A stretch of 64,000 bases of DNA from the NCBI RefSeq assembly GCF_000384475.1, contig NZ_ARWB01000001.1, positions 4,206,123 through 4,270,122 of the forward strand, given 5' to 3'. The stretch's first letter is position 1; each line of letters opens with the position of its first letter. The DNA comes from Methylopila sp. M107. Lineage in GTDB: Bacteria > Pseudomonadota > Alphaproteobacteria > Rhizobiales > Methylopilaceae. The position numbers and the translations under genes were made by a program. Below the pieces are notes generated by a model. The model did not search any database, was not told where the DNA came from, and saw only the letters and a list, made by a program, of their open reading frames with translations. Shown in pieces: positions 1 through 64,000 of this stretch.

Positions 1-1117
1 TTTGCGCGAAGGCCTTGCCCGTGTCGGCGGCGTCCTGGTCCCGGTCGACCAGCACCACCTCGAGCCCCGCCTGCGCCGAGACGTAAGCGACGCCCGCCCC
101 CATGAAGCCCGCGCCGACCACGCCGACGGTTCTGAGCTCGCTCTTCGGAACGCCCGCGGGGCGCCTTGCCCCCTTGTTCAGCTCCTGCATCGAGACGAAC
201 AGCGTGCGGATCATGGCGGCCGCCTCGGGCGAGCGCAGCACCTTGGCGAACTGCCAGCTCTCGACGGTGAGCGCCAGATCCATCGGCAGCTGCAGCCCGT
301 CGAACACCGCCTGCAGCATGGCGCGGATCGCGGGGTAGTTGTCTTGCGTCTCGCGGCGGTAGATCGCGTTGGCGGGCGGAAAGGTCATGAACCCGGCCTT
401 CGACCACACCGGCCCGCCGGGGAGTTTAAAACCCTTTTCGTCCCACGGCTTTGTCGCCTTGCCGCCGGCGAGGATCCAGGCCTTGGCCTTCGACAAAATC
501 TCGTCCTTCGGGGCGACCTCGTCGACGAGCCGCATGGCTCTCGCCTTGTCGGGGCGGATCTGCTCGCCCTTCATCAGCATCTGCAGCGCGTCGCCGGGGG
601 GCAGCATGCGCGCGACCCGCTGGGTGCCGCCGGCGCCCGGGAACAGCCCGACCTTCACTTCCGGCAGGCCGACGCGCGTCGCCTTGTCGTTCGATGCGAT
701 CCTGTAATGGCAGCTGAGCGCGAGCTCGAACGCGCCGCCGAGACAGACCCCGTTGATCGCCGCGACGAAGGGTTTTCCAGACGTCTCGATGCGGCGGTAG
801 AGCTGGCTGAGTTTGCGGCTCTCCTCGAACAGCGCCTTCGCGGCCGCAGCCTCGCCGTGCTTCGCCATCTCGCTCGCGTAGAGCCGCGCGAGACCCTCCA
901 GCATGGTGAGGTCCGCCCCGCCCGAGAACGAGCCCTCCTTGCCGGACGAGATCACCGCGCCCTTGATCTGATCGTCCGAGGCGACGCGCTCGACGATGTC
1001 CGCGAGCTCGCGGATCGCTCCTTCCGTCAGCACGTTCATCGAACGGCTGGCCATGTCCCAGACGATTCCAAGCACGCCGTCGGCGTCGAGTTCGGTGCGG
1101 AAGCTCTGGTCGGTCAT
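1..1117 (-). CDS. fadJ: 3-hydroxyacyl-CoA dehydrogenase / enoyl-CoA hydratase, C-terminus cut by window edge
   Basis: This is the N-terminal 372 residues of the bifunctional alpha subunit of the fatty-acid beta-oxidation complex, which hydrates 2-enoyl-CoA and oxidises 3-hydroxyacyl-CoA. The first ~300 residues read as a crotonase domain, with GGAFELALS and a PEVKVGLFPGAGGTQR stretch. A Rossmann NAD-binding start (VGVVGAGFMGAG) follows just before the edge. The start is the ATG at 1117 (MTDQSFRTEL). The gene continues to the left, so the dehydrogenase C-terminal domains are not visible. A thiolase gene lies 240 bases upstream on the same strand, the usual FadB/FadA-type pairing, although a repeat element sits between them. 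FadB versus FadJ cannot be settled from sequence alone. Confidence 0.9.
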   Translation of the reverse strand, partial: MTDQSFRTELDADGVLGIVWDMASRSMNVLTEGAIRELADIVERVASDDQIKGAVISSGKEGSFSGGADLTMLEGLARLYASEMAKHGEAAAAKALFEESRKLSQLYRRIETSGKPFVAAINGVCLGGAFELALSCHYRIASNDKATRVGLPEVKVGLFPGAGGTQRVARMLPPGDALQMLMKGEQIRPDKARAMRLVDEVAPKDEILSKAKAWILAGGKATKPWDEKGFKLPGGPVWSKAGFMTFPPANAIYRRETQDNYPAIRAMLQAVFDGLQLPMDLALTVESWQFAKVLRSPEAAAMIRTLFVSMQELNKGARRPAGVPKSELRTVGVVGAGFMGAGVAYVSAQAGLEVVLVDRDQDAADTGKAFAQ

Positions 1118-1138
1118 TGATGTTGTCCTGTCCCAGCC

Positions 1139-1346
1139 TCGTCATCCCGGACGGCGCAGCCGAACCGGGATCGTGTTCAGAAAAAAAACCGCGTCATGCC
1201 CCGACTTGTCCGGGGCATCCAGTTCTCGGCCGCGCGACGCCCGACGACGGACCCTGGATCCCCCGGACGAGCCGGGGGATGACGGGGAGGGTCATGCGCC
1301 ACATTCGGGCGACGATCCCGGATCGGCTGCGCCGTCCGGGATGACG
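1139..1346. repeat. Dispersed GC-rich intergenic inverted repeat (nested palindromes)
   Basis: Bases 1139-1173 and 1312-1346 are near-perfect reverse complements built around a CGGACGGCGCAGCCG-type core. A second nested pair (CCCCGACTTGTCCGGGG and CCCCCGGACGAGCCGGGGG) lies inside. The same TCATCCC...GGGATGA architecture recurs at 18041-18250, 39964-40049 and around the IS110 element. It looks like a non-coding palindromic repeat family. Confidence 0.75.
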
Positions 1347-1356
1347 CCCAAGACCC

Positions 1357-2565
1357 TCACACCCGCTCCACGATCGTCGCCGTGCCCATGCCCGCCCCGA
1401 TGCACAGCGTCACCAGCGCGGTCTCTTTGCCCGAGCGCTCCAGCTCGTCGATCGCGGTTCCGAGAATCATCGCGCCGGTCGCGCCGAGCGGGTGCCCCAT
1501 CGCGATCGCGCCGCCATTGACGTTGACCTTGTCCGATCCAAGCCCGAACGCCTGGAGATAGCGCAGCACCACGGAGGCGAAGGCCTCGTTGACCTCGAAC
1601 AGGTCGATGTCAGAGATCTCCATGCCCGAACGCGCCAGAACCTTCTTCGTGACGTCGACCGGCCCCGTCAGCATCAGCGCCGGCTCCGACCCGATATTCG
1701 CGAACGCTTTTATTCGCGCACGGGGTTTGAGCCCCGCGGCTTCGCCGGCCGCCTTCGAGCCGACCAGCACGGCCGCCGCACCGTCCACGATGCCCGAAGA
1801 ATTGCCGGCATGGTGGACGTGATTGACCTGCTCGACCTCGGGATGCGCATAGGACGCCACCGCGTCGAACCCGCCCATCTCGCCCATCTCGGCGAAGGAC
1901 GGTTTTAGGCTCCCGAGCGACTGCATGGTGGCGTCGGGCCGCATGTGCTCGTCGCGGTCGAGCAGGACGATGTCGTTGACGTCGCGCACGGGCACGACCG
2001 ACCCCGCGAACCGCCCCTCGGCCCATGCCGCCGCGGCGCGCTTCTGGCTCTCGACCGCGTAAGCGTCGCAGTCGTCACGCGAAAACCCGTACTTCGTCGC
2101 GACAAGGTCGGCCGAGACGCCCTGCGGCATGAAGTAGGACTTGATCGCGATCGCAGGGTCCATCGGCCAGGCCCCGCCCGAGGCGCCGAGCCCGACCCGG
2201 CTCATGCTCTCCACCCCGCCCCCGACCACGAGATCGTGCTGCCCCGCCATCACCTGCGCGGCCGCGAAGTTCACCGCGTCGAGCCCCGAGGCGCAGAACC
2301 GGTTGATCTGCACGCCCGGAACCCGGATCCCGTAATCCGCAGCCAAAGCCGCCGCCCGCGCGATGTCGCCGCCAGCCTCCCCGACCGGGTCCACGCAGCC
2401 GAGCACCACGTCGTCGATCCGCCCCGTATCCAGCCCGTTCCGCTCCGCCAGCGCCCGAAGCGCCGTCACCGCAAGCCCGAGCGTCGACACCTCGTGCAAA
2501 GACCCATCCGCCTTGCCCCGACCACGAGGCGTCCGGACCGCGTCGAAAATGTAAGCGTCGGGCAT
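1357..2565 (-). CDS. fadA: Acetyl-CoA C-acyltransferase (thiolase)
   Basis: This 402-residue thiolase catalyses the final thiolytic cleavage of 3-ketoacyl-CoA in beta-oxidation. The start used is the ATG at 2565 ([13 protein letters not shown]). An in-frame start upstream at 2679 would add 38 residues unlike any thiolase. The nucleophilic Cys91 sits in NRFCASGLD, and His358 ([10 protein letters not shown]) and Cys388 (TLCIGAGMG) complete the catalytic set. Length matches degradative thiolases. It is divergent from the dioxygenase pair that starts at 2706, and a perfect palindrome lies in the 140-base promoter gap. It is probably co-expressed with the downstream hydratase/dehydrogenase. A biosynthetic (phaA-type) role is less likely given the neighbours. 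Confidence 0.9.
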
Positions 2566-2643
2566 AGGCTGACCTTGCTCTTGTTCTAAGCTGCGCGCGA
2601 TGCGCTGGAACTGGCGCGACTCGGCCTTTTTATCGCCAATACG

Positions 2644-2660
2644 TTCGTGATACGAACGCT
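2644..2660. promoter_or_regulatory. Perfect palindrome, candidate repressor operator between thiolase and dioxygenase genes
   Basis: CGTTCGT-GAT-ACGAACG is a perfect 7-base inverted repeat with a 3-base centre. It lies in the divergent promoter region, 79 bases from the thiolase start and 46 bases from the dioxygenase start. Size and symmetry resemble TetR- or MarR-family operators that control fatty-acid genes. No such regulator gene is in the immediate neighbourhood. Confidence 0.5.
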
Positions 2661-2705
2661 GCACATGCGATTGCGACACAGGCGAAATCGGCGGGAGTGT
2701 TTGCG

Positions 2706-3533
2706 ATGACGCCAGCAGAGATGCTGAAGGACCAGGGTTTCTATCCGCTGCCCGGCGCGTTCGCGTCGGTCGCGGGGGACACCGCGGCCCTCATCAAGGA
2801 AGAGTTGAAGAAGCCCGAATTCGCCAACAACGAGGTGGGCGTCGGCGACGCGTTCAACAAGCTCCGGTCGGTGCAGGACTTCCTCTATCACGACGCCGTC
2901 CGCGCGGCCTACGGCAAGGTGTTCTCCACCCAGCCGACCTTCCTGCAGGCCTGCGACATCCACAACGGCTTCGTGCAGGGCAACTGGCACAAGGACTGCG
3001 CCAACAAGCATCCCCAGCAGGGGCGGGATTGGGACGAATCCAAGGACCTCTACCGCAACTACAAGCTGATGATCTATCTGGAGTGCGACGACTATTCGTT
3101 CTGCGTCAAGCCGCGCTCGAACCGGAAGAAGAAGTTCTTCGACAAGGCCGTCACGGACGACTACTTCGCGGTTTCGGTGGCGGACGCGGCCAACACCAAC
3201 TTCTCCAAGATCGGCAAGTCGGTGCAGTTCCTGCCGCAGCCGGGCGACGCGGTGATGTTCGACCTGCGCACCACCCATCGCGGGCAGGGGCTGAATTCCG
3301 CGCAGTACTCCAAGCGCGCCTCGAACAAGCTGACGCTTTCTTATGTGTTCGCCGACCGGAACCCGCACGCCCACCGCTTCCATAGCTTCCGCACCATGCT
3401 GAAACAGGGCTATCGGCCGCTGAACGACGGCGTGCAGCAGCGCCTGAGCGACGCGGGCCTGTGGTGGGAGACGCTGCGGACGAACTATTTCGACACCCAC
3501 AAGGACGAGATGGCCGACGTCGTCATCAAGTGA
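2706..3533 (+). CDS. Phytanoyl-CoA dioxygenase-like Fe(II)/2-oxoglutarate oxygenase, copy 1
   Basis: This 275-residue protein looks like a PhyH-superfamily oxygenase. An HxD pair (His95, Asp97 in NWHKDC) and a distal His191 (THRGQG) form the iron facial triad. Arg204 in KRASNK is a candidate 2-oxoglutarate anchor. The ATG at 2706 is preferred over a GTG at 2697 because GGGAG is well spaced and the start then matches copy 2 exactly (MTPAEMLK). Copy 2 follows 39 bases downstream and the two are clearly paralogous along their whole length, so this is a tandem duplication. The beta-oxidation setting suggests hydroxylation of an acyl or lipid substrate, but the substrate is unknown. The HAHRFHS stretch near the C-terminus is shared by both copies. 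Confidence 0.72.
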   Translation: MTPAEMLKDQGFYPLPGAFASVAGDTAALIKEELKKPEFANNEVGVGDAFNKLRSVQDFLYHDAVRAAYGKVFSTQPTFLQACDIHNGFVQGNWHKDCANKHPQQGRDWDESKDLYRNYKLMIYLECDDYSFCVKPRSNRKKKFFDKAVTDDYFAVSVADAANTNFSKIGKSVQFLPQPGDAVMFDLRTTHRGQGLNSAQYSKRASNKLTLSYVFADRNPHAHRFHSFRTMLKQGYRPLNDGVQQRLSDAGLWWETLRTNYFDTHKDEMADVVIK

Positions 3534-3572
3534 CGGCGCGCGGGCATTCGACACCAACAAGGCGGATCGATC

Positions 3573-4391
3573 ATGACACCGGCTGAAATGCTCAAGCGCC
3601 AGGGCTTCTTCCCGCTGCCCGGAGCCTTCGCTTCGATCGCGCCGGACGCCGCGAAGGCCATCAAGGCGCAGATCGGCGTGGAGGCCCAGGACGCCGCCGG
3701 CATCGGCGACGCCTTCAACAAGATCTCCTCGGTGCGCGACGTCTTCTATGATGACGCGGTCAAGGCGGCGTATGAGAAGGTGTTTCCGGCCAAGCCGACC
3801 TTCCTGCAGGCCTGCGACATCCATAACGGCTTCGTGCAGGGCAACTGGCACCGCGACTGCGCCAACAAGAACCTGAAGAAGGGCCCGGACTGGGACGAGA
3901 GCGCGTCGGCCTACACGAACTACAAGCTGATGATCTATCTCGAATGCGACGACTACTCGTTCTGCGTGAAGCCGCGCACCAACAGCAAGAAGCTCGGCGA
4001 GCCCGAGGGCGAGGAGAAGTACTTCACCGTCTCGGTCGAGGACGCGGCGAAGACCGATTTCTCCAGGGTCGAGCAGCCTGTGCAGTTCATCCCGAAGCCG
4101 GGCGACGCGGTGATGTTCGACCTGCGCACCGTGCATCGCGGGCAGGGTCTCAACTCCGAGCAGTTTTCCAAGCGCGCCTCGAACAAGCTGACGCTGTCTT
4201 ACGTGTTCGCCGACCGGAACCCGCACGCCCATCGCTTCCACAGTTTCCGCACCATGCTGAAGAAGGGCTACAAGCCGTTCGACGCCGCCGTGACGCGTCG
4301 GCTGGAGGATGCGGGCCTGTGGTGGGACAGGCTGTCGACCAACTATTTCGACAGCCACAAGGACGAGCTGGATTTCGTCGTCCTGAAGTAA
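3573..4391 (+). CDS. Phytanoyl-CoA dioxygenase-like Fe(II)/2-oxoglutarate oxygenase, copy 2
   Basis: This 272-residue paralogue of the preceding gene keeps the same iron ligands (NWHRDC, then TVHRGQG or equivalent) and the KRASNKLTLSY segment. The copies diverge most at residues 25-45 and in a short insert near residue 145 (GEPEGEEKYF against a lysine-rich stretch in copy 1). The start has a good ribosome binding site (AAGGCGG, 3560-3566). It should form an operon with copy 1. Retention of both active sites argues that neither copy is a decaying pseudogene; they may differ in substrate or form a heteromer. An IS110-family element begins about 110 bases downstream. Confidence 0.72.
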   Translation: MTPAEMLKRQGFFPLPGAFASIAPDAAKAIKAQIGVEAQDAAGIGDAFNKISSVRDVFYDDAVKAAYEKVFPAKPTFLQACDIHNGFVQGNWHRDCANKNLKKGPDWDESASAYTNYKLMIYLECDDYSFCVKPRTNSKKLGEPEGEEKYFTVSVEDAAKTDFSRVEQPVQFIPKPGDAVMFDLRTVHRGQGLNSEQFSKRASNKLTLSYVFADRNPHAHRFHSFRTMLKKGYKPFDAAVTRRLEDAGLWWDRLSTNYFDSHKDELDFVVLK

Positions 4392-4424
4392 GGGTCGCTT
4401 GAGCCGCTGGCGTCGCGGACGCTG

Positions 4425-4500
4425 TCATTCCGGGCTTGGCCCGGAATCCAGAACCACGACGCATGCAGTGAGTTCAGCGACGCTGGTGTTTCTGGATTCC
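4425..4500. repeat. Left half of an interrupted TCATTCCGG intergenic repeat
   Basis: GTCATTCCGGGCTTGGCCCGGAATCC at 4425-4450 and CTGGATTCC at 4492-4500 are the left parts of the dispersed palindromic repeat. A matching right part (GGCCGGAATGAC) appears at 5629-5640, beyond the transposase gene. This implies that the insertion element landed inside the repeat. Confidence 0.5.
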
Positions 4501-5612
4501 TGTGTGTCTCGCCTATGGCATTGTGTTGGCGGGCGAGAGACCGTTGGATTCCTGATCGCTTGAGATCGCGGCAGCCGGCTCGGTCCTCGCCCGCCTGTAC
4601 AAACCCAACCTGAACAGTTGACCGAGGCCGCGCCAACGGACCTCGCATCACAGGGATAGGCGCGATGATCATAACCCCTGGCTTCATCGGTTGCGACGTC
4701 TCCAAAGCTCATCTCGACATTTTCGACGGCGGCCTCGGCCGGCCTGAACGCATCCCGAACTGCGCGGAGGCGATCGCGGCGCTCTGCGAACGCTGGCGCT
4801 CGCGCGAGGTCTTCGCTCTGTTCGAAGCCACCGGACGCTACGATGCGGGCCTGCGGCTCGCGCTCGACGCGGCGGGCATTCCTTACGCCCGCGTCAACCC
4901 GGCCCATGCCCGCGCCTTCGCGCGCGCCAAGGGACGGCTCGCCAAAACCGACGCGATCGACGCTGAAAGCCTGGCCGCCATGGCCATGACGCTGAGGCCC
5001 GATCCCAGCCCCGCCCGCAGTGCGGTCCGCGACCGCCTGGCGGCGCTCGGCGGTCGCCGCGACCAGCTAGTCGCCGATCGCGCCCGCGAGAAAGCGCGGC
5101 GCGAAGCGCTCGACGAGCCCGCCGTGGCGGACGACATCGCCGCCCATCTCGACTTCCTCGATGGCCGCATCAAAGCGCTCGAGGCCGCGATCGCGGCGCT
5201 CGTCGCGGCCGAGGCCGAGCTGGCCCAGGACCAAGCGCTACTGCGTTCGATTCCGGGCTTCGGGCCGATCGCGACCACCGTCATGCTCTCAGTCATGCCG
5301 GAGCTCGGCCGCCGCGACCCGAAGGCCATCGCGGCGCTCGCGGGCCTCGCCCCGATCAATCGTGACAGCGGCGCGTTCCGCGGCAAGCGCGCGATCGGCG
5401 GCGGACGGCGGCGCGTGCGACGGGCGCTCTACATGGCCGCGCTCGCGGCGATCAAGACCAGGCAGCGCTTCGCCGACATCTACAAAGCCATGATCGCCAA
5501 GGGAAAACCGCCCAAGGTCGCGATCATCGCCATCGCCCGGAAGCTCCTCGTTGTCGCAAACGCAGTCCTGCGAGATCAGACACCCTTCAAAGCAGAACAC
5601 GCCTGAAAACAC
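4501..5612 (+). mobile_element. IS110-family insertion sequence (ends approximate)
   Basis: One complete transposase gene lies between two halves of an interrupted intergenic repeat, which sets the approximate limits. IS110 elements usually lack terminal inverted repeats and target-site duplications, so the exact ends cannot be read by eye. About 160 bases precede the transposase start, a typical non-coding end in this family. The whole element appears intact. Confidence 0.65.
4665..5606 (+). CDS. IS110-family transposase
   Basis: This 313-residue protein has the two-part layout of IS110 transposases. The N-terminal RuvC-like DEDD domain starts at GCDVSKAHLDIF (first Asp ~10), has FEATGRYD near residue 50, and continues through KTDAIDAESLA near residue 100. 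The C-terminal Transposase_20 domain holds IPGFGPI near residue 200 and LAGLAPINRDSG. The catalytic acidic residues appear present and the frame is open throughout, so it may be active. Length is slightly below the 330-400 residues common in the family. No passenger gene accompanies it. Confidence 0.93.
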   Translation: MIITPGFIGCDVSKAHLDIFDGGLGRPERIPNCAEAIAALCERWRSREVFALFEATGRYDAGLRLALDAAGIPYARVNPAHARAFARAKGRLAKTDAIDAESLAAMAMTLRPDPSPARSAVRDRLAALGGRRDQLVADRAREKARREALDEPAVADDIAAHLDFLDGRIKALEAAIAALVAAEAELAQDQALLRSIPGFGPIATTVMLSVMPELGRRDPKAIAALAGLAPINRDSGAFRGKRAIGGGRRRVRRALYMAALAAIKTRQRFADIYKAMIAKGKPPKVAIIAIARKLLVVANAVLRDQTPFKAEHA

Positions 5613-5671
5613 AGTTGCCGGCCCTTCGGCCGGAATGACGGCGAAGACAGCGCGCGAAAGGCTTCTGGCGG

Positions 5672-6307
5672 CTACGTCGCAGCGCCCGGAAATCCGCGCC
5701 GCATCAGCTCGTAAGGGTGCTTCCATCCCGGCAGCGCGCGGATGCGCTCGACCCATGCGGAGATCGCCGGATAGGGCTCGAACGACCAGGCGAGTTCGTC
5801 GCCATAGTGCAGATACGCCGACAGCGAGAAATCCGCGATGGTCGGGCGGTCGCCGACCACGAAGGCGCGGCCCTCCATGTGCTTTTCAAGCACGGTCCAG
5901 GCGCTCTTCATGCGCTGTCCGAGGAATTCGGTGACGGGCGTTTCGCCGGTTCCCATGAAAGCCAGCATGAAGCGCCGTGTAGCGGCGTAGCTCGTGAACT
6001 TATGGTTGTCGAACAGGATCCAGCGCAGGATTTCGCGCTCCTCCTCGGGCGTCCCGCCGCCGTAGCGGCCGAGCTTCTCGGCGAGATAGTCGAGGATGAC
6101 GCCGGACTGGGTCAGCACCAGCCCGTCATGTTCGAGCACCGGCGCTTCGGCCATCTCGTTGAGTTCGCGGAACGCGTCGCTCCGCTGCGCGCCGCCGAAG
6201 AAGTCGACGAACACCGGCTCCCAGTCCGCGCCCGCAAGGTGCAGTGGCAGCGCGGCCTTGTAGGAGTTTCCGGATTCGCCGAAGCAGTGGAGGCGGAATT
6301 CGGCCAC
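5672..6307 (-). CDS. Glutathione S-transferase family protein
   Basis: This 211-residue protein has an N-terminal thioredoxin-like GST domain (the EAPVLEHDG and LTQSGVILDYLAE segments form the glutathione-binding cis-Pro/Ser region) and a C-terminal helical domain with GDRPTIADFSLSAY. It probably conjugates glutathione to electrophiles or reduces peroxides in the cytoplasm; the substrate is unknown. The GTG at 6307 is chosen because GGAGA lies 7 bases upstream; a TTG at 6313 would be too close to that site. It is the gene between an IS element and the acyl-CoA dehydrogenase on the same strand, separated from the latter by a large repeat. Confidence 0.85.
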   Translation of the reverse strand: MAEFRLHCFGESGNSYKAALPLHLAGADWEPVFVDFFGGAQRSDAFRELNEMAEAPVLEHDGLVLTQSGVILDYLAEKLGRYGGGTPEEEREILRWILFDNHKFTSYAATRRFMLAFMGTGETPVTEFLGQRMKSAWTVLEKHMEGRAFVVGDRPTIADFSLSAYLHYGDELAWSFEPYPAISAWVERIRALPGWKHPYELMRRGFPGAAT

Positions 6308-6344
6308 GGACAAGTCTCCGTTGATGGGATGGGCGGTACACGTT

Positions 6345-6484
6345 CCCCTCCCCCTTGTGGGGAGGGGTTAGGGGTGGAGGTGGCGCCGAATGATGCGCCG
6401 GCGTTCGGCGTAAAGCGGCTTCGCGGTCCACGGTTCCTTCTGAACCACCCCCACCCCTAACCCCTCCCCACAAGGGGGAGGGGG
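6345..6484. repeat. Dispersed inverted repeat (CCCCTCCCCCTTGTGGGG type)
   Basis: Bases 6345-6377 and 6451-6484 are long reverse complements with a ~70-base centre. The arms carry CCCTCCCC and TTAGGGGTGG tracts. Relatives of this element occur at 16801-16952, 42809-42934, 49167-49298, 50070-50187 and 54181-54329. It is non-coding and would fold into a very stable hairpin if transcribed. Confidence 0.8.
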
Positions 6485-6509
6485 ACACGAGCGCTACGAC
6501 GCTCCCCCC

Positions 6510-8300
6510 TCAAAACGCCTCCGCTGGCAGCGCCATCACGGCGTCGGCGCCAGCCTTGATGGCGCTAAGCCGCACGGAAGTCTCGGGCAGCATGCGCTCC
6601 ACGAAGAAGCGCCCGGTGACGAGCTTGGCGTCCATCGCCTCGACGTCCTCGCCGGCCGCCTTCTTCGCCAAAGCGGCCTTGGCGATCATCGCCCACATCA
6701 GGCCGAGCGCGACCAACCCGAACAGGCGCATGTAGTCGGAGGCGCCGGCGCCGGCGTTGTCGGGCCGGCCCATGGCGTTCGCCATGAACCACATGGTGGC
6801 TCCTTGAAGATCCTCGCGGGCCTTCTTCAGGGGTTCGAGATAGGGCCCAAGACCCTCGACCTCGGCGTTCTCCTTCGCGAAGGCGTCGACCTCCTTGAAG
6901 AACGCCATGACGGCGCGGCCTCCGTTCCGCGGCAGCTTGCGGCCGATCAGGTCCATCGCCTGCACGCCGTTCGCGCCCTCGTAGATCATGGCGATGCGGG
7001 CGTCGCGGACGAACTGCTCCATGCCCCACTCGGCGATGTAGCCATGCCCGCCGAACATCTGCTGCGCCTTGACCGCGTTGTCGAAGCCGAGATCCGTCAC
7101 GACGCCTTTGATCACGGGCGTCAGCAAGCCCATGTGGTCGTCGGCCGCGTCGCGCTCCTTCGCGTCCTCGGCGACATGGCCGACGTCGCCCCGGATCGCG
7201 GTCCACAAGATCAGCGCGCGCGCCGCCTCGTTGAACGCCTTGATGGAGAGCAGCGTCCGGCGGACGTCCGGATGCACGATGATCGGGTCGGCGGGCTTGT
7301 CGGGCTCGGCCGGCCCCTTCAATGCGCGGCCCTGCCGCCGCTCGCGGGCGTAGGCCGCGGCGTTCTGATAGGCGACCTCGGACTGAGCGAGCCCCTGGAT
7401 GCCGACGCCGAGCCGCGCCTCGTTCATCATCGTGAACATGGCGGGTAGGCCGCGGTTTTCCTCGCCGACGAGCCAGCCGGTCGCGCCGTCATAGTTCATG
7501 ACGCAGGTCGCGTTGCCGTGGATGCCCATCTTGTGCTCGATCGCCCCGCACGAGACCGCGTTGCGGGCCCCGAGCGAGCCGTCCTCGTTGACGAGGACCC
7601 TCGGCGCGACGAACAGCGAGATGCCCTTCACGCCCTCCGGCGCGCCAGCGATGCGGGCGAGCACCAGGTGGACGATGTTGTCGGTCATGTCGTGGTCGCC
7701 GGCCGAGATGAAAATCTTCTGGCCCGTGATCGCGTAGGAGCCGTCGCCGTTTGGGACCGCCCTGGTCTTGATGAGCCCGAGATCGGTGCCGCAATGCGGC
7801 TCGGTCAGGTTCATGGTCCCGGTCCATGTCCCGGACACCATTTTTGGCAGGTAGGTCGACTTCTGCGCGTCGGTCCCGTGCAGCACCAGGGCCGAGATCG
7901 CCCCTTGAGTGAGGCCCGCATACATGGCGAGCGCCATGTTGGCCGAGGAGGCGTATTCGTTGATCGCCGCCTCGATCGTGTGCGGCAGGCCCTGTCCGCC
8001 GAACGCGGGATCGGCCGAGAGCCCGACCCAGCCGCCCTCCGCGAACGCCCTGAACGCCTCCTTGAAGCCGTTCGGCGTCACCACCACGCCGTCGGCGAGG
8101 CGCTGGCAGCCCTGCAGGTCCCCGGTGCGGTTGAGCGGCTGGAAGCTCTTTTCGGCGACCTTCGCGCCCTCCGCCAGCACCGCCTCGACGACGTCGCGCG
8201 TGGCCTCGGAAAACCCCGGCAGGTTGGAATGCCGGTCGAAGCCGAGCACGTCGTAGAGCAGGAACAGCGTGTTCTCGACAGGCGCCTTGTAGCTCGGCAT
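6510..8300 (-). CDS. Acyl-CoA dehydrogenase (long form with C-terminal extension)
   Basis: This 596-residue FAD-dependent enzyme performs the first oxidation of beta-oxidation (acyl-CoA to 2-enoyl-CoA). It has the usual N, middle and C domains; LTEPHCGTDLG marks the flavin-contacting middle domain and MIYEGANGVQAMDLIGR carries the catalytic Glu. The N-terminal extension and the ~130-residue C-terminal domain place it in the ~600-residue class that includes DmdC-like 3-methylmercaptopropionyl-CoA dehydrogenases, so the substrate could be an unusual acyl-CoA. The start at 8300 has GGGAG 6 bases upstream. It lies on the same strand as the GST and VOC genes. Confidence 0.9.
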   Translation of the reverse strand: MPSYKAPVENTLFLLYDVLGFDRHSNLPGFSEATRDVVEAVLAEGAKVAEKSFQPLNRTGDLQGCQRLADGVVVTPNGFKEAFRAFAEGGWVGLSADPAFGGQGLPHTIEAAINEYASSANMALAMYAGLTQGAISALVLHGTDAQKSTYLPKMVSGTWTGTMNLTEPHCGTDLGLIKTRAVPNGDGSYAITGQKIFISAGDHDMTDNIVHLVLARIAGAPEGVKGISLFVAPRVLVNEDGSLGARNAVSCGAIEHKMGIHGNATCVMNYDGATGWLVGEENRGLPAMFTMMNEARLGVGIQGLAQSEVAYQNAAAYARERRQGRALKGPAEPDKPADPIIVHPDVRRTLLSIKAFNEAARALILWTAIRGDVGHVAEDAKERDAADDHMGLLTPVIKGVVTDLGFDNAVKAQQMFGGHGYIAEWGMEQFVRDARIAMIYEGANGVQAMDLIGRKLPRNGGRAVMAFFKEVDAFAKENAEVEGLGPYLEPLKKAREDLQGATMWFMANAMGRPDNAGAGASDYMRLFGLVALGLMWAMIAKAALAKKAAGEDVEAMDAKLVTGRFFVERMLPETSVRLSAIKAGADAVMALPAEAF

Positions 8301-8361
8301 GGACGCTCCCGGATCAGACGGCGGCGCGCCATCCTATCTCAAGTGATCCGCCGTTTTTGCG

Positions 8362-8781
8362 TCAGGCCGCGAAGATCTGTGCGTCGTCCGAAAAGCCCTT
8401 GAATTCGAGCGCGTTGCCGGAGGGGTCCATGACGAACATGGTGGCCTGCTCGCCGGGCTGGCCCTCGAAGCGGATCTTGGGCTTCAGCCGCCACACGATG
8501 GTCGGCTCCGCCTCCAGCCGCGCCGCGAGCGCCTTCCAGTCCTCCATCTTCAGCACGACGCCGAAATGCGGGATCGGCACCGCGTCGCCGTCGACGCCGC
8601 CGCAAGACTCCGGCTCGGGCGAAGCGGGCCTCAGATGCGCGGACATCTGGTGGCCATAGAGGTCGAAGTCGATCCAGCGGCCGGGATCCTCGCGGCCGAT
8701 GCCGCAGCCCATGACCTCGCCGTAGAAGCGGCGGGTGGCCTCGAGGTCGGTGACGGGGAAGGCGAGATGGAAGGGGCGCAT
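8362..8781 (-). CDS. VOC (glyoxalase/bleomycin resistance/dioxygenase) family protein
   Basis: This 139-residue single-domain protein has the paired beta-alpha-beta-beta-beta modules of the vicinal oxygen chelate fold. The N-terminal PFHLAFPVTDLEATRRFY and the C-terminal MDPSGNALEFKGF are typical. Probable metal ligands are the His near residue 4, the His in IPHFGVV, and the Glu in ALEFKG. Glyoxalase-like activity is possible but the reaction cannot be assigned. It precedes the acyl-CoA dehydrogenase by 61 bases on the same strand, so the two may be co-transcribed. Confidence 0.8.
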   Translation of the reverse strand: MRPFHLAFPVTDLEATRRFYGEVMGCGIGREDPGRWIDFDLYGHQMSAHLRPASPEPESCGGVDGDAVPIPHFGVVLKMEDWKALAARLEAEPTIVWRLKPKIRFEGQPGEQATMFVMDPSGNALEFKGFSDDAQIFAA

Positions 8782-8829
8782 CGGCGAAAATCCGGAAGCG
8801 TTGAACGGGGGGACGGAAACGCGGCGACG

Positions 8830-9234
8830 TCAGGCGGTCGACTGTCCGCGCGCCGCGCCGGCGAGGCCCGAGAGAGCGCGTTCGAGATCGCTCGTGACGA
8901 ACGGCTTCTGCAAGGTCGGCGCGTCCGGAAAGCGGTCGCTGACGTCCCCGCCGCCATAGCCCGTCACGAACACGAACGGGATGTTTCGGCTTGCGAGCGC
9001 GTCCGCGACCTCGAAACTGCGTTCGCCGCCGAGATTGACGTCGAGCAGCGCGCCGTCGATCTCGTGGTTCGAAATCGCGTCGAGCGCGGCCTTCACGCCG
9101 CTTGCCGGGCCAACGACCGTCGCGCCGCTGTCGGTCAGCATGTCCTCGACCAGCATCGCGATCATCGCCTCGTCCTCCACGAGCAGGATGCGCAGTCCGG
9201 CGAGGCCGTCCGATGTCGTCTGGGCGTCAGTCAT
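8830..9234 (-). CDS. Single-domain response regulator (CheY-like receiver)
   Basis: This 134-residue protein is a receiver domain with no output domain. The acidic pocket is Glu20-Asp21, the phospho-acceptor is Asp65 (ALLDVNLGGE), the switch Thr91 follows in VTGYGG, and Lys110 is in LQKPF. The GG(D/E) and VTGYG motifs are typical of receivers paired with HWE/HisKA2 histidine kinases in alphaproteobacteria. No kinase gene is next to it, so its partner is elsewhere. It probably acts by protein-protein interaction or as a phosphate sink. Confidence 0.9.
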   Translation of the reverse strand: MTDAQTTSDGLAGLRILLVEDEAMIAMLVEDMLTDSGATVVGPASGVKAALDAISNHEIDGALLDVNLGGERSFEVADALASRNIPFVFVTGYGGGDVSDRFPDAPTLQKPFVTSDLERALSGLAGAARGQSTA

Positions 9235-9557
9235 CTGCGTCGTGTTCTTCTTCGAAGGCGTCAGGCGTGGCGACGTACGGATCGGAGGCCCCGGCGGACC
9301 GCTTCGCCGAGCGCGCCGTCCTTCGTAAGCGGGTCGGCGGGCGGAAGCAAAGCCCTGTCCGGTCGGATCGAAGGGCAGCGTTCGGTTCGACAGCCGCGGC
9401 CCGCCGTTTTAATCAGGTCCGACGCGCGGATCGGCGGGCGCCGACCGAATTTCGACCGCCTACGCACTGCAATACCACGTTTCGGCCTGCCTGCCCGCCC
9501 ATGGCCTCATTCATCGCTAAGACAGGCGCCCGTTCGACGCCGGAAACCGTTTCGCAC
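9235..9557. other. Intergenic region, divergent promoters, no gene recognised
   Basis: These 323 bases separate the divergently transcribed response regulator and MscS genes. Open frames here have weak starts and no recognisable protein. I see no clear repeat or structured RNA. Confidence 0.5.
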
Positions 9558-12044
9558 ATGAGAAGCCTCTCAGGTCTCATCCGAGCCCTCCTCGCCGTCA
9601 TCGCCCTGTTCGCAGCCGTCGCGGCCTTCGCCCAGGAAGACCCGGGCGCCGTGATCGACAAGGCGCGCGCCGAGCTCGACCGCATCGAAGGACGGTTGCA
9701 GGACGCCAATCTCGGCGACGCCGAGCTTGGCGACCTTCGGTCCCGGGTCGATCCGATGACCGAGTCGCTCGAGGCCGCGATCGCGGCGCTCCAGCCGCAG
9801 CTTACGGCCGCCGACGCGAGGGTCGCGCAGATCGGTCCGAAGCCGAAGGACGGCGACCCCGCGGAAAGCCCGGAGACCGCGAAGGAGCGCGACGCGCAGA
9901 CGGCGGCGCGCCAGAAGGTCGACGAGGCGATCAAGCGCGGGGGCCTGATCAAGGTCGAGGCCCAGCAGGTCGGCGACCAGATCACCCAGCGTCGGCGCGC
10001 GCTTCTGGCGGGACGCCTGTTCGTGCCGTCGCGCTCGATCGCAGACCCGACGCTGTGGACCGACGTCGCGAACGAAACGCCCCGGGACCTGCGCAGCGTC
10101 GGCGCGCTGTGGGATGAATTCCGGGGCCGCGTCTCGAGCAATCTCGACAAGACCGACATCGGGACCATGGCGGCGGCGCTTGCGGCGGCGTTGCTGCTGC
10201 TGTTCCCGGTCCGCCGCTGGACAGCCAATTTCGGGGAGCGGCTCGTCGCGCGGCAATCGCCGAAATCACGGCTGCGACGCTCGGCGACCGCGCTGTTCCG
10301 GCTGGTCGCGACCACGCTCGCGCCGTTGCTCGCCGCGCTCTGCGTCTACCTCGCGCTGAAGAATGTCGGCTGGCTGCCGCCGCGCGCCGAGCCGCTTGCG
10401 CTCACCATGGTCCGCGCCTCCGGCTTCCTCGGCTTCGCGCACGGCATGATGAAGGCGTTGCTCGCGCCCGGCCGTCCGAGCTGGCGGCTCGTCGAACTGA
10501 GCGACGAGGCGGTCGACGTCATCAAGCTCCAGCCGCTTATCGTCGCGATGGTGTTCGTCACGGGCCGCATCGTCGAGATGTTCAACCAGGCGATCGTGGC
10601 GTCGCTGTCGGCGTCGATCGCCGCCGCCGGGCTGTTTGCCCTTCTCAACGCCGGCACCTTCGCGCTCGCGATCCGGCGGCTGCGGGCCGCCCAGCTCCAC
10701 GGCACGGGCGAGGCCGGCGCCCCCGCGCCCGCGCAGGAGGGCGGCGTCCACCCGCTGCTGTTCGCCTATCGCTTCGTGATCCTCGCGGCCATTACGGTGG
10801 TGCTGATCGCGCTCGTGGTCGGCTATGTGCCGCTCGCGCAGTTCCTGGCCAACCAGGTGATCTGGGTCACGGCGGTCCTGTGGCTCGCCTACCTCCTGAT
10901 GCGCGTGGTGGACGACTTCTTCACCACCGCGCTGTCCTCGGAATCCCGTTTCGGCCGGTCGTTCGGCGAGGGGCTCGGGGTCAGGCCCGACACGCTCGAG
11001 CAGGTCGGCGTGCTGCTTTCGGGCCTCATCCGGCTCGTCATCCTCGCGATCGCGGCCCTGATGATCGGGCTGCCATGGGGGTTCGGCTCGAACGACCTGT
11101 TCGGCTGGCTCCGGATGCCGGCGAGCGGTTTCGAACTCGGCGGCATCTCGATCTCGCTGACCGGCATCCTGACGTCGATCGGGCTCGTGCTGGTCGGCTT
11201 CGCGCTGACCCGCGGCGCCCAGCGTTGGCTCGACCGCGACCTTCTGCCGAAGACGCGGATGGACGAGGGCCTGAAGACCTCCGTCACCACCGGCGTCGGC
11301 TACCTCGGCACGATAGCGGTCGTGATGCTGTCGCTCGCCTATCTCGGCTTCAGCCTGGACCGGCTTGCGATCGTGGCCGGCGCGCTGTCGGTCGGCATCG
11401 GCTTCGGCCTGCAGGCGGTGATCTCCAACTTCGTCTGCGGCATCATCCTGCTCGCCGAGCGTCCCATCAAATCCGGCGACTGGGTGGTGATCGGGTCCGA
11501 CCAGGGCAATGTGCGCCGCATCTCGGTGCGCTCCACCGAGATCGAGCTGTTCGACCGCTCGACCCTGATCGTGCCGAATTCCGACTTCATCACCAAGAGC
11601 GTCAAGAACGTCACCCACGGCGCGCCGAACGGACGCGTGCAGATCGAGCTGTCGGTCTCCTCCGCGGTCGATCCGACCGAGGTGAAGCGCATCGCGATCG
11701 AGACCGCAAAGTCGCATTCGTCGGTGCTGGCGTTCCCCGAGCCGCAGCTGTTCTTCACGGCGCTCGGCAAGAGCGACAATACCTTCATGCTCTACTGCAA
11801 CGTGCCGAGCCCGCGGCAGGCCGCGAGCGTCCGGAGCGACCTCAATTTCGCGCTGACCAAGGCGTTCGCGGCGGCGGGCGTCGCGCTCGCCGGCCCCGCC
11901 GCGCCCGACATGGCGCTGGCGGTGGAGCGGGTCGCCGAAGCGCTCGGCGGCTTCGATCGCGTGCGGGAGCTGACGCAGCCCGAACCGCACGACGCCTCCG
12001 ACGCGCCGCCAGGCGCCGCGTTCGAACCGGCGCCCGCGCGTTAA
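9558..12044 (+). CDS. MscS-family mechanosensitive channel with DUF3772 domain
   Basis: This 828-residue inner-membrane protein starts with a signal peptide (MRSLSGLIRALLAVIALF, cleavage near AFAQ-ED), which decides the ATG at 9558 over longer in-frame starts. A periplasmic coiled region follows, then the DUF3772 signature (DPTLWTDVANETPRDLR). Several membrane helices lead to the MscS core. The pore-lining TM3 is in LDRLAIVAGALSVGIGFG, followed by LAERPIKSGDWVVIG of the beta domain. It resembles the large K+-type (MscK/MscM) channels that release solutes during osmotic downshift. The C-terminus ends in a Pro/Ala-rich tail. It is transcribed alone; a CAP lipoprotein follows after 65 bases. Confidence 0.92.
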   Translation: MRSLSGLIRALLAVIALFAAVAAFAQEDPGAVIDKARAELDRIEGRLQDANLGDAELGDLRSRVDPMTESLEAAIAALQPQLTAADARVAQIGPKPKDGDPAESPETAKERDAQTAARQKVDEAIKRGGLIKVEAQQVGDQITQRRRALLAGRLFVPSRSIADPTLWTDVANETPRDLRSVGALWDEFRGRVSSNLDKTDIGTMAAALAAALLLLFPVRRWTANFGERLVARQSPKSRLRRSATALFRLVATTLAPLLAALCVYLALKNVGWLPPRAEPLALTMVRASGFLGFAHGMMKALLAPGRPSWRLVELSDEAVDVIKLQPLIVAMVFVTGRIVEMFNQAIVASLSASIAAAGLFALLNAGTFALAIRRLRAAQLHGTGEAGAPAPAQEGGVHPLLFAYRFVILAAITVVLIALVVGYVPLAQFLANQVIWVTAVLWLAYLLMRVVDDFFTTALSSESRFGRSFGEGLGVRPDTLEQVGVLLSGLIRLVILAIAALMIGLPWGFGSNDLFGWLRMPASGFELGGISISLTGILTSIGLVLVGFALTRGAQRWLDRDLLPKTRMDEGLKTSVTTGVGYLGTIAVVMLSLAYLGFSLDRLAIVAGALSVGIGFGLQAVISNFVCGIILLAERPIKSGDWVVIGSDQGNVRRISVRSTEIELFDRSTLIVPNSDFITKSVKNVTHGAPNGRVQIELSVSSAVDPTEVKRIAIETAKSHSSVLAFPEPQLFFTALGKSDNTFMLYCNVPSPRQAASVRSDLNFALTKAFAAAGVALAGPAAPDMALAVERVAEALGGFDRVRELTQPEPHDASDAPPGAAFEPAPAR

Positions 12045-12109
12045 GCCGACATTAACCGGATAGCGGCGTCCCATAGCCGCCGTCCGATCCGATCAGGAGC
12101 CGCTCCGAC

Positions 12110-12754
12110 ATGCCGCCCATCGCCTTGCGCGCCTCGATCGTCCTGACCGCCGTCGGCCTCGCGCTGGCGGGCTGCTCGACAGACGCGCCGGCGCCGCAGC
12201 CGCCGCGGCCGAGCACGGGCGGTTCGAGCCTCTACCAGAGCCAGTCGAGGCCCGGAGCGACGCTCGACCGGCAGGCGGCGGCCGACATGATCTCGGAGCT
12301 TCGCAGGACCCGCGGCCTCGCGCCGGTCTCGCTCGACGCCACGCTCGACCGCATGGCGGAGCAGCAGGCGGCCGCGATGGCGCGCTCGGACAAGCTCAGC
12401 CACGCGACGCCCGCCGGCGGCTCGTTCAAGCAGCGCATCGCCGGCGCCGGATACCGCAATGGCGGCATGTGGGAGAACATCGGCGGCGGACACGACACGC
12501 TCGCGGACGCCTTCACCGGCTGGCGCTCCTCGCCGCCGCACCTGAAGAACATGCTTCAGCCGGGCGTCAAGCGCATCGGTATTGCGGCGGTGCGCGCCCC
12601 GGGAACGCGGTTCGAGGTGTTCTGGGCGCTGGTAATGGCCGATCCGGCCGACCCGCGCCAAGCCGCGGCGCACGAGCCCGCGGCGGCGCCTCCGGGCGAT
12701 CGCACCGGCGCGCTGCCGGGCGGGCTCATGGCCGGGAACGGCGAGCCGCGCTGA
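12110..12754 (+). CDS. CAP-domain (SCP/PR-1-like) lipoprotein
   Basis: This 214-residue protein is predicted to be exported and lipidated. The N-terminal hydrophobic segment ends in a lipobox, LAGC, with Cys near residue 22. A proline-rich linker leads into a CAP domain with LSHATPAGGSFKQRI, WENIGGG and GWRSSPPHLKNMLQPG, the conserved His and Glu positions of bacterial CAP proteins. Molecular function of these proteins is poorly known. The tail after residue 185 is low complexity. It follows the mechanosensitive channel on the same strand. Confidence 0.87.
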   Translation: MPPIALRASIVLTAVGLALAGCSTDAPAPQPPRPSTGGSSLYQSQSRPGATLDRQAAADMISELRRTRGLAPVSLDATLDRMAEQQAAAMARSDKLSHATPAGGSFKQRIAGAGYRNGGMWENIGGGHDTLADAFTGWRSSPPHLKNMLQPGVKRIGIAAVRAPGTRFEVFWALVMADPADPRQAAAHEPAAAPPGDRTGALPGGLMAGNGEPR

Positions 12755-12776
12755 AATCCCGGGAGGCCGTCCGCTC

Positions 12777-13325
12777 TCAGTCGCGGAACATGGCGCGGTA
12801 TTTCGTCTGCTGGTCCTTGGGCATGTCGGCGATGGCGACGCGCGCCGTGTAGCCGCCATAGATCTCGGAGCCGTTCTTGACCATCCAGTCCTCGACCACG
12901 GAGGCCGGGACCGTCATGGGCTGGCCCTTGCGGTACTTGGCGCCGTTCACCGGATCGTTGGCGATCAGACCGACGAACTCGACGCCCCGATCGCCGGTCA
13001 ACTGGAGCCAGATGTGCTCCGTCGCGCCGTTCTGGGTCAGCGGAAACTTGACCGTGTAGGTCCCGGGCGTGCGGCGGGCGACCAGTTCGCGAAAACGCGG
13101 CAGCGTCGACTTCGCCTTCTGCTTCGCCGCGTTCATCGCGGCGTCGCCGGTCTGGTAGGCCACGACGTTCTGCTTGATCGGCCGCGGCGCGGATTGCGGC
13201 TTGCCGGCGGCGGCCGGGGGGATCGCCGCGGGCTTGTCCGCCGCCTTGTCGGCAAAGCGTTCCCGCGCGAAGCCGGCCGCGACGACGCCGACCACGACGA
13301 TCCCGAGCAACGTTCCGAAACGCAT
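12777..13325 (-). CDS. DUF2314 domain protein, membrane-anchored
   Basis: This 182-residue protein has an N-terminal hydrophobic helix (GTLLGIVVVGVVAAGFA) that is either a signal peptide or an anchor, then a Pro/Ala linker. The C-terminal domain reads as DUF2314: LPRFRELV, a conserved TEHIWLQLTG, ANDPVNGAKYRKGQ, VEDWMV and GGYTARV. No function is established for the family. The ATG at 13325 is preferred over 13331 because GGGA then has normal spacing. It converges on the CAP lipoprotein gene. Confidence 0.75.
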   Translation of the reverse strand: MRFGTLLGIVVVGVVAAGFARERFADKAADKPAAIPPAAAGKPQSAPRPIKQNVVAYQTGDAAMNAAKQKAKSTLPRFRELVARRTPGTYTVKFPLTQNGATEHIWLQLTGDRGVEFVGLIANDPVNGAKYRKGQPMTVPASVVEDWMVKNGSEIYGGYTARVAIADMPKDQQTKYRAMFRD

Positions 13326-13446
13326 GGCCATTCCCGCGCTAAGACTGTCGCAGGATAGCGCGCAGGTCTTGCGGGGCGCTTAAACGGCTTGGTTCAGCAA
13401 CCGTTACGGCGATCGTTCGATTTTGCCGGATCGGCCCCGTCGCGTG

Positions 13447-14016
13447 TCATGCGACCGGGCGGACTTCCTGCACCTCGGGCACGAAATGCTTGAGCAGGTT
13501 CTCGATGCCCTGCTTCAGGGTCGCGGTCGAGGATGGGCAGCCGGCGCACGAGCCCTTCATGTTGAGATAGACGACGCCCTCGCGAAAACCCCGGAAGGTG
13601 ATGTCGCCGCCGTCCTGCGCGACCGCCGGCCGGACGCGGGTCTCGATCAGCTCCTTGATCGTGTCGACCGTCTCGGCGTCGCCCTCCTCGAAGAACTCGT
13701 CGGCGTCGGACCCGTCAGTCCTCGCCGAAGAGCCCTCGACGAGCAGCGGATGGCCCGACAGGAAGTGCTCCATGATCGCGCCGAGGATGGCGGGCTTCAG
13801 GTGCTGCCACTCGCCGCCGGCCTTGGTGACCGTCACGAAGTCCGAGCCGTAGAACACGCCCGTGACGCCGTCGACGGCGAACAGGTTTTCCGCGAGCGGC
13901 GAGGCCTTGGCCTCGTCGCGCGAGCGGAACTCCATCGTGCCGCCGGGCAGTACGTCGCGCCCCGGCAGGAACTTCAGGGTCGCGGGGTTGGGCGTGACTT
14001 CGGTCTGGATGAACAT
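13447..14016 (-). CDS. nfuA: NfuA/NFU1-type iron-sulfur cluster carrier
   Basis: This 189-residue protein delivers Fe-S clusters to apoproteins. The N-terminal Nfu_N domain (MFIQTEVTPNPATLKFLPG) is followed by a NifU-like C-terminal domain with the cluster-binding Cys157 and Cys160 (GSCAGCPSS). Domain order and length match mitochondrial NFU1 and alphaproteobacterial homologues. It lies downstream of the universal stress protein and trpS on the same strand, a gene order I recognise from Hyphomicrobiales. Confidence 0.93.
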   Translation of the reverse strand: MFIQTEVTPNPATLKFLPGRDVLPGGTMEFRSRDEAKASPLAENLFAVDGVTGVFYGSDFVTVTKAGGEWQHLKPAILGAIMEHFLSGHPLLVEGSSARTDGSDADEFFEEGDAETVDTIKELIETRVRPAVAQDGGDITFRGFREGVVYLNMKGSCAGCPSSTATLKQGIENLLKHFVPEVQEVRPVA

Positions 14017-14072
14017 CTGATGCGGAACCTCTCAGTTCTCCGAGAGATGGGGGTTTTGGGCCGTCCGGTCAA

Positions 14073-14573
14073 TCACGCCAGCCGGTCGATCTCTACGTCC
14101 GACAGCGCGGCGGGCACGATGAGGATCGGCACCGGAAAGGTCCCGCCCGCCTCCTGCGTCAGGACGCCGACGAGCGAGCCCGGACCGTTCGGCCCGTCTC
14201 CCGCGGCGAGCACGAGCAGCGCGATGTCCTCGTCGCCAGCGACGAGATCGCGGAGCTCCAGCGGTCGGTCGCCCTTGCGGACCACCGTCTCGGCTTCGAC
14301 GCCCGCCACCTCGCGCGCCCGCGCCGCGAAACGCGCAAGCCTCGCCGAGGACGCGGCCTCAGCTTCCTCCTGCGCGACCTCTCCGACCCCGAACCAGTGC
14401 TGGAACTCGCCGGGCGAGATGGTCGCGAGCAGCGTGACCCCGCCGCCGACGCGCGCGGCCCGTCGCGCCGCGAAATAGAGCGCCCGGTCTGTCTCGTCCG
14501 CCTCGTCGACCACCACGAGGAATTTCGGGCGATGGCCGGGCTCGTAGCAGCGGCGGGGCAAGGGGGTGGTCAT
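14073..14573 (-). CDS. Universal stress protein (UspA family)
   Basis: This 166-residue cytoplasmic protein has the UspA alpha/beta fold, with KFLVVVDEADETDRALYFAARRA at the start of the core and a C-terminal PVPILIVPAAL strand. The canonical ATP-binding G-2x-G-9x-G(S/T) signature is replaced by a GDGPNGPGSLVG stretch, so nucleotide binding is uncertain. The start at 14573 (MTTPLPRR) is chosen because the upstream in-frame extension is unlike the family. It lies between trpS and nfuA. Confidence 0.82.
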   Translation of the reverse strand: MTTPLPRRCYEPGHRPKFLVVVDEADETDRALYFAARRAARVGGGVTLLATISPGEFQHWFGVGEVAQEEAEAASSARLARFAARAREVAGVEAETVVRKGDRPLELRDLVAGDEDIALLVLAAGDGPNGPGSLVGVLTQEAGGTFPVPILIVPAALSDVEIDRLA

Positions 14574-14643
14574 TGGGTCAGGATGGTCTCCGCGTCGGCC
14601 GACCGCAATGCTTCCCCTCACGTGGTCAGTTTCGTGACCGCGA

Positions 14644-15684
14644 TTACGCGCCGCGTACGAAGCCCACGATGTCTTTCACGTTCCGCATCGTCTCCGACGC
14701 GATGACGCTGGCGCGCTCCGCGCCCGACACGAGAACCCGGTCGATATGGCCGGGGTCGGCGACCAGGCGGCTCATCTCGGCCGTGATCGGGGACAGCTTC
14801 GCGACCGTGAGGTCGACCAGCGCCTGCTTGAAGCCCGAAAACTGCGCGCCGCCATACTCGGCCAACACCGCCGCCGCGTCCGTGTCGGCGAGCGCCGCGT
14901 AGATCCCGACGAGATTGTCGGCCTCGGGCCGCGTCTTCAGGTCCTCGACGGTCTCGGGGAGCGGCAGCGGGTCGGTCTTCGCCTTGCGGATTTTCGCGGC
15001 GATCTTGTCGGCGTCGTCGGTCAGATTGATGCGGCTGGCGTCGGACGGGTCCGACTTCGACATCTTCTTCGTGCCGTCGCGGAACGACATGACGCGTGTC
15101 GCAGGACCCGCGATCAGCGGCTCGGGCTGCGGGAAGAACTTTTCCGGCAAGCCGTTTTCGGCGATCGACTTCGAGAAATCGTTGTTGAACTTCTGCGCGA
15201 TGTCGCGGGCGAGTTCGAGGTGCTGCTTCTGGTCCTCGCCGACCGGCACATGGGTCGCGCGATAGGCCAGAATGTCGGCCGCCATCAGGTTCGGATAGGC
15301 GTAGAGGCCGACGGAGGCGTTCTCGCGGTCCTTGCCGGCCTTCTCCTTGAACTGGGTCATGCGGTTCAGCCAGCCGAGCCGCGCCACGCAGTTGAAGATC
15401 CAGGCGAGCTCGGCGTGCGCCGAGACCTGGGACTGGTTGAACACGATGTGCTTCTCGCCGTCGACGCCGGCGGCGAGGAAGGCGGCCGCGACCTCGCGGA
15501 TCGAGCGCTTCAGCTCGGCCGGGTCCTGCCAGACCGTAATGGCGTGCAGGTCCACCACGCAATAGAGGCAGTCGAACCGCTCCTGCAGCTCGACGAACCG
15601 CTTGATGGCCCCGAGATAGTTGCCAAGGTGCAGGTTGCCTGTCGGCTGGACGCCGGAAAAAACCCGCGCGTGCGCATTTGTCAT
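14644..15684 (-). CDS. trpS: Tryptophanyl-tRNA synthetase
   Basis: This 346-residue class I synthetase charges tRNA-Trp. The HIGH-like motif is [11 protein letters not shown] (His19, Asn22) and the KMSKS loop is [12 protein letters not shown]. The start at 15684 ([11 protein letters not shown]) matches the normal N-terminus; a second in-frame ATG at 15705 would add seven residues. Length fits bacterial TrpRS. It is divergent from the PfkB kinase gene. Confidence 0.97.
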
Positions 15685-15788
15685 CGGTTGAGCCGTTTGC
15701 CCCATGAAAGACGGCGCGTTATGGCGTTGGGCTCCCGGCCGCGCAAGGCCCGCTTTCCTCCCCAGCCTATCTCTGGAGACAGCCCAGC

Positions 15789-16790
15789 ATGACCGCGCCC
15801 AAATACGACGTGCTTGGAATCGGCAACGCCATCGTCGACGTGATCGCCAAGTCCGAGGAGGCGTTTCTGGTCGATGAAGGTCTCGCCAAGGGATCGATGG
15901 CGCTGATCGACGAGGCGCGCGCCGAGGCGCTCTACGCCAAGATGGGCCCGGCGATCGAGGCGTCCGGCGGCTCGGCCGCCAACACGCTGGCGGGCCTCGG
16001 CTCGCTCGGCGGCAAGGCGGCGTTCATCGGCAAGGTGAAGGCCGACACGCTGGGCGAGGTGTTCCGCCACGACATCACTGCGATCGGCGTCGACTTCCCG
16101 ACTCCCGCCGCGACCGACGGGATCGCGACCGCGCGCTGCTTCATCTTGGTCACGCCGGACGGCGAGCGCACCATGTCGACCTATCTCGGCGCCTGCCAGG
16201 GGCTCTCGGTCGACGACATTGACGAGGCGACCGTGAAGGACGCGGCGGTCACCTATCTCGAGGGCTATCTGTGGGACCCGCCGGCCGCCAAAGAGGCGTT
16301 CCGCAAGGCGGCCGAGATCGCGCACGGCGCCGGCAGGCAGGTCGCGCTGTCGCTGTCCGACGCCTTCTGCGTCGCCCGCTACCGCGCCGAATTCCTCGCG
16401 CTGCTCAAGGACGGGGTGGTCGACATCCTGTTCGCCAACGAAGGCGAGCTGACTTCGCTCTACGAGACCGACGACATCGAGACGGCCCTTAAGGCCGTAG
16501 CGAAGGACGCCAAACTCGCCGCCGTGACGCTCGGCGCCAAGGGCAGCGCGATCATCGAGGGCTCCGAGCGGATCGACGTGCCCGCGGCCGCGCTCGAAGG
16601 CCCGATCGTCGACCTCACCGGCGCGGGCGACCTGTTCGCGGCCGGCTTCCTCTACGGTCACGCCAACGGCCTCGGCCTGAAGCGCTCCGCCGAACTCGGC
16701 GGTCTTGCGGCCGCGGAAGTCATCCAGCATGTCGGCGCCCGCCCGCAGGTCGAGCTGAAGAAGCTGGCGGGGGAGAAGGGGCTGATCTAA
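15789..16790 (+). CDS. PfkB-family sugar kinase, probable adenosine kinase
   Basis: This 333-residue kinase has the PfkB N-terminal glycine-rich region ([21 protein letters not shown]) and the C-terminal signature [13 protein letters not shown] with catalytic Asp281. Close relatives in Hyphomicrobiales are usually called adenosine kinase, which would phosphorylate adenosine to AMP. Ribokinase-like specificity cannot be excluded. A GGAGA ribosome site lies 8 bases before the ATG. Nucleoside salvage would suit the purine island farther right, but no operon link is visible. Confidence 0.85.
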
Positions 16791-16800
16791 GGCCTTCTTA

Positions 16801-16952
16801 CCTTCTCCCCTTGCGGGAGAAGGCGGCCTCGGCGGAGCCGAGGTCGGATGAGGGGTGGCGGCGGCGGCGTTTCAGGACGTGATCGCGGCTTCGTACTGAT
16901 ACGGCGCCGCCGCCACCCCTCACCCCAACCCTCGCCCGCAAGGGGAGAGGGG
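16801..16952. repeat. Dispersed inverted repeat (CCTTCTCCCCTTGCGGGAGAAGG type)
   Basis: The arms at 16801-16862 and 16900-16952 are imperfect reverse complements (AGGGGTGGCGGCGG against CCGCCGCCACCCCT, and outer CTCCCC tracts). The right end supplies the purine-rich GGGGAGAGGGGGCGGAG that precedes the dipeptidase start, so the repeat may provide its ribosome binding site. Confidence 0.75.
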
Positions 16953-16968
16953 GCGGAGACGTTGCGCC

Positions 16969-18033
16969 ATGACAGATTTCCCCGTCTTCGACGGCCACAA
17001 TGACACCCTGCTGCGGCTCTGGCAGCGCAACGATCCGGATCACGGCGTCGAGGCGTTCCTCGGCGGCGGCGCGGGCGGGCATATCGACCTGCCGCGCGCC
17101 CGCGACGGCGGGCTGTTCGGCGGCCTGTTCGCGATCTTCACGCCCTCGCGCGATCTCGGCGAAGACTATGTCCGGCTGATGCGCGAGGCGTCCTACGACG
17201 TGCCGCTGCCCTCGCCTCTGCCGATCGCGGAGGCGCAAGCCGCGACCTTCGGCATGGCGTCGACGCTGCTCCGCATCGCGCGGGGCTCCGGCGGCGCCGC
17301 GACGCTCTGCCGGAGCGCCGCGGACATCCGCGCCGCGAAGGCGCGCGGCGGCTTCGCCATGGTGCTCCACATCGAGGGCGCGGAGGCGATCGGGCCGAAC
17401 CTCGACGCACTGCACGTTCTGCATGGCGCCGGCCTCATGTCGGTCGGCCCGGTCTGGAGCCGTCCGAACGTCTTCGGCTACGGCGCGCCGTTCCGGTTCC
17501 CGTCCTCGCCCGACACCGGGCCGGGCCTCACGGGCGCCGGCAAGGACCTCGTGCGCGAATGCGACGCCCTGCGCATCGTGTTCGACCTCAGCCACCTGAA
17601 CGAGGCCGGGTTCTGGGACGCGGCGCGGCTGAGCGGCCGGCCGCTGGTCGCGACGCATTCCAACGCGCACGCGGTGACGCCCCACGCCCGCAACCTCACC
17701 GACGCGCAGCTCGACGCGATCCGGGAGAGCGGGGGACTTGTCGGGCTCAACCTCGCGACCTGCTTCCTGCGCGAGGATGGGCGGATGCGGGCCGACACTC
17801 CGCTCGACACTGTCGCGCGCCACCTCGACCACCTGATCGGGCGGCTGGGCGAGGACCGGGTCGGGCTCGGCTCGGATTTCGACGGCGCGCTGGTGCCGAG
17901 CGGGATAGGCGACGTCGCCGGCCTGCCGCGCCTGTTCGAGGCTCTGAAGCTCCACGGCTATGACGACGCCGTGCTGGAGAAGTTCGCGTGGAGGAACTGG
18001 CTCGGCGTGCTGGAGCGGGTCTGGGGCGGATGA
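16969..18033 (+). CDS. Membrane dipeptidase family (peptidase M19)
   Basis: This 354-residue zinc enzyme belongs to the renal dipeptidase family and would hydrolyse dipeptides, possibly with D-residues. Metal ligands appear at His10-x-Asp12 (FDGHNDTL), the bridging Glu in LHIEGAEAIG, the His in DLSHLNEAGF and the His in ATHSNAH. A GLGSDFDGA motif near residue 302 is also conserved. No signal peptide is seen, so it is cytoplasmic. The ATG at 16969 follows GGAG by about 10 bases. Confidence 0.92.
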   Translation: MTDFPVFDGHNDTLLRLWQRNDPDHGVEAFLGGGAGGHIDLPRARDGGLFGGLFAIFTPSRDLGEDYVRLMREASYDVPLPSPLPIAEAQAATFGMASTLLRIARGSGGAATLCRSAADIRAAKARGGFAMVLHIEGAEAIGPNLDALHVLHGAGLMSVGPVWSRPNVFGYGAPFRFPSSPDTGPGLTGAGKDLVRECDALRIVFDLSHLNEAGFWDAARLSGRPLVATHSNAHAVTPHARNLTDAQLDAIRESGGLVGLNLATCFLREDGRMRADTPLDTVARHLDHLIGRLGEDRVGLGSDFDGALVPSGIGDVAGLPRLFEALKLHGYDDAVLEKFAWRNWLGVLERVWGG

Positions 18034-18040
18034 AGCCTCT

Positions 18041-18250
18041 TGTCCCGACCTTGAGCCGGGACCCGACGCGCGCAGGTGTCAAGACACCCTCGTCATGCCT
18101 CGGCTGTCCGGGGCGCTCAGGCCGGATCCAGAGCACAGCGCAAGCTGAACCCTGGATTCCCAGGACAAGCCGGGGAATGACGAAGTGGAAATGGTGGCGC
18201 TCTATCGGGCGAGGCCAGCGCGTCTGGGTCCCGGCTCAAGGCCGGGACAA
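18041..18250. repeat. Dispersed inverted repeat (GTCCCGACCTTGAGCCGGGAC type)
   Basis: TGTCCCGACCTTGAGCCGGG at the left end pairs with CCCGGCTCAAGGCCGGGACA at the right end, and a GTCATGCC...GGAATGAC pair is nested inside. The architecture matches the elements at 1139 and 39964. It fills the gap between the convergent dipeptidase and DUF934 genes. Confidence 0.75.
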
Positions 18251-18261
18251 AAGACCTGCCC

Positions 18262-18912
18262 TCAGCCCTTCGGCCGCCGCAGCCATGGCCGCGTGCCCGC
18301 CGGGACCTCGGGCTGCGCCGAGCCTCCCATCGGCTGCATGTAGAACGGCACGTCGGGCCACTTGCCGGCCTTAAGCTGCTTGCGGGTGATCGGATTTGTC
18401 ACCTCGAAGCTGTCGAAGCCGCAGCGGCGCATCAGCGGCATCTGGTCGATCAGCACGTCGCCGGACGCGCGGATCTCGCCCGTAAAACCGTGGCGCTCGC
18501 GCAGCAGCCGTGCGCTCGAGCTCGACCGGCCGTCGGCGAATTTCGGGAAGGTCAATACGACGAGCGCGACACGGTCGAGATGGGGGCCAAGCTCCTCGAT
18601 CGCTTCGCCCGGCTGCACCACCACGCCGAGCGGCGCGTTGCGGGTCGCAAGCGCCTCGCGCTCGGCGAGGAAACGCGCGAGCGGAAGAATGGCCGGGCCT
18701 TCGCCGACCGCCTCGTCCTCGGCCGTCTGGGTCCACGCGTCGGCGCGGAAGGCGCCGTCGCGCCAGATCGCTCCGGACTCGTCGGCCGTCGGTTCGCTCG
18801 GATCGACGCTACGCAACTTGGACGCCTCGCGGGACAGAATGGGTTTTTGCGACGGCGGGGACCCGAAGTCCTCGTCGCCCCGCAGCGCGCGAGCTGCGAC
18901 CGGCGGGGTCAT
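18262..18912 (-). CDS. DUF934 protein of the assimilatory sulfite reduction operon
   Basis: This 216-residue protein carries the DUF934 domain (LVVLTFPKFADGRSSS, then LIDQMPLMRRCGFDSFEV) over its C-terminal ~150 residues. DUF934 genes regularly accompany sulfite reductase genes in proteobacteria; an oxidoreductase-related accessory role is presumed but unproven. Its ATG overlaps the cysH stop by four bases (ATGA, 18909-18912), which fixes the start and implies translational coupling. The N-terminal ~45 residues are longer than in typical family members. Confidence 0.85.
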   Translation of the reverse strand: MTPPVAARALRGDEDFGSPPSQKPILSREASKLRSVDPSEPTADESGAIWRDGAFRADAWTQTAEDEAVGEGPAILPLARFLAEREALATRNAPLGVVVQPGEAIEELGPHLDRVALVVLTFPKFADGRSSSSARLLRERHGFTGEIRASGDVLIDQMPLMRRCGFDSFEVTNPITRKQLKAGKWPDVPFYMQPMGGSAQPEVPAGTRPWLRRPKG

Positions 18913-19682
18913 ATACCGCTTCCTTCCTGTTCAAGCACGTTCGCGTTCGGCACGTGAATGCCGCATTCCGTCTTAGTGAGGCCGCGCCACCGTCCCGCGC
19001 GCGCGTCCTCGCCCGGCTTCACCCGCGTGGTGCAGGGCATGCAGCCGACGGACAGGAAGCCGAACTTCACCAGCGGGTGCGGCGGCAGATCGAGCCGGTC
19101 CGCATAGTCCTTGATGTCGGCGGCCGTCCATTCGGCCAGCGGGTTGACCTTGACGCGCGCGCCGTCCGCCTCGAACAGCGGCAGTTCGGCGCGCATGCCG
19201 CCCTGGAACCGCTTGCGGCCGGAAATCCAGGCCGGAAAGCCTTCGAGGGCGCGCGCCAGCGGTTCGACCTTGCGGATCGAGCAGCAGAGCGTGGGGTTCT
19301 CCTGCCAGAGAAACTTCTCCGGGTCCTTGCGCTTGAGCCGCTCGGGATCGGGCGTGATGGTGCGGACGTCCGTCAGGCCGAGCCGCTCGACCAGCGCGTC
19401 GCGATACTGAAGCGTTTCCTCGAACAGCTGGCCGGTGTCGACGAAAGTCACCGGCGTCGAGGGATCGACCTCGGCCATCAGGCTGAGCAGCACGGCCGAT
19501 TCCGCGCCGAAGCTCGACACCATGGTGATGCGGCCGCGAAACAGGTTGTTGATCGCCTCGTCGAGAACGACGCGCGCGTCCTGCCCGCGGAAGCGGCGGT
19601 CGAGATGGGCCGCGACCGAGGTCGCGCGTTCGGCGGCGCGCGCCTTGCTCACCTCCTGCAACGGAAAATCAGGCCGCTCCAT
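18909..19682 (-). CDS. cysH: Adenylyl-sulfate (APS/PAPS) reductase, [4Fe-4S] type
   Basis: This 257-residue enzyme reduces activated sulfate to sulfite using thioredoxin or glutathione. The nucleotide-binding SSFGAESAVLL motif is near residue 56. The four cluster cysteines typical of APS-preferring enzymes are present as Cys133-Cys134 and Cys214-x-x-Cys217. The catalytic Cys240 is in the C-terminal ECGIH motif. It overlaps cysI by 14 bases and DUF934 by 4 bases, so all three are tightly coupled. Confidence 0.95.
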   Translation of the reverse strand: MERPDFPLQEVSKARAAERATSVAAHLDRRFRGQDARVVLDEAINNLFRGRITMVSSFGAESAVLLSLMAEVDPSTPVTFVDTGQLFEETLQYRDALVERLGLTDVRTITPDPERLKRKDPEKFLWQENPTLCCSIRKVEPLARALEGFPAWISGRKRFQGGMRAELPLFEADGARVKVNPLAEWTAADIKDYADRLDLPPHPLVKFGFLSVGCMPCTTRVKPGEDARAGRWRGLTKTECGIHVPNANVLEQEGSGI

Positions 19683-21330
19683 AGAGCGCCTCCTTGAACG
19701 GTTTCTGACCGAGCCGGCGAACGGCGGTCAGGAAGGTCTCGTCCGGGCCTTCGCGGAGCTTCAGATAGGTGTCGACCACGGTTTCGACGGCGTCGACGAC
19801 CTCGTCGCCGGTGAAGCCGGGGCCGACGAGCGCGCCAACCGACGCGTCCTCCGCGCCGGAGCCGCCGAGCGTGATCTGGTAGACCTCCTCGCCGCGCTTA
19901 TCGACGCCGAGCAGGCCGATATGGCCGACATGGTGGTGACCGCAGGCGTTGATGCAGCCGGAAATCTTGATCTTGAGCTCGCCGATCTCGGTCTGCCGCT
20001 CCGGGCTGCCGAAGCGGTTGGACAGGTCCTGCGCGATGTTGATCGAGCGGGCGTTGGCCAGCGCGCAATAGTCGAGGCCGGGGCAGGCGATGATGTCGGT
20101 GACGAGGCCGGCGTTGCCGGTCGCGAGCCCGTGGGAGACGAGTTCGGCGTAGAGCGCCGGCATGTCGTCGAGCGCGACATGGGCGAGCACGAGGTTCTGC
20201 TCGTGGCTGACGCGCAGCTCCGACTGGGAAAACCGCTCCGCGAGATCGGCCGAGACGTCCATCTGGTCGGCGGTGGCGTCGCCCGGAATGCCGCCGATGG
20301 GCTTCAGCGAGATCGTCACGATGCCGTAGCCCGGGACCTTGTGGGCCGCGACGTTGTTCTGCGCGAAAGCCGCAAAATCACGGCTGTCGGCCTTGGCTTC
20401 CTCGAAGGCGCCGGACCGCGCCGGCTTCTCGGGCAGTTCCGGCGGCGCGAAATAGGCCGTGATCCGCTCGATCTCCTCCTCGGGGAGCTGGAGCAGCTCG
20501 GTCTTCCGGACCTCGGCGAACTCCGCCTCGATCTGCTTGGTGATCTCGGTCGCGCCGGTCTCGTGCACCAGGATCTTGATCCGAGCCTTGTACTTATTGT
20601 CGCGGCGCCCGTGAAGGTTGTAGACGCGCATGATCGCCTCGCAATAGGCGAGCAGGTCTTCCTCGGGCAGGAAGTCCCGAACCTTGTGGGCGATCATCGG
20701 GGTGCGGCCCTGGCCGCCGCCGACATAGACCGCGAAGCCGAGCTCGCCGGCCTCGTTCTTCTTCACCTCGAGCCCGATGTCGTGCAGCTGGATCGCGGCG
20801 CGGTCGTTCGGCGAGCCGGTGACGGCCAGCTTAAACTTGCGCGGCAGGTAGGAGAATTCGGGGTGGATCGACGACCACTGCCGAAGAATCTCCGCGTAAG
20901 GACGCGGGTCCGCGACCTCGTCGGCGGCGGCGCCGGCGAAGTGATCGGCGGTGACGTTGCGGATGCAGTTTCCGGAGGTCTGCAGCGCATGCATCTCGAC
21001 GGAAGCGAGCTTCCTCAGGATTTCGGGCATGTCCTTCAGCGCCGGCCAGTTGAACTGCAGGTTCTGGCGCGTGGTGAAGTGGCCGTAGTCGCGGTCGTAT
21101 TCGCGCGCGATGTGGGCGAGCATGCGCATCTGCTTCGAGGACAGCGTGCCGTAGGGCACCGCGATCCGGAGCATGTAGGCGTGAAGCTGCAGGTAGAGGC
21201 CGTTCATCAGACGAAGCGGACGGAACTGCTCCTCGGTCAGCTCGCCCGAAAGGCGGCGCTCGACCTGGTCCGAGAACTGGGCGACGCGACCGTCGACGAA
21301 GTCGCGGTCGAACTCATCGTAGCGATACAT
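19669..21330 (-). CDS. cysI: Sulfite/nitrite reductase, hemoprotein subunit
   Basis: This 553-residue enzyme reduces sulfite to sulfide by six electrons with a siroheme-[4Fe-4S] centre. The cluster/siroheme cysteines are in CPGLDYCALANA and SGCINACGHHH near residues 410-455. Two nitrite/sulfite reductase ferredoxin-like half domains are visible. The ATG at 21330 (MYRYDEFDRDF) has GAGGAG 9-10 bases upstream, which rules out a longer start at 21372. The operon context points to sulfite rather than nitrite as substrate. Confidence 0.93.
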   Translation of the reverse strand: MYRYDEFDRDFVDGRVAQFSDQVERRLSGELTEEQFRPLRLMNGLYLQLHAYMLRIAVPYGTLSSKQMRMLAHIAREYDRDYGHFTTRQNLQFNWPALKDMPEILRKLASVEMHALQTSGNCIRNVTADHFAGAAADEVADPRPYAEILRQWSSIHPEFSYLPRKFKLAVTGSPNDRAAIQLHDIGLEVKKNEAGELGFAVYVGGGQGRTPMIAHKVRDFLPEEDLLAYCEAIMRVYNLHGRRDNKYKARIKILVHETGATEITKQIEAEFAEVRKTELLQLPEEEIERITAYFAPPELPEKPARSGAFEEAKADSRDFAAFAQNNVAAHKVPGYGIVTISLKPIGGIPGDATADQMDVSADLAERFSQSELRVSHEQNLVLAHVALDDMPALYAELVSHGLATGNAGLVTDIIACPGLDYCALANARSINIAQDLSNRFGSPERQTEIGELKIKISGCINACGHHHVGHIGLLGVDKRGEEVYQITLGGSGAEDASVGALVGPGFTGDEVVDAVETVVDTYLKLREGPDETFLTAVRRLGQKPFKEALYGAA

Positions 21331-21343
21331 GGACTGAAACTCC

Positions 21344-21682
21344 TCAGGCCGCGACCGAGCGGGCCAGATCATCGCGGACGGTCGGCCCGAACGCGCGGAT
21401 CACTTCGCGCAGGCGCAAGGGGCGCAGAGCCCCGTCGGCGTCCCGCGCGACGTCGATCGCATAGGCCTCGACGATGATCTGAGCCTCCACCGCCTTCTGG
21501 CCGGTCGCGAGCGCGGCCTCGATGTCGGCGTCGGCCTCGAGCACGACCGCCTGCCCGATGCGGTCGGACCAGCCGCCGTCGGCGTCGAGATAGACCACAA
21601 CGCCGTCGATCAGACGGTTGGCGGTGACGACCTGGGTTGCGGCCTTTCGCTTGGAGGCCGACTTCTGGATGGGAGCTGACAT
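21344..21682 (-). CDS. DUF2849 protein of the sulfur assimilation operon
   Basis: This 112-residue protein matches DUF2849, a small alphaproteobacterial family found between cysG and cysI. Recognisable stretches are VVTANRLIDGVVVYLD and LRPLRLREVIRAFGP. It lies 30 bases after cysG and 13 before cysI on the same strand. Its function is not known; an accessory role in sulfite reduction is inferred from position only. Confidence 0.85.
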   Translation of the reverse strand: MSAPIQKSASKRKAATQVVTANRLIDGVVVYLDADGGWSDRIGQAVVLEADADIEAALATGQKAVEAQIIVEAYAIDVARDADGALRPLRLREVIRAFGPTVRDDLARSVAA

Positions 21683-21712
21683 GGCGTTTCGGCTTGATGC
21701 TTCTTGTTGTCG

Positions 21713-23131
21713 TTACGCAGCGCTCGTCCGGCGCGCGGTTTCGGGGACGATGGGCGCGGCGTCGACCTGTTCGGCCTCCGCCAGCGCCCGGCCTATGAGA
21801 ATGAGCACGGGACCGGTGACGTCGCCGCGGTCCGCAAGAGCCGGCAGATCGCGCAGCGTCCCGGCGAAGATCGTCTCGTCGGCGCGGCTGGCGTTCTCCA
21901 CCGCCGCGACCGGCGTGTCGAGCGAGAGGCCAGCCTCGACGAGGCGTTCGGCGACGGCGCCCGCCACCGTTCTTCCCATATAGACAGCGACCGTCGCGCC
22001 TCCAAGCGCAAGTCCCGCCCAATCGGGCAGCGTGCGGCCGTCGAGATCATGGCCGGTGGCGAAGACGAGGCTGGACGAGAGCCCGCGCAGCGTCAGCGGG
22101 GCCTTGGCGGAGGCCGCCGCGGCGAACGCGGCCGTCACGCCCGGCACGATCTCGTGCGGCACGCCGGCGGCGCTAAGCGCCGCCATCTCTTCGCCGACGC
22201 GGCCGAACACCATCGGGTCGCCGCCCTTCAACCGCACGACCCGGCGGCCGGCCTTCGCCTCGCGAACCAGAATCTCGCCGATCTCGCCTTGCGTGACCTC
22301 GTGGCGTCCCTTGCGCTTGCCGACCGAAATCCGGTGGGCGTCACGGCGGCCCATGGCGATCAGGTCGGGTGGCACCAGCGCGTCATGGACGATGACGTCC
22401 GCCTCCTGCAGCACGCGCTGGGCGCGCAGCGTCAGCAGGTCGGTCGCGCCGGGGCCGGCCCCGACCAGCCAGACGAAGCCCGCGACGTCGGGCTCGGCCG
22501 ACATCATCCGGACGGCCTCGGCCCGTGCGCCCGCCACGTCGCCCGACAGGGCCCGCGCCGCGACGGGACCGTCGAACAGCTTCGCCCAGAACCGGCGGCG
22601 GGCCTCGCCATGCGGGATCATGTCCGCGACCGCGCCGCGCAGGCTTTCGGCCAGCGACGTCAGCCGGCCGAGCTCGGGCGACAGCATCGCCTCGACCCGC
22701 GCGCGCACATGGCGCGCCAATACCGGGGCCGCGCCGTCGGTGCCGATCGCGACCGCGAGCGGCGCCCGGTTGACGAGGGCCGGCGTGGTGAAGTCGCAGA
22801 GCTCCGGGCGGTCCACGACGTTGACCGGAACGCGAGCGAGACGCGCAGCGTCCGCGATCCGGCGATCTTCCGTCTCGTCTTCGGTCGCGGCGAAAGCCAG
22901 CGCGACGTCATCAAGATGCGCGACGTCGAACCGCGCATGCAGAACTTCCGCTCCGAGTCGCGCGGCGTCGCCGAGCAATTCGTCGCCCGGCGCTTCCGCG
23001 ACGATCCGCAGGCGCGCGTCGGTCTCGCCGAGAAGGCGCGCCTTCGCCGCGGCAGCCGCGCCCGATCCCACGATCAGCACGGTGCGTCCGGACACTTTGT
23101 GGAAGGCGGGAAACGCCGTCAGTCGAGCCAT
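21713..23131 (-). CDS. cysG: Siroheme synthase (multifunctional)
   Basis: This 472-residue protein makes siroheme for the adjacent sulfite reductase. The N-terminal half is the precorrin-2 dehydrogenase/ferrochelatase (VLIVGSGAAAAAKARLL). The C-terminal half is uroporphyrinogen-III methyltransferase, with VGAGPGATDLLTLRA near residue 223 and VRLKGGDPMVFGRVGEE. It is the first gene of the operon cysG-DUF2849-cysI-cysH-DUF934. An AT-rich palindrome 67 bases upstream is a candidate control site. Confidence 0.95.
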   Translation of the reverse strand: MARLTAFPAFHKVSGRTVLIVGSGAAAAAKARLLGETDARLRIVAEAPGDELLGDAARLGAEVLHARFDVAHLDDVALAFAATEDETEDRRIADAARLARVPVNVVDRPELCDFTTPALVNRAPLAVAIGTDGAAPVLARHVRARVEAMLSPELGRLTSLAESLRGAVADMIPHGEARRRFWAKLFDGPVAARALSGDVAGARAEAVRMMSAEPDVAGFVWLVGAGPGATDLLTLRAQRVLQEADVIVHDALVPPDLIAMGRRDAHRISVGKRKGRHEVTQGEIGEILVREAKAGRRVVRLKGGDPMVFGRVGEEMAALSAAGVPHEIVPGVTAAFAAAASAKAPLTLRGLSSSLVFATGHDLDGRTLPDWAGLALGGATVAVYMGRTVAGAVAERLVEAGLSLDTPVAAVENASRADETIFAGTLRDLPALADRGDVTGPVLILIGRALAEAEQVDAAPIVPETARRTSAA

Positions 23132-23197
23132 TCAAGAAACGCTCCAAACATGGCCGGACAATGGTATTTCACAGACTGTTTGGCAAGTCCGGCGATT

Positions 23198-23218
23198 AAC
23201 ACATTTTCATAATGTGTT
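23198..23218. promoter_or_regulatory. AT-rich perfect palindrome upstream of cysG, candidate operator
   Basis: AACACATT-TTCAT-AATGTGTT is a perfect 8-base inverted repeat, 67 bases before the cysG start on the minus strand. Its AT-richness stands out. It could bind a sulfur-responsive LysR- or Rrf2-type regulator. On the plus strand it is followed by a T-run, so an alternative is a terminator hairpin, but no plus-strand gene ends here. Confidence 0.5.
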
Positions 23219-23356
23219 TTTAGGCGTGAAATGGTCGGCAAGTTGTCGAGATGGGCGACTGCTGTCGAGTGTGCGGCGCCGAAGGACTTTCAGAAAATCA
23301 AAACGTTAGCGATACCCGTCGACGTCTTGGCGGGTTCGGCGGTTTTACGCTTGACG

Positions 23357-23366
23357 GAAACGTTTC
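23357..23366. promoter_or_regulatory. LacI-type operator-like palindrome
   Basis: GAAACGTTTC is a perfect palindrome with a central CG, the common form of LacI-family half-sites. It lies 114 bases upstream of the LacI-type gene, consistent with autoregulation. Confidence 0.5.
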
Positions 23367-23479
23367 GGAGAGTAGGTGGAAATATTCCACAGTGAAAACG
23401 CGAATCCTCACTGGCGTGCAAGGTCCCAAGAGTGCTTCAGTTTGCTTAACCCGTTCAACAGCTTCGGAAAGGTCTTGAT

Positions 23480-24496
23480 TTGAAGCCGCCGCCGACAATG
23501 GGCGACGTCGCCAGGCTCGCAGGCGTTTCGGCGATGACCGTCAGCCGCGCGCTCCGACGCGACGCATCCGTGTCGGCGCGCACGCGTGCGCGCGTGCTGG
23601 AGGTGGTCGATGAAATTGGCTACGTGCCCGACAAGGCGGCGGGTTCGCTGTCGTCAGGCAGATCTGGCCTCGTCGCCGTGATCTTCCCGACCCTCGTGCT
23701 TCCCCTTTTCGCATATGTCGCGAAGGGCCTGGGCGAGACGATTTCGCAGTCCGGCCTCGAACTTCAGATCGCTGCGTCCGACTACAGCGCGGATCGCGAG
23801 GAAGAAATTCTGCGCTCGATGCTGCGCCGTCGACCCGAGGCGGTGGCGATCGCGGGCGTCGGACACACCGCGAAGACCGCGCGGCTGCTTCAGGGCGCCG
23901 GCATACCGGTCGTCGAGTTTCTCGACGGGGCGGACCCGGCGATCGACAGTCTTATCGGGCTCGACCTCACGGCCGTCAGCCGGGCGACGGTCGAGTATCT
24001 CGCCGCCCGCGGGCGCAAACGCCTCGCCGTGGCGTCCCCGCGCAGCGACGCCGGACGACGCGCTGAGCGTCGCGTCCAGTCGCTTGCGGAAGCCGCGCGG
24101 GCCCATGGCCTGCCGGAGCCTGCGGTCTTCCAGCAGGGCAGTTCGATCCAGCCGGTCGAGCAGGGCGCCCGCAGCGCGCAGGCGATGATCGCCAGCGGCG
24201 AGTCGTACGACGCTCTGATCCTCATGACGGACTACGCCGCGATCGGCGCCGTCAGGGAACTCGAGAACGCGGGAGTGCAGGTGCCGTCCGATATGGCCGT
24301 GTTCGGCTTTGGGGATTGCGAGGTCGCGAGGTACGTGCGGCCGTCCATCACCACAGTGGGCTTCAATCCGGCGGCGGCCGGCGTCGAGATCGGCAAGATC
24401 ATCCTGTCGGCGCTGGATGCGGCGCGGCAGGGCGCCGAGCGGCAGACCTACCGGCTGATGCTCGATTTCCAGATCTATGAGCGCGAAAGCGCCTGA
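23480..24496 (+). CDS. LacI-family transcriptional regulator
   Basis: This 338-residue regulator has the LacI N-terminal helix-turn-helix (MGDVARLAGVSAMTVSRAL) and hinge (YVPDKAAGSLSSGRSG), then a periplasmic-binding-like effector domain typical of GntR/sugar-acid regulators in this family. A TTG start at 23480 is chosen because GGAAAGG is 7 bases upstream; the ATG at 23498 lacks a ribosome site. It precedes the RND efflux genes by 185 bases on the same strand, an unusual partner for a LacI regulator. The effector is unknown. Confidence 0.9.
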   Translation: MKPPPTMGDVARLAGVSAMTVSRALRRDASVSARTRARVLEVVDEIGYVPDKAAGSLSSGRSGLVAVIFPTLVLPLFAYVAKGLGETISQSGLELQIAASDYSADREEEILRSMLRRRPEAVAIAGVGHTAKTARLLQGAGIPVVEFLDGADPAIDSLIGLDLTAVSRATVEYLAARGRKRLAVASPRSDAGRRAERRVQSLAEAARAHGLPEPAVFQQGSSIQPVEQGARSAQAMIASGESYDALILMTDYAAIGAVRELENAGVQVPSDMAVFGFGDCEVARYVRPSITTVGFNPAAAGVEIGKIILSALDAARQGAERQTYRLMLDFQIYERESA

Positions 24497-24613
24497 CGGA
24501 CGCCGCGCAAGGGCCGCGCTAGCCAATCGAGCGAATGCGCCATTGCACGCGCCGTAACGCTCCGGCGCGCGAGGCTGCGGTTGCTCTTCGCCGCCCCGCC
24601 CACTATCACGGCT

Positions 24614-24685
24614 ATGGGGACGCTTAGCCTTTCGTCGACGCGCGCAGCGGCGCGCGCGTCCCCGTATGCAGGTGACCCCCGATGA
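24614..24685 (+). promoter_or_regulatory. Leader with competing hairpins and possible 23-codon leader peptide before the efflux genes
   Basis: GGGGACGC (24616-24623) can pair with GCGTCCCC (24656-24663), while GACGCGCGC (24637-24645) can pair with GCGCGCGTC (24652-24660); the two stems share bases and exclude each other. An open frame from ATG 24614 runs 23 codons and its stop overlaps the adaptor start as ATGA (24682-24685). The leader ORF has no clear ribosome site, so translation is uncertain. Confidence 0.35.
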
Positions 24686-25869
24686 TCCGACCAGTCGCTC
24701 CTTCATCGTCGAGCAGGCTCTTGCGGCTCGGCGCGCTGGGGCTGGCCCTCGCCGTCTCGGGCGGCGTCGCGCTGGCGCAAGGCGGCGCCCCGGGGCCGAT
24801 GCCGGTCTCTGTGGCGAACCCGATCAAGAAGAAGGTCTCCGAGGTCGCCGAGTTCACCGGCCGGTTCGAAGCGTCCGAGCGGGTCGACGTCCGCGCCCAG
24901 GTGAGCGGGCAGCTCGTAGAGGTCGCCTTCAAGGACGGCGCTCAGGTCAAGAAGGGCGACCTGCTGTTCAAGATCGACCCGAGGCCGTACCAGAATGCGC
25001 TCGAGCAGGCGCAATCGGCGGTGACGACGGCCAACGCGACGATCCAGCTGACCAAGGCCGACGTCGACCGCGCCAAGGACCTGATCCGCACCGGCAACAT
25101 CACCGACCAGGTCGCCCAGCAACGCCAGCAGGCCTATCAGCAGGCGCTCGCGAGCCTGCAGTCGGCGCAGGCGCAGGTGGCGACCGCGAAGCTCAATCTC
25201 GAATGGACCGACGTCCGCGCGCCGATCGAGGGCCGCATCGGCCGCAAGCTCGTGACGGAAGGCAACCTGATCGCTTCCGGCGCATCGTCCAGCGTGCTCA
25301 CCACGATCGTCGGCATCAAGCCGATCTACTTCTACTTCGACGTCGATGAGCAGAGCTACCTGCGCTACATGAACTTCGTCCGCGAAGGCAAGATCAAGCA
25401 GGAGGACGGCGGCGCGCCCGTGAAGATCGCGCTGCCGGATTCGCCGAAGTTCACGATCGACGGCCGCATCGACTTCGCCGACAACCAGCTCGACCAGCAG
25501 ACCGGCACGCTGCGTCTTCGCGCGACCGTTCCGAACCAGGACGGCTTCCTGACGTCCGGCGTGTTCGGCCGCCTGCAGCTGACCTCCAGCCCCGAATATG
25601 ACGCGGTCCTGATTCCGGACGCCGCGATCCTGTCCGACCAGACGCGCAAGATCGTGATGACGGTCGACAAGGATAACAAGGTCGTCCCCAAGGTCGTCGA
25701 ACTCGGCCAGGCCAATGACGGCATGCGGGTGATCCGGTCCGGGCTCACCGAAGAGGATGTCGTCATCGTCAACGGGCTGATGCGCGCGAGACCGGGCGCG
25801 GAGGTCGCGCCGCAGAAGGTCGATCCGACCAAGCCGGACAAGCAGGCTGCGGCCGAGCCGAAGAAGTAA
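24682..25869 (+). CDS. RND efflux periplasmic adaptor (AcrA/BepF-like)
   Basis: This 395-residue membrane fusion protein links the inner-membrane pump to an outer-membrane channel. It has an N-terminal signal segment (LRLGALGLALAVSGGVALA) and the lipoyl half (GQLVEVAFKDGAQVKKGDLLFKID). An alpha-hairpin (residues ~100-170) and the second lipoyl half with DVRAPIEGRIGRK follow, then beta-barrel and membrane-proximal domains. No lipobox Cys is seen. AGGTGA precedes the start. It forms an operon with the pump gene 12 bases downstream; no outer-membrane TolC-like gene is present. Confidence 0.94.
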   Translation: MIRPVAPSSSSRLLRLGALGLALAVSGGVALAQGGAPGPMPVSVANPIKKKVSEVAEFTGRFEASERVDVRAQVSGQLVEVAFKDGAQVKKGDLLFKIDPRPYQNALEQAQSAVTTANATIQLTKADVDRAKDLIRTGNITDQVAQQRQQAYQQALASLQSAQAQVATAKLNLEWTDVRAPIEGRIGRKLVTEGNLIASGASSSVLTTIVGIKPIYFYFDVDEQSYLRYMNFVREGKIKQEDGGAPVKIALPDSPKFTIDGRIDFADNQLDQQTGTLRLRATVPNQDGFLTSGVFGRLQLTSSPEYDAVLIPDAAILSDQTRKIVMTVDKDNKVVPKVVELGQANDGMRVIRSGLTEEDVVIVNGLMRARPGAEVAPQKVDPTKPDKQAAAEPKK

Positions 25870-25881
25870 GGCGGCCGCGTT

Positions 25882-28800
25882 ATGGGTTTCGGGCATTTCT
25901 TCGTCGATCGGCCGATCTTCGCGTCGGTCATCTCCATCGTTCTCATGATCATCGGCGGCGTCGCGCTCGTCGGGCTGCCGATCGCGCAGTATCCCGAGAT
26001 CGCGCCGCCCACCATCGTGGTGCAGGCGACCTATCCGGGCGCCAACGCCGAGACCATCGCCGAAACCGTCGCCGCGCCGCTCGAACAGCAGATCAACGGC
26101 GTCGAGGGCATGATCTACATGAACTCGCTGGCGACCGGCGACGGCGTTCTGCAGCTCACCGTGACGTTCCAGCCGGGCACCAACCAGGACATCGCGCAGG
26201 TCCAGGTCCAGAACCGCGTCGCGCAGGCGCAGCCGCGACTTCCTGAAGCCGTCAGCCGCACCGGCGTCACCGTGAACAAGCGGTCGTCGGACTTCCTGAT
26301 GGTCGTGAACCTCGTGTCGCCGACCAAGTCGCTCGACACGCTCTACATGTCGAACTACGCCTCGGTGAACATCGTCGACGCGCTGAAGCGCATCGAGGGC
26401 GTCGGCGACATCCGCATCTTCGGCGAGCGCGAGCTCTCGCTCCGCATCTGGCTCGACCCCAACCGGCTCGCGGCCTATGGCCTGGCGGCAGGCGACGTGG
26501 TGGCTGCGATTTCGGCGCAGAACGTTCAGGTCTCGGGCGGATCGCTTGGCGCGCCGCCGTCGCCGCAGGGCACCGTCTCGCAGATCACCGTCACGACCCA
26601 GGGACGCTTCCAGGACCCCGAGCAGTTCAAGAAGATCATCGTCCGCTCGACCTCCGACGGCCGCCTGCTGCGGGTCGGGGACGTCGCGCGGGTCGAGGTC
26701 GGCGCCAAGAGCTACGCCTCGAACTCCTATCTCGGGGCCGATCCGACCGTCGGCATGGGCGTATTCCAGCGCCCGGGCACCAACGCCACCGAAGCGGCCG
26801 ACCAGGTCAAGGCCACGATGGAGACCCTGAAGGGCGCGTTCCCGCCGGGGCTCGAATACCGCATCGAGTACAATCCGACCGAGTTCATCAACGAGTCGAT
26901 CGTAGCGGTCGAGGAGACGATCTACGAGGCGGTCGCGCTCGTGGTCATCGTGGTCTTCATCTTCCTGCAGTCATGGCGGGCGGCGATCGTGCCGGTCGCG
27001 GCCATCCCGGTGTCGCTGATCGCGACCTTCGCGGTGATGTCCGCCTTCGGCTTCTCGCTCAACCTGCTGACGCTGTTCGGCCTGATCCTCGCCATCGGCA
27101 TCGTGGTCGACGACGCGATCGTCGTGGTCGAGAACGTCGAACGCAACATCGCGCTCGGAAAGACGCCGCGCGAGGCCGCGCACGCCACCATGGACGAGGT
27201 CGGCACCGCCGTCGTCGCGATCGCGCTGGTGCTCTGCGCCGTGTTCGTGCCGACGGCCTTCATTCCCGGCATCTCGGGCATCTTCTACAAGCAGTTCGCG
27301 CTCACCATCGCGACCGCGACGGTTCTGTCGGCGATCGTGTCGCTGACCCTGTCGCCCGCGCTCTGCGCGCTGCTGCTCAAGCCTCATGCGCATGGCAAGA
27401 AGAAGAGCATTTTTGCGCGCGCCGGCGACCTGTTCAACCGCAACTTCGACCGCGGCGCGCATGGCTACGCCAATTCGGTCGGCTGGATGGTGCGCCATAA
27501 GGCGCTGTTCCTGATCGCCTATCTCGTACTGATGGGCGGCGCGGCCTACATGTTCATGAAGGTGCCGCGCGGCTTCATTCCGCAGGCCGACCAGGGCTAC
27601 GCCATCCTCGTGGTGCAGTTGCCCGAGGGCGCGAACCTGCAGCGCACCGACGAGGTCGCGCGGCGCGCGAGCGAGATCGCGCGCGGCGTTCCCGGCGTGA
27701 AGAACGCGGTCACGATCGCGGGCTTCTCGGGCGCGACCTTCTCGGCCGCCGCCAACGCCGCGACGAGCTTCATCATCTTCGATCCGTTCGAGAAGCGGAA
27801 CGAGCATGGCGCCGGCCAGCGCGCGCCCGCGATTCTCGCCGAGGCGCAGAAGCGGCTGTCCGTCATTCAGGAAGCCTTCGTTCTCGCCATCCTGCCGCCG
27901 ACGGTGCGCGGCATCGGGCAGGGCGGCGGCTTCAAGATGTATGTCCAGGACCGCACCAATCTCGGCTTCCCCGCGCTCGAGGCGTCGGTCAACGAGCTGA
28001 TCGCGAAGGCCGGCTCCAGCGGCAAGACCGCCGGCACGTTCACGACCTTCAACACGCGCGCGCCGCAGGTCTATCTCGACATCGACCGCGTCAAGGCGCA
28101 GCAGCTCAACGTCCCGATCCAGAGCATCTTCGAGGCGCTGCAGACGCTGCTCGGCCAGGCTTATGTGAACGACTTCACGGCGCTCGGGCGAACGTTCCAG
28201 GTGAACGCGCAGGCCGACGCCGCCTTCCGCGTGAAGCTGGCCGACGTCTACCAGTTCAAGGTCCGCTCCTCGACTGGCGCGCTGGTGCCGCTCGGCACGC
28301 TGATCACCGAACGCAACCAGACTGGTCCCTACACGGTCGAGCGCGAGAACATCTACAACTCGATCGCCGTGCAGGGGAACGCCGCGCCAGGCGTCTCGAC
28401 CGGCCAGGCCATCGAGGCGATGGAGCAGCTGTTCAAGGAGGTGATGCCGCCCGGCGTCGCGTTCGAATGGGTCGACCTCGCCTATCAGGAGAAGCTCGCG
28501 GGCAACACGGCGATCTACGTCTTCGGTCTCGCGATCCTGTTCGTGTTCCTGTTCCTGTCGGCGCAGTACGAAAGCTGGGCGCTACCGCTCGCGATCATCC
28601 TGATCACGCCGCTGTCGATGCTGGCGGCTCTGCTCGGCGTCGCCTATCGCGGACAGGACAACAACATCCTGACCCAGATCGGCTTCATCGTGCTGATCGG
28701 CCTCGCGGCCAAGAACGCGATCCTGATCGTCGAATTCGCGCGACAGCGCGAAGACGAGGGCGAGCCGCCGATCCAGGCCGCGATCGACGCGTGCCGCGAT

Positions 28801-29157
28801 CGCCTGCGCCCGATCATTATGACGTCGCTGGCGTTCTCGCTCGGCGTCGTCCCGCTCGCCTTCGCGTCCGGCGCGGCGTCGGAGCTCCGCCAGGCCATCG
28901 GCACCGCGGTGCTGGCCGGCATGGTCGGCGTGACGATCCTCGGTCTCTTCCTGACCCCGGTGTTCTATGTCGCGATCCGACAGCTTCTGCTGCGGTTCGG
29001 CAGGAAGAAGGGCGACGACGCGAGCGGCGGCAAGACCGGAACCCCGGAGCCCGGCGCTCCGTCGGACGGGGCGAAGGGGCACGCGCCCAACGCTCCAGCG
29101 CCCGGCAAGGAGCCCACCGCTCCCTCGGGCGGAACGCCGGCGCCGAAGCCGGCCTGA
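25882..29157 (+). CDS. RND multidrug efflux permease (AcrB/BepG-like, HAE1)
   Basis: This 1091-residue inner-membrane proton antiporter has the HAE1 layout: TM1 (IFASVISIVLMIIGGVALVG), a large periplasmic loop, TM2-TM6, a second loop, and TM8-TM12. The proton-relay Asp pair is visible in GIVVDDAIVVVENVER in TM4. The start follows AAGGCGG by 8 bases. The ~50-residue C-terminal tail is rich in Pro, Gly and Lys and longer than in E. coli AcrB. Substrates cannot be predicted. Confidence 0.95.
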   Translation: MGFGHFFVDRPIFASVISIVLMIIGGVALVGLPIAQYPEIAPPTIVVQATYPGANAETIAETVAAPLEQQINGVEGMIYMNSLATGDGVLQLTVTFQPGTNQDIAQVQVQNRVAQAQPRLPEAVSRTGVTVNKRSSDFLMVVNLVSPTKSLDTLYMSNYASVNIVDALKRIEGVGDIRIFGERELSLRIWLDPNRLAAYGLAAGDVVAAISAQNVQVSGGSLGAPPSPQGTVSQITVTTQGRFQDPEQFKKIIVRSTSDGRLLRVGDVARVEVGAKSYASNSYLGADPTVGMGVFQRPGTNATEAADQVKATMETLKGAFPPGLEYRIEYNPTEFINESIVAVEETIYEAVALVVIVVFIFLQSWRAAIVPVAAIPVSLIATFAVMSAFGFSLNLLTLFGLILAIGIVVDDAIVVVENVERNIALGKTPREAAHATMDEVGTAVVAIALVLCAVFVPTAFIPGISGIFYKQFALTIATATVLSAIVSLTLSPALCALLLKPHAHGKKKSIFARAGDLFNRNFDRGAHGYANSVGWMVRHKALFLIAYLVLMGGAAYMFMKVPRGFIPQADQGYAILVVQLPEGANLQRTDEVARRASEIARGVPGVKNAVTIAGFSGATFSAAANAATSFIIFDPFEKRNEHGAGQRAPAILAEAQKRLSVIQEAFVLAILPPTVRGIGQGGGFKMYVQDRTNLGFPALEASVNELIAKAGSSGKTAGTFTTFNTRAPQVYLDIDRVKAQQLNVPIQSIFEALQTLLGQAYVNDFTALGRTFQVNAQADAAFRVKLADVYQFKVRSSTGALVPLGTLITERNQTGPYTVERENIYNSIAVQGNAAPGVSTGQAIEAMEQLFKEVMPPGVAFEWVDLAYQEKLAGNTAIYVFGLAILFVFLFLSAQYESWALPLAIILITPLSMLAALLGVAYRGQDNNILTQIGFIVLIGLAAKNAILIVEFARQREDEGEPPIQAAIDACRDRLRPIIMTSLAFSLGVVPLAFASGAASELRQAIGTAVLAGMVGVTILGLFLTPVFYVAIRQLLLRFGRKKGDDASGGKTGTPEPGAPSDGAKGHAPNAPAPGKEPTAPSGGTPAPKPA

Positions 29158-29530
29158 CGCCGCGGCGTGCCGCACCGGTCGCGGAGCGCTCATGATCCTG
29201 GCCGTCGACCTGTCAGCATCAGGACAGGCGACGGCTCGTCTTGCCATCGCCCTCTCGGGCGACGGCCTGTCGCCGCCCTCAGTATTTCTACGGACGCAAG
29301 AACGCTTGACGGAGTGAGTGCGTCTCGCCTTAGTTGATTTGTGCGTTTCTGTAGAATTGGCCACTAAGCGCCGCTCGTTCACTTGACTTGAATACGCATC
29401 TTATTTGAGTGAATTCTGATCCATGCACGGCGAATTCGCCGGCGGTGAGCGCGTTTGTCTGAAGCCGAGTTCAGCCTCGATCCAGCATGCGCATGTTGCA
29501 AGCAGACATCGTTCTTTTAAGGCGAGTTCG
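29158..29530. other. Intergenic region after the efflux operon, AT-rich towards its right end
   Basis: Apart from a possible 41-codon frame (29192-29317), I see no gene. The right half (29320-29420) is AT-rich and contains TTGACT (29383-29388) and a loose TTCACT...AGTGAA inverted repeat, so it is the probable promoter of the membrane protein at 29531. Confidence 0.45.
29192..29317 (+). CDS. Possible small protein, 41 residues
   Basis: An ATG at 29192 is preceded by GGAG at a good distance and opens a 41-codon frame (MILAVDLSASG... ending RLTE). It lies 34 bases after the efflux permease. No domain, signal or membrane segment is recognisable. It may be a chance frame in GC-rich DNA. Confidence 0.25.
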   Translation: MILAVDLSASGQATARLAIALSGDGLSPPSVFLRTQERLTE

Positions 29531-30706
29531 ATGGGCGCGACAATTTCTGAAGTCATTCTTGGTCAGATCGACAGTACGGGTCGACCGATAACGACGATCT
29601 ACAGCAAGGTGTCGCACATATACGCAGTATATGCGACCGACGAACGTATCATGATCCAATATGCGGACGAGGATCAACTCGCCTCCGAGCAACGACTCGC
29701 GCTTGCTCATCTCGCCCCGCTGCGTGGGGAGATCAGCAGCCTGATCGACGGCTGGCGCGCCTCGTTCCGTTGGAAAGACCTGTTCGGCCGGAAAGCCAAG
29801 CAGCAGGCCGAACCTCCGACGGAGGGCGGTTCGCCTCGCGCGGCGACGGCGGCCGCGGAGATGCAAAGCCGGGCGCGACGCTTCGACCGCCGCACGGCCG
29901 ACGCGCTCGTGGTGGCGCTGCAGGGCGACCAGGCGAGCGCAGAGCTTCTGCTGCGCGCCATCAAGCAGGACATCCTCGACGAGCGCATGTCGACCGGCAG
30001 GGTCCAGTATGTCCTGGCCGCCTGGGGCTTCGCGCTCGCATTGTGCCTGCTGCTCGGGGTCGTCGTCCTCATCGGGCATCCGGTGCTGGTGGCCAAGAAC
30101 AATGTCTGGGAGATCGCGAGCCTCGGATGCCTCGGCGCGCTGTTCTCGATCGCCATCGGCATCCGCGGACGCGCTATCCAGACGGACCTGCGGCTGCGCG
30201 ACAATCTGGTCGACGCGGGCCTGCGCATCCTGATCGGCGCCATTTCGGCGATCGTCCTCTACGCCCTGTTCCGGAGCGGGTTCATCTCGCTCGCGATCGG
30301 CGACGAGCCGATCAGGCTGTGCAATGGCGCCGACTGCAGCCCGCCCGCCGCCACGGTCGTGCTGTCCTTCCTCGCCGGCTTTTCCGAGCGTCTCGTCGGG
30401 AACCTGCTCGACAGCAAGGTGCTGCCGGCGGTCGCGGACGCCGGCGGCAACCTCCGTCCGTCCGCGCTCCCATCCGCCGCCGTGATCGCCGAGGCGAGGC
30501 GAGAGCCGAACGAGAACAACCCGCTCGGACGGCCGGAAACCGCGGCGGCGGCCGCTGCGACGGAAGCCGCCGCCGCGACCGCCGCCGCGAATGACGGCGA
30601 CGCCGCCGTCGACCACTGCCTCTGCGACGTCGACACTGAAGATGACGAGCAGATGGACGACGTCGACCTCCCGCAGGCGATCGGCGGCGTGGAACGGGCC
30701 GCCTGA
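29531..30706 (+). CDS. Unknown multi-pass membrane protein with acidic tail
   Basis: I do not recognise this 391-residue protein. The ATG at 29531 follows AAGGCGAG by 6 bases and is preferred over an in-frame ATG at 29423. A soluble N-terminal ~155 residues ends in a charged, probably helical stretch (RRFDRRTADALVVALQGD). It is followed by membrane segments at about 160-182, 192-211 and 228-250, and a fourth hydrophobic stretch at ~272-292. The C-terminal ~90 residues are low complexity, alanine-rich and finally acidic (DTEDDEQMDD). A peptidoglycan hydrolase gene follows after 27 bases, so the two probably form an operon. It could be an anchor, exporter or regulator for that hydrolase; this is inference from position only. 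Confidence 0.7.
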   Translation: MGATISEVILGQIDSTGRPITTIYSKVSHIYAVYATDERIMIQYADEDQLASEQRLALAHLAPLRGEISSLIDGWRASFRWKDLFGRKAKQQAEPPTEGGSPRAATAAAEMQSRARRFDRRTADALVVALQGDQASAELLLRAIKQDILDERMSTGRVQYVLAAWGFALALCLLLGVVVLIGHPVLVAKNNVWEIASLGCLGALFSIAIGIRGRAIQTDLRLRDNLVDAGLRILIGAISAIVLYALFRSGFISLAIGDEPIRLCNGADCSPPAATVVLSFLAGFSERLVGNLLDSKVLPAVADAGGNLRPSALPSAAVIAEARREPNENNPLGRPETAAAAAATEAAAATAAANDGDAAVDHCLCDVDTEDDEQMDDVDLPQAIGGVERAA

Positions 30707-30733
30707 GAAACAGCTGCTGGTTGGGGGCGTCTA

Positions 30734-32107
30734 ATGGCTTTTTCGCTGACCTGGTTGCCGGAAGTCCTGAGAGCGGCGGGCCTGAAGGTCGCCGAGGTCG
30801 ACGGCTGGGCCAATCGCGGACGCGCCGAAATGGGCAAGATCCGCGGCGTGATCTGCCATCACACCGGCACGTCGGCGGTCGGCAACATGCCGACGCTGCG
30901 AACGCTCGTGAACGGCCGTGGCGGCTCGAATCCGCTTCCCGGCCCGCTCTGCCAACTGGGGCTCGGCGTCGACGGCACCTATTATGTCGTGGCGGCCGGG
31001 CGGGCCAACCATGCGGGCGCAGGCCTGTGGAAGGGCCTCCGGACCGGCAACAGCAACTTCATCGGCATCGAGGCGGAGAACGCCGGGACCAAGGGCGCGA
31101 ACTGGCCGGACTGGCAGATGGACGCCTATCGGCGAGGCGTGGCGGCGATCCTGCGGCACGTCGGCGAGGGCGCGGAGATGTGCTGCGCCCATAGGGAATA
31201 TGCGCTGCCCAAGGGCCGGAAGGTCGACCCGTTCTTCGACATGGACGACTTCAGGGCGGGCGTGCGCGACATCCTGCTGGGCGTCGCCTCGGTGCGTTCG
31301 AGCGTCGCCGCGGTCGACGAGGGATCCGGCAAGCCGACCCTGCAGCGCGGTTCGCGCGGGCCGGACGTCGAGATCGTCCAGCGCGTCGTCGGCGTGGGAG
31401 ACGACGGCAAGTTCGGGCCCACCACCGAAGTCGCCGTGCGCCGGTTCCAGCAGCTTGCCGCGCTAAGGCCCGACGGTATCGTGGGGCCGCTCACCTGGGG
31501 CGAGATCTTCGACGCCCTGGCCGAAACGACCACGGGCCCAGCCGGAAGGTCGATCGCCAGGACAGACGAGCCGGACGTCGCGACCGCCAACGGCGTTCCG
31601 GCCACGGCGAACAAGCTTCTGGACCTGATCGGAAAGATCGAGGCGCCACAGGGATACGGCACGCTGTTCGGCAACAACCAGAACAAGCTCGCCACGCCTC
31701 TCCAGTCGATGACCGTCGACCAGATCATCCAGGTGGGGCCGAGCTGGAGCAAAAGATTCCGCTCGTCCGCCTGCGGGCGATACCAGTTCATGAACGCGAC
31801 GCTCATCATGCTGCGCAAGAGCGAGGGCTTGAAGGGTTCGGAACTGTTCGGGCCGCTGCTTCAGGACCAACTCGCCTATGCGCTGCTGAAGCGGCGGGGG
31901 TACACGAAGTTCGTGACGGGCAAGATCACGCGCGTGGCGTTCGGCCTTGGGCTTGCACAGGAGTGGGCTTCGTTCCCCGTGCTGACCGACTGCAAGGGCT
32001 CCCACCGGAAAGTCCGGCGGGGCGAGACCTTCTACGCCGGCGACAAACTGAACAAGGCCCTGATCAGGCCGGAAGCCGTCGAAGAAGCGCTCGGCTCGAT
32101 CGTATGA
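30734..32107 (+). CDS. Three-domain endolysin-like protein (amidase + PG-binding + lysozyme-like)
   Basis: This 457-residue protein appears to hold two cell-wall hydrolase domains. Residues ~35-175 are an N-acetylmuramoyl-L-alanine amidase (amidase_2/PGRP) with probable zinc ligands His42 (ICHHTGTS), His93 (ANHAG) and a His in CCAHREY. Residues ~205-265 are a PG_binding_1 module (LQRGSRGPDVEIVQRVVG, FGPTTEVAVRRFQ). Residues ~290-457 look like a phage-type lysozyme domain, with IGKIEAPQGYGTLFG and SACGRYQFMNATL; the Glu in KIEAPQG is the likely catalytic acid. No signal peptide is visible, as in phage endolysins. No capsid, tail or integrase gene is nearby. It is coupled to the unknown membrane protein upstream. 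Confidence 0.8.
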   Translation: MAFSLTWLPEVLRAAGLKVAEVDGWANRGRAEMGKIRGVICHHTGTSAVGNMPTLRTLVNGRGGSNPLPGPLCQLGLGVDGTYYVVAAGRANHAGAGLWKGLRTGNSNFIGIEAENAGTKGANWPDWQMDAYRRGVAAILRHVGEGAEMCCAHREYALPKGRKVDPFFDMDDFRAGVRDILLGVASVRSSVAAVDEGSGKPTLQRGSRGPDVEIVQRVVGVGDDGKFGPTTEVAVRRFQQLAALRPDGIVGPLTWGEIFDALAETTTGPAGRSIARTDEPDVATANGVPATANKLLDLIGKIEAPQGYGTLFGNNQNKLATPLQSMTVDQIIQVGPSWSKRFRSSACGRYQFMNATLIMLRKSEGLKGSELFGPLLQDQLAYALLKRRGYTKFVTGKITRVAFGLGLAQEWASFPVLTDCKGSHRKVRRGETFYAGDKLNKALIRPEAVEEALGSIV

Positions 32108-32153
32108 CCAATGCGCGCTGGCTCGACCACGCGTGCGTCGCGGGTCCTCTGGT

Positions 32154-32951
32154 TCACGCGCCGTCGGGGCGAAAGCCTTGGGCGTCGGCGAGCCACGCCA
32201 GGCCTTCGTCGGTGCGGCCGAGGGGCAGATACTCGGCCCCGACCCAGCCGGCGTAGCCGATGCGGTCGAGATGCGCGAACAGGAACGGCCAGTTGATCTC
32301 GCCGGTTCCAGGCTCGTGACGTCCCGGATTGTCGGCGATCTGGATATGGCCGATGCGGGCGAGGTTCCGCTCGATGGTCCGGGCGAGATCGCCCTCCATC
32401 ACCTGCATGTGGTAGGCGTCGTATTGCAGGAAGAGATTGTCGGCGCCGATCTCCGCGATCAGCCGCAGCGTCTCGTCCGAGCGGTTCAGATAGAAGCCCG
32501 GAATGTCGCGCGTGTTGATCGCCTCGACCAGCATGCGCAGCCCGACCCGATGGAGTTCGGCGGCCGCATAGGTCAGGTTCTCGACGACGAGGGCGCGCAG
32601 GCGCGCAGGGTCGACGCCCGCGGGCGCGACACCGGCGAGGCAATTGATCTGCCGACAGCCGAGCGCGCCGGCGTAGTCGATCGCGCGGCTCACTCCATCC
32701 TGAAATTCGGCCTCTCGGTCGGCCAGCACGGCGAGGCCCCGCTCTCCGGCCTCCCAGTCGCCGCCAGGCATGTTGTGCAGCGCCATTTCCAGGCCGTTGT
32801 CCGCGAGCCGCGCGGCGATCTCCTTCGCCTCGAACGCGTATGGGAACTGGCATTCGACGGCCGCGAAACCCGCCTTGCGCGCCGCCGCGAAGCGATCGAG
32901 GAACGGCAGCTCCGTGAACAGCATGGAGACATTGGCGGCGAACCTCGGCAT
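32154..32951 (-). CDS. hyi: Hydroxypyruvate isomerase family protein
   Basis: This 265-residue TIM-barrel enzyme interconverts hydroxypyruvate and tartronate semialdehyde, or the related 2-oxo-tetronate. Expected metal ligands are visible: Glu in LVEAINTRDIPGF, Asp in QYDAYHMQ, Gln/His in GHIQIADNPGRHEPG, and Glu in GAEYLP. The ATG at 32951 (MPRFAANVSMLF) matches the family N-terminus. The enzyme belongs to glyoxylate/glycerate metabolism, which also receives glyoxylate from purine (allantoin) breakdown, but no gcl or glxR gene adjoins it here. Confidence 0.88.
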   Translation of the reverse strand: MPRFAANVSMLFTELPFLDRFAAARKAGFAAVECQFPYAFEAKEIAARLADNGLEMALHNMPGGDWEAGERGLAVLADREAEFQDGVSRAIDYAGALGCRQINCLAGVAPAGVDPARLRALVVENLTYAAAELHRVGLRMLVEAINTRDIPGFYLNRSDETLRLIAEIGADNLFLQYDAYHMQVMEGDLARTIERNLARIGHIQIADNPGRHEPGTGEINWPFLFAHLDRIGYAGWVGAEYLPLGRTDEGLAWLADAQGFRPDGA

Positions 32952-33076
32952 CGCGTCCCTTTCACTGGTCCCGGGGCCGGGAGGCGGAATGGTTTCGGGC
33001 GCGCCGGCGCGGACCCGCCAACCAAAAGCGACGCCCATGCGTTGAGCGCGCGATGCCGACCACAGGAAGCACCCTT

Positions 33077-33475
33077 ATGACATTTCCCGCGCTGACCGCC
33101 TTCTACGGATCCCTTCTCGCGCTCATCTATGTCGGGCTCTCCGGCTGGGTCGTCGCCGGACGGCTTTCGAGCGACACATTGCACGGCGACGGCGGCGACA
33201 ACCGGTTGCTCAAGCGGATCCGCGTCCACGGCAACTTCGCCGAATATGTTCCGTTCACGCTTCTGCTTATCGGTCTCTACGAGGCGGGCGGAGGCAGCGC
33301 TGCGACGGCGCGCATCCTGCTGATCGTGCTGGTCGTCGCGAGGCTGCTGCATCCGGTCGGCATGCTTGCGCCGAAGAGCTCCCCGCAACAGTTCGCGTGC
33401 AGGGGCGGCGGCATCATCGCGACGTTGCTGGTGCTGGCCGTCGCCGCGATCCTGCTGCTCGCGCGGGCCGCCTGA
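33077..33475 (+). CDS. MAPEG-family membrane protein
   Basis: This 132-residue protein has four hydrophobic helices and the MAPEG pattern (VHGNFAEYVPFTLLLIGLYE, then ARLLHPVGML). Such proteins include glutathione-dependent membrane transferases; bacterial YecN-type members are little studied. The ATG at 33077 has AGGAAG 7 bases upstream and is preferred over 33053. The lipid kinase gene follows after 4 bases, so the two are co-transcribed. Confidence 0.85.
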   Translation: MTFPALTAFYGSLLALIYVGLSGWVVAGRLSSDTLHGDGGDNRLLKRIRVHGNFAEYVPFTLLLIGLYEAGGGSAATARILLIVLVVARLLHPVGMLAPKSSPQQFACRGGGIIATLLVLAVAAILLLARAA

Positions 33476-33479
33476 CGCG

Positions 33480-34358
33480 GTGACCCGCAAGGCGCTATTG
33501 ATCGTCAACGCGAAAAGCCGAAGCGGCGCGGAGGCCCGGGACCGGATCGTCGCGGCGCTGTCCGCCCATGACGTGGACAGCGAACATGGCGAGGCCGATG
33601 GGCGCGAGGGCCTGGCGCGCCTGATCGCCGAGCGCGGCCCCGCCTTCGACCTGATCGTCGCCGCCGGCGGCGACGGCACGATGAACGCTGCGGCGCCTGG
33701 CGTGCTGAAGGCGAAGCGGCCGCTCGGCGTGATCCCGACAGGCACCGCGAACGATCTCGCGCGCACGCTCGGCATCCCGCCCAACATCGAAGCCGCGGCG
33801 CAGATCGTTGCGGAGGGCGCGCCCCGGGCGATCGACCTCGGCGTCGTGAACGACGTGCCGTTCTTCAATGTCGCGAGCGTCGGCCTCAGCGTCGAGCTGG
33901 CCCGGCAGCTGACGAGCGATCTGAAGAGCCGCTATGGCCGGTTCGGATACGCCGTCGCGGCCTTCCGGGCGCTCGCGCACGCCAAGCCGTTCCGGGCGAA
34001 GATCAAGGCCGACGGCCGCACGGTCCGCCTTCTGACGCTACAGGTCGCGGTCGGCAACGGCGTGTATTACGGCGGCGGCAACCGGATCGAGGAGTACGCC
34101 GCGATCGACGACGGCAGGCTCGATCTCTACAGCCTCGAATTCGTCCGCGCCTGGCGGTTGGCGCTGATGTTGAAGGCGCTTCGCATGGGCCAGCACGGCT
34201 CGTGGAAGGAGATCCGGTCGATGAGAGGCGAGGCGTTCGAGCTGCGCACGCACCATCCCCGGCCGGTCAACGCCGACGGCGAGATCCTGACCGAAACTCC
34301 GGCGACCTTTGGCGTACTGAAAAAAGCCATCGAGGTGATCGCGCCGACCGATCCATGA
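33480..34358 (+). CDS. Diacylglycerol kinase-family lipid kinase (YegS/DgkB-like)
   Basis: This 292-residue enzyme has the DAGK catalytic domain: KALLIVNAKSRSG at the N-terminus, the nucleotide-binding AAGGDGTMNAAAPG near residue 60, and IPTGTANDLARTLGIP. It would phosphorylate a lipid or sphingoid substrate using ATP. A GTG start at 33480 is used because the coding similarity begins there (MTRKALLIVN). It is probably translated together with the MAPEG gene. Confidence 0.9.
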   Translation: MTRKALLIVNAKSRSGAEARDRIVAALSAHDVDSEHGEADGREGLARLIAERGPAFDLIVAAGGDGTMNAAAPGVLKAKRPLGVIPTGTANDLARTLGIPPNIEAAAQIVAEGAPRAIDLGVVNDVPFFNVASVGLSVELARQLTSDLKSRYGRFGYAVAAFRALAHAKPFRAKIKADGRTVRLLTLQVAVGNGVYYGGGNRIEEYAAIDDGRLDLYSLEFVRAWRLALMLKALRMGQHGSWKEIRSMRGEAFELRTHHPRPVNADGEILTETPATFGVLKKAIEVIAPTDP

Positions 34359-34389
34359 CGACGCCGGCAAGCGTGCGTCGCCGCCGTCT

Positions 34390-35298
34390 TCAGACGATCA
34401 GGAAGTCGCCATCGTCGATATCCGTCTCCGGGGCGAGCTTCGCGAAAAGGATCGCGGCTTCGGAGCCGGAGCCGTCCGGATCGTAGAACAGCTCGCCGGT
34501 CTTGGAGTTGTAGATGATCCGCTGGTCGGCCGATGTCGCGAGCCCGTCTTCGGTCACGGCGAACTGGTCGCTCGTGAGGCCGTCGAGCCCCTCGAGCGTC
34601 AGGAAGACGTCGACGTCGAGCGAGATCTTGTCCGAGCCCGTCGTGAAGTCGGTAATCAAATCCACCTCGTCGGCGCCCAAACCGGTCGCGAACACGAACA
34701 CGTCGTCGCCGTCGCCGCCCGTCAGCGTGTCCGCGCCCCAGCGGCCGGACAGGACGTCGTCGCCGGCGCCTCCGATCAGAACGTCGTCGCCGCGGTTGCC
34801 GACAAGAAGGTCGTGGCCCGCGCCGCCCTTGATCAGATCGTCGCCGTCGCCGCCGCGCAGGATGTCCGCGCCGCCGCCGCCATCGAGGGTGTCCTGGCCG
34901 GCGTCGCCCTTCAGGACGTCCTCGCCCTTGGCGCCCGTCAGCGCGTCGTCCAGCTCGGACCCGAAGACATAATCCGCCACAGCAGTGCCGGCGAAGTTCC
35001 CGGCGGACGAATAGGCCGTGACCGTGAAGTCGAAGACGACCGACGTTCCGAGACTGAAATCTTCGAGGACGTAGCTGCCCTCGGTGGTCACGCCGTCTTC
35101 GAGCGCGGCGGAGTAGCTGAGCACGATCGGAGAGCCGCCCTTGCCGGTCGCCGAGCCGCCGTCCTCGCCGAGCGTCGACTCGAGGGCGCCGGGCCAGAAA
35201 CCCGCGAGCTTGTAGGAAAAATCAAGCGTGACGCCGCCTTCGGCGCGCGAAATCTCGAAACGGGGCGCGGCGCCGTCTTCCTGCCTGCCGATCAGCAT
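34390..35298 (-). CDS. Small RTX calcium-binding secreted protein
   Basis: This 302-residue protein contains about six tandem nonapeptides of the GGxGxDxLx type (for example [19 protein letters not shown]-like units) at residues ~125-195, which fold into a calcium-binding beta-roll. The N-terminal ~110 residues are beta-rich and unlike a known enzyme. The C-terminus ends in DFLIV, a hydrophobic tail like type I secretion signals. It lacks a Sec signal and is likely exported by a type I ABC system, none of which is in the window. The ATG at 35298 has CGAGGG 8 bases upstream. Confidence 0.82.
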
Positions 35299-35514
35299 CC
35301 CGAACCCTCGCAAATCCGAGCCCGCCCGGATCCTCGCCGCTCAGCGGAGCCGATCCTCGCCGACGAGATTATTCCGAAGCCTGATGAGACGACACGCTAG
35401 CATAAGGGCGAGGATCGGCGGGAGTCCGGCGTAGCGGCCGCCGTGCGCGGCATCGTGAATGGCCGTGGGCCGGCGTGACGCTAGTTGCGCGGGTCAACCC
35501 GCCACGAGGTCATC

Positions 35515-35682
35515 ATGTTCGGACGTCTCCTGAGATCCATCGCGAACCAGTATCTTCGAGACCGCCGCGCCGGAACGGGCTCCGGTCCGGGGCGGCTTCC
35601 GCCGACGTCGGTCAGGGAAGCGCAGCACCGGGTGACCGGCGGGATTATCCGCGCGATCGTCTCGCGGCTGTTCCGCAAGTAG
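35515..35682 (+). CDS. Small basic hypothetical protein (55 residues)
   Basis: An ATG at 35515 preceded by GAGG opens a 55-codon frame rich in Arg (MFGRLLRSIANQYLRDRR... ending SRLFRK). The ends look amphipathic (FGRLLRSIA and IIRAIVSRLF) around a Gly/Pro centre. I do not recognise it. Its position between RTX and rhamnose genes gives no clue, but the ribosome site makes it a plausible small gene. Confidence 0.45.
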   Translation: MFGRLLRSIANQYLRDRRAGTGSGPGRLPPTSVREAQHRVTGGIIRAIVSRLFRK

Positions 35683-35720
35683 CCGAGGCGGGCGGGGCGC
35701 CCGTCTCGAAACGCTTTCGA

Positions 35721-36605
35721 TCAGCGGACGGGGCCGACCAGCCTGTCGAGGATGTCGTCAAGCGCCTCCGTCCAGGGACGGGGTCGGAGCCCGAACGCCG
35801 TCGTCAGGCTTTCGGTCGACAGCTCGGAATTCGCGGGGCGCCGCGCGGGCGTCGGATAGGCGCTCGTCGGAATGCCCTCGACCGGGATCTCGCGACCGCC
35901 GCGTTTCGCGTTGCCGGCGACGATGGCGCGGGCGAAACCGGCCCAGGTCGTCGCCTGCGCGTTGACGCAGTGGAAGGTTCCGGTCGGCGCGTCTTCGGAC
36001 TTCGCCAGCCGAAGCGCGATATTGGCCAGCGCCTCGGCGAGGTCCTGCGCGGAGGTCGGACAGCCGTGCTGGTCGTCGACCACGGAAAGCTTGTCGCGTT
36101 CGCCCGCCAGTCGCAGCATCGTCTTCACGAAGTTGCCCCGGTGGGGGCTGACCACCCATGCGGTGCGCACGATCGCGTGGCGCGGATTGGTCGTCCGCAC
36201 CGCGAGTTCTCCCGCGGCCTTGCTGGCGCCGTAGGCGCTGGTCGGATTGATGGCGTCGTCCGGCCGATAGGCGCCGGATCCGGTTCCGTCGAACACGTAG
36301 TCGGTCGAGACATGCACCAGCGGGATGCGCTTGCGGGCCGTCTCGGCCGCAAGGAGGGCCGGCGCCAGCGCGTTCAGCCGCCATGCGGCCGCGATCTCGC
36401 TCTCGGCCTTGTCGACCGCCGTATAGGCGGCCGTGTTGATCACGGCGGCCCAGTCGCGCGCGCCGATCGCCCCGGCGACGGCGGCCTCGTCCGTGACGTC
36501 GAGTTCGGCTCGGTCCGGCGCGGAGACGCTCACGCCGTCCGGCCAGCGGTAGGCCTGCAGTTCCGTGCCGACCTGGCCAGCGCCGCCGAGGATGAGGATG
36601 TCCAT
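35721..36605 (-). CDS. rfbD: dTDP-4-dehydrorhamnose reductase
   Basis: This 294-residue short-chain-type enzyme reduces dTDP-4-dehydro-L-rhamnose with NAD(P)H, the last step of dTDP-L-rhamnose synthesis. It shows the Rossmann start ILGGAGQVGTEL, NTAAYTAVDKAE, STDYVFDGTG and the catalytic YGASKAAGE (Tyr/Lys). It is the last gene of the operon rfbC-rfbB-rfbD and starts 4 bases after rfbB. Rhamnose would go into surface polysaccharide. Confidence 0.94.
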   Translation of the reverse strand: MDILILGGAGQVGTELQAYRWPDGVSVSAPDRAELDVTDEAAVAGAIGARDWAAVINTAAYTAVDKAESEIAAAWRLNALAPALLAAETARKRIPLVHVSTDYVFDGTGSGAYRPDDAINPTSAYGASKAAGELAVRTTNPRHAIVRTAWVVSPHRGNFVKTMLRLAGERDKLSVVDDQHGCPTSAQDLAEALANIALRLAKSEDAPTGTFHCVNAQATTWAGFARAIVAGNAKRGGREIPVEGIPTSAYPTPARRPANSELSTESLTTAFGLRPRPWTEALDDILDRLVGPVR

Positions 36606-36609
36606 GGGG

Positions 36610-37674
36610 TCAGGCGCTCTTCAGCGCCGGCGCAAGCCCGAGCCGTTCTCCGCTGTAGCGGCCGTCGCGGATCGGACGCCACCAGGATTCGTTCGCGAGA
36701 TACCAGCGCACCGTGTCCTCGAGCGCCTGCTCGAAGGTCTTGGTGGGGCTCCAGCCGAGTTCGCGCTCGGCCTTGCTCGGGTCGATCGCGTATCGGCGGT
36801 CGTGCCCGGGGCGGTCCGCCACGAAGCTTATGAGCTGCTCGTGTGGTCCGTGGTCGGGGCGCAGGCTGTCGAAGGCCGCGCACAGCGCCTTGACGACCTG
36901 GAGGTTGTTCCGGACCGCGCGGCCGCCGAGCAGATAGGTCTCGCCGACGCGGCCGCGCGTGAGCGCCGCCACCAGTCCGCGCGCGTGGTCCTCGACATGG
37001 ATCCAGTCGCGCTCGTTCAGCCCGTCGCCGTAGACCGGGAGCTTGCGTCCGTCGAGGGCGTTCAGGATCATCAGCGGGATGAGCTTTTCGGGGAAATGCC
37101 GCGGCCCGTAATTGTTCGAGCAGTTCGTCACGATCACGGGCAGCCCATACGTCTCGCGCCATGCGCGGGCGAGATGGTCCGAAGCCGCCTTGGAGGCCGA
37201 ATAGGGCGAGCGCGGGTCGTAGCGGGTCTCTTCGGTGAAGAAGGCGCCAGGCTCCAGCGAGCCGTACACCTCGTCGGTCGAGACGTGGAGGAAGCGGAAT
37301 GCCTCCCGCTCGGCGCCCGCGAGGCCTTCCCAATGGGTGCGCGCGGCGTCCAGCATGACCTGCGTGCCGACGACGTTGGTGCGCACGAAGGCGCCGGGGT
37401 CGGTGATCGAGCGGTCGACATGGCTTTCGGCCGCAAGATGCATGACCGCGTCAGGCTTGAACTCCGCGAAGATCGCGTGAATCCGGATCGGGTCGCAGAT
37501 GTCCGCCTCGACGAGACGATGGCGCGGATTGCCGTCCAGCGGGGCGAGCGAGATGGGGTTGGCCGCATAGGTCAGCGCGTCGACCGTCCTGACCTCGTGG
37601 CCGAGGTCCTGGGTCAGATGCAGCACGAGCGCGGAGCCGATGAAGCCGCATCCGCCGGTCACAAGAATTCGCAT
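36610..37674 (-). CDS. rfbB: dTDP-glucose 4,6-dehydratase
   Basis: This 354-residue NAD-dependent dehydratase converts dTDP-glucose to dTDP-4-dehydro-6-deoxyglucose. It has [11 protein letters not shown] at the N-terminus, [19 protein letters not shown] and the catalytic [10 protein letters not shown], then [12 protein letters not shown] lies 7 bases before the ATG. Length is normal. It lies 21 bases after rfbC. Confidence 0.95.
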
Positions 37675-37695
37675 GATAAGGCTCCTTCGATGGGC

Positions 37696-38247
37696 TCAGA
37701 ACGCCGCGCCGAGATCCGCGAAGCGCGGCGCGATCTTGTCCTTGTCGGACAGCACCGCGTTCGCCTCGTCGACCGGCCACGCGATGGCGAGGTCCGGATC
37801 GTTCCAGAGCATGTTCCGGTCGTTCTCGCGGCTGTAATAGGCGGTCACCTTGTAGGCCACGGTCGTGTTCGGCTCGAGCGTGCAGAAGCCGTGCGCGAAC
37901 CCGACCGGCACGAACAGCTGCTCGCCTTCCGTCGCGTCGAGCCGCACCGCGACATGGCGCCCGAAGGTCGGCGAGTCGCGCCGGAGATCGACCGCGACGT
38001 CGAGGATCGAGCCCGAAAGGACCCGGACGAGCTTGCCCTGGGCGGCCGGCGGCGTCTGGAAATGCAGGCCCCGTATGGTGCCGGCGGAGGCCGAGAAGGA
38101 CTGGTTGTCCTGCACGAAGACGTCGTCGATGCCGCCCTTGGCCAGCGCGTCGACGCGGAACGTTTCCGCGAACCAGCCGCGGTCGTCGCCGAACCGCGTC
38201 GTGATCACGCGTTTGACCTCGGGGATCTCGGTATCGATCGTCCGCAT
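37696..38247 (-). CDS. rfbC: dTDP-4-dehydrorhamnose 3,5-epimerase
   Basis: This 183-residue cupin epimerises dTDP-4-dehydro-6-deoxyglucose at C3 and C5. Typical motifs are DDRGWFAETFR, QDNQSFSASAGTIRGLHFQ with the catalytic His, and PVGFAHGFCTLE. It is the first gene of the rhamnose operon. The usual fourth gene, rfbA (glucose-1-phosphate thymidylyltransferase), is not in the cluster. Confidence 0.94.
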   Translation of the reverse strand: MRTIDTEIPEVKRVITTRFGDDRGWFAETFRVDALAKGGIDDVFVQDNQSFSASAGTIRGLHFQTPPAAQGKLVRVLSGSILDVAVDLRRDSPTFGRHVAVRLDATEGEQLFVPVGFAHGFCTLEPNTTVAYKVTAYYSRENDRNMLWNDPDLAIAWPVDEANAVLSDKDKIAPRFADLGAAF

Positions 38248-38532
38248 GCCGGCTCCATTCGAAGCGTTTCGATGAGGGCCGACGCGCCGGCGGACGGCTC
38301 GCGCGTTCGCGGCGCCGCGGATCGGTCACGTCGGGTCCGCGCGTGCGCTGCACAAGACGCCTATTCCTATCGCCGATCTAAACCGCCGCCTAGAGGCACG
38401 AGCGCGCAGGCCCGGCCGCGGCGCGCGGCGGCGAAAAGGGGCTTGAGGCCCTCTCAGGCGCGGCGCATGCCCCGACCGGCTGGCACGCCGCTTGAATGAT
38501 CACGCGACAGTGAGACGCTCGGGGATCGGTTC

Positions 38533-39930
38533 ATGGCCAGTGAGACGCATGCGGTCGACGAGATGTTTCCGGCGCCGCGCCTGCTGACCCTTGGTCTCCA
38601 GCATGTGCTGGTGATGTACGCCGGCGCGGTCGCGGTCCCCCTCATCATCGGGCGCGCGCTCAAGCTTCCGCCAGAGGACGTCGCATTTCTGATCAGCGCC
38701 GACCTGTTCGTCTGCGGGCTCGCGACGTTCTGCCAATCGTTCGGCTTCAGGGGCGTCGGCATCCGGCTGCCGATCATGATGGGCGTCACCTTCGCCTCCG
38801 TCGGGCCGATGTTGTCGATGGCGGCCTCGCCCGAGATCGGCATTCTCGGCATCTACGGCTCGGTGATCGCCGCGGGCCTCTTCGGCATTCTCGTCGCGCC
38901 CTTCGTCAGCCGGCTCCTGCCGCTGTTTCCGCCGGTCGTGACCGGGACCATCATCCTGGTCATCGGCGTGTCGCTGATGCGCGTCGCGATCAACTGGGCG
39001 GGCGGCGGGCTGCCGACCGTGACGAAGGTGGTGGACGGAACGCCCGGCCTGTTCCCAAATCCGGCCTACGCGCAACCGCTCGGGCTTGCGATCGCGGCCT
39101 TCGTGCTGTGCGCGATCCTGGCGCTCATCCGCTTCGGATCGGGTTTCGTGGCGAACATCGCGGTTCTGCTCGGCATCGTGGCGGGCGCGATCCTGTCCGC
39201 GCTGCTCGGGCTGATGCATTTCGACAAGGTCGCAACCGCGTCCTGGTTTTCGCTGATCACGCCGCTGCATTTCGGCGTGCCCGAATTCCACCTCGTGCCG
39301 GTGGTGACGATGTGCATCGTGATGCTGGTGGTGATGATCGAGTCGCTCGGCATGTTCCTCGCGCTCGGCGACATCACGGGAAAGCCGATCGCGCAGGCGG
39401 ATCTGACGCGCGGGCTCCGGGCCGACGGCGTCGGCACGCTGCTGGGCGGCCTGTTCAACACGTTTCCCTACACCTCGTTCTCGCAGAACGTCGGGCTCGT
39501 CGGCGTGACGGGGGTGAAGTCGCGCCGGGTCACGGTGACGGGCGGCGCGATCATGATCGTGCTCGGCCTGCTGCCGAAAATCGCGGCGCTGGTCGAGGCG
39601 ATCCCGCAACCGGTGCTGGGCGGCGCGGGCATCGTGATGTTCGGCATGGTGGCGGCGACCGGGGCGCGCATCCTGACCGGGGTCGACTTCCGCACCAACC
39701 GCTTCAACCTCTATGTGGTCGCGATCTCGATCGGCTTCGGCATGATCCCGATGGTGTCGCCGGCCTTCTTCCACAGCCTGCCGGACGTGCTGCATCCGCT
39801 GCTGGAGTCGGGGATCCTGATGGCGGCGGTCGCCTCGGTCGCGCTCAACGTCTTCTTCAATGGGATCGGCGACGCCGAGGAGGCCCGCGCCCATTCCGCC
39901 GCCGCGGCCGCTTCCGCGGAGCATGTGTGA
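38533..39930 (+). CDS. NCS2-family nucleobase permease (urate/xanthine-type)
   Basis: This 465-residue inner-membrane symporter belongs to the nucleobase-cation-symporter-2 family. About 12-14 membrane segments are visible. Family motifs include QHVLVMYAGAVAVPLIIG near the N-terminus, ESLGMFLALGDITGKP in TM8 and NTFPYTSFSQNVGLVGVTGVKSR in TM10. This NTFPYTSFSQN form is typical of urate/xanthine rather than uracil transporters, and the adjacent 8-oxoguanine deaminase supports an oxidised purine. GGGGA precedes the ATG. Confidence 0.9.
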   Translation: MASETHAVDEMFPAPRLLTLGLQHVLVMYAGAVAVPLIIGRALKLPPEDVAFLISADLFVCGLATFCQSFGFRGVGIRLPIMMGVTFASVGPMLSMAASPEIGILGIYGSVIAAGLFGILVAPFVSRLLPLFPPVVTGTIILVIGVSLMRVAINWAGGGLPTVTKVVDGTPGLFPNPAYAQPLGLAIAAFVLCAILALIRFGSGFVANIAVLLGIVAGAILSALLGLMHFDKVATASWFSLITPLHFGVPEFHLVPVVTMCIVMLVVMIESLGMFLALGDITGKPIAQADLTRGLRADGVGTLLGGLFNTFPYTSFSQNVGLVGVTGVKSRRVTVTGGAIMIVLGLLPKIAALVEAIPQPVLGGAGIVMFGMVAATGARILTGVDFRTNRFNLYVVAISIGFGMIPMVSPAFFHSLPDVLHPLLESGILMAAVASVALNVFFNGIGDAEEARAHSAAAAASAEHV

Positions 39931-39963
39931 GGCGACTCGCAAAAGCCGTCATCGCGTCGAAGC

Positions 39964-40049
39964 CGTCATCGCCGGGGTTGACCCGGCGATCCATCGGGCG
40001 CAGACGCGCCCGGTCGAGATGGATGCCCGGGTCAAGCCCGGGCATGACG
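39964..40049. repeat. Dispersed inverted repeat (GTCATCGCCGGGGTTGACCC type)
   Basis: CGTCATCGCCGGGGTTGACC at the left pairs imperfectly with the right arm, and GATGCCCGGGTCAAGCCCGGGCATGACG is itself palindromic. The element lies between the permease and the deaminase genes and resembles those at 1139 and 18041. Confidence 0.7.
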
Positions 40050-40092
40050 AAGGCAGTCTGCCCCACCGAAGCGCGGGATCTGAGGGCTTGAT

Positions 40093-41451
40093 GTGCCGAC
40101 ACTGCTGATCCGCAACGCCGACATCCTCGTCACGATGGACGCTGCGCGGCGTGAAATTCCCGGCGGCGGCCTGTTCGCGCGCGACGGGGTGATCGAGCAG
40201 GTGGGGCCGAGCGCCGAACTGCCGAAAGACGCCGACGTCACGCTCGACATGACCGGGCGGATCGTGACGCCCGGCCTGATCAACACCCACCACCACCTCT
40301 ACCAGAACCTGACGCGCGTTGTGCCCACCGCGCAGAACGCGCTGCTGTTCGGCTGGCTCCAGACGCTCTACCCGATCTGGGGACGGATGGGTCCGGAGCA
40401 CATCCATGTCTCGACGCTGGTCGGGCTGATGGAGCTCGTCGAGACCGGCTGCACCACGAGTTCCGACCATCTCTACATGTTCCCGAACGGCGCCCGGCTC
40501 GACGACTCGATCGAGGCGGCGGTCGAGATCGGCGTCCGTTTCCACCCGACGCGCGGCTCGATGAGCATCGGCCAGTCGCAAGGCGGGCTGCCGCCCGACG
40601 CGCTCGTCGAACGCGAGGACGCGATCCTCGCCGACTGCCGCCGCGTGATCGAGGCGTTCAACGACCCGACGCCGTTCTCGATGGTGCGGGTCGGCGTCGC
40701 GCCGTGCTCGCCGTTCTCGGTCAGCCGTGGCCTGATGAAGGATTCGGCCGATCTCGCCCGCAGCTACGGCGTCGGCCTGCACACCCACCTCGCCGAGAAC
40801 GTCGAGGACGTCGCCTATTCGCTGAAGACCTTCGGGGCGCGGCCCGGCGCCTACGCCGAAGCGCTCGGCTGGTGCGGGCCGGATGTCTGGCACGCCCACT
40901 GCGTCCAGCTCGACGCCGGCGAGATCGGCCTGTTCGCGCGGACCGGCACCGGCGTCGCGCACTGCCCGTGCTCCAACATGCGGCTCGGCAGCGGCGTTGC
41001 CCCGGTGCGCGAGATGATCGACGCGGGCGTGACGGTTGGGCTTGGCGTCGACGGGTCGGCCTCGAACGATTCCGCCCACATGCTGAACGAGGCCCGCCAG
41101 GCGCTGCTGCTGCAGCGCGTCTCCAAGGGCGGGGCGGCGCTAACCGCCCGCGAGGCGCTCGAACTCGCGACGCTCGGAGGCGCAAAGACGCTCGGGCGGT
41201 CCGACATCGGCGCGCTGGAGCCTGGCAAGGCCGCGGACCTCGCGGCGTTCGACCTCGGCGACGTCGCCTTCGCGGGCGCGCAATGGGACCCGGTCGCGGC
41301 CCTGGTGTTCTGCGGTCCGGCGCGCGCCGACCGCGTCGTCGTCAACGGCCGCGTGGTGGTCGAGGGCGGCAGATGCGTCACGATCGACCGCGAAAAAGCG
41401 CTTCTTCGCCACGGCATGCTCGCGCGCCAATTGGTTAATGACGCTTTTTGA
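40093..41451 (+). CDS. 8-oxoguanine deaminase-like amidohydrolase
   Basis: This 452-residue metal-dependent amidohydrolase most resembles 8-oxoguanine deaminases, which turn 8-oxoguanine into urate and ammonia. Metal ligands are seen as His66-x-His68 (THHHLYQN), a His in LHTHLAEN, a His in WHAHCVQL and Asp in GVDGSASND. The start is GTG 40093, supported by GAGGG 8 bases upstream. Chlorohydrolase-type (AtzB/TrzN-like) or isoguanine deaminase activity are alternatives within this subgroup. The urate-type permease upstream and hydroxyisourate genes at 60 kb favour purine catabolism. Confidence 0.82.
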   Translation: MPTLLIRNADILVTMDAARREIPGGGLFARDGVIEQVGPSAELPKDADVTLDMTGRIVTPGLINTHHHLYQNLTRVVPTAQNALLFGWLQTLYPIWGRMGPEHIHVSTLVGLMELVETGCTTSSDHLYMFPNGARLDDSIEAAVEIGVRFHPTRGSMSIGQSQGGLPPDALVEREDAILADCRRVIEAFNDPTPFSMVRVGVAPCSPFSVSRGLMKDSADLARSYGVGLHTHLAENVEDVAYSLKTFGARPGAYAEALGWCGPDVWHAHCVQLDAGEIGLFARTGTGVAHCPCSNMRLGSGVAPVREMIDAGVTVGLGVDGSASNDSAHMLNEARQALLLQRVSKGGAALTAREALELATLGGAKTLGRSDIGALEPGKAADLAAFDLGDVAFAGAQWDPVAALVFCGPARADRVVVNGRVVVEGGRCVTIDREKALLRHGMLARQLVNDAF

Positions 41452-41556
41452 GGCGCTTTGGACGCGTTCGGGAGCGCGTCACGGCAACAATGACCAGTCA
41501 GCGGTCAAGTACTGATTCGATCGCCTCTTTTCACGCCATTGTGTTTGGCGCGCTAC

Positions 41557-41572
41557 ACTGTGGAGCCACAGT
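41557..41572. promoter_or_regulatory. Perfect palindrome upstream of the Tsx-like gene
   Basis: ACTGTGG-AG-CCACAGT is a perfect 7-base inverted repeat, 148 bases before the likely start of the outer-membrane channel. A second, looser site TGACC-N7-GGTCA lies at 41491-41507. Both sit in an AT-richer stretch and are candidate regulator sites. Confidence 0.4.
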
Positions 41573-41719
41573 CGATCTGACGCCTATAACTTATTGACCG
41601 CTCACGACCGTCATGTGACCTTCGTCGAAGCATCGGGGATCGGTGTATTTCGTTTCGAAGCTCATGCAGAGAACTTGCGTGAGATGGCTTTCTTGCGACT
41701 CGACTGGGGGCGCTTTGTA

Positions 41720-42571
41720 ATGTTGCTTGGCTTCAACAAGACCAAAAACTGGACGCGCGGCGTTTTGGCCGCCGCGACTCTCGCGTTCGGCGCCGGCGCG
41801 GCTTCCGCCGCCGACATCGCCGAGCCGGCGGCGCCGACGCCCTTCACCTTCAGCACGACCGAAATCCAGTTCCAGCTCGGTCAGCTGAAGAACCCGTTCG
41901 CCGACAAGAACAAGGCGAACTGGACCCCGATCGTCACGCTGCAGCACGCCTCCAGCTGGGTGTTCGGCGACGTGTTCTTCTTCGTCGACTTCCTCGACGA
42001 CAAGCGCAAGGACGGCTTCAACGACCAGGACGCCTACGGCGAATTCTACGCCTACTTCTCGTCCTCGAAGCTGCTCGGCGCGAACTACGGCGACGGCCTG
42101 ATCAAGGATATCGGCGTGGTCGCGGGCATCAACGCCGACGCCGACGCGAATTACCGCAGCTACCTGCCGGGCGTCTATGTCGACTGGAAGGTTCCCGGCT
42201 TCGCATTCTTCCGCACCCAGTTCACCGCCGTGCTCGACGACAGCAACCACAGCGGCCCGAACGGCAAGCAGAAGGACGGCTGGCAGTTCGACAACTCCTT
42301 CGCCGCGCCGTTCTCGATCGCCGGCCAATACTTCAGCTTCGAAGGCCACTGGGAATACACGGCCAACAAGGAGACCAACATCGACGGTTTCCGCATCAAG
42401 CAGAAGGACTGGTTCCTCGCTCAGCCGCAGCTTCGCTGGGACGCCGGCTACGCTCTGACGGGCAAGAAGGACGTGTTCTTCCTCGGCACCGAGTACCAGC
42501 TTTGGGTCAACAAGCTCGGCTCGAAGACCGACGAAAGCCGCTTCCAGGCGCTCGCCGTCATCCGCTTCTGA
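41720..42571 (+). CDS. Tsx-like nucleoside-specific outer-membrane channel
   Basis: This 283-residue protein has a signal peptide (KNWTRGVLAAATLAFGAGAASA, cut near A-DI), which decides the ATG at 41720. The mature part is rich in alternating aromatic/polar beta strands and ends in Phe (LAVIRF), as outer-membrane barrels do. Stretches such as TEIQFQLGQLKNPF, SWVFGDVFFFVDFLDD and FLGTEYQLWVNKLG match the Tsx-like family. It would admit nucleosides or bases into the periplasm. A strong terminator follows, so it is a single transcription unit. It fits functionally with the permeases and ABC transporters of the island. Confidence 0.85.
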   Translation: MLLGFNKTKNWTRGVLAAATLAFGAGAASAADIAEPAAPTPFTFSTTEIQFQLGQLKNPFADKNKANWTPIVTLQHASSWVFGDVFFFVDFLDDKRKDGFNDQDAYGEFYAYFSSSKLLGANYGDGLIKDIGVVAGINADADANYRSYLPGVYVDWKVPGFAFFRTQFTAVLDDSNHSGPNGKQKDGWQFDNSFAAPFSIAGQYFSFEGHWEYTANKETNIDGFRIKQKDWFLAQPQLRWDAGYALTGKKDVFFLGTEYQLWVNKLGSKTDESRFQALAVIRF

Positions 42572-42597
42572 CCTTTCGGGGTTCTCCCTGGATTGAC

Positions 42598-42629
42598 CGG
42601 CCGGCGATCATCGATCGCCGGCCGTTTTT
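42598..42629 (+). terminator. Rho-independent terminator after the Tsx-like gene
   Basis: An 11-base perfect stem (CGGCCGGCGAT with ATCGCCGGCCG, 5-base loop) is followed directly by TTTTT. It ends 58 bases after the Tsx-like stop codon. Confidence 0.92.
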
Positions 42630-43116
42630 CGTTCGGGCTTCTTTTGCGGCGGCGACAATATTCGGGCGAGGCGGTGAGGAGCGACGATCCTGCCGAGCCT
42701 GCGAATGCCAGCGGCCTTACGGCTGCCCGTTCGTCATGGTCCGGCTTGACCCACGGAGGGCCGGTTCCGCCTCGGCTCGCGCAAGTCATTGCCGGAGAAC
42801 GGAAACCCCTTCACCCGACCCTGCGGGTTGACCTCTCCCCACCCGGGAGAGGTGAAGAAGCGGCGCGGCCCTTAACCTCTCCCCAGCGGGGAGAGGCCGG
42901 ATGACTGAAAGTCATCCGGGTGAGGGGCCTCGCGGGTCCAAGTTAAGGCGATCTGCGTCTGCGTAAAACGAACCGGACACTGGTGGGCTTGACCGGAGCA
43001 TCCACGCCGATGTCGAGCTCGACGTCAGACGTGGGTCCTCCGGTCAAGCCGGAGGATGACGAGGCTCACACGGAAACTCCGGCGCAAGTCGCCGCCCAAG
43101 GCCGTCAATGTGGCGG
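42630..43116. repeat. Intergenic region filled with dispersed repeats
   Basis: No gene is seen in these ~490 bases. GTCATGGTCCGGCTTGACC (42734-42752) and GTCAAGCCGGAGGATGAC (43044-43061) are relatives of the TCATCC repeat. CCTTCACCCGACCCTGCGGG to GGGTGAGGGG (42809-42934) is a copy of the CTCTCCCC repeat with nested stems such as CCTCTCCCCAGCGGGGAGAGG. Confidence 0.7.
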
Positions 43117-43806
43117 TCACACCGCGACGGCGACGGGCGCGGTGTCAGTGATAGCGGCGATCGCGGCTTTTGAGTCCGACACCCAGCCGAAAATCCCGCC
43201 TTGCGCTTTGATCATCTTCAGCCCGAATTCGTGGAATTCGGGGAAGTAGGACGCGCAGCAGTCCGCCAGCACGACGCAGCGATAGCCGCGATCATTCGCC
43301 TCGCGCACCGTGGTGTTGACGCAGACCTCCGTCGTCACGCCGCAGACCAGCAGCGTGTCGATCCCGCGGTTCCGCAGCATCAGCTCAAGGTCGGTCTGGT
43401 AGAACGCGCCCTTGCCGGGCTTGTCGATCACCGGTTCGCCGGGCAGGGGTTTCAGCGCCGCGATGATGTCGTGGCCGGCCTCGCCGCGGATCAGGATGCG
43501 GCCCATCGGGCCTTCGGCGCCGATGCGAAGCGATGGGACGCCGCGTTCGACTTTCGCCTTCGGCGCGTCCGAAAGGTCCGGCCGGTGGCCTTCGCGGGTG
43601 TGGATCGCGAGCATGCCGGCGTCGCGCACGGCCGCGAGGATCGCCTGGCAGGGGCCGACGGCCGCCTCCAGCAGCGAGATGTCGTTGCCGAGCGTCTCGC
43701 CGAAGCCGCCGGGCTCCAGGAAATCGCGCTGCATGTCGATGATGACGAGGGCGGTCCGGGCGAGATCGACCTCGATCGGCTGCGGTTCTGCGTCGATCGT
43801 CACCAT
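43117..43806 (-). CDS. Isochorismatase-like cysteine hydrolase, BiuH paralogue (candidate triuret/ureide hydrolase)
   Basis: This 229-residue cysteine hydrolase keeps the catalytic triad of the family as Asp24 (VIIDMQ), Lys129 (DKPGKGAF) and Cys162 (TTEVCVNTT). It resembles the BiuH-like protein at 49325 along its length ([25 protein letters not shown]) but lacks that protein's ~13-residue N-terminal extension. It is the last gene of the ten-gene operon, 4 bases after the AtzH-like gene. Substrates of close relatives include biuret, triuret and ureidoacrylate. A second enzyme of this type beside AtzE/G/H fits triuret hydrolysis to carboxybiuret, but this is inference. Confidence 0.8.
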   Translation of the reverse strand: MVTIDAEPQPIEVDLARTALVIIDMQRDFLEPGGFGETLGNDISLLEAAVGPCQAILAAVRDAGMLAIHTREGHRPDLSDAPKAKVERGVPSLRIGAEGPMGRILIRGEAGHDIIAALKPLPGEPVIDKPGKGAFYQTDLELMLRNRGIDTLLVCGVTTEVCVNTTVREANDRGYRCVVLADCCASYFPEFHEFGLKMIKAQGGIFGWVSDSKAAIAAITDTAPVAVAV

Positions 43807-43810
43807 CGTC

Positions 43811-44206
43811 TCATCCTTCCTCGATCACGCTGACATGCGCGGAAACGACCTTCCAGCCATCGGCGAACCTGATCCAGGTCTGGCTCTGCCGGCCGATTTT
43901 GCGGGGCGCGCTTTCGCGTCGGAACAGCGTGTTGGCGACCGCGAGGTCCCGGCCATAGGTGGTGATCTGCGTCTTCTCCAGCCGCCGCTCCAGCCCCTGC
44001 GGGGCGCGGCCGCGGCGGAAGGCGCGGATTTCGTCCATGCCGTAGAGGTTCTCGCCGACGCCGTAGCGCAGCGTGCGCGGATCGTCCTGGAACAGCGCTT
44101 CCAGCGTCGCGACGTCGTTGCCGACCAGCGCGGCCTCATACAGGGCGAACACGACCTCGACCTCGGCTTTGACTTCGGGGATGTCGATCTCGGAGGCGGC
44201 GGTCAC
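43811..44206 (-). CDS. atzH: AtzH-like protein (DUF3225, 1,3-dicarboxyurea decarboxylase family)
   Basis: This 131-residue protein has the NTF2/SnoaL-like fold of DUF3225 (FALYEAALVGNDVATLEALF, then QSQTWIRFADGWKVVSAHVS). Its GTG start overlaps the AtzE stop as GTGA (44203-44206), which fixes the start and shows coupling. In the Pseudomonas ADP cyanuric-acid pathway, AtzH decarboxylates the 1,3-dicarboxyurea made by AtzE/AtzG to allophanate. The gene order here (F-G-E-H, then a BiuH paralogue) supports the same step. Confidence 0.82.
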   Translation of the reverse strand: MTAASEIDIPEVKAEVEVVFALYEAALVGNDVATLEALFQDDPRTLRYGVGENLYGMDEIRAFRRGRAPQGLERRLEKTQITTYGRDLAVANTLFRRESAPRKIGRQSQTWIRFADGWKVVSAHVSVIEEG

Positions 44207-45555
44207 AACTTCGCCTTCCGGAAAGCCGCGACTCCGTCCGCCTCGAGCGCGCGGGCGACGCGCAGCGCGTCGGCCTCCCGCCAGGGCGCCGCGATGATCT
44301 GGACTCCGAGCGGCAGTCCTTCGTCGAGAAAGATCGGCGCGCAGACGACCGGCAGGCCGATGAACGAGATCGGCTGGGTGAAGACGCCAAGGTTCGGCCG
44401 GACCGGCAATGTCTCGCCGTCGAGCGTGAAGGTCGTCTGGCCGAGCTTCGGCGCCCGGCACGGCGTCGCGGGCGCCAGCACGATGTCGACCTCCTCGAAC
44501 ACCTTCGCGACGGCCTCCGTGAACCAGCGGCGGAAACGCTGCGCCTTCGCCACGTAAGGCGATGGCACGGTCGCCCCGGCGATCAGCCGGTCGCGCACGG
44601 CGGGGTCGAAGTCGTCCGGGCGGTCGCGCAGGCGCTCCAGATGCAACGCCGCGCCCTCGGTCGCGGTGATGACATAGGCTGCGGCGCGGGCGCGTGCGGC
44701 CTCCGGAAATTCGACGACGCTCTTAGCCCCGAGGAAGCTAGCAACACGCGCCACGGCTTCAAAACAGTCCGGCTCGCCGAACCGCGCGAAATGCCCGCCG
44801 AGCGTCGCGATCCTCAAGTCGGCGAAGCCGCTTTCGAGCGAGGCCAGCGCCGGTTCCGGAGCGCGCGTTGTGGTCGCGGCGTCCTCCGCGTCCGGTCCCT
44901 GCATCGCGTCATAGGCGAGCGCCAGCAGCTCGGTCGAGCGCGCGAGCGGGCCGAGATGGTCGAGACTCTGCACAAATGGAAAAGTCCCGGCGCGGGTCAG
45001 CCTTCCGTAAGTCGGCTTCAGACCAAAACAGCCGCAGAGCGCGGAGGGCACGCGGATCGAGCCGTTGGTGTCGGAAGCGAGCGCGACGTCGACGAAGCCG
45101 GCCGCGACCGCGGCGCCGGAACCGCCGGAGGAGCCGCCGGACATATGGGCGAGATCGTGGGGGTTGCGCGAGGGGCCGTCGTGGACGTTTTCGCCGGTGA
45201 AGTCATAGGCGTATTCGCCCATGTTGAGCCCGCCGAGCAGCACGCCGCCGGCCGCCTCCATGCGCCGGACGAGCTCGGCGTCCTTGTTCGCGGGCGCACG
45301 CTCGCGGTTGATCTTCGATCCGGCGCGGGTGGCGAAGCCGGCGATGTCGAAGAGGTTCTTCGCCGCGAAGGTGACGCCCGCGAGCGGGCCTTTCGCAGGC
45401 GAGGCGTCGAGCGCGCTGGCGGTCGCCAGGGCGCGGTCGGCGGTGACGTCGGTGAAGGCGCCGACGTCACCGTCCAGCGCAGCGATGCGCGCGAGCGCCG
45501 CCGCGACGGAGGTTTCGGCCGGGCCGGCGCCCGCGAGCTTGGCGGCGGCGCTCAT
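44203..45555 (-). CDS. atzE: AtzE-like amidase (1-carboxybiuret hydrolase subunit)
   Basis: This 450-residue amidase-signature enzyme has the Ser-Ser-Lys catalytic set: Lys66 (FAAKNLFD), the cis-Ser in MSGGSSGGS (139-146) and the nucleophile Ser166 (DTNGSIRVP). The NLFDIAG and GENVHDGPSRNPHD stretches are characteristic of AtzE rather than GatA. In characterised systems AtzE works only with the small AtzG subunit, and here both genes overlap by four bases (ATGA). Predicted reaction: 1-carboxybiuret to 1,3-dicarboxyurea plus ammonia. Cyanuric-acid hydrolase (AtzD) is not in the window, so the substrate may arise from triuret or biuret metabolism. Confidence 0.87.
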   Translation of the reverse strand: MSAAAKLAGAGPAETSVAAALARIAALDGDVGAFTDVTADRALATASALDASPAKGPLAGVTFAAKNLFDIAGFATRAGSKINRERAPANKDAELVRRMEAAGGVLLGGLNMGEYAYDFTGENVHDGPSRNPHDLAHMSGGSSGGSGAAVAAGFVDVALASDTNGSIRVPSALCGCFGLKPTYGRLTRAGTFPFVQSLDHLGPLARSTELLALAYDAMQGPDAEDAATTTRAPEPALASLESGFADLRIATLGGHFARFGEPDCFEAVARVASFLGAKSVVEFPEAARARAAAYVITATEGAALHLERLRDRPDDFDPAVRDRLIAGATVPSPYVAKAQRFRRWFTEAVAKVFEEVDIVLAPATPCRAPKLGQTTFTLDGETLPVRPNLGVFTQPISFIGLPVVCAPIFLDEGLPLGVQIIAAPWREADALRVARALEADGVAAFRKAKL

Positions 45556-45767
45556 GAGCGCGCCACCGGGGCGAAGATCGGCGCCGGCTCGACCTCGTCG
45601 TCGAGATCGAACGCGGCGACCAGACGCGCCGCCGCCATCGTCGCGGCGAGATGCGCGAGCACGGAGGCGCGGGAGGCGGGGTCGACTGTCAGGCCGATCA
45701 GCGCGGTCGCCGAATCGAGATGCGCCTCGATCGCTTCCGGCGCGAGGGGCGGCGGAACGGCGCTCAT
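45552..45767 (-). CDS. atzG: AtzG-like small subunit (GatC-related, DUF4089)
   Basis: This 71-residue protein (MSAVPPPLAPEAIEAHLDSA... ending FAPVARS) fits AtzG, the small stabilising partner of AtzE derived from a GatC-type ancestor. Its ATG overlaps the AtzF stop (ATGA, 45764-45767) and its stop overlaps the AtzE start (45552-45555), so both limits are fixed by coupling. The single helical pair and the C-terminal PxPIFAP strap are consistent with wrapping around the amidase. It is easily missed because of its size. Confidence 0.83.
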   Translation of the reverse strand: MSAVPPPLAPEAIEAHLDSATALIGLTVDPASRASVLAHLAATMAAARLVAAFDLDDEVEPAPIFAPVARS

Positions 45768-47581
45768 GCGGCTTCCCTCGACCTGGCGTAGGCGCGCCAG
45801 CCGCCGAAGCGGGTGATGTCCTCCGCGCCGACGACGCCCTCGGCCTCGACCAGGAAGCCGAGCGCGGTCGAGCCGTCGGCGAGCGTCAGCGTGCCGAAGC
45901 CGAGCGGGGCCGGAACGCCGGTGATGAAGGTGCCGACGGACGCGGCCGGCAGCGCCCAGACCTCCGTCGAAATCGCCGCGCCGTCCTTCGGGGCGACGCG
46001 CAGCAGTCCGGGCCGCGCGACCTTTCCGGGCAGGGCGTAGAGCCTGTAGATCGGCGCGGTCTTGACCGCGCGCAGGAACCGCCCGCCGAGGCGCGTGAGC
46101 TCGCCGTTGAGCGCCATGCCCGACAGATGCGCGCCCACCACCACGAGCGCGATCTCGTCCGGCGCAGGCGTCGGGGCGCGGTCGGGGGCGGCGGGGGCGG
46201 AAAGCCCGAGCGCGCCGAGCGGCGTGCCGCCGATCGCATGGATCTGCTCCCCGATCGACGCGAGGCGTCCGTCCGCGCCCGCCGGCGCGATCAGCGTGAC
46301 GCCCGCCGGCAGCCCGTCGGGCCTCGGCCGCGAGGGGACTGCGAGCGCGCAGAGGTCGAGCAGGTTCACGAAGTTCGTATAGGTGCCGAACTCGCTGTTG
46401 AGCCCGACCGGATGCTCGGTCACTTCCGCCACGGTGCGCGGGCGCGGGAAGGTCGGGACCATCATCAGGTCGATCCTGTCCCACCAGCCGATGAGCGCGC
46501 GACGCATCGCGGCGAGTTCGTAGAGTCCGCCAAAGGCGTGGCCGGCGTCGAAGCGGCGCGCGTTCTCGATGATCTTGCGCGTGACGGGATGGATCTCGTC
46601 GGGCCGCGTCTCGATGAATTTGCGGATCGCCTCGTAGCGCTCGGCGACGAACGGCCCGTTGTAGAGCAGGCTCGCCACCGCGAAGAACGGCTCGAAGTCG
46701 ATCTCGAGGATCTCGCCGCCGAGCGTCCGGATGTCGGCGAGCGCAGCCTCGTAAACGGCTTGCGCGCCAGCGTCGCCGCCAAAGCTGCGGGTCGATGGCG
46801 TCGGGACGCCGACGCGGAATGTTTCGGGTTTCGGGCCAAGCGGCGCGGTCCGGAACGTCCGCGAGAACGGGTCCGTCGGCTCTGGGCCCGCCATGACGGC
46901 GAAGGCGCGATACGCGTCGTCGACCGACAGCGCGAACACCGAGACGCAGTCGAGCGACTTGCAGGCCGGCACGACGCCCTTGGTCGGGATCGCCCCGACA
47001 GTCGGCTTCAGCCCGACGATGTTGTTGAGGCCCGCCGGCACGCGGCCGGAGCCCGCAGTGTCGGTGCCGAGCGCGAAACTGACGAGACCGCGCGCCACCG
47101 CGACGGCCGAGCCGGAACTGGAGCCGCCCGGCACGAGCGCCGGATCGAGGGCGTTCTTCGGGGGAGGGTAGGGCGAGCGGAGGCCCACCAACCCGGTCGC
47201 GAACTGGTCGAGATTGGCCTTGCCGATGACGATCGCGCCCGCCGCCTTCAGCCGCGCGACAGAGACGGCGTCTTCCGGCGGCTGGTAGACGAAGGCAGGG
47301 CAGGCCGCCGTGGTGGGCAGCCCCGCGGCGTCGATATTGTCCTTCACCGCGAAGGGCGCGCCCCAGAGCGGCCGCCCGTCCGGCGCGGGACCGAGCGCCT
47401 CGGCCGCCTTCCGGGCGGCTGCGCGGTCGGCGAGCGTAATGAAGATCCCGGGATCGCCGGCCGCCTCGATCCGCGCGAAAACCTCGTCGACGACGTCGGC
47501 CGGCGAGACGCCGCCCGCATAGGCGGCGCCCAGTGAGGCGAGGTCGAGCGACAGGTCTTCAAGCGGCCTCGGCACGATCAA
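45764..47581 (-). CDS. atzF: Allophanate hydrolase
   Basis: This 605-residue enzyme hydrolyses allophanate to ammonia and CO2. Residues 1-~440 are an amidase-signature domain with Lys80 (FAVKDNID), the cis-Ser region PGGSSSGSA (151-159) and nucleophile Ser178 (GTDTAGSGR). Residues ~475-605 are the C-terminal allophanate hydrolase domain (VVVGAHLSGMALNGELTRLGG, RYALPG-like YRLYALPGKVARPGL). The combination distinguishes AtzF/DUR1-type allophanate hydrolase from plain amidases. No urea carboxylase adjoins it, so its allophanate must come from biuret or dicarboxyurea. Its ATG overlaps the ABC ATPase stop by four bases. Confidence 0.93.
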   Translation of the reverse strand: MIVPRPLEDLSLDLASLGAAYAGGVSPADVVDEVFARIEAAGDPGIFITLADRAAARKAAEALGPAPDGRPLWGAPFAVKDNIDAAGLPTTAACPAFVYQPPEDAVSVARLKAAGAIVIGKANLDQFATGLVGLRSPYPPPKNALDPALVPGGSSSGSAVAVARGLVSFALGTDTAGSGRVPAGLNNIVGLKPTVGAIPTKGVVPACKSLDCVSVFALSVDDAYRAFAVMAGPEPTDPFSRTFRTAPLGPKPETFRVGVPTPSTRSFGGDAGAQAVYEAALADIRTLGGEILEIDFEPFFAVASLLYNGPFVAERYEAIRKFIETRPDEIHPVTRKIIENARRFDAGHAFGGLYELAAMRRALIGWWDRIDLMMVPTFPRPRTVAEVTEHPVGLNSEFGTYTNFVNLLDLCALAVPSRPRPDGLPAGVTLIAPAGADGRLASIGEQIHAIGGTPLGALGLSAPAAPDRAPTPAPDEIALVVVGAHLSGMALNGELTRLGGRFLRAVKTAPIYRLYALPGKVARPGLLRVAPKDGAAISTEVWALPAASVGTFITGVPAPLGFGTLTLADGSTALGFLVEAEGVVGAEDITRFGGWRAYARSREAA

Positions 47582-49122
47582 TGCCCCGCCATGTGTTCGC
47601 CGATCACGTGGACGTCGGCCTTGGCGATCGGCGTCTCGTAGACCAGCGCGCCGTCCGACATCACGAAGATGCGGTCGGACAGTTCCATCAGCTCGTCGAG
47701 ATCCTCCGACATCAGCAGCACGGCGGTTCCGCCGTTGCGCGCCTTCATGATGCGGGCGCGGATTTCGGCGACCGCCGCGAAGTCGAGCCCGAAGCAGGGG
47801 TTCGAGACGATCAGCAGATCGACCTCGCCGGTCAGCTCGCGCGCCAGCACCGCGCGCTGCACGTTGCCGCCGGAGAGCGACTGGATCGGCGAGGACAGCG
47901 AGGCCGTCTTCACCTTGAACTGCTCGATCAGCTTCGTCGCGTAGGAGCGGATCGTGCGGGCGCTGATCCAGGAGACCGGCTTGCCGTTCGCGCCGAGATC
48001 GAAGGTGCGGAACGAAATGTTCTCGGCCACCGTCATCTTCGGCGCGCAGGCGTTGCGTAAGGGTTCCTCCGGGATGAATCGAACGTTGAGCACGCGGGAC
48101 TGCTCGCGCGTCGAGCCGAATGGCGCGTCCTTGACCATGATCGCGCCGGCTTCCTTGGCGCGCTGGCCCGCCAGCACCTCCAGAAACTCCTTCTGGCCGT
48201 TGCCGGAAATTCCGGCGATGCCGACGATCTCGCCCGAACGGACGCCGAACCCTTCGATCGAGATCGACTTCAAGCCGGTGCGGTCCTTCGCCTTCAGGGC
48301 GTCGACCGTGAGCACAGTCCTGGCGTCAGCGGGCGTCACGGTCCGGCTGTCGAGCGCCGCGATCGGCTGGTCGCCGATCATCATCGCGGCCATCTGCTTG
48401 CGGTCGAGGTCGGCGATGCGTCCGGAGCCGATATACTTGCCCTTCCGCAGCACGGTGACGTCGTCGCAGAACGAGGTCACCTCGTGGAACTTGTGGCTGA
48501 TCATCAGCACGCTGAGCTCACCGCGCTCGGTCATGCCGCGCACGACGCCCAACATCTCCTCCGCCTCGTTCGGGGTCAGCACCGAGGTCGGCTCGTCGAG
48601 CACGATGAAGCGGCGTCCGAGATAGAGCTGCTTGACGATCTCGAGCTTCTGCTTCTCGCCCGCCGCAAGCGACGCGACCGGCCGGTCGAGCGGGATCTTG
48701 AACGGCATCGTCTCCATGAACTCGCCGAGCCGCCGGCGCTCCCAGCGCCAGTCGATCACCTTCGGTGTGTCGTCGCGGGAGATGACGAGGTTTTCGGCGC
48801 CCGTAAGCGAGGGGACCAGCGTGAAGTGCTGGTAGACCATGCCGAGGCCGAGCCGGGCTGCGTCCTTCGGGCTCGACACGGCGATCTCGCGCCCCTCCAC
48901 GACCATCTGGCCCTCGGTCGGGGTGTAGAATCCCATCATGCATTTCACGAGCGTCGACTTGCCGGCGCCGTTCTCGCCGAGCAGCGCGTGGAAGGTGCCG
49001 GCCGGGATCTTGATCGAGACGTTCTCGAGCGCCGTGAACGCCCCGAACCGCATCGTCATCCCGATCGCCTCGACGCTGAGCGCCTTGTCGAGAGCGAGCG
49101 GCTTCTGGTCGGAGATCAGCAT
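47578..49122 (-). CDS. ABC transporter ATPase, nucleoside/BMP type (two ABC domains)
   Basis: This 514-residue protein has two fused ATPase domains like those of sugar and nucleoside ABC importers. The first has Walker A GENGAGKST (~residue 53), an AAGEKQKLEI signature and VLDEPTSVLTP. The second has a degenerate P-loop (GISGNGQKE) and a good LSGGNVQRAV signature. The partner permeases (50214, 51137) and binding protein (52285) are upstream in the operon, separated from it by the BiuH-like gene and two repeats. GGAAAG precedes the start by 8 bases. Confidence 0.93.
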   Translation of the reverse strand: MLISDQKPLALDKALSVEAIGMTMRFGAFTALENVSIKIPAGTFHALLGENGAGKSTLVKCMMGFYTPTEGQMVVEGREIAVSSPKDAARLGLGMVYQHFTLVPSLTGAENLVISRDDTPKVIDWRWERRRLGEFMETMPFKIPLDRPVASLAAGEKQKLEIVKQLYLGRRFIVLDEPTSVLTPNEAEEMLGVVRGMTERGELSVLMISHKFHEVTSFCDDVTVLRKGKYIGSGRIADLDRKQMAAMMIGDQPIAALDSRTVTPADARTVLTVDALKAKDRTGLKSISIEGFGVRSGEIVGIAGISGNGQKEFLEVLAGQRAKEAGAIMVKDAPFGSTREQSRVLNVRFIPEEPLRNACAPKMTVAENISFRTFDLGANGKPVSWISARTIRSYATKLIEQFKVKTASLSSPIQSLSGGNVQRAVLARELTGEVDLLIVSNPCFGLDFAAVAEIRARIMKARNGGTAVLLMSEDLDELMELSDRIFVMSDGALVYETPIAKADVHVIGEHMAGH

Positions 49123-49166
49123 GAGGTGCTTTCCCTCGGGAAAGAGATAAAGGCGCGACGTCGCCG

Positions 49167-49298
49167 CCCCCCTCTCCCCTCGCGGGAGAGGGTAAGGGTG
49201 AGGGGGCGTCTCAGGATGTGTCTCAGCCGTCCCGCTAGCTGAGGCGCCCCCTCATCCGGCCGGTTCGCGGCCACCTTCTCCCGCGAGGGGAGAAGGGA
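49167..49298. repeat. Dispersed inverted repeat inside the operon, after biuH
   Basis: CCCCTCTCCCCTCGCGGGAG at the left pairs with CTTCTCCCGCGAGGGGAGAA at the right, with AGGGGGCG / CGCCCCCT nested inside. It lies between the BiuH-like gene and the ABC ATPase gene in the direction of transcription and could affect downstream expression or RNA stability. Confidence 0.78.
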
Positions 49299-49324
49299 AG
49301 AGGCGGCGTCGCTTCGAGCGCCCA

Positions 49325-50029
49325 TCACGGCAGCTGCGCCACGAAGGCGGCGGAGTTCGAGACCGCGCCGAACACGCCGCCCTGCATCTTGATCATCCTG
49401 AGCGCCGCCTCGTGATTGCCGGGGTCAGTCGCCGCGCAGCAGTCCTCCAGCATCACGCATTCGAAGCCGCGGTCATTGGCCTCGCGCATCGTCGTGTGCA
49501 CGCACACATCCGTGGTGACGCCGGTCAGCACGATGTTGTCGATGCGACGCTGCTTGAGGATCAGTTCGAGGTCGGTCGCGCAGAACGAGCCCTTGCCGGG
49601 CTTGTCGATGATCGGCTCGCCGGCGATCGGGTAGAGTTCCGGGATGATGTCCCAGCCGGGCTCGCCGCGCACGAGGATGCGCCCGCCAGGTCCCGCGTCG
49701 CCGATGCCGGCGCCCATCTGGCGCGAGCGCCAGCGCTTGTTGTCGGGAAGGTCGGCGAGATCCGGCCGGTGTCCCTCGCGGGTGTGGAAGATGTGGTAGC
49801 CCTTGGCGCGCATCGCGCCGAGCACTCGTCTGATCGGCTCGATCGGCGCGCGGGTCAGCGACAGATCGTAGCCCATGCTGTCGACATAGCCGCCCGGCGC
49901 GCAGAAATCGGTCTGCATGTCGATGATGATGAGCGCAGTGTTTCCCGGCCGGAGGTCGCCGTTATAGGGCCACTTGTAGGGCTCGGCGTCGATGTAGGAC
50001 TGCGGCTCGATGCGTGCGTGGGCGTTCAT
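49325..50029 (-). CDS. biuH: Biuret hydrolase-like cysteine hydrolase
   Basis: This 234-residue protein closely resembles BiuH of Rhizobium leguminosarum as I recall it, including the N-terminal [12 protein letters not shown] stretch and SMGYDLSL. The triad is Asp37 (IIIDMQTDF), Lys143 (IDKPGKGSF) and Cys176 (TTDVCVHTT), one residue off the reported BiuH numbering (36, 142, 175). It would hydrolyse biuret to allophanate and ammonia, feeding AtzF four genes away. AAGG precedes the ATG. Unusually, it sits between the permease and ATPase genes of an ABC operon and is flanked on both sides by dispersed repeats. Confidence 0.88.
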
Positions 50030-50069
50030 CCTGTGACCTTTCTGGTCGCGCAGATCCGGAGGCCGTCCG

Positions 50070-50187
50070 CCCCCTCACCCGGCCCGTTGGGCCGACCTCT
50101 CCCCGCCGGGGAGAGGTGAAGAAAGGGCGTCGCCGTCCACCTCTCCCCGGCGGGGAGAGGTCGCCGCGGAGCGGCGAGTGAGGGGGC
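50070..50187. repeat. Dispersed inverted repeat inside the operon, before biuH
   Basis: CCCCCTCACCCGGCCC at the left pairs with the GAGTGAGGGGG end at the right, and two ACCTCTCCCC-CGGGGAGAGGT stems lie inside. Together with the element at 49167 it brackets the BiuH-like gene. Confidence 0.78.
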
Positions 50188-50213
50188 TTCCGCTCTGGTC
50201 ATCTCGCTTGACC

Positions 50214-51137
50214 TCACTTCGTAATCGACAGCTCGCCGGGCGCGCCCGCGAGTTGGCGGCCGGGCGACGAGGTCGCGATCATGATGAGAAGCGTCAGGAT
50301 GTAAGGGGCGGCGTAGAAGAGGTAGTAGCCCTGCGTGACGCCGACCGACTGCAGCGCAGGTCCGAGCGCCCCGGCGCCGCCAAACAGCAGCGCCGCGGCG
50401 AAGCAGCCGAGCGGGTTCCAGCGCGCGAAGATCACCAGCGCCACCGCCATCAGGCCCTGGCCGGACGAGATCCGTTCGTTCCAGCTGCCGGGATAGTAGA
50501 GCGACAGATACGCCCCGCCGATCGCGGCGAGCGCGCCGCCGGCGGCGGTCGCGAACAGGCGGACCATGTTCGGCGACAGGCCCATGGCGCGCGCGGAATC
50601 CGCGCTGTCGCCGACGACGCGGACGATCAGCCCGACCTTGGTGTTCTTGAAGCCCCACCAGAGCAGCACCGCGAGCGCGGCGCCGAGCAGGAACAGCACG
50701 TTGACGTTGAGCGCCGCCCGCACCTGCGGGATGTCGGACCAGTCGCCGAGCGGGATCGCGGGGAGGTTCGGGGCGGAGGGCTGGATGTACGGCTTGCCGA
50801 AAAAGAAGGCGAGGCCCATGCCGAACAGCATCAAAGCGATGCCGACGGCGATGTCGTTGACGCGCGGGAACGAGCAGATCCAGCCATGCAGCAGGCCGAA
50901 GCCGGCGCCCGCGACCATGGCCGCGAGCACCCCGAGCCACGGCGAGCCGGTCTCGACCGCAATGGCGTAGGCCGCCATCGCGCCGAAGACGAGCGTGCCC
51001 TCGAGCCCGAGATTGATGCGGCCCGAACGCTCTGTGATGCTCTCGCCGAGGCTGACGAAGATGAACGGGGTGGAGACCCGGATCGCCCCCCCGATGATGG
51101 CGAGCGGCACGCCCCAGAGGCCAATGTCGTTTTCCAT
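50214..51137 (-). CDS. ABC transporter permease, nucleoside/BMP type
   Basis: This 307-residue inner-membrane permease (BPD_transp_2 family) has about nine hydrophobic helices and the typical SGRINLGLEGTLVFGAMAAY motif near residue 40. The start at 51137 (MENDIGLWGV) overlaps the preceding permease stop by one base. It forms a heterodimer with the permease encoded upstream. BMP-type transporters usually carry nucleosides; in this operon a ureide or nucleobase cargo is inferred. Confidence 0.92.
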   Translation of the reverse strand: MENDIGLWGVPLAIIGGAIRVSTPFIFVSLGESITERSGRINLGLEGTLVFGAMAAYAIAVETGSPWLGVLAAMVAGAGFGLLHGWICSFPRVNDIAVGIALMLFGMGLAFFFGKPYIQPSAPNLPAIPLGDWSDIPQVRAALNVNVLFLLGAALAVLLWWGFKNTKVGLIVRVVGDSADSARAMGLSPNMVRLFATAAGGALAAIGGAYLSLYYPGSWNERISSGQGLMAVALVIFARWNPLGCFAAALLFGGAGALGPALQSVGVTQGYYLFYAAPYILTLLIMIATSSPGRQLAGAPGELSITK

Positions 51138-52258
51138 CAGGACGCCCTCGACCAGCGGTCCGGGTTGAAGATCTTGAAGCGGCCGTAGAGCGTGTCGCTC
51201 ATCAGAACGACAATGAAGATCACGCCCTGCAGCACGAGGATCGTCGCGTCCGGCAGGCCCATGCGGCGCTGGATCAGGCCGCCCGCCGCCGCGATGCCGC
51301 CGATCAGGAAGGCGACGGGGATGCAGCCGAGCGGGTTCTGCCGGGCGAGGAACGCGACCAGGATGCCGGCATAGCCGTAGCCCGCCGCGAGCGAGGCGTT
51401 GGCCGAGCCTTGCACGGCCGCGACCTCGAACATCCCGGCGAGGCCGGCGAGCGCGCCCGCCAGCGCGCAGAAGCCGACGATCAGCGGCCCGACCGCGAGG
51501 CCCTGGATTTGCGCCGCGCGGACGTTGCCGCCCGCGACCCGGGCCGCAAAGCCCCAGCGCGTCTTGTCGATCAGGATCCATGACAGCACGCAGGCGAGCA
51601 CGCCGACCGCGAGCCCCCAATGCACGTCCATGCCGGGAATCGGGCCGACCCGGTAGGCTTCCGCCAGCGGATGCGTGGACGGCTTGTTGAGCGAGGCGGG
51701 ATCGCGCAGCGGGCCCTCTACCAGCTGGTTCATCAGCGCGATCGCGATATAGGCCATCAGCAGGCTCGAGATCGTCTCGTTGACGGCGCGGTAGTGCCGG
51801 AGCGCCCCGACCGCGCCGATCCACAGGCCCCCGGCCGCCATCGCGGCGAGGCCCATGATCAGCAGCACGATCGGGGAGGGCAGGCCCGAGGCCCAGTGGC
51901 CGAAGGCGGCGGCCGCGACGCCGCCGAGCACGATCGCGCCCTCGCCGCCGATGACGGTGAGGCCGAGCCGCGCGGGAAGCGCGACGCAGAGCGCCGCGAA
52001 CAGCAGCGGCGTCGCGCGCAGGAGCGAATTCTGGACCGAGAACCACGAGCCGAAGCCGCCGCGCCACATCAGCTCGAAGAACGTCTGCGGCGACTTGCCG
52101 AGCGCGAGCAGGAACAGGCTGAAGACGGCCATGCCGGCGATCAGCGCGCCGATCGGGATCAAGATCCCTTCGGCGCGTCGGGCGATCCACGCGACCGCGC
52201 CCGAAAGCCGGGGCGGCGTCAGCGGGACGGGGATGTCGGATGCGGTCGCTTCGGACAT
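51137..52258 (-). CDS. ABC transporter permease, nucleoside/BMP type
   Basis: This 373-residue permease pairs with the one above. It has ~10 hydrophobic segments, LPARLGLTVIGGEGAIVLGGV near residue 95 and ARQNPLGCIPVAFLIGG near the C-terminus. GGAG is 7 bases before the ATG. It follows the binding-protein gene by 26 bases. Confidence 0.92.
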   Translation of the reverse strand: MSEATASDIPVPLTPPRLSGAVAWIARRAEGILIPIGALIAGMAVFSLFLLALGKSPQTFFELMWRGGFGSWFSVQNSLLRATPLLFAALCVALPARLGLTVIGGEGAIVLGGVAAAAFGHWASGLPSPIVLLIMGLAAMAAGGLWIGAVGALRHYRAVNETISSLLMAYIAIALMNQLVEGPLRDPASLNKPSTHPLAEAYRVGPIPGMDVHWGLAVGVLACVLSWILIDKTRWGFAARVAGGNVRAAQIQGLAVGPLIVGFCALAGALAGLAGMFEVAAVQGSANASLAAGYGYAGILVAFLARQNPLGCIPVAFLIGGIAAAGGLIQRRMGLPDATILVLQGVIFIVVLMSDTLYGRFKIFNPDRWSRAS

Positions 52259-52284
52259 GGCGTCGCTCCCTCAGCCGGCGCCGG

Positions 52285-53409
52285 TCAGGACGTCGACCCC
52301 TGCACGCCCTCGACGAGGTAGTTCATGCTTTCGAGCTCGATCGCGTCCTCGAGATAGGCCTTGCCGGCGCTCGCGACCTCGGCGCCCTTGTTGTTCTTGA
52401 GCGGGCCCTTGAAGACCGAGAAGCCGCCCTTCTTGATCTCCGCCAGCGTCGCCTCGAACTGCTTGCGGCCTGCGTCGTTCACGCCGGGGCCGAGCGGGCT
52501 CATCTTGACGAAACCGTCCGCTATGCCGCCGCGCGTGAAGTTCGGCAGCGGCTCGCCGGCGAGCAGGTGCTTGACGTACATCGAGTAGACGGTCGCCCAG
52601 TTCCATTCGGCGCCGGTCAGGTACTTCTCCGGCGCGAGCGGGGCCTGGCTCGCATGGTAGCCGCAGACGAAGGCGCCACGGCCGGCGGCGGTCTGCACCA
52701 CCACCTTCGGGCCGTCGACATGGCAGGTGATGACGTCGGCGCCCTGGTCGATGAGCGCATTTGTGGCCTCCGCCTCCTTCACGGCCAGCGACCACTCGCC
52801 GGTGAAGATCACCTGGCAGGTGATGGTCGGGTCGACCGAGCGCGCGCCCAGCACGAACGCGTTGACGTTGAGCAGGACCTGCGGAATGGGCTTCGCCGCC
52901 ACGAAGCCGATCTTCTTCGACTTGGTGGCGTGGCCGGCCGCGATGCCGTTCAGGTACTGGCCGAAGTTGATGTAGCCGAAATAGGAGCCGGCGTTCGTCG
53001 GGTGCTTGGACTTGTCCCAGAGGCCGCCGCAGTGGCGGAACTGGACGTCCGGGAACTTCTTGCACATGGCGAGCATGTGCGGGTCGAAATAGCCGAACGA
53101 GGTCGGGAAGATCAGCGACGCGCCGTCGAGGTTGATCATCGACTCCATGGTCTTCTGGACGTCGACCGATTCCGGCACGTTCTCCTCTTCGACGATCGAG
53201 ACGCCGTCCATAGACTTCAGCGTCTTGGCGGCTTCCGCATGGGCCTGATTGTAGCCGAAATCGTCCTTCGGTCCGACATAGATGAAGCCAATGGTGGCGG
53301 TCGCCGCGCGCGCCTGGCGCGTCGTCAGCGGCAGGCCCGCGACGCCGATCGCGGCGCCGGCGGCGGAGGTCTTGAGCAGGGTGCGGCGGGAGATCAGCAG
53401 ATCGGTCAT
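52285..53409 (-). CDS. BMP-family periplasmic substrate-binding protein (Tat-exported)
   Basis: This 374-residue protein starts with a twin-arginine-like signal (ISRRTLLKTSAAGAAIG, cleavage near ARA-AT) and then the BMP/PnrA-like domain (IGFIYVGPKDDFGYNQAHAEA). Binding proteins of this family hold nucleosides or related rings. The ATG at 53409 is preferred over 53415 because GAGGGG then has 6-base spacing. It is the first gene of the ten-gene operon; TGCATGCA-type sites lie ~100-210 bases upstream. Confidence 0.9.
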   Translation of the reverse strand: MTDLLISRRTLLKTSAAGAAIGVAGLPLTTRQARAATATIGFIYVGPKDDFGYNQAHAEAAKTLKSMDGVSIVEEENVPESVDVQKTMESMINLDGASLIFPTSFGYFDPHMLAMCKKFPDVQFRHCGGLWDKSKHPTNAGSYFGYINFGQYLNGIAAGHATKSKKIGFVAAKPIPQVLLNVNAFVLGARSVDPTITCQVIFTGEWSLAVKEAEATNALIDQGADVITCHVDGPKVVVQTAAGRGAFVCGYHASQAPLAPEKYLTGAEWNWATVYSMYVKHLLAGEPLPNFTRGGIADGFVKMSPLGPGVNDAGRKQFEATLAEIKKGGFSVFKGPLKNNKGAEVASAGKAYLEDAIELESMNYLVEGVQGSTS

Positions 53410-53790
53410 GGTCATCCCCTCGACGCCGGACGGCGGACGTCATCCGTCCCCCGCGGCATGCGCGACGCTGTGGCCGGCTCGGCCCATCCGAAGCCGGCGA
53501 TGTTTCTGGTGGCATGCAATGTCGGGGCCGAGTCTCCGGGCCAAGAACCCCGCCCGTTCAACGCCGAGCCCGGCCCCGACGGACCAAGATTGCATGCAAT
53601 ATGCATTGTTTGCATGCATCAATGATCGCCACGGGCGCCCAAAGTTTAGCGCTGGCGAGAGACCGGGCTTAAGGCGGGTCGGTAAGGGTGAAACCCTTCG
53701 AATCCGAACGTTGGTGCGCGGTCGGGAGGCTGACGCGGTTCGCCACCCGACGCCTTGGGCCAAAAATGTGCGAGCGCGTTGGGCGCCGGA
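53410..53790. other. Promoter region of the ABC/biuret operon
   Basis: No gene is seen in these ~380 bases. The stretch 53589-53620 carries clustered palindromic sites described separately, and a related GCATGC site lies at 53511-53519. The rest is GC-rich and featureless to the eye. Confidence 0.5.
53589..53620. promoter_or_regulatory. Clustered TGCATGCA palindromes, probable GntR-type operator
   Basis: ATTGCATGCAAT (53589-53600) is a perfect 12-base palindrome. TTTGCATGCATC (53609-53620) repeats it 20 bases on, and ATGCATT lies between. The site is 180-211 bases upstream of the binding-protein start, and a TTGCATGCA copy precedes the GntR gene at 55491. Copies 20 bases apart, about two helical turns, suggest cooperative binding. 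Confidence 0.65.
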
Positions 53791-54078
53791 CTATTCGGAG
53801 CGCCAGCTCAGTCCGAGAAGTCCGTAGCGCACGACCTTCGGCTTCGCGGGCGCGGAGCCGGCCTCCGCTCCCGGCGTTCCGGCCGCGGGCGCGGCGCCGC
53901 CTTCGGCCGTCGCCTGCGTTTCAGGCGCCGGCGGCTTCGGCGTCTGGTCGAGCGGCACGCCCTGGGCCGACGCGGCAGCGGCGGAACGGCCGGTGATCGT
54001 GTATCTGGTGATCGGATCGGCGAAGGCGCCGCTGGTCGCGATCACCAGAGCGCCGGCGCTTAACAGAACGAGTTTCAT
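53791..54078 (-). CDS. Small secreted protein of unknown function
   Basis: This 95-residue protein has a clear signal peptide (MKLVLLSAGALVIATSGAFA-DP). The mature part is a Pro/Ala-rich linker followed by a conserved-looking VVRYGLLGLSWRSE end. I do not recognise it. The ATG at 54078 has AGGGG 9 bases upstream and is preferred over 54087. It is on the same strand as the ABC operon but ends upstream of that operon's presumed promoter. Confidence 0.6.
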   Translation of the reverse strand: MKLVLLSAGALVIATSGAFADPITRYTITGRSAAAASAQGVPLDQTPKPPAPETQATAEGGAAPAAGTPGAEAGSAPAKPKVVRYGLLGLSWRSE

Positions 54079-54180
54079 GACGGACATCCCCTAATCGCCG
54101 GCGCCGCCGACATCGCACTTTCACAAGACTGACCGCGCCCTCGCGGAGCCGCAAGGACGCAAACGCCGCGCCCCGCCTTA

Positions 54181-54329
54181 ACCTCTCCCCGCCGGGGAGA
54201 GGTCGGCGCGAAAGCGCCGGGTGAGGGGGCATCGCGCTTTCCGAATGGCCCTGATCCCCCTCACCCGCTCGGCTTCGCCTCGCGACCCCGGATCAAGTCC
54301 GGGGCAGGCTCTCTCCCGCCGGGAGAGGT
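54181..54329. repeat. Composite dispersed repeat (both repeat types nested)
   Basis: ACCTCTCCCCGCCGGGGAGAG at the left pairs with CTCTCCCGCCGGGAGAGGT at the right. Inside lies CCCCGGATCAAGTCCGGGG, the core of the other repeat type. It fills most of the 303-base gap between the formamidase and small secreted protein genes; I see nothing else in that gap. Confidence 0.75.
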
Positions 54330-54381
54330 GAAGATTTGCGCTCTCGTCTCAAGCGATCGCCCCTGCACGCCGCGCGCCGAG

Positions 54382-55398
54382 CTATTCCGCGGCGTTCTTG
54401 AAGCGCTCGCCAAACGCCCGCGTCGGGGCGGGGAAGCCGCAGGACGTTCCGTCCGTCACCTTGACCTCGTCCTCCCATGGCAGCCGGTAGGTCCCGGCGA
54501 CGAGGTCCTGCATGAAGGTGTAGGGGCAATCCTGAGCGCCGCCCTTCACCGCTGTGTAGGCGCGGTGGCCGAGTTGGTAGATGTTGTTCTCGACGCCCCA
54601 GCCGACGCGCGCCTCGCGCACGAGGTCGGGCCGGACCTCCGCCGTGATGATCTCGTCGGCGCGCCCCGTCGTCCCGTGCGCGATCACCGAGCCGTCGAAG
54701 TTCACGATCATGCCTTCGCCCATCGAGTCGAAGGAGCCGTCAGTGCCGCACATGCAGACATTCGCCGTCACCATCAGGTTCTGGAACGCGTTCGCCTGAT
54801 TGGTGAAGCGCCAGCTTTCCCGGATGGGCGCCGTGTAGCCGGCTGTCCGGATCATGATTTCGGCGCCCTTGTAGGCGCATTCCCGCGCCATTTCGGGGAA
54901 CATGCCGTCGTGGCAGATGATCAGCGCGATCTTTGCGCCGTTCGGGCCCTCTATGACGGGAACGCCGAAATCGCCGGGCTCCCACGGCTCGACCGGGACC
55001 CAAGGGTGCATCTTTCGGTAATTCAGCCGGATCTCGCCCTGGTCGTCGATGATCAGCCCGGCGTTGTACGGCATGCCGCCGGGGTTCAGCTCCATGATCG
55101 AGAAGCAGCCCCAGATCCGGTTGTCGACGCAGGCCTTCCTGAAAGCCGCGACCTCGGGTCCGTCGACCCGGCACATGATCTCGGGGTTGATGTCCATCGA
55201 CAGGCCGTGAAGGGCGTATTCGGGGAAAACGACGAGGTCCATCGTCCCGAGATTGCGACGCGCCTTGGCGACCATGTCGACGATCTTCTGCGTCTGCGCC
55301 TTGAGGTCGGCCGGCGTCACGACGTTCGGCAGCTGCAGCTGGACGAGGCCGATGACGACGCCGTGCTCCGACTTGTTCAGTCCTCCGAGACCGTTCAT
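54382..55398 (-). CDS. amiF: Formamidase
   Basis: This 338-residue nitrilase-fold enzyme hydrolyses formamide to formate and ammonia. Family-specific stretches include MNGLGGLNKS, HPWVPVEPWEPGD and CHDGMFPEMARECAYKGAE. The triad reads Glu60 (VVFPEYALHG), Lys129 (NYRKMHP) and Cys162 (IICHDG). The start at 55398 has AGGAGG 8 bases upstream. It is transcribed divergently from the GntR gene, with TGCATGCA sites between them. It adds another simple amide to the ammonia-releasing activities of the island. Confidence 0.93.
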   Translation of the reverse strand: MNGLGGLNKSEHGVVIGLVQLQLPNVVTPADLKAQTQKIVDMVAKARRNLGTMDLVVFPEYALHGLSMDINPEIMCRVDGPEVAAFRKACVDNRIWGCFSIMELNPGGMPYNAGLIIDDQGEIRLNYRKMHPWVPVEPWEPGDFGVPVIEGPNGAKIALIICHDGMFPEMARECAYKGAEIMIRTAGYTAPIRESWRFTNQANAFQNLMVTANVCMCGTDGSFDSMGEGMIVNFDGSVIAHGTTGRADEIITAEVRPDLVREARVGWGVENNIYQLGHRAYTAVKGGAQDCPYTFMQDLVAGTYRLPWEDEVKVTDGTSCGFPAPTRAFGERFKNAAE

Positions 55399-55490
55399 GG
55401 CGATCGCCTCCTGATGGCTCCGGCCGCTTGTCGGCGGTCCTGTCTGCTCGTCAATCCGCACGCGAACGCCGTGCCAGTTCGGCTCCCGCC

Positions 55491-55516
55491 TTGCATGCAG
55501 AATGTGAATCTTGCAT
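55491..55516. promoter_or_regulatory. TTGCATGCA site between amiF and the GntR gene
   Basis: CTTGCATGCAG (core 55491-55499) is followed 20 bases on by TTGCATT (55511-55517). Sequence and spacing match the cluster upstream of the ABC/biuret operon. The position between divergent promoters fits autoregulation plus control of formamidase. Confidence 0.6.
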
Positions 55517-55566
55517 TCCCGATGGGACTTTCAACGCGCAGCCGGCCGACCCTTCCGGGAAACCCC

Positions 55567-56241
55567 ATGCTCGACACCGAAACCCGAACGCGAACCGACC
55601 AGCTCGTCCGCGACCTCTCGGACGCGATCCTCGCGGGCGAGTTCAGCGCCGGCGACCGGCTCGACGAGCATTCGCTCGCGGACCGGTTTGGCGTGTCCCG
55701 CACGCCGGTGCGCGAAGCGCTGCGGCAGCTCGCGACGTCAGGGCTCGTCGACGTGCGGCCGCGCCGCGGGGCAGTGGTCGCGAGCCTCACCGCCGACCGG
55801 TTGGCTGAACTTTTCGGCGCTATGGCGGAGCTGGAAGCCACCTGCTCGCGCCTGTCGGCGATCAGCATGTCGCCGGTCGAGCGGCGCGGCCTGGAGGCCC
55901 ATCACGAGGCGATGGCGCCGCTGGTCGCGGCGAACGATCCGGAAGGCTTCGCGGCCGCGAACCTCACCTTCCACACCATGATCTACGCCGGCGCGCACAA
56001 TGCGCCGCTCGCCGAACTTGCGGCGGGCCTGCGCCAGCGGCTGTTGCCCTATCGGCGCGCCCAGTTCCACACGCCCGGCCGCCTGCCGCGCAGCCACGCC
56101 GAGCACGGCGCGGTGGTGGAGGCGATCGCGGCGGCGGACGCCGCGAAGGCGCACGCCGCGATGCTGCGCCATGTCAGCCTGGTCGAGGATTCGTTCGAAC
56201 GCCTCGCGGCGATGACGGCCCGGAAACGCGAAGCCGGCTGA
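55567..56241 (+). CDS. GntR-family (FCD) transcriptional regulator
   Basis: This 224-residue regulator has a winged helix-turn-helix (HSLADRFGVSRTPVREALRQL, residues ~36-56) and an FCD all-helical effector domain whose His residues (LTFHTMIYAGAHN, SHAEHGAVVEAI, LRHVSLVED) likely bind a metal and a carboxylate or ureide ligand. It is divergent from formamidase and ends 9 bases before the convergent molybdenum hydroxylase gene. Shared TGCATGCA sites suggest that it controls both amiF and the ABC/biuret operon. Confidence 0.92.
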   Translation: MLDTETRTRTDQLVRDLSDAILAGEFSAGDRLDEHSLADRFGVSRTPVREALRQLATSGLVDVRPRRGAVVASLTADRLAELFGAMAELEATCSRLSAISMSPVERRGLEAHHEAMAPLVAANDPEGFAAANLTFHTMIYAGAHNAPLAELAAGLRQRLLPYRRAQFHTPGRLPRSHAEHGAVVEAIAAADAAKAHAAMLRHVSLVEDSFERLAAMTARKREAG

Positions 56242-56249
56242 AGGACGAG

Positions 56250-58946
56250 TCACTCCGGCAAGCGGTCGAAGATCCGGTCGGCGGCCAGCGGCAGCGCGGC
56301 GAAGCGTTCGCCAGTCGCGTCGCGGACGGCGTTGGCGAGCGCGGCGGCGACCGGGTTGAACGGGCTCTCGCTCATCGACTTGGCCCCGAGCGGGCCGATC
56401 GCGTCGCGGGTCTCGGCGAACAGCACTTCGGTGCGGGGCGCGTCGGCGAAGGCGGGGATGTGGTAGTTGCGGAAGGTGCGCGTGGTGACCTCGCCGCCCG
56501 CGCCGATGTCGACATGTTCGTAGAGCGCGGCGCCGATCGCCTGCGCGACGCCGCCCTCCACCTGCCCCCGGCACTGCATCGGGTTGATCACCGTGCCGGC
56601 GTCGGCCGCATGGACGCTGCGCAGGATGCGGAGCGCGCCGGTCCTGGCGTTCACAGCGACCCGGAACGCCTGAACGTTGAACGCGACCGAGCGCGGGCTG
56701 CCGTCGTCATGGCCCCGGCCCGACAGCGGTCCGGCCTCGGCCGCGATCTCCTGCAAAGTCCGCTTCGCATTGCCCGACACCACGCCGTCCTCGGCGAGTT
56801 CGCAGGTCTCGACCGGCACGCCGAGCAGGCCGGCCGCCGCGTCGAGGATCGTGGCTTTGAGCGCAAGCGACGCCTTGTAGACCGCCTTGCCGGCCACGAC
56901 CGTGCCGGTCGAGCCGAACGCGCCGGTGTCGTAGCCGGACCTGTCGGTGTCGGACTGGACGATCGAAATCCGGTCCGGCTTCGCATTCAGCGCAGCAGCC
57001 GCGAGCTGGCTGTGCACCGTCGTCGAGCCGTTGCCGAACTCCGCCGTGCCGACAGCGAGCTCGTAAAGCCCCGCCGCCGTCAGCCGCGCCTCGGCGTTGG
57101 CGTAATGGCCGCGCGGGGGAATCGTGTCGAGCATGCCGGCCGCCATGCCCTCGCCGATCAGCCAGTCGCCGGACAGGCCCGTCGGCGCGTCGCGGTCGGT
57201 CGCCATCGCGGCTTCCGCCATGTCGAGGCACTGGTCGAGGCCATAGGAGCCGTATTCGACGTCGTGCGGGTGGTCGTCGAACGCCACCATCGCGTCGCCG
57301 GGGCGGATCGCGTTGATGCGGCGCATCTCGAACGGGCTGATCCCGAGCTTGCGCGCCAGCTCGTCCATAGCGGACTCGATCGCGAAGTTGGTCTGGCTGA
57401 GGCCGTAGCCGCGGAAAGCGCCGGCCGGCACGACATTGGCGTAGACCGCGTGGCCGTCGATCCGCTTGTTCGGGCAGCGATAGAAGGCGACGCTCTCGTT
57501 GCAGCCGTGGAAAAAGACGCCGACGCCGTGATTGCCATAGGCGCCGGTGTTCGACAGCACCTCCATCTCGATCGCCGTGATCCGCCCGTCCGCCTTGGCG
57601 CCGAGCTTCGCGCGCACCCGCATCGGATGGCGGGTCGTCGCCCCGATGAACTGTTCTTCGCGCGTGAACTCCAGCTTGACCGGCCGCCCGAGCTTCAGCG
57701 CCGCGAGCGACACGACGTCCTCGGTCAGCATCTCCTGCTTGCCGCCGAACCCGCCGCCGACGCGCGCGCAGACGACGCGGACCTTTTCCACCGGCAGCCC
57801 GAGCACGAAGGCGAGGCGGCGGCGCGCGAGGAACGGCACCTGGCTGCTGGTGCGCACGTTGAGCCGGCAGTCCTCGCCGATCCAGGCGAGCGAGCCGTGG
57901 GTTTCGAGATGGGCGTGCTGGATGCGGTGGGTCTCGAAGGTCTCCTCGTAGATCTCATCGGCCTCGGCGAAGCCGGCGTCCGCGTCGCCGATGCGGCCGT
58001 GGACTTCCGCAAGGACGTTGCTCTTCGGCGCGCCTGAGCCCGAGGCCCCCGGCCGGTCGTGGACCAGCGGCGCGTCCGGCGCCATCGCGTCTGTCGCGTC
58101 GAACACCGCCGGCAGAAGCTCGTAAGCGACCTTCAGCCGCCGGCAGCCTTCCTCCGCTGCGGCTTCGGAGTCCGCGACCACGGCCGCGATCCGCTGGCCG
58201 ATGAAGCGCGCGACGTCGTCGAGCACGCGCGTGTCGGGCGGATCGTCGGCGTCGAGCTCGTGGAGGCCGGTCGAGGTGAGCGTGAGGGGCGCGTCCTCGT
58301 GGGTGAGAACGAGTCTCACGCCCGGAACCGCCATGGCGTCCGCGCTGTCGATCGACAGGATGCGGGCATGGGCGTGGGGGGAGCGCAGCAGCTTCATGTG
58401 CAGCATGCCGGGCATTGCGAGGTCGAACGTGTAGGGCTCCGATCCCGTCACGACGCGCCGGCCCGCGGGGGCGGCGACGTTGCGGCCGGGCGCGGTTCCG
58501 GGCTCCGGCGCCTCGGTGTGCGTCACGCCGCGAACCGCGTCCTCGATCGCGCGATAGCCGGTGCAGCGGCAGAGGTTTCCTTTCAGCGCGCCGGGAAGGT
58601 CGTCGAGCTGCCCTTCGGTCAGGCAGGAGACGGTCATCACCGCGCCGGCCGTGCAGAAGCCGCACTGAAACCCTTGCGCGTCCACGAATCGTTGCTGTAC
58701 CGGCGACAGCGCGCCGTCGGTCGCAAGGCCCTCGATCGTGGTGACGACGCGGCCCTCAGCGCGGAACGCCGGGAAGATGCAGGAGTGCACCGGCCGGCCA
58801 TCGACATGCACGGTGCAGGCGCCGCAGTCGCCGGCGTCGCAGCCCTTTTTGACGCCGAACCAACCGAGCTCGCGCAGGTGGGTGCGCAGGCATTGTCCGG
58901 GGCGGGGGCGGGCGTCGAATACCTGTCCGTTGACCTGCATGCTCAC
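56250..58946 (-). CDS. Molybdenum hydroxylase, fused [2Fe-2S] and Mo-cofactor subunit (XdhD-like)
   Basis: This ~898-residue protein fuses two subunits that are often separate. Residues 1-~160 form the [2Fe-2S] domain with Cys36, 41, 44 and 56 and a second cluster (QCGFC...NLCRCTGY). Residues ~185-898 form the molybdopterin domain of the xanthine dehydrogenase family, with VGGGFGGKQE, AFRGYGLSQ and a candidate catalytic Glu860 in SMSESPFNP. The GTG at 58946 overlaps the FAD gene stop (GTGA) and has AGGA upstream; an ATG at 58940 is the alternative. The Fe-S/Mo fusion with a separate FAD subunit recalls E. coli XdhD/YgfM. A purine substrate is inferred from the neighbouring urate genes. Confidence 0.88.
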   Translation of the reverse strand: MSMQVNGQVFDARPRPGQCLRTHLRELGWFGVKKGCDAGDCGACTVHVDGRPVHSCIFPAFRAEGRVVTTIEGLATDGALSPVQQRFVDAQGFQCGFCTAGAVMTVSCLTEGQLDDLPGALKGNLCRCTGYRAIEDAVRGVTHTEAPEPGTAPGRNVAAPAGRRVVTGSEPYTFDLAMPGMLHMKLLRSPHAHARILSIDSADAMAVPGVRLVLTHEDAPLTLTSTGLHELDADDPPDTRVLDDVARFIGQRIAAVVADSEAAAEEGCRRLKVAYELLPAVFDATDAMAPDAPLVHDRPGASGSGAPKSNVLAEVHGRIGDADAGFAEADEIYEETFETHRIQHAHLETHGSLAWIGEDCRLNVRTSSQVPFLARRRLAFVLGLPVEKVRVVCARVGGGFGGKQEMLTEDVVSLAALKLGRPVKLEFTREEQFIGATTRHPMRVRAKLGAKADGRITAIEMEVLSNTGAYGNHGVGVFFHGCNESVAFYRCPNKRIDGHAVYANVVPAGAFRGYGLSQTNFAIESAMDELARKLGISPFEMRRINAIRPGDAMVAFDDHPHDVEYGSYGLDQCLDMAEAAMATDRDAPTGLSGDWLIGEGMAAGMLDTIPPRGHYANAEARLTAAGLYELAVGTAEFGNGSTTVHSQLAAAALNAKPDRISIVQSDTDRSGYDTGAFGSTGTVVAGKAVYKASLALKATILDAAAGLLGVPVETCELAEDGVVSGNAKRTLQEIAAEAGPLSGRGHDDGSPRSVAFNVQAFRVAVNARTGALRILRSVHAADAGTVINPMQCRGQVEGGVAQAIGAALYEHVDIGAGGEVTTRTFRNYHIPAFADAPRTEVLFAETRDAIGPLGAKSMSESPFNPVAAALANAVRDATGERFAALPLAADRIFDRLPE

Positions 58947-59758
58947 GCGACGAGTTCCTGGCGTATCTCTTCCGCGAGGTGGAACGTCAGATGCCTGCGC
59001 CATGCCGGCAGGCCGTGGATGTCGTCGTGATAGAGGTCTGCGGGGATCGCCTGCCCGATCGCATCGGTCAGCGCTTCGGCGGACGGCGCGGCGTCGAACG
59101 CCAGCCGGACCGGCCGCTTGGTCGACGCCGTGATGGTGAGGACGAAACGCCCGTCGTCATACGCGAGCCCGACCAGCAGCGCGGCGGAGCGTCCGCGCGG
59201 CGTCAGCGAGACCTGCCGGAAGGCGGAGCGCGCCAGAAACGACGAGACCGGCAGTTCGATCGCGCGCAGCAGCTCGCCGCGCGCGAGCGCCGTCCGCCGG
59301 TCGCCGACGACAAACTCGACGGCCCGCACGCGCCGTTCCGCGCCCTCGAGCGTCCAGATCACGCAGGTTCCGTCGAGACTGGCCGCGAGCGACGTCATCG
59401 GTCCGGCCGGCAGCGCGAGGCACATGTTGCCGCCGACGGTCGCCATGTTCCAGATCTTGAACGAGCCCAGCAGCGCGTCGCAGCATTGCCGGATCAAGCC
59501 GCTCGCGGCCCAGCCGGCCGGCGGCTCGAAATCATGCAATTCGCGGATCTTGCAGGTCGCGGCGACGACGAGCGCGTCTTCGGTCAGCTCCAGCGGCGTC
59601 CAGCCGAACCCGTCGAGGTCGACGAGCCGTCGGAGCGCCGGTTGCGGCTCGGAATAGATCCACGTGCCGCCGCCGAGCCAGGCGTCGCCGTCGCGCCAGT
59701 CCGTCTTCGCGTGGCCCTCCGGCCGCGTCACGATCTCGGTGATCGTGTTGATGTCCAA
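58943..59758 (-). CDS. FAD-binding subunit of the molybdenum hydroxylase (YgfM-like)
   Basis: This 271-residue protein has the FAD_binding_5 and CO_deh_flav_C domains of molybdopterin dehydrogenases. FAD-binding loops are WLGGGTW (~residue 30) and TVGGNMCLALPAGPM (~105). The start is TTG 59758, supported by GGGGGAG 9 bases upstream. The stop overlaps the next subunit's start by four bases, so the two are coupled and form one complex. No XdhC-type maturation gene is visible. Confidence 0.88.
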   Translation of the reverse strand: MDINTITEIVTRPEGHAKTDWRDGDAWLGGGTWIYSEPQPALRRLVDLDGFGWTPLELTEDALVVAATCKIRELHDFEPPAGWAASGLIRQCCDALLGSFKIWNMATVGGNMCLALPAGPMTSLAASLDGTCVIWTLEGAERRVRAVEFVVGDRRTALARGELLRAIELPVSSFLARSAFRQVSLTPRGRSAALLVGLAYDDGRFVLTITASTKRPVRLAFDAAPSAEALTDAIGQAIPADLYHDDIHGLPAWRRHLTFHLAEEIRQELVA

Positions 59759-59841
59759 GCGCTTGCGCTCCCCCGAGCTTTTTCAGAACCAGACCAAATG
59801 AGCGGCAAGCACCGTGCCACCGGGTCAACTGTCGCGACGCG

Positions 59842-60363
59842 TCATCCGTTGGCCAACGCCCCGATCCGGATCCGCGCGATCCTGTGCACCTGGTCGAGCG
59901 CCGTGCGGAACTCCGCCTCGACCGAATTCAACGCCCGCGCCTCGAAAGCGTCGAGGATGTCGCGTCGGCTCAAACCTGTGACGGCGATGATGAAGGGGAA
60001 GCCGAAGCGGGCGTTGTAGGTCTCGTTCAGCGCCTGGAAGCGCGCAAACTCCTCCGGCGAACACTGATCGAGCCGCGCCGACGCCTGCTCGCGCTGGGAA
60101 TCCGCGGTGAGCTGCTCGCCGGTCTTGAGCTTGCCGACGAGCTCCGGGTGCAGTCGAAGCAGCTCGAGCTGCCGCTCCGCGCCGGCCGCCTCGACCGCTG
60201 CGGCCATCCGCGCGGCGAGCGCGTCCGGATTGTCGTCAGTCTGAGTGAGCCCTTGCGCCGCCGCCGCTTCGGCCACCCACGGCGAATGCTCGTAAACGCC
60301 GCCATAGGCGGCGACGAAGGCTTCGGCGGACATTCGTGCGGGAGTTTTTGGGGGTAACGCCAT
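59842..60363 (-). CDS. uraD: 2-oxo-4-hydroxy-4-carboxy-5-ureidoimidazoline (OHCU) decarboxylase
   Basis: This 173-residue enzyme converts OHCU to S-allantoin, the last step of urate oxidation. The catalytic His72 is in LLRLHPELVGK, and FGFPFIIAVTG is the conserved ligand-binding stretch. The ATG at 60363 starts at MALPPKTPARM. It lies divergent from hydroxyisourate hydrolase, with which it works in sequence. It ends 83 bases before the molybdenum hydroxylase FAD gene on the same strand. Confidence 0.94.
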   Translation of the reverse strand: MALPPKTPARMSAEAFVAAYGGVYEHSPWVAEAAAAQGLTQTDDNPDALAARMAAAVEAAGAERQLELLRLHPELVGKLKTGEQLTADSQREQASARLDQCSPEEFARFQALNETYNARFGFPFIIAVTGLSRRDILDAFEARALNSVEAEFRTALDQVHRIARIRIGALANG

Positions 60364-60653
60364 CTGGCCGCCCAATCGGTTGAACGCTTCCGTTTTAACG
60401 AGCCGCGGGGCGGAGGCGCCAGCCGGCGCGGCGCCGAATTGCACGGCGCCCTTGAAGGTTGACTGCTAAACTTTTGCCCCTGCGCACGGATTGCGCAGTT
60501 TCCGGCTTTGGTGGCAGCCTGAAGACGTCGGGGCGAGGGTTGGCTCCGCCCGTTTCGGCGCACATCAGAGACACGCGTGTACAGTCCCTCTCCGCACCGC
60601 CGACCCGTTCCGCCGACAGCCCGGCGCTCTTCGCCGCTTCCGGCGCGCTGAGC
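60364..60653. other. Divergent promoter region of uraD and uraH
   Basis: These 290 bases separate the two urate genes. An open frame continuous with uraH extends upstream, but nothing in it resembles the family. I see no clear operator or repeat. Confidence 0.45.
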
Positions 60654-61007
60654 ATGGGACGGCTGACGACTCACATCCTCGACACCGAGCTCGGCCGTCC
60701 GGCGGCGGGCGTGTTGATCGAGGCGGTCCGCATCCTGGTCGGCGGCGCCGAACCGGTCGCGGAAACCCACACCAATTCGGACGGGCGCACCGACGCGCCG
60801 CTGCTCGAAGGCGACGCGCTGGTGGTCGGCGTCTACGAACTGCGGTTCCATGTCGGCCCGTACCTCGCGCTCTCCGGCCGCAAGCTGGCCAGTCCCTCGT
60901 TCCTCGACGTCGTGGTGATCCGCTTCGGCGTCGCTGATCCGGACGAGCATTTCCACGTGCCGCTGCTGCTCCAGACGCACGGCTACGCGACCTATCGAGG
61001 CAGCTGA
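60654..61007 (+). CDS. uraH: 5-hydroxyisourate hydrolase
   Basis: This 117-residue transthyretin-related enzyme opens 5-hydroxyisourate to OHCU. The catalytic N-terminal His7 (LTTHILD), an Arg/His pair (THTNSDGRTD, HFHVPLLL) and the C-terminal YRGS tetrapeptide that separates hydrolases from transthyretin are all present. The ATG at 60654 gives the normal short form with no signal peptide. It is 64 bases before the ABC transporter genes on the same strand and may be co-transcribed with them. The urate oxidase that should precede it is not in the window. Confidence 0.95.
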   Translation: MGRLTTHILDTELGRPAAGVLIEAVRILVGGAEPVAETHTNSDGRTDAPLLEGDALVVGVYELRFHVGPYLALSGRKLASPSFLDVVVIRFGVADPDEHFHVPLLLQTHGYATYRGS

Positions 61008-61071
61008 TGGCCCCGCCCGAGCCGTCAGGCAGGTTTCTTGCGTCTCGCCGGATTGGCGGGGAGTTGAACTG

Positions 61072-62634
61072 ATGTCCGGCGTGCCGATCCTGAAACTCGA
61101 AAACATCACCAAGACGTTCCCGGGCGTGATCGCCAACGAGAACGTCTCGTTCACGGTAGGGCAGGGCGAGATTCACGCGCTGCTCGGCGAGAACGGCGCA
61201 GGCAAGTCGACGCTCGTGAAGATGATCTACGGGATCCAGAAGCCGGATTCCGGCGAGATGACCTTCATGGGCGAGCCGTTCTCGCCCGGAAAACCGTCCG
61301 AGGCCCGCGCCAAGGGCGTCGGCATGGTGTTCCAGCATTTCTGCCTGTTCGAGGCGCTGACCGTCTACGAGAACATCGCGCTCGGTCTCTCCGCCGCGGA
61401 AGCCAAGACCGGCGACCTCCGCCAGCGCATCGTCGACGTCTCGACCGCCTACGGGCTGAAAGTCGATCCGAGCCGGCTCGTCGGCACGCTGTCGGTCGGC
61501 GAGCGGCAACGCATCGAGATCGTGCGCTGCCTGCTGTCGGAACCTAAGCTCCTCATCATGGACGAACCGACCTCGGTGCTGACGCCGCAGGAGGTCAACG
61601 TGCTGTTCAAGACGCTGCGGCGGCTGGCGGCGGAAGGCTGCTCGATCCTCTACATCTCGCACAAGCTCGACGAGATCCGCGCGCTCTGCTCGAAGGCGAC
61701 CGTGCTGCGCGGCGGCAGACTGGTCGGCTCCTGCGACCCGCGCCAGGAGACCGCGAAGTCGCTCGCCGAGATGATGATCGGCGCGACGCTGAACAAGCCG
61801 GTGCGGGTCGCGGCCGAGCCCGGGGAGATCCGCCTGAAGGTTCAGGAGCTCTTCATGGAGAGCGAGGAGCAGTTCGGCGTCGACCTCGAGAACGTCACCA
61901 TGGCGGTGCGGGCCGGCGAGATCCTCGGGATCGCCGGCGTAGCGGGCAACGGCCAGACCGAGCTGATGGAGGCGCTGATCGGCGAGCGGCCCTGCAGGTT
62001 CGGCCGCCAGATCCAGCTCGACCGCGTCGACGTCGGCCAGAAGGGCCCGAAGGAGCGCCGCGCGCTCGGCATGTGCTTCGCGCCCGAGGAGCGGCTCGGC
62101 CATGCGGCGGTGCCCGGCATGGCGCTCTGGGAGAACACGCTGCTCTCCGCCGGCAAGGCCAACGATCTCGCGCGCGGCGGGCTGATCAGCCCGACCAACG
62201 CCAACCGCTTCGCCGTTCAGGTGGTGGACGACCTGAAAGTGAAGACCGCGAGCGTGAAGTCAGCCGCGCGCTCGCTTTCTGGCGGCAACCTGCAGAAATT
62301 CATCATGGGCCGCGAGATCATGCAGAACCCGAAGGTTCTGATCGCCTCCCAGCCGACATGGGGCGTCGACGCGGGCGCCGCGGCCGCGATTCACAAGATC
62401 CTGCTCGATCTCGCGAAATCCGGCGCGGCCGTCGTCATCATCAGCCAGGACCTCGACGAGCTGTTCACCATCTCGACGCGCATCTCGGTGATCGCGGGCG
62501 GCTACTTGTTCCCGAGTCAGCCGACCGAGGAACTGACGGTCGAGAAGCTCGGCGTCGCGATGGGGGGGCGCAGCAAGGAGATCGAGGCCGCCAAGGTGGC
62601 GAAAGACGCCGTCGCGGAGCCCGCCCATGTTTAA
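61072..62634 (+). CDS. ABC transporter ATPase, nucleoside/BMP type, second system
   Basis: This 520-residue two-domain ATPase is a paralogue of the one at 47578. Domain 1 has GENGAGKST (~residue 40), LSVGERQRIEI and LLIMDEPTSVLTPQE. Domain 2 has GVAGNGQTELMEAL and LSGGNLQKFIMGRE. GGGGAG precedes the start by 8 bases. Its stop overlaps the next permease start by eight bases. Placement directly after uraH suggests a purine-type cargo. Confidence 0.94.
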   Translation: MSGVPILKLENITKTFPGVIANENVSFTVGQGEIHALLGENGAGKSTLVKMIYGIQKPDSGEMTFMGEPFSPGKPSEARAKGVGMVFQHFCLFEALTVYENIALGLSAAEAKTGDLRQRIVDVSTAYGLKVDPSRLVGTLSVGERQRIEIVRCLLSEPKLLIMDEPTSVLTPQEVNVLFKTLRRLAAEGCSILYISHKLDEIRALCSKATVLRGGRLVGSCDPRQETAKSLAEMMIGATLNKPVRVAAEPGEIRLKVQELFMESEEQFGVDLENVTMAVRAGEILGIAGVAGNGQTELMEALIGERPCRFGRQIQLDRVDVGQKGPKERRALGMCFAPEERLGHAAVPGMALWENTLLSAGKANDLARGGLISPTNANRFAVQVVDDLKVKTASVKSAARSLSGGNLQKFIMGREIMQNPKVLIASQPTWGVDAGAAAAIHKILLDLAKSGAAVVIISQDLDELFTISTRISVIAGGYLFPSQPTEELTVEKLGVAMGGRSKEIEAAKVAKDAVAEPAHV

Positions 62635-63730
62635 GCTCGTCCCGCGCAAGGAGCCGAACCGGGCGATGCTCTACGCGACGCCGTTCTTGGCGGTCGCGCT
62701 CACGCTCGTCGCCGGATTCGTGCTGTTCACGCTGCTCGGGAAAGACCCGTTGCACGCGATGTACCTGATCTTCCTGAAGCCGCTGACGGACTTCAACAGC
62801 CTCGCCGAGATGCTGGTGAAGGCGACGCCGCTGCTCTTGATCGCGGTCGGTCTCGCGATCGGCTTCCGCGCCGGCGTCTGGAATATTGGCGCGGAGGGCC
62901 AGTTCACGATCGGCGCCGTCACCGGCGGCAGCGTCGCGCTCGCGGCCTATCCGGATGGCGGGCTGCTGCTCCTGCCCATGATGGCGATCGCGGGCGCGCT
63001 CGGCGGCATGGCGTGGGCCGCGATCCCGGCGTTCCTTCGAACGCGCTTCAACGCGAGCGAAATCCTCGTCTCGCTGATGCTGGTCTATGTCGCGACGTTG
63101 CTGCTGAGCCTGCTGGTGCACGGACCGTTGCGCGACCCCGAAGGCTTCAATTTCCCGGAGAGCCGGCTGTTCCAGGACGCCGCGATACTACCAAAACTCA
63201 TCCCCGACACCCGCGCCCATATCGGCTTCGTCGTCGGCCTGTTCGCGGTCGTCGCGGCCTATGTCTATCTCGAGCGGCTGATCGTCGGCTTCCAGGTCAA
63301 GGTTCTGGGCCAGGCCCCGCGCGCCGCCCGCTTCGCCGGCTATTCCGAGAAGAAGATCGTCTGGACCTGCTTCATGATCTCGGGCGGGCTCGCGGGGCTC
63401 GCCGGCCTGTTCGAGGCGGCGGGGCCGGTCGGTCAGCTCGTGCCCTCGCTCCCCGTCGGCTACGGTTTTACGGCGATCATCGTCGCCTTCCTCGGGCGGC
63501 TCCACCCGGTCGGCATCCTGTTCGCGTCGCTCCTGATGGCGCTCACCTATATCGGCGGCGAGACCGCCCAGATCGAGATGAGCCTGCCGTCGGCCACGAC
63601 CAGCGTCTTCCAGGGCATGCTGCTGTTCTTCCTGCTCGCGACCGACGTGCTGGTGAATTTCCGGATCGCCCGCACGGGCAAGCCGCTCGCGGCGCCGGCC
63701 GCCGCGCCAAAACTCAAGCCGGCCGAGTAG
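62627..63730 (+). CDS. ABC transporter permease, nucleoside/BMP type, second system
   Basis: This 367-residue permease has ~9-10 membrane helices and the family motif AGVWNIGAEGQFTIGAVTGG near residue 85. It parallels the permease at 51137. The C-terminal tail is Ala/Pro/Lys-rich. It overlaps the ATPase gene and is followed by a third gene after 11 bases. Confidence 0.94.
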   Translation: MFKLVPRKEPNRAMLYATPFLAVALTLVAGFVLFTLLGKDPLHAMYLIFLKPLTDFNSLAEMLVKATPLLLIAVGLAIGFRAGVWNIGAEGQFTIGAVTGGSVALAAYPDGGLLLLPMMAIAGALGGMAWAAIPAFLRTRFNASEILVSLMLVYVATLLLSLLVHGPLRDPEGFNFPESRLFQDAAILPKLIPDTRAHIGFVVGLFAVVAAYVYLERLIVGFQVKVLGQAPRAARFAGYSEKKIVWTCFMISGGLAGLAGLFEAAGPVGQLVPSLPVGYGFTAIIVAFLGRLHPVGILFASLLMALTYIGGETAQIEMSLPSATTSVFQGMLLFFLLATDVLVNFRIARTGKPLAAPAAAPKLKPAE

Positions 63731-63741
63731 GAGCGCGCGCC

Positions 63742-64000
63742 ATGGACCTCCTGCTCAACATCCTGCTCGGCGTCGTGGTCGCGGCCACCCCGCTGGTGTT
63801 CGCCTCGATCGGCGAGCTCGTCACCGAGAAATCCGGCGTCCTCAACCTCGGCGTCGAGGGCATGATGATCATGGGCGCGGTCGCGGGCTTCGCCGGCACT
63901 GTCGGCACCGGCTCCTACGTCGCCGGCATCCTGATCGGCGCGTTCGCCGGCGTCGCCATGGCGTTCCTGTTCGGCGTGCTGACTCTGACGCTGATGTCGA
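63742..64000 (+). CDS. ABC transporter permease, second system, cut by window edge
   Basis: The first 86 codons are visible from ATG 63742 (MDLLLNILLGVVVAATPLVF). The GELVTEKSGVLNLGVEGMM motif near residue 25 identifies it as the second permease of the BMP-type transporter. A binding-protein gene would be expected farther right. Confidence 0.92.
   Translation, partial: MDLLLNILLGVVVAATPLVFASIGELVTEKSGVLNLGVEGMMIMGAVAGFAGTVGTGSYVAGILIGAFAGVAMAFLFGVLTLTLMS

Follow-up and report, generated by a model that had tools for sequence, protein, structure and literature searches.

The analyzed window is a stretch of 64,000 nucleotides from Methylopila sp. M107. On the minus strand between 43117 and 53415 the ORF calls gave ten genes which are all orientated in the same direction, confirming the operon proposed in a preliminary description. 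The features of the region are listed below; the gene starts were partly chosen by us.

43117..43806, minus strand: TrtA-type cysteine hydrolase, a probable triuret hydrolase (PDB match, residues, tree)
43811..44206, minus strand: AtzH/HpxZ family protein, GTG start (HpxZ model, Pfam AtzH-like)
44203..45555, minus strand: AtzE family amidase (family model, match to 6c62, catalytic motif)
45552..45767, minus strand: AtzG-like small subunit (PF13318)
45764..47581, minus strand: AtzF allophanate hydrolase, TTG start (equivalog model and AH_C domain)
47578..49122, minus strand: importer ATPase (two ABC_tran domains)
49325..50029, minus strand: predicted biuret hydrolase BiuH (NCBIfam BiuH model, 6azo match, residues)
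50214..51137, minus strand: importer permease 2 (PF02653)
51137..52258, minus strand: importer permease 1 (PF02653)
52285..53415, minus strand: BMP/PnrA-type binding protein with TAT-like signal (PF02608)
53515..53530, minus strand: degenerate sigma-54-like element preceding the BMP gene (GG-N10-GC in the congeneric genomes G034 and G111)
53591..53618, unstranded: two TGCATGCA sites, candidate operators, also found in G111 and G034
54382..55398 (ORF to 55461), minus strand: formamidase, putatively co-regulated (score 580.4 over 406)
55492..55499, unstranded: third copy of TGCATGCA, located between the formamidase and regulator genes
55567..56241, plus strand: GntR/FCD regulator (GntR 71.7 and FCD 90.3 bits, both above the cut-offs)

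The four-base start/stop overlaps described earlier were all recovered at the joins of ATPase and AtzF, AtzF and AtzG, AtzG and AtzE as well as AtzE and AtzH. The reading frames of permease 1 and permease 2 overlap by 1 base. Gaps of 184 bp (permease to BiuH) and 202 bp (BiuH to ATPase) both contain palindromic repeats. A search for the ten-gene order, which had been proposed together with the operon, found it identically in G111 of the same genus and in Chenggangzhangella (L001), and with an inserted AtzD in G034, likewise of the same genus. Since the order recurs in these three genomes, the arrangement is not due to chance. No TrtA match at 1e-40 was present in the congeneric genomes G076, G142, G170 and G193.

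Two BiuH-like genes had been described within the operon. For 49325-50029 this holds: it is a predicted biuret hydrolase, scoring 415.6 on the NCBIfam BiuH model (cut-off 370), matching the R. leguminosarum BiuH 6azo with 432.7 bits and carrying the BiuH-type letters Y, Y, S, D, T and V at the discriminating residues. The second gene, 43117-43806, stayed below this cut-off (271.4) and its best PDB match was TrtA 6xix with 274.5 bits (BiuH 6xjm: 241.9). The residues F35, N41, A134, E160, Y187 and I205 are diagnostic of TrtA, and D24, K129 and C162 are catalytic (PMC7948467). All nine are identical between 43117-43806 and Herbaspirillum TrtA, so that the TrtA letter stands at six of six published positions which discriminate TrtA from BiuH, and a pair of BiuH genes is ruled out by the residues. 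In a tree of 73 rows chosen from IHL ORFs the gene fell apart from BiuH, into a well-supported clade that is sister to the characterised triuret hydrolase and itself holds no characterised member. Clustering with RutB, named beforehand as an observation that would speak against the proposal, was not found: RutB and a generic isochorismatase were ruled out by the model scores, and in the tree, which has no RutB row, the gene was far from the few other isochorismatases. From PDB match, model scores, residues and tree we infer that 43117-43806 is TrtA-type and predicted to cut triuret to 1-carboxybiuret.

Among 571 TrtA relatives the best 80 were kept, and 64 of these had no AtzE within 10 kb flanks. 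A protein of 549 aa without Pfam or NCBIfam match was located near TrtA in 55 of the same 80. One relative, on an E. coli plasmid, adjoins oxamate carbamoyltransferase genes, its neighbours being AllG, AllH and carbamate kinase genes.

AtzF combines an amidase domain with a C-terminal AH_C domain (766.1 over the equivalog cut-off of 511.05). AtzE, with the AtzG-like gene upstream, reached 640.7 over 425.75 on its model and 465 bits with AtzE 6c62, and it keeps the Lys and the Ser-Ser-Ser motif. The weakest call of the operon is AtzG: PF13318 was found with 43.6 over 24 and pADP-1 AtzG was matched with 31% over 55 residues, with no NCBIfam and no PDB match. AtzH is Pfam AtzH-like and scored 198.3 over 135 on the HpxZ model. 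Nine AtzH pocket residues, numbered with an offset that places Tyr22 and Arg46 correctly, are kept in 43811-44206, but also in Klebsiella HpxZ. Similarly, the AtzE catalytic residues checked are common to HpxY, so Atz and Hpx are not separated by them.

This touches on the question whether AtzG-E-H might be HpxXYZ-like genes for oxalurate rather than carboxybiuret, with the 43117 clade using another ureide such as oxaluramide. The shared residues, the HpxZ score of AtzH and the genes next to the TrtA relative on the E. coli plasmid would fit. In the hpxXYZ clusters of Enterobacteriaceae, HpxX, HpxY and HpxZ are homologous to AtzG, AtzE and AtzH and identically ordered. However, in the region seen no TrtA, BiuH or AtzF is annotated alongside them, unlike here where AtzF and BiuH share the operon, and HpxY formed a separate clade (100) in a quick tree with the operon AtzE outside. 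Moreover, the TrtA specificity residues are unchanged in 43117-43806, and TrtA enzymes from both clades play an equivalent part in operons that are alike in other respects. We therefore regard the oxalurate alternative as unlikely.

The linkage to carboxybiuret formation was followed in 199 genomes of the order, 47 with and 152 without AtzE. In 22 of 48 cases (21 of 47 other regions plus the window) AtzE had TrtA in its vicinity, and in 5 it had AtzD; several AtzE regions end at contig edges (e.g. L124, 5.2 kb). Importer, BiuH, TrtA and AtzE occurred together in 16 of the 47 other AtzE regions, representing 7 families. TrtA, defined by at least 236 bits, was present in 37/47 genomes with AtzE vs 14/152 without (upper bound 27/152 with any TrtA match at 1e-40), and AtzD in 24/47 vs 3/152. 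Both genome tallies are hand counts with 16 loci read individually, and the Fisher tests take no account of kinship among the genomes. The tblastn thresholds were set by us and sometimes missed AtzG. TrtA residues were verified at the 21 loci near AtzE and at 16 further loci (L201 partial). Eight AtzE-positive genomes were without both AtzD and TrtA at this threshold. At the 14 TrtA loci without AtzE a cupin was found in ten, for which TrtB would be our guess, and AtzH alone in three. Linkage of TrtA and AtzE was also found outside the class.

The absence of a cyanuric acid hydrolase, stated previously, is correct for the window and its own genome (0 AtzD matches), and the operon is thus not of the atzDGEHF type; it does not extend to the relatives. 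AtzD is inserted between BiuH and ATPase in G034, G058, G099, G010 and G130, and a frameshifted AtzD gene is present in Chenggangzhangella. Based on this, the ancestral substrate range probably included cyanuric acid. An AtzD remnant was not detected in the corresponding gap of the window (best E 0.18 for that gap). One could go further and consider the locus as a cyanuric acid operon minus its ring-opening enzyme, in which AtzD was formerly the main source of carboxybiuret, TrtA was added later and a biuret/triuret remnant is left in the window. The AtzD genes of the relatives and the enrichment of AtzD in AtzE-positive genomes agree with such a history. Against it, AtzD was never near AtzE without TrtA and BiuH in the 47 regions, TrtA was near AtzE without AtzD in 16 of them, and the own genome lacks AtzD, which makes this scenario improbable.

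Triuret and biuret are urea-like compounds that occur in fertiliser and also arise from oxidised urate. A tie to urate had been suggested from nearby genes. In the window, as in G034 and G174, urate-pathway genes are indeed neighbours of the operon; these are 3 of 18 regions, so the tie is local and not supported as a general rule.

The binding protein of the importer (Bmp model 118.9 over 24.1) is 37% identical to AtzT. The AtzT pocket residues Tyr45, Ser97, Phe98, Glu165, Trp194, Asn218 and Asn220 correspond here to Y, S, F, Q, W, H and D; four of seven are thus kept and the guanine-binding set of AtzT is incomplete. Glu165 was replaced in 30/30 BMP proteins sharing 51% identity or more with that of the window; these include two extra copies near the operon (L001 at 15549, L068 at 6975), two cut sequences (L001 at 2, L027) and many from related Bradyrhizobium. 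It was kept in 4/4 second importers of 34-39% identity, and also in the second importer of the own genome about 11 kb from the operon. That an AtzT-type purine importer shares the operon with ureide hydrolases by chance is very improbable given this pattern of Glu165, even though AtzT (guanine) and 3s99 are the closest solved relatives and the Tyr45/Trp194 sandwich is kept.

The functional unit is larger than the ten genes described initially, as it adds the formamidase and the GntR/FCD regulator. The formamidase gene is located inside the operon in many relatives. TGCATGCA occurs three times in the window (0.61 expected), and these sites are common to operon, formamidase and regulator. The sigma-54-like element has 3 mismatches to the consensus, and G174 has no such site at the corresponding distance. 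Over the whole window, loose sigma-54 matches were not in excess (45 vs 87.6 expected); matches with at most one mismatch numbered 2 vs 0.47 expected, a count reached in 8 of 100 shuffles. The claim therefore rests on other operons: a sigma-54 promoter was predicted at 14/14 operons of other families. Judged from these sequence elements, transcription is probably sigma-54 dependent and under the control of the neighbouring GntR/FCD protein, acting on the TGCATGCA sites.

Parts of this arrangement are known. TrtA, BiuH and AtzF also share one operon in Herbaspirillum sp. BH-1 and in R. leguminosarum 3841, where they form a triuret pathway (PMC7948467). The operon here adds AtzG-E-H, the formamidase and the predicted GntR control, and its TrtA comes from the sister clade. 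According to PMC12625717, ammonia oxidisers carry clusters of bmpA-nupABC, trtA, biuH, trtB and atzF. The plan of a BMP importer joined to trtA, biuH and atzF is therefore already published; AtzG-E-H is present here, and a cupin was not found in the window. Pseudomonas sp. ADP (atzDGEHF and atzRSTUVW; PMC6834077) shares the AtzG-E-H-F gene order and a nearby BMP importer with our locus. Here, however, TrtA and BiuH replace AtzD, the importer is within the same operon and the regulator is GntR, not LysR. A first AtzE tree placed pADP-1 AtzE outside the order, together with HpxY of Klebsiella; once the sampling was widened, it became sister to AtzE of a TrtA-linked operon. Both trees were quick searches without bootstrap and with midpoint roots, and two long branches met in the wider one. 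The latter placement suggests that related operons may hint at the origin of part of the atrazine plasmid genes. In PMC6219798 the natural role of atzG-atzE-atzH clusters was left open, genetic context being of little help for AtzH. Relative to the literature consulted, the AtzE-TrtA linkage counts, the modules with cupin or AtzH alone, the AtzD of G034, the sigma-54 promoters and the pADP-1 AtzE placement appear to be new.

Taken together, we consider it likely that the operon is a nitrogen-scavenging system for triuret and biuret and, ancestrally, probably for cyanuric acid too, with activities, ligand and regulation inferred from sequence. The import-and-mineralise system for ureido-chain compounds put forward initially is indeed how the gene set reads by its families and TrtA-type residues. 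Ureides would be taken up by the BMP-type ABC importer with its modified AtzT-like pocket, and TrtA, as its published residues suggest, would convert triuret to 1-carboxybiuret. From there AtzE-AtzG may deaminate to 1,3-dicarboxyurea, which AtzH would turn into allophanate. Carboxybiuret also decarboxylates to biuret with a half-life of about 20 min (PMC7948467), and this loss could be rescued by BiuH, again yielding allophanate. AtzF would release ammonia and CO2. The sigma-54 promoter and the GntR/FCD protein on the TGCATGCA sites would control the operon together with the formamidase.

The triuret and biuret pathway is favoured because TrtA and BiuH signatures sit in one operon, because TrtA, importer and BiuH are linked to AtzE across genomes and outside the class, because a cupin or AtzH alone occurs at loci lacking AtzE, and because of the changed importer pocket and the promoter and operator sites. 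It is weakened by the TrtA clade without characterised member and its many relatives without AtzE nearby, the relative next to oxamate carbamoyltransferase genes, the residues common to Atz and Hpx, the eight AtzE-positive genomes lacking both AtzD and, at our threshold, TrtA, and the degenerate promoter of the window together with the G174 result.

More tentatively, and with somewhat less than an even chance in our estimate, carboxybiuret might be the central intermediate of a natural and widespread system that deals with the nitrogen-rich leftovers of purine oxidation and of heated urea. Under sigma-54/GntR control, lineages would exchange both the enzymes of entry (TrtA for triuret, AtzD for cyanuric acid and perhaps the formamidase, acting on an N-formyl ureide) and the modules of exit (AtzG-E-H, cupin or AtzH alone), and atzG-E-H of pADP-1 would have been recruited from a triuret/biuret operon and not made for herbicides. 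The recurrent TrtA linkage and the cupin or lone AtzH at loci lacking AtzE give AtzG-E-H a testable natural substrate, carboxybiuret from triuret. If this is true, some genes of the atrazine plasmid operon known from textbooks would gain a natural home, and triuret and biuret would join the nitrogen sources scavenged by bacteria under nitrogen limitation.

The ten genes that the preliminary description had placed in one operon of uniform direction were all present, on the minus strand between 43117 and 53415, and the claimed start/stop overlaps were confirmed as four overlaps of 4 bases. Curated models recovered the BMP importer, AtzF (allophanate hydrolase), AtzE, AtzG-like and AtzH identities as well. 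Of the two isochorismatase-like hydrolases taken for BiuH-type (biuret hydrolase), the one at 49325-50029 exceeded the BiuH model cut-off (415.6 vs 370), but the one at 43117-43806 remained below it (271.4). The operon is well supported as a previously unreported version of the known triuret/biuret pathway, for which we infer the enzyme activities, the importer ligand and the regulation. No published report of TrtA (triuret hydrolase) together with AtzG-E-H was found in the searched part of the open-access literature. Further features in and around the operon were:

38533-39930, 40093-41451, 56250-61007 and 61072-63730: purine island around the operon (also L084:1828-2928 in a fetched locus)
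42832-42896, 49171-49191, 50096-50160 and 54182-54202: palindromic repeat CCTCTCCCCGNNGGGGAGAGG, present six times within the operon and its surroundings, with 0 expected in shuffles
53791-54087, minus strand: 98-aa ORF between the formamidase and BMP genes, with a start resembling a signal peptide by eye
55567-56241: GntR/FCD gene

Six positions separate TrtA from BiuH according to PMC7948467. In a residue comparison each of them was of TrtA type in the 43117 protein, which agreed with the Herbaspirillum TrtA at 12 of 12 positions checked; the 49325 protein carried BiuH letters. In a 73-row tree TrtA stood apart from BiuH and split into two clades, with the Herbaspirillum enzyme (99/94) and the window protein (98/95), respectively, bootstrap support being not fully settled. 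Based on tree and residue letters, the window clade is an uncharacterised sister of the Herbaspirillum clade with unchanged specificity residues. Among 129 IHL ORFs from 127 loci, 101 were TrtA-type, 25 BiuH-type and three neither, when one change at position 134, 187 or 205 was allowed (applied in eight ORFs). An E. coli IncK2 plasmid also carried a TrtA-like gene (L211:4986-5654) that shows the complete TrtA signature and lies next to AllG, AllH and carbamate kinase genes, and many E. coli plasmids with similar genes were among the matches listed.

Of the 199 genomes of the order, 47 from 15 families had AtzE above the cut-off, with 48 such genes in total. The surroundings of 47 genes, the window's excluded, were fetched with about 9 kb on each side where contigs allowed; TrtA was found near 21, BiuH near 17 and AtzD (cyanuric acid amidohydrolase) near five, all five of which had TrtA and BiuH. 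Importer, BiuH and TrtA occurred together near 16 of these 47 genes, in seven families. The usual order was BMP, permease, permease, formamidase (optional), BiuH, AtzD (optional), ATPase, TrtA, AtzG, AtzE and AtzH. In the window's genus AtzF occupies the slot after the ATPase and the sister-clade TrtA is last; in locus L027 a window-clade member lies directly after the ATPase, the usual TrtA slot. By hand counts at genome level, TrtA was present in 37/47 genomes with AtzE vs 14/152 without (Fisher 1.2e-19, kinship ignored) and AtzD in 24/47 vs 3/152 (Fisher 5.6e-15, kinship ignored). At least one genome of 13 of the 15 families carried TrtA, and eight genomes with AtzE lacked both. The window clade is not everywhere tied to AtzE, since among the best 80 of 571 relatives of the window TrtA AtzE lay within the fetched 10-kb flanks of 16 and was missing from those of 64. 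A 549-aa protein (e.g. L006:10744-12393) occurred in the flanks of 55 of these 80 loci; it had no Pfam or NCBIfam match and appeared membrane-like by eye.

The window operon has no cyanuric acid hydrolase. Its 202 bp between BiuH and ATPase contained a palindromic repeat and no recognisable AtzD remnant. In G034, a genome of the same genus, AtzD lies in this position (519.7 vs cut-off 360), and in Chenggangzhangella it is frameshifted (L001:3687-4717), a sequencing error being possible. AtzD was therefore probably part of the ancestral operon and lost in the window lineage. In another genome of the order (locus L215 of G346) AtzD adjoins AtzG-E-H and a deaminase-like gene.

Fourteen TrtA loci (L195-L208) came from genomes without AtzE. 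Ten carried a 117-aa cupin, three (L198, L200, L202) an AtzH directly after TrtA, and the remaining one was a 3-kb fragment. The cupin was searched for and absent in all 47 AtzE regions and the window. Since cupin and AtzG-E-H alternate, the data fit one shared task, carboxybiuret disposal, for the cupin, AtzH alone or AtzG-E-H. The lone AtzH would fit a decarboxylase of N-carboxy compounds, and TrtB, a protein already described in print, is a possible identity for the cupin.

AtzT, the BMP-type protein of Pseudomonas sp. ADP, uses Glu165 to bind guanine between Tyr45 and Trp194 (PMC6834077). The window BMP protein (37% identical) keeps the aromatic pair but has Gln instead of Glu165. All 30 of 30 proteins sharing 51% identity or more with the window protein had Gln, Thr, Ser, Val, Leu or Ile at this position (one unrelated row of 26% identity excluded), whereas Glu165 was kept in 4/4 second importers (34-39% identical) and in the own genome's second importer. 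The replacement in the window protein and its close relatives suggests a ligand other than guanine.

Besides parts of a second importer, the window also contains genes for a xanthine permease, 8-oxoguanine deaminase, xanthine dehydrogenase, OHCU decarboxylase and hydroxyisourate hydrolase. The binding protein of the island's second BMP importer keeps Glu165. Peroxynitrite converts urate to triuret (PMC7948467), and the proposed tie to urate is plausible in the window with its nearby urate genes but is not general. G034 and G174 had OHCU decarboxylase and hydroxyisourate hydrolase close to the operon, and neither was found near it in the other 15 regions, some of which end at contig ends. Among these, G067 had an adjoining deaminase (41%), and nothing beyond weak similarity (29-32%) to xanthine dehydrogenase or deaminase was seen in G070, G106, G010 and G015. 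Two sigma-54-like sites, each one mismatch away from the consensus, lie just upstream of the xanthine permease (38481-38496, plus strand) and xanthine dehydrogenase FAD genes (59804-59819, minus strand); 8/100 shuffles gave as many.

Upstream of the BMP gene, TGGCAC-N5-TTGC was present in 14/14 operons of other families (background in fetched loci 0.0065 per 500 bp). A degenerate GG-N10-GC was found in the window, G034 and G111 (the latter two of the same genus), and no such site at that distance in G174. The window contained TGCATGCA three times (0.61 expected; 0/100 shuffles reached three); two copies lie upstream of BMP and one lies in the gap that separates the formamidase and GntR/FCD genes. 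Both placements recur in G111 and the former in G034; 13/14 other operons had an upstream site of TGCATGCA, TGTATGCA or TGCATACA type, counted without shuffle control. Since TGCATGCA is common to both gaps, the formamidase (580.4 vs cut-off 406) is probably part of the unit. Twelve of the fetched loci that carry operons of this type also held a gene resembling 5-formyltetrahydrofolate cyclo-ligase (e.g. L200:11052-11864), which may be connected with formate set free by the formamidase.

In the phylum survey AtzE exceeded the cut-off in 25/299 genomes, 11 of them outside the order. Six of these 11 had hpx clusters (4.3 kb seen), and three (G227, G215, G422) had TrtA near AtzE; the loci of G215 and G422, both outside the class, also held BiuH and the importer. 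The AtzE of the atrazine plasmid pADP-1 was sister to that of G215 (SH-aLRT 99; 69% identity between the two), and G422 formed the next branch (92), which places the plasmid AtzE with the TrtA-linked ones; HpxY stood apart from these three in the wider tree (100), and the grouping was absent from a narrower AtzE tree. The operon type found in the window is a strong lead to the natural role of atzGEH.
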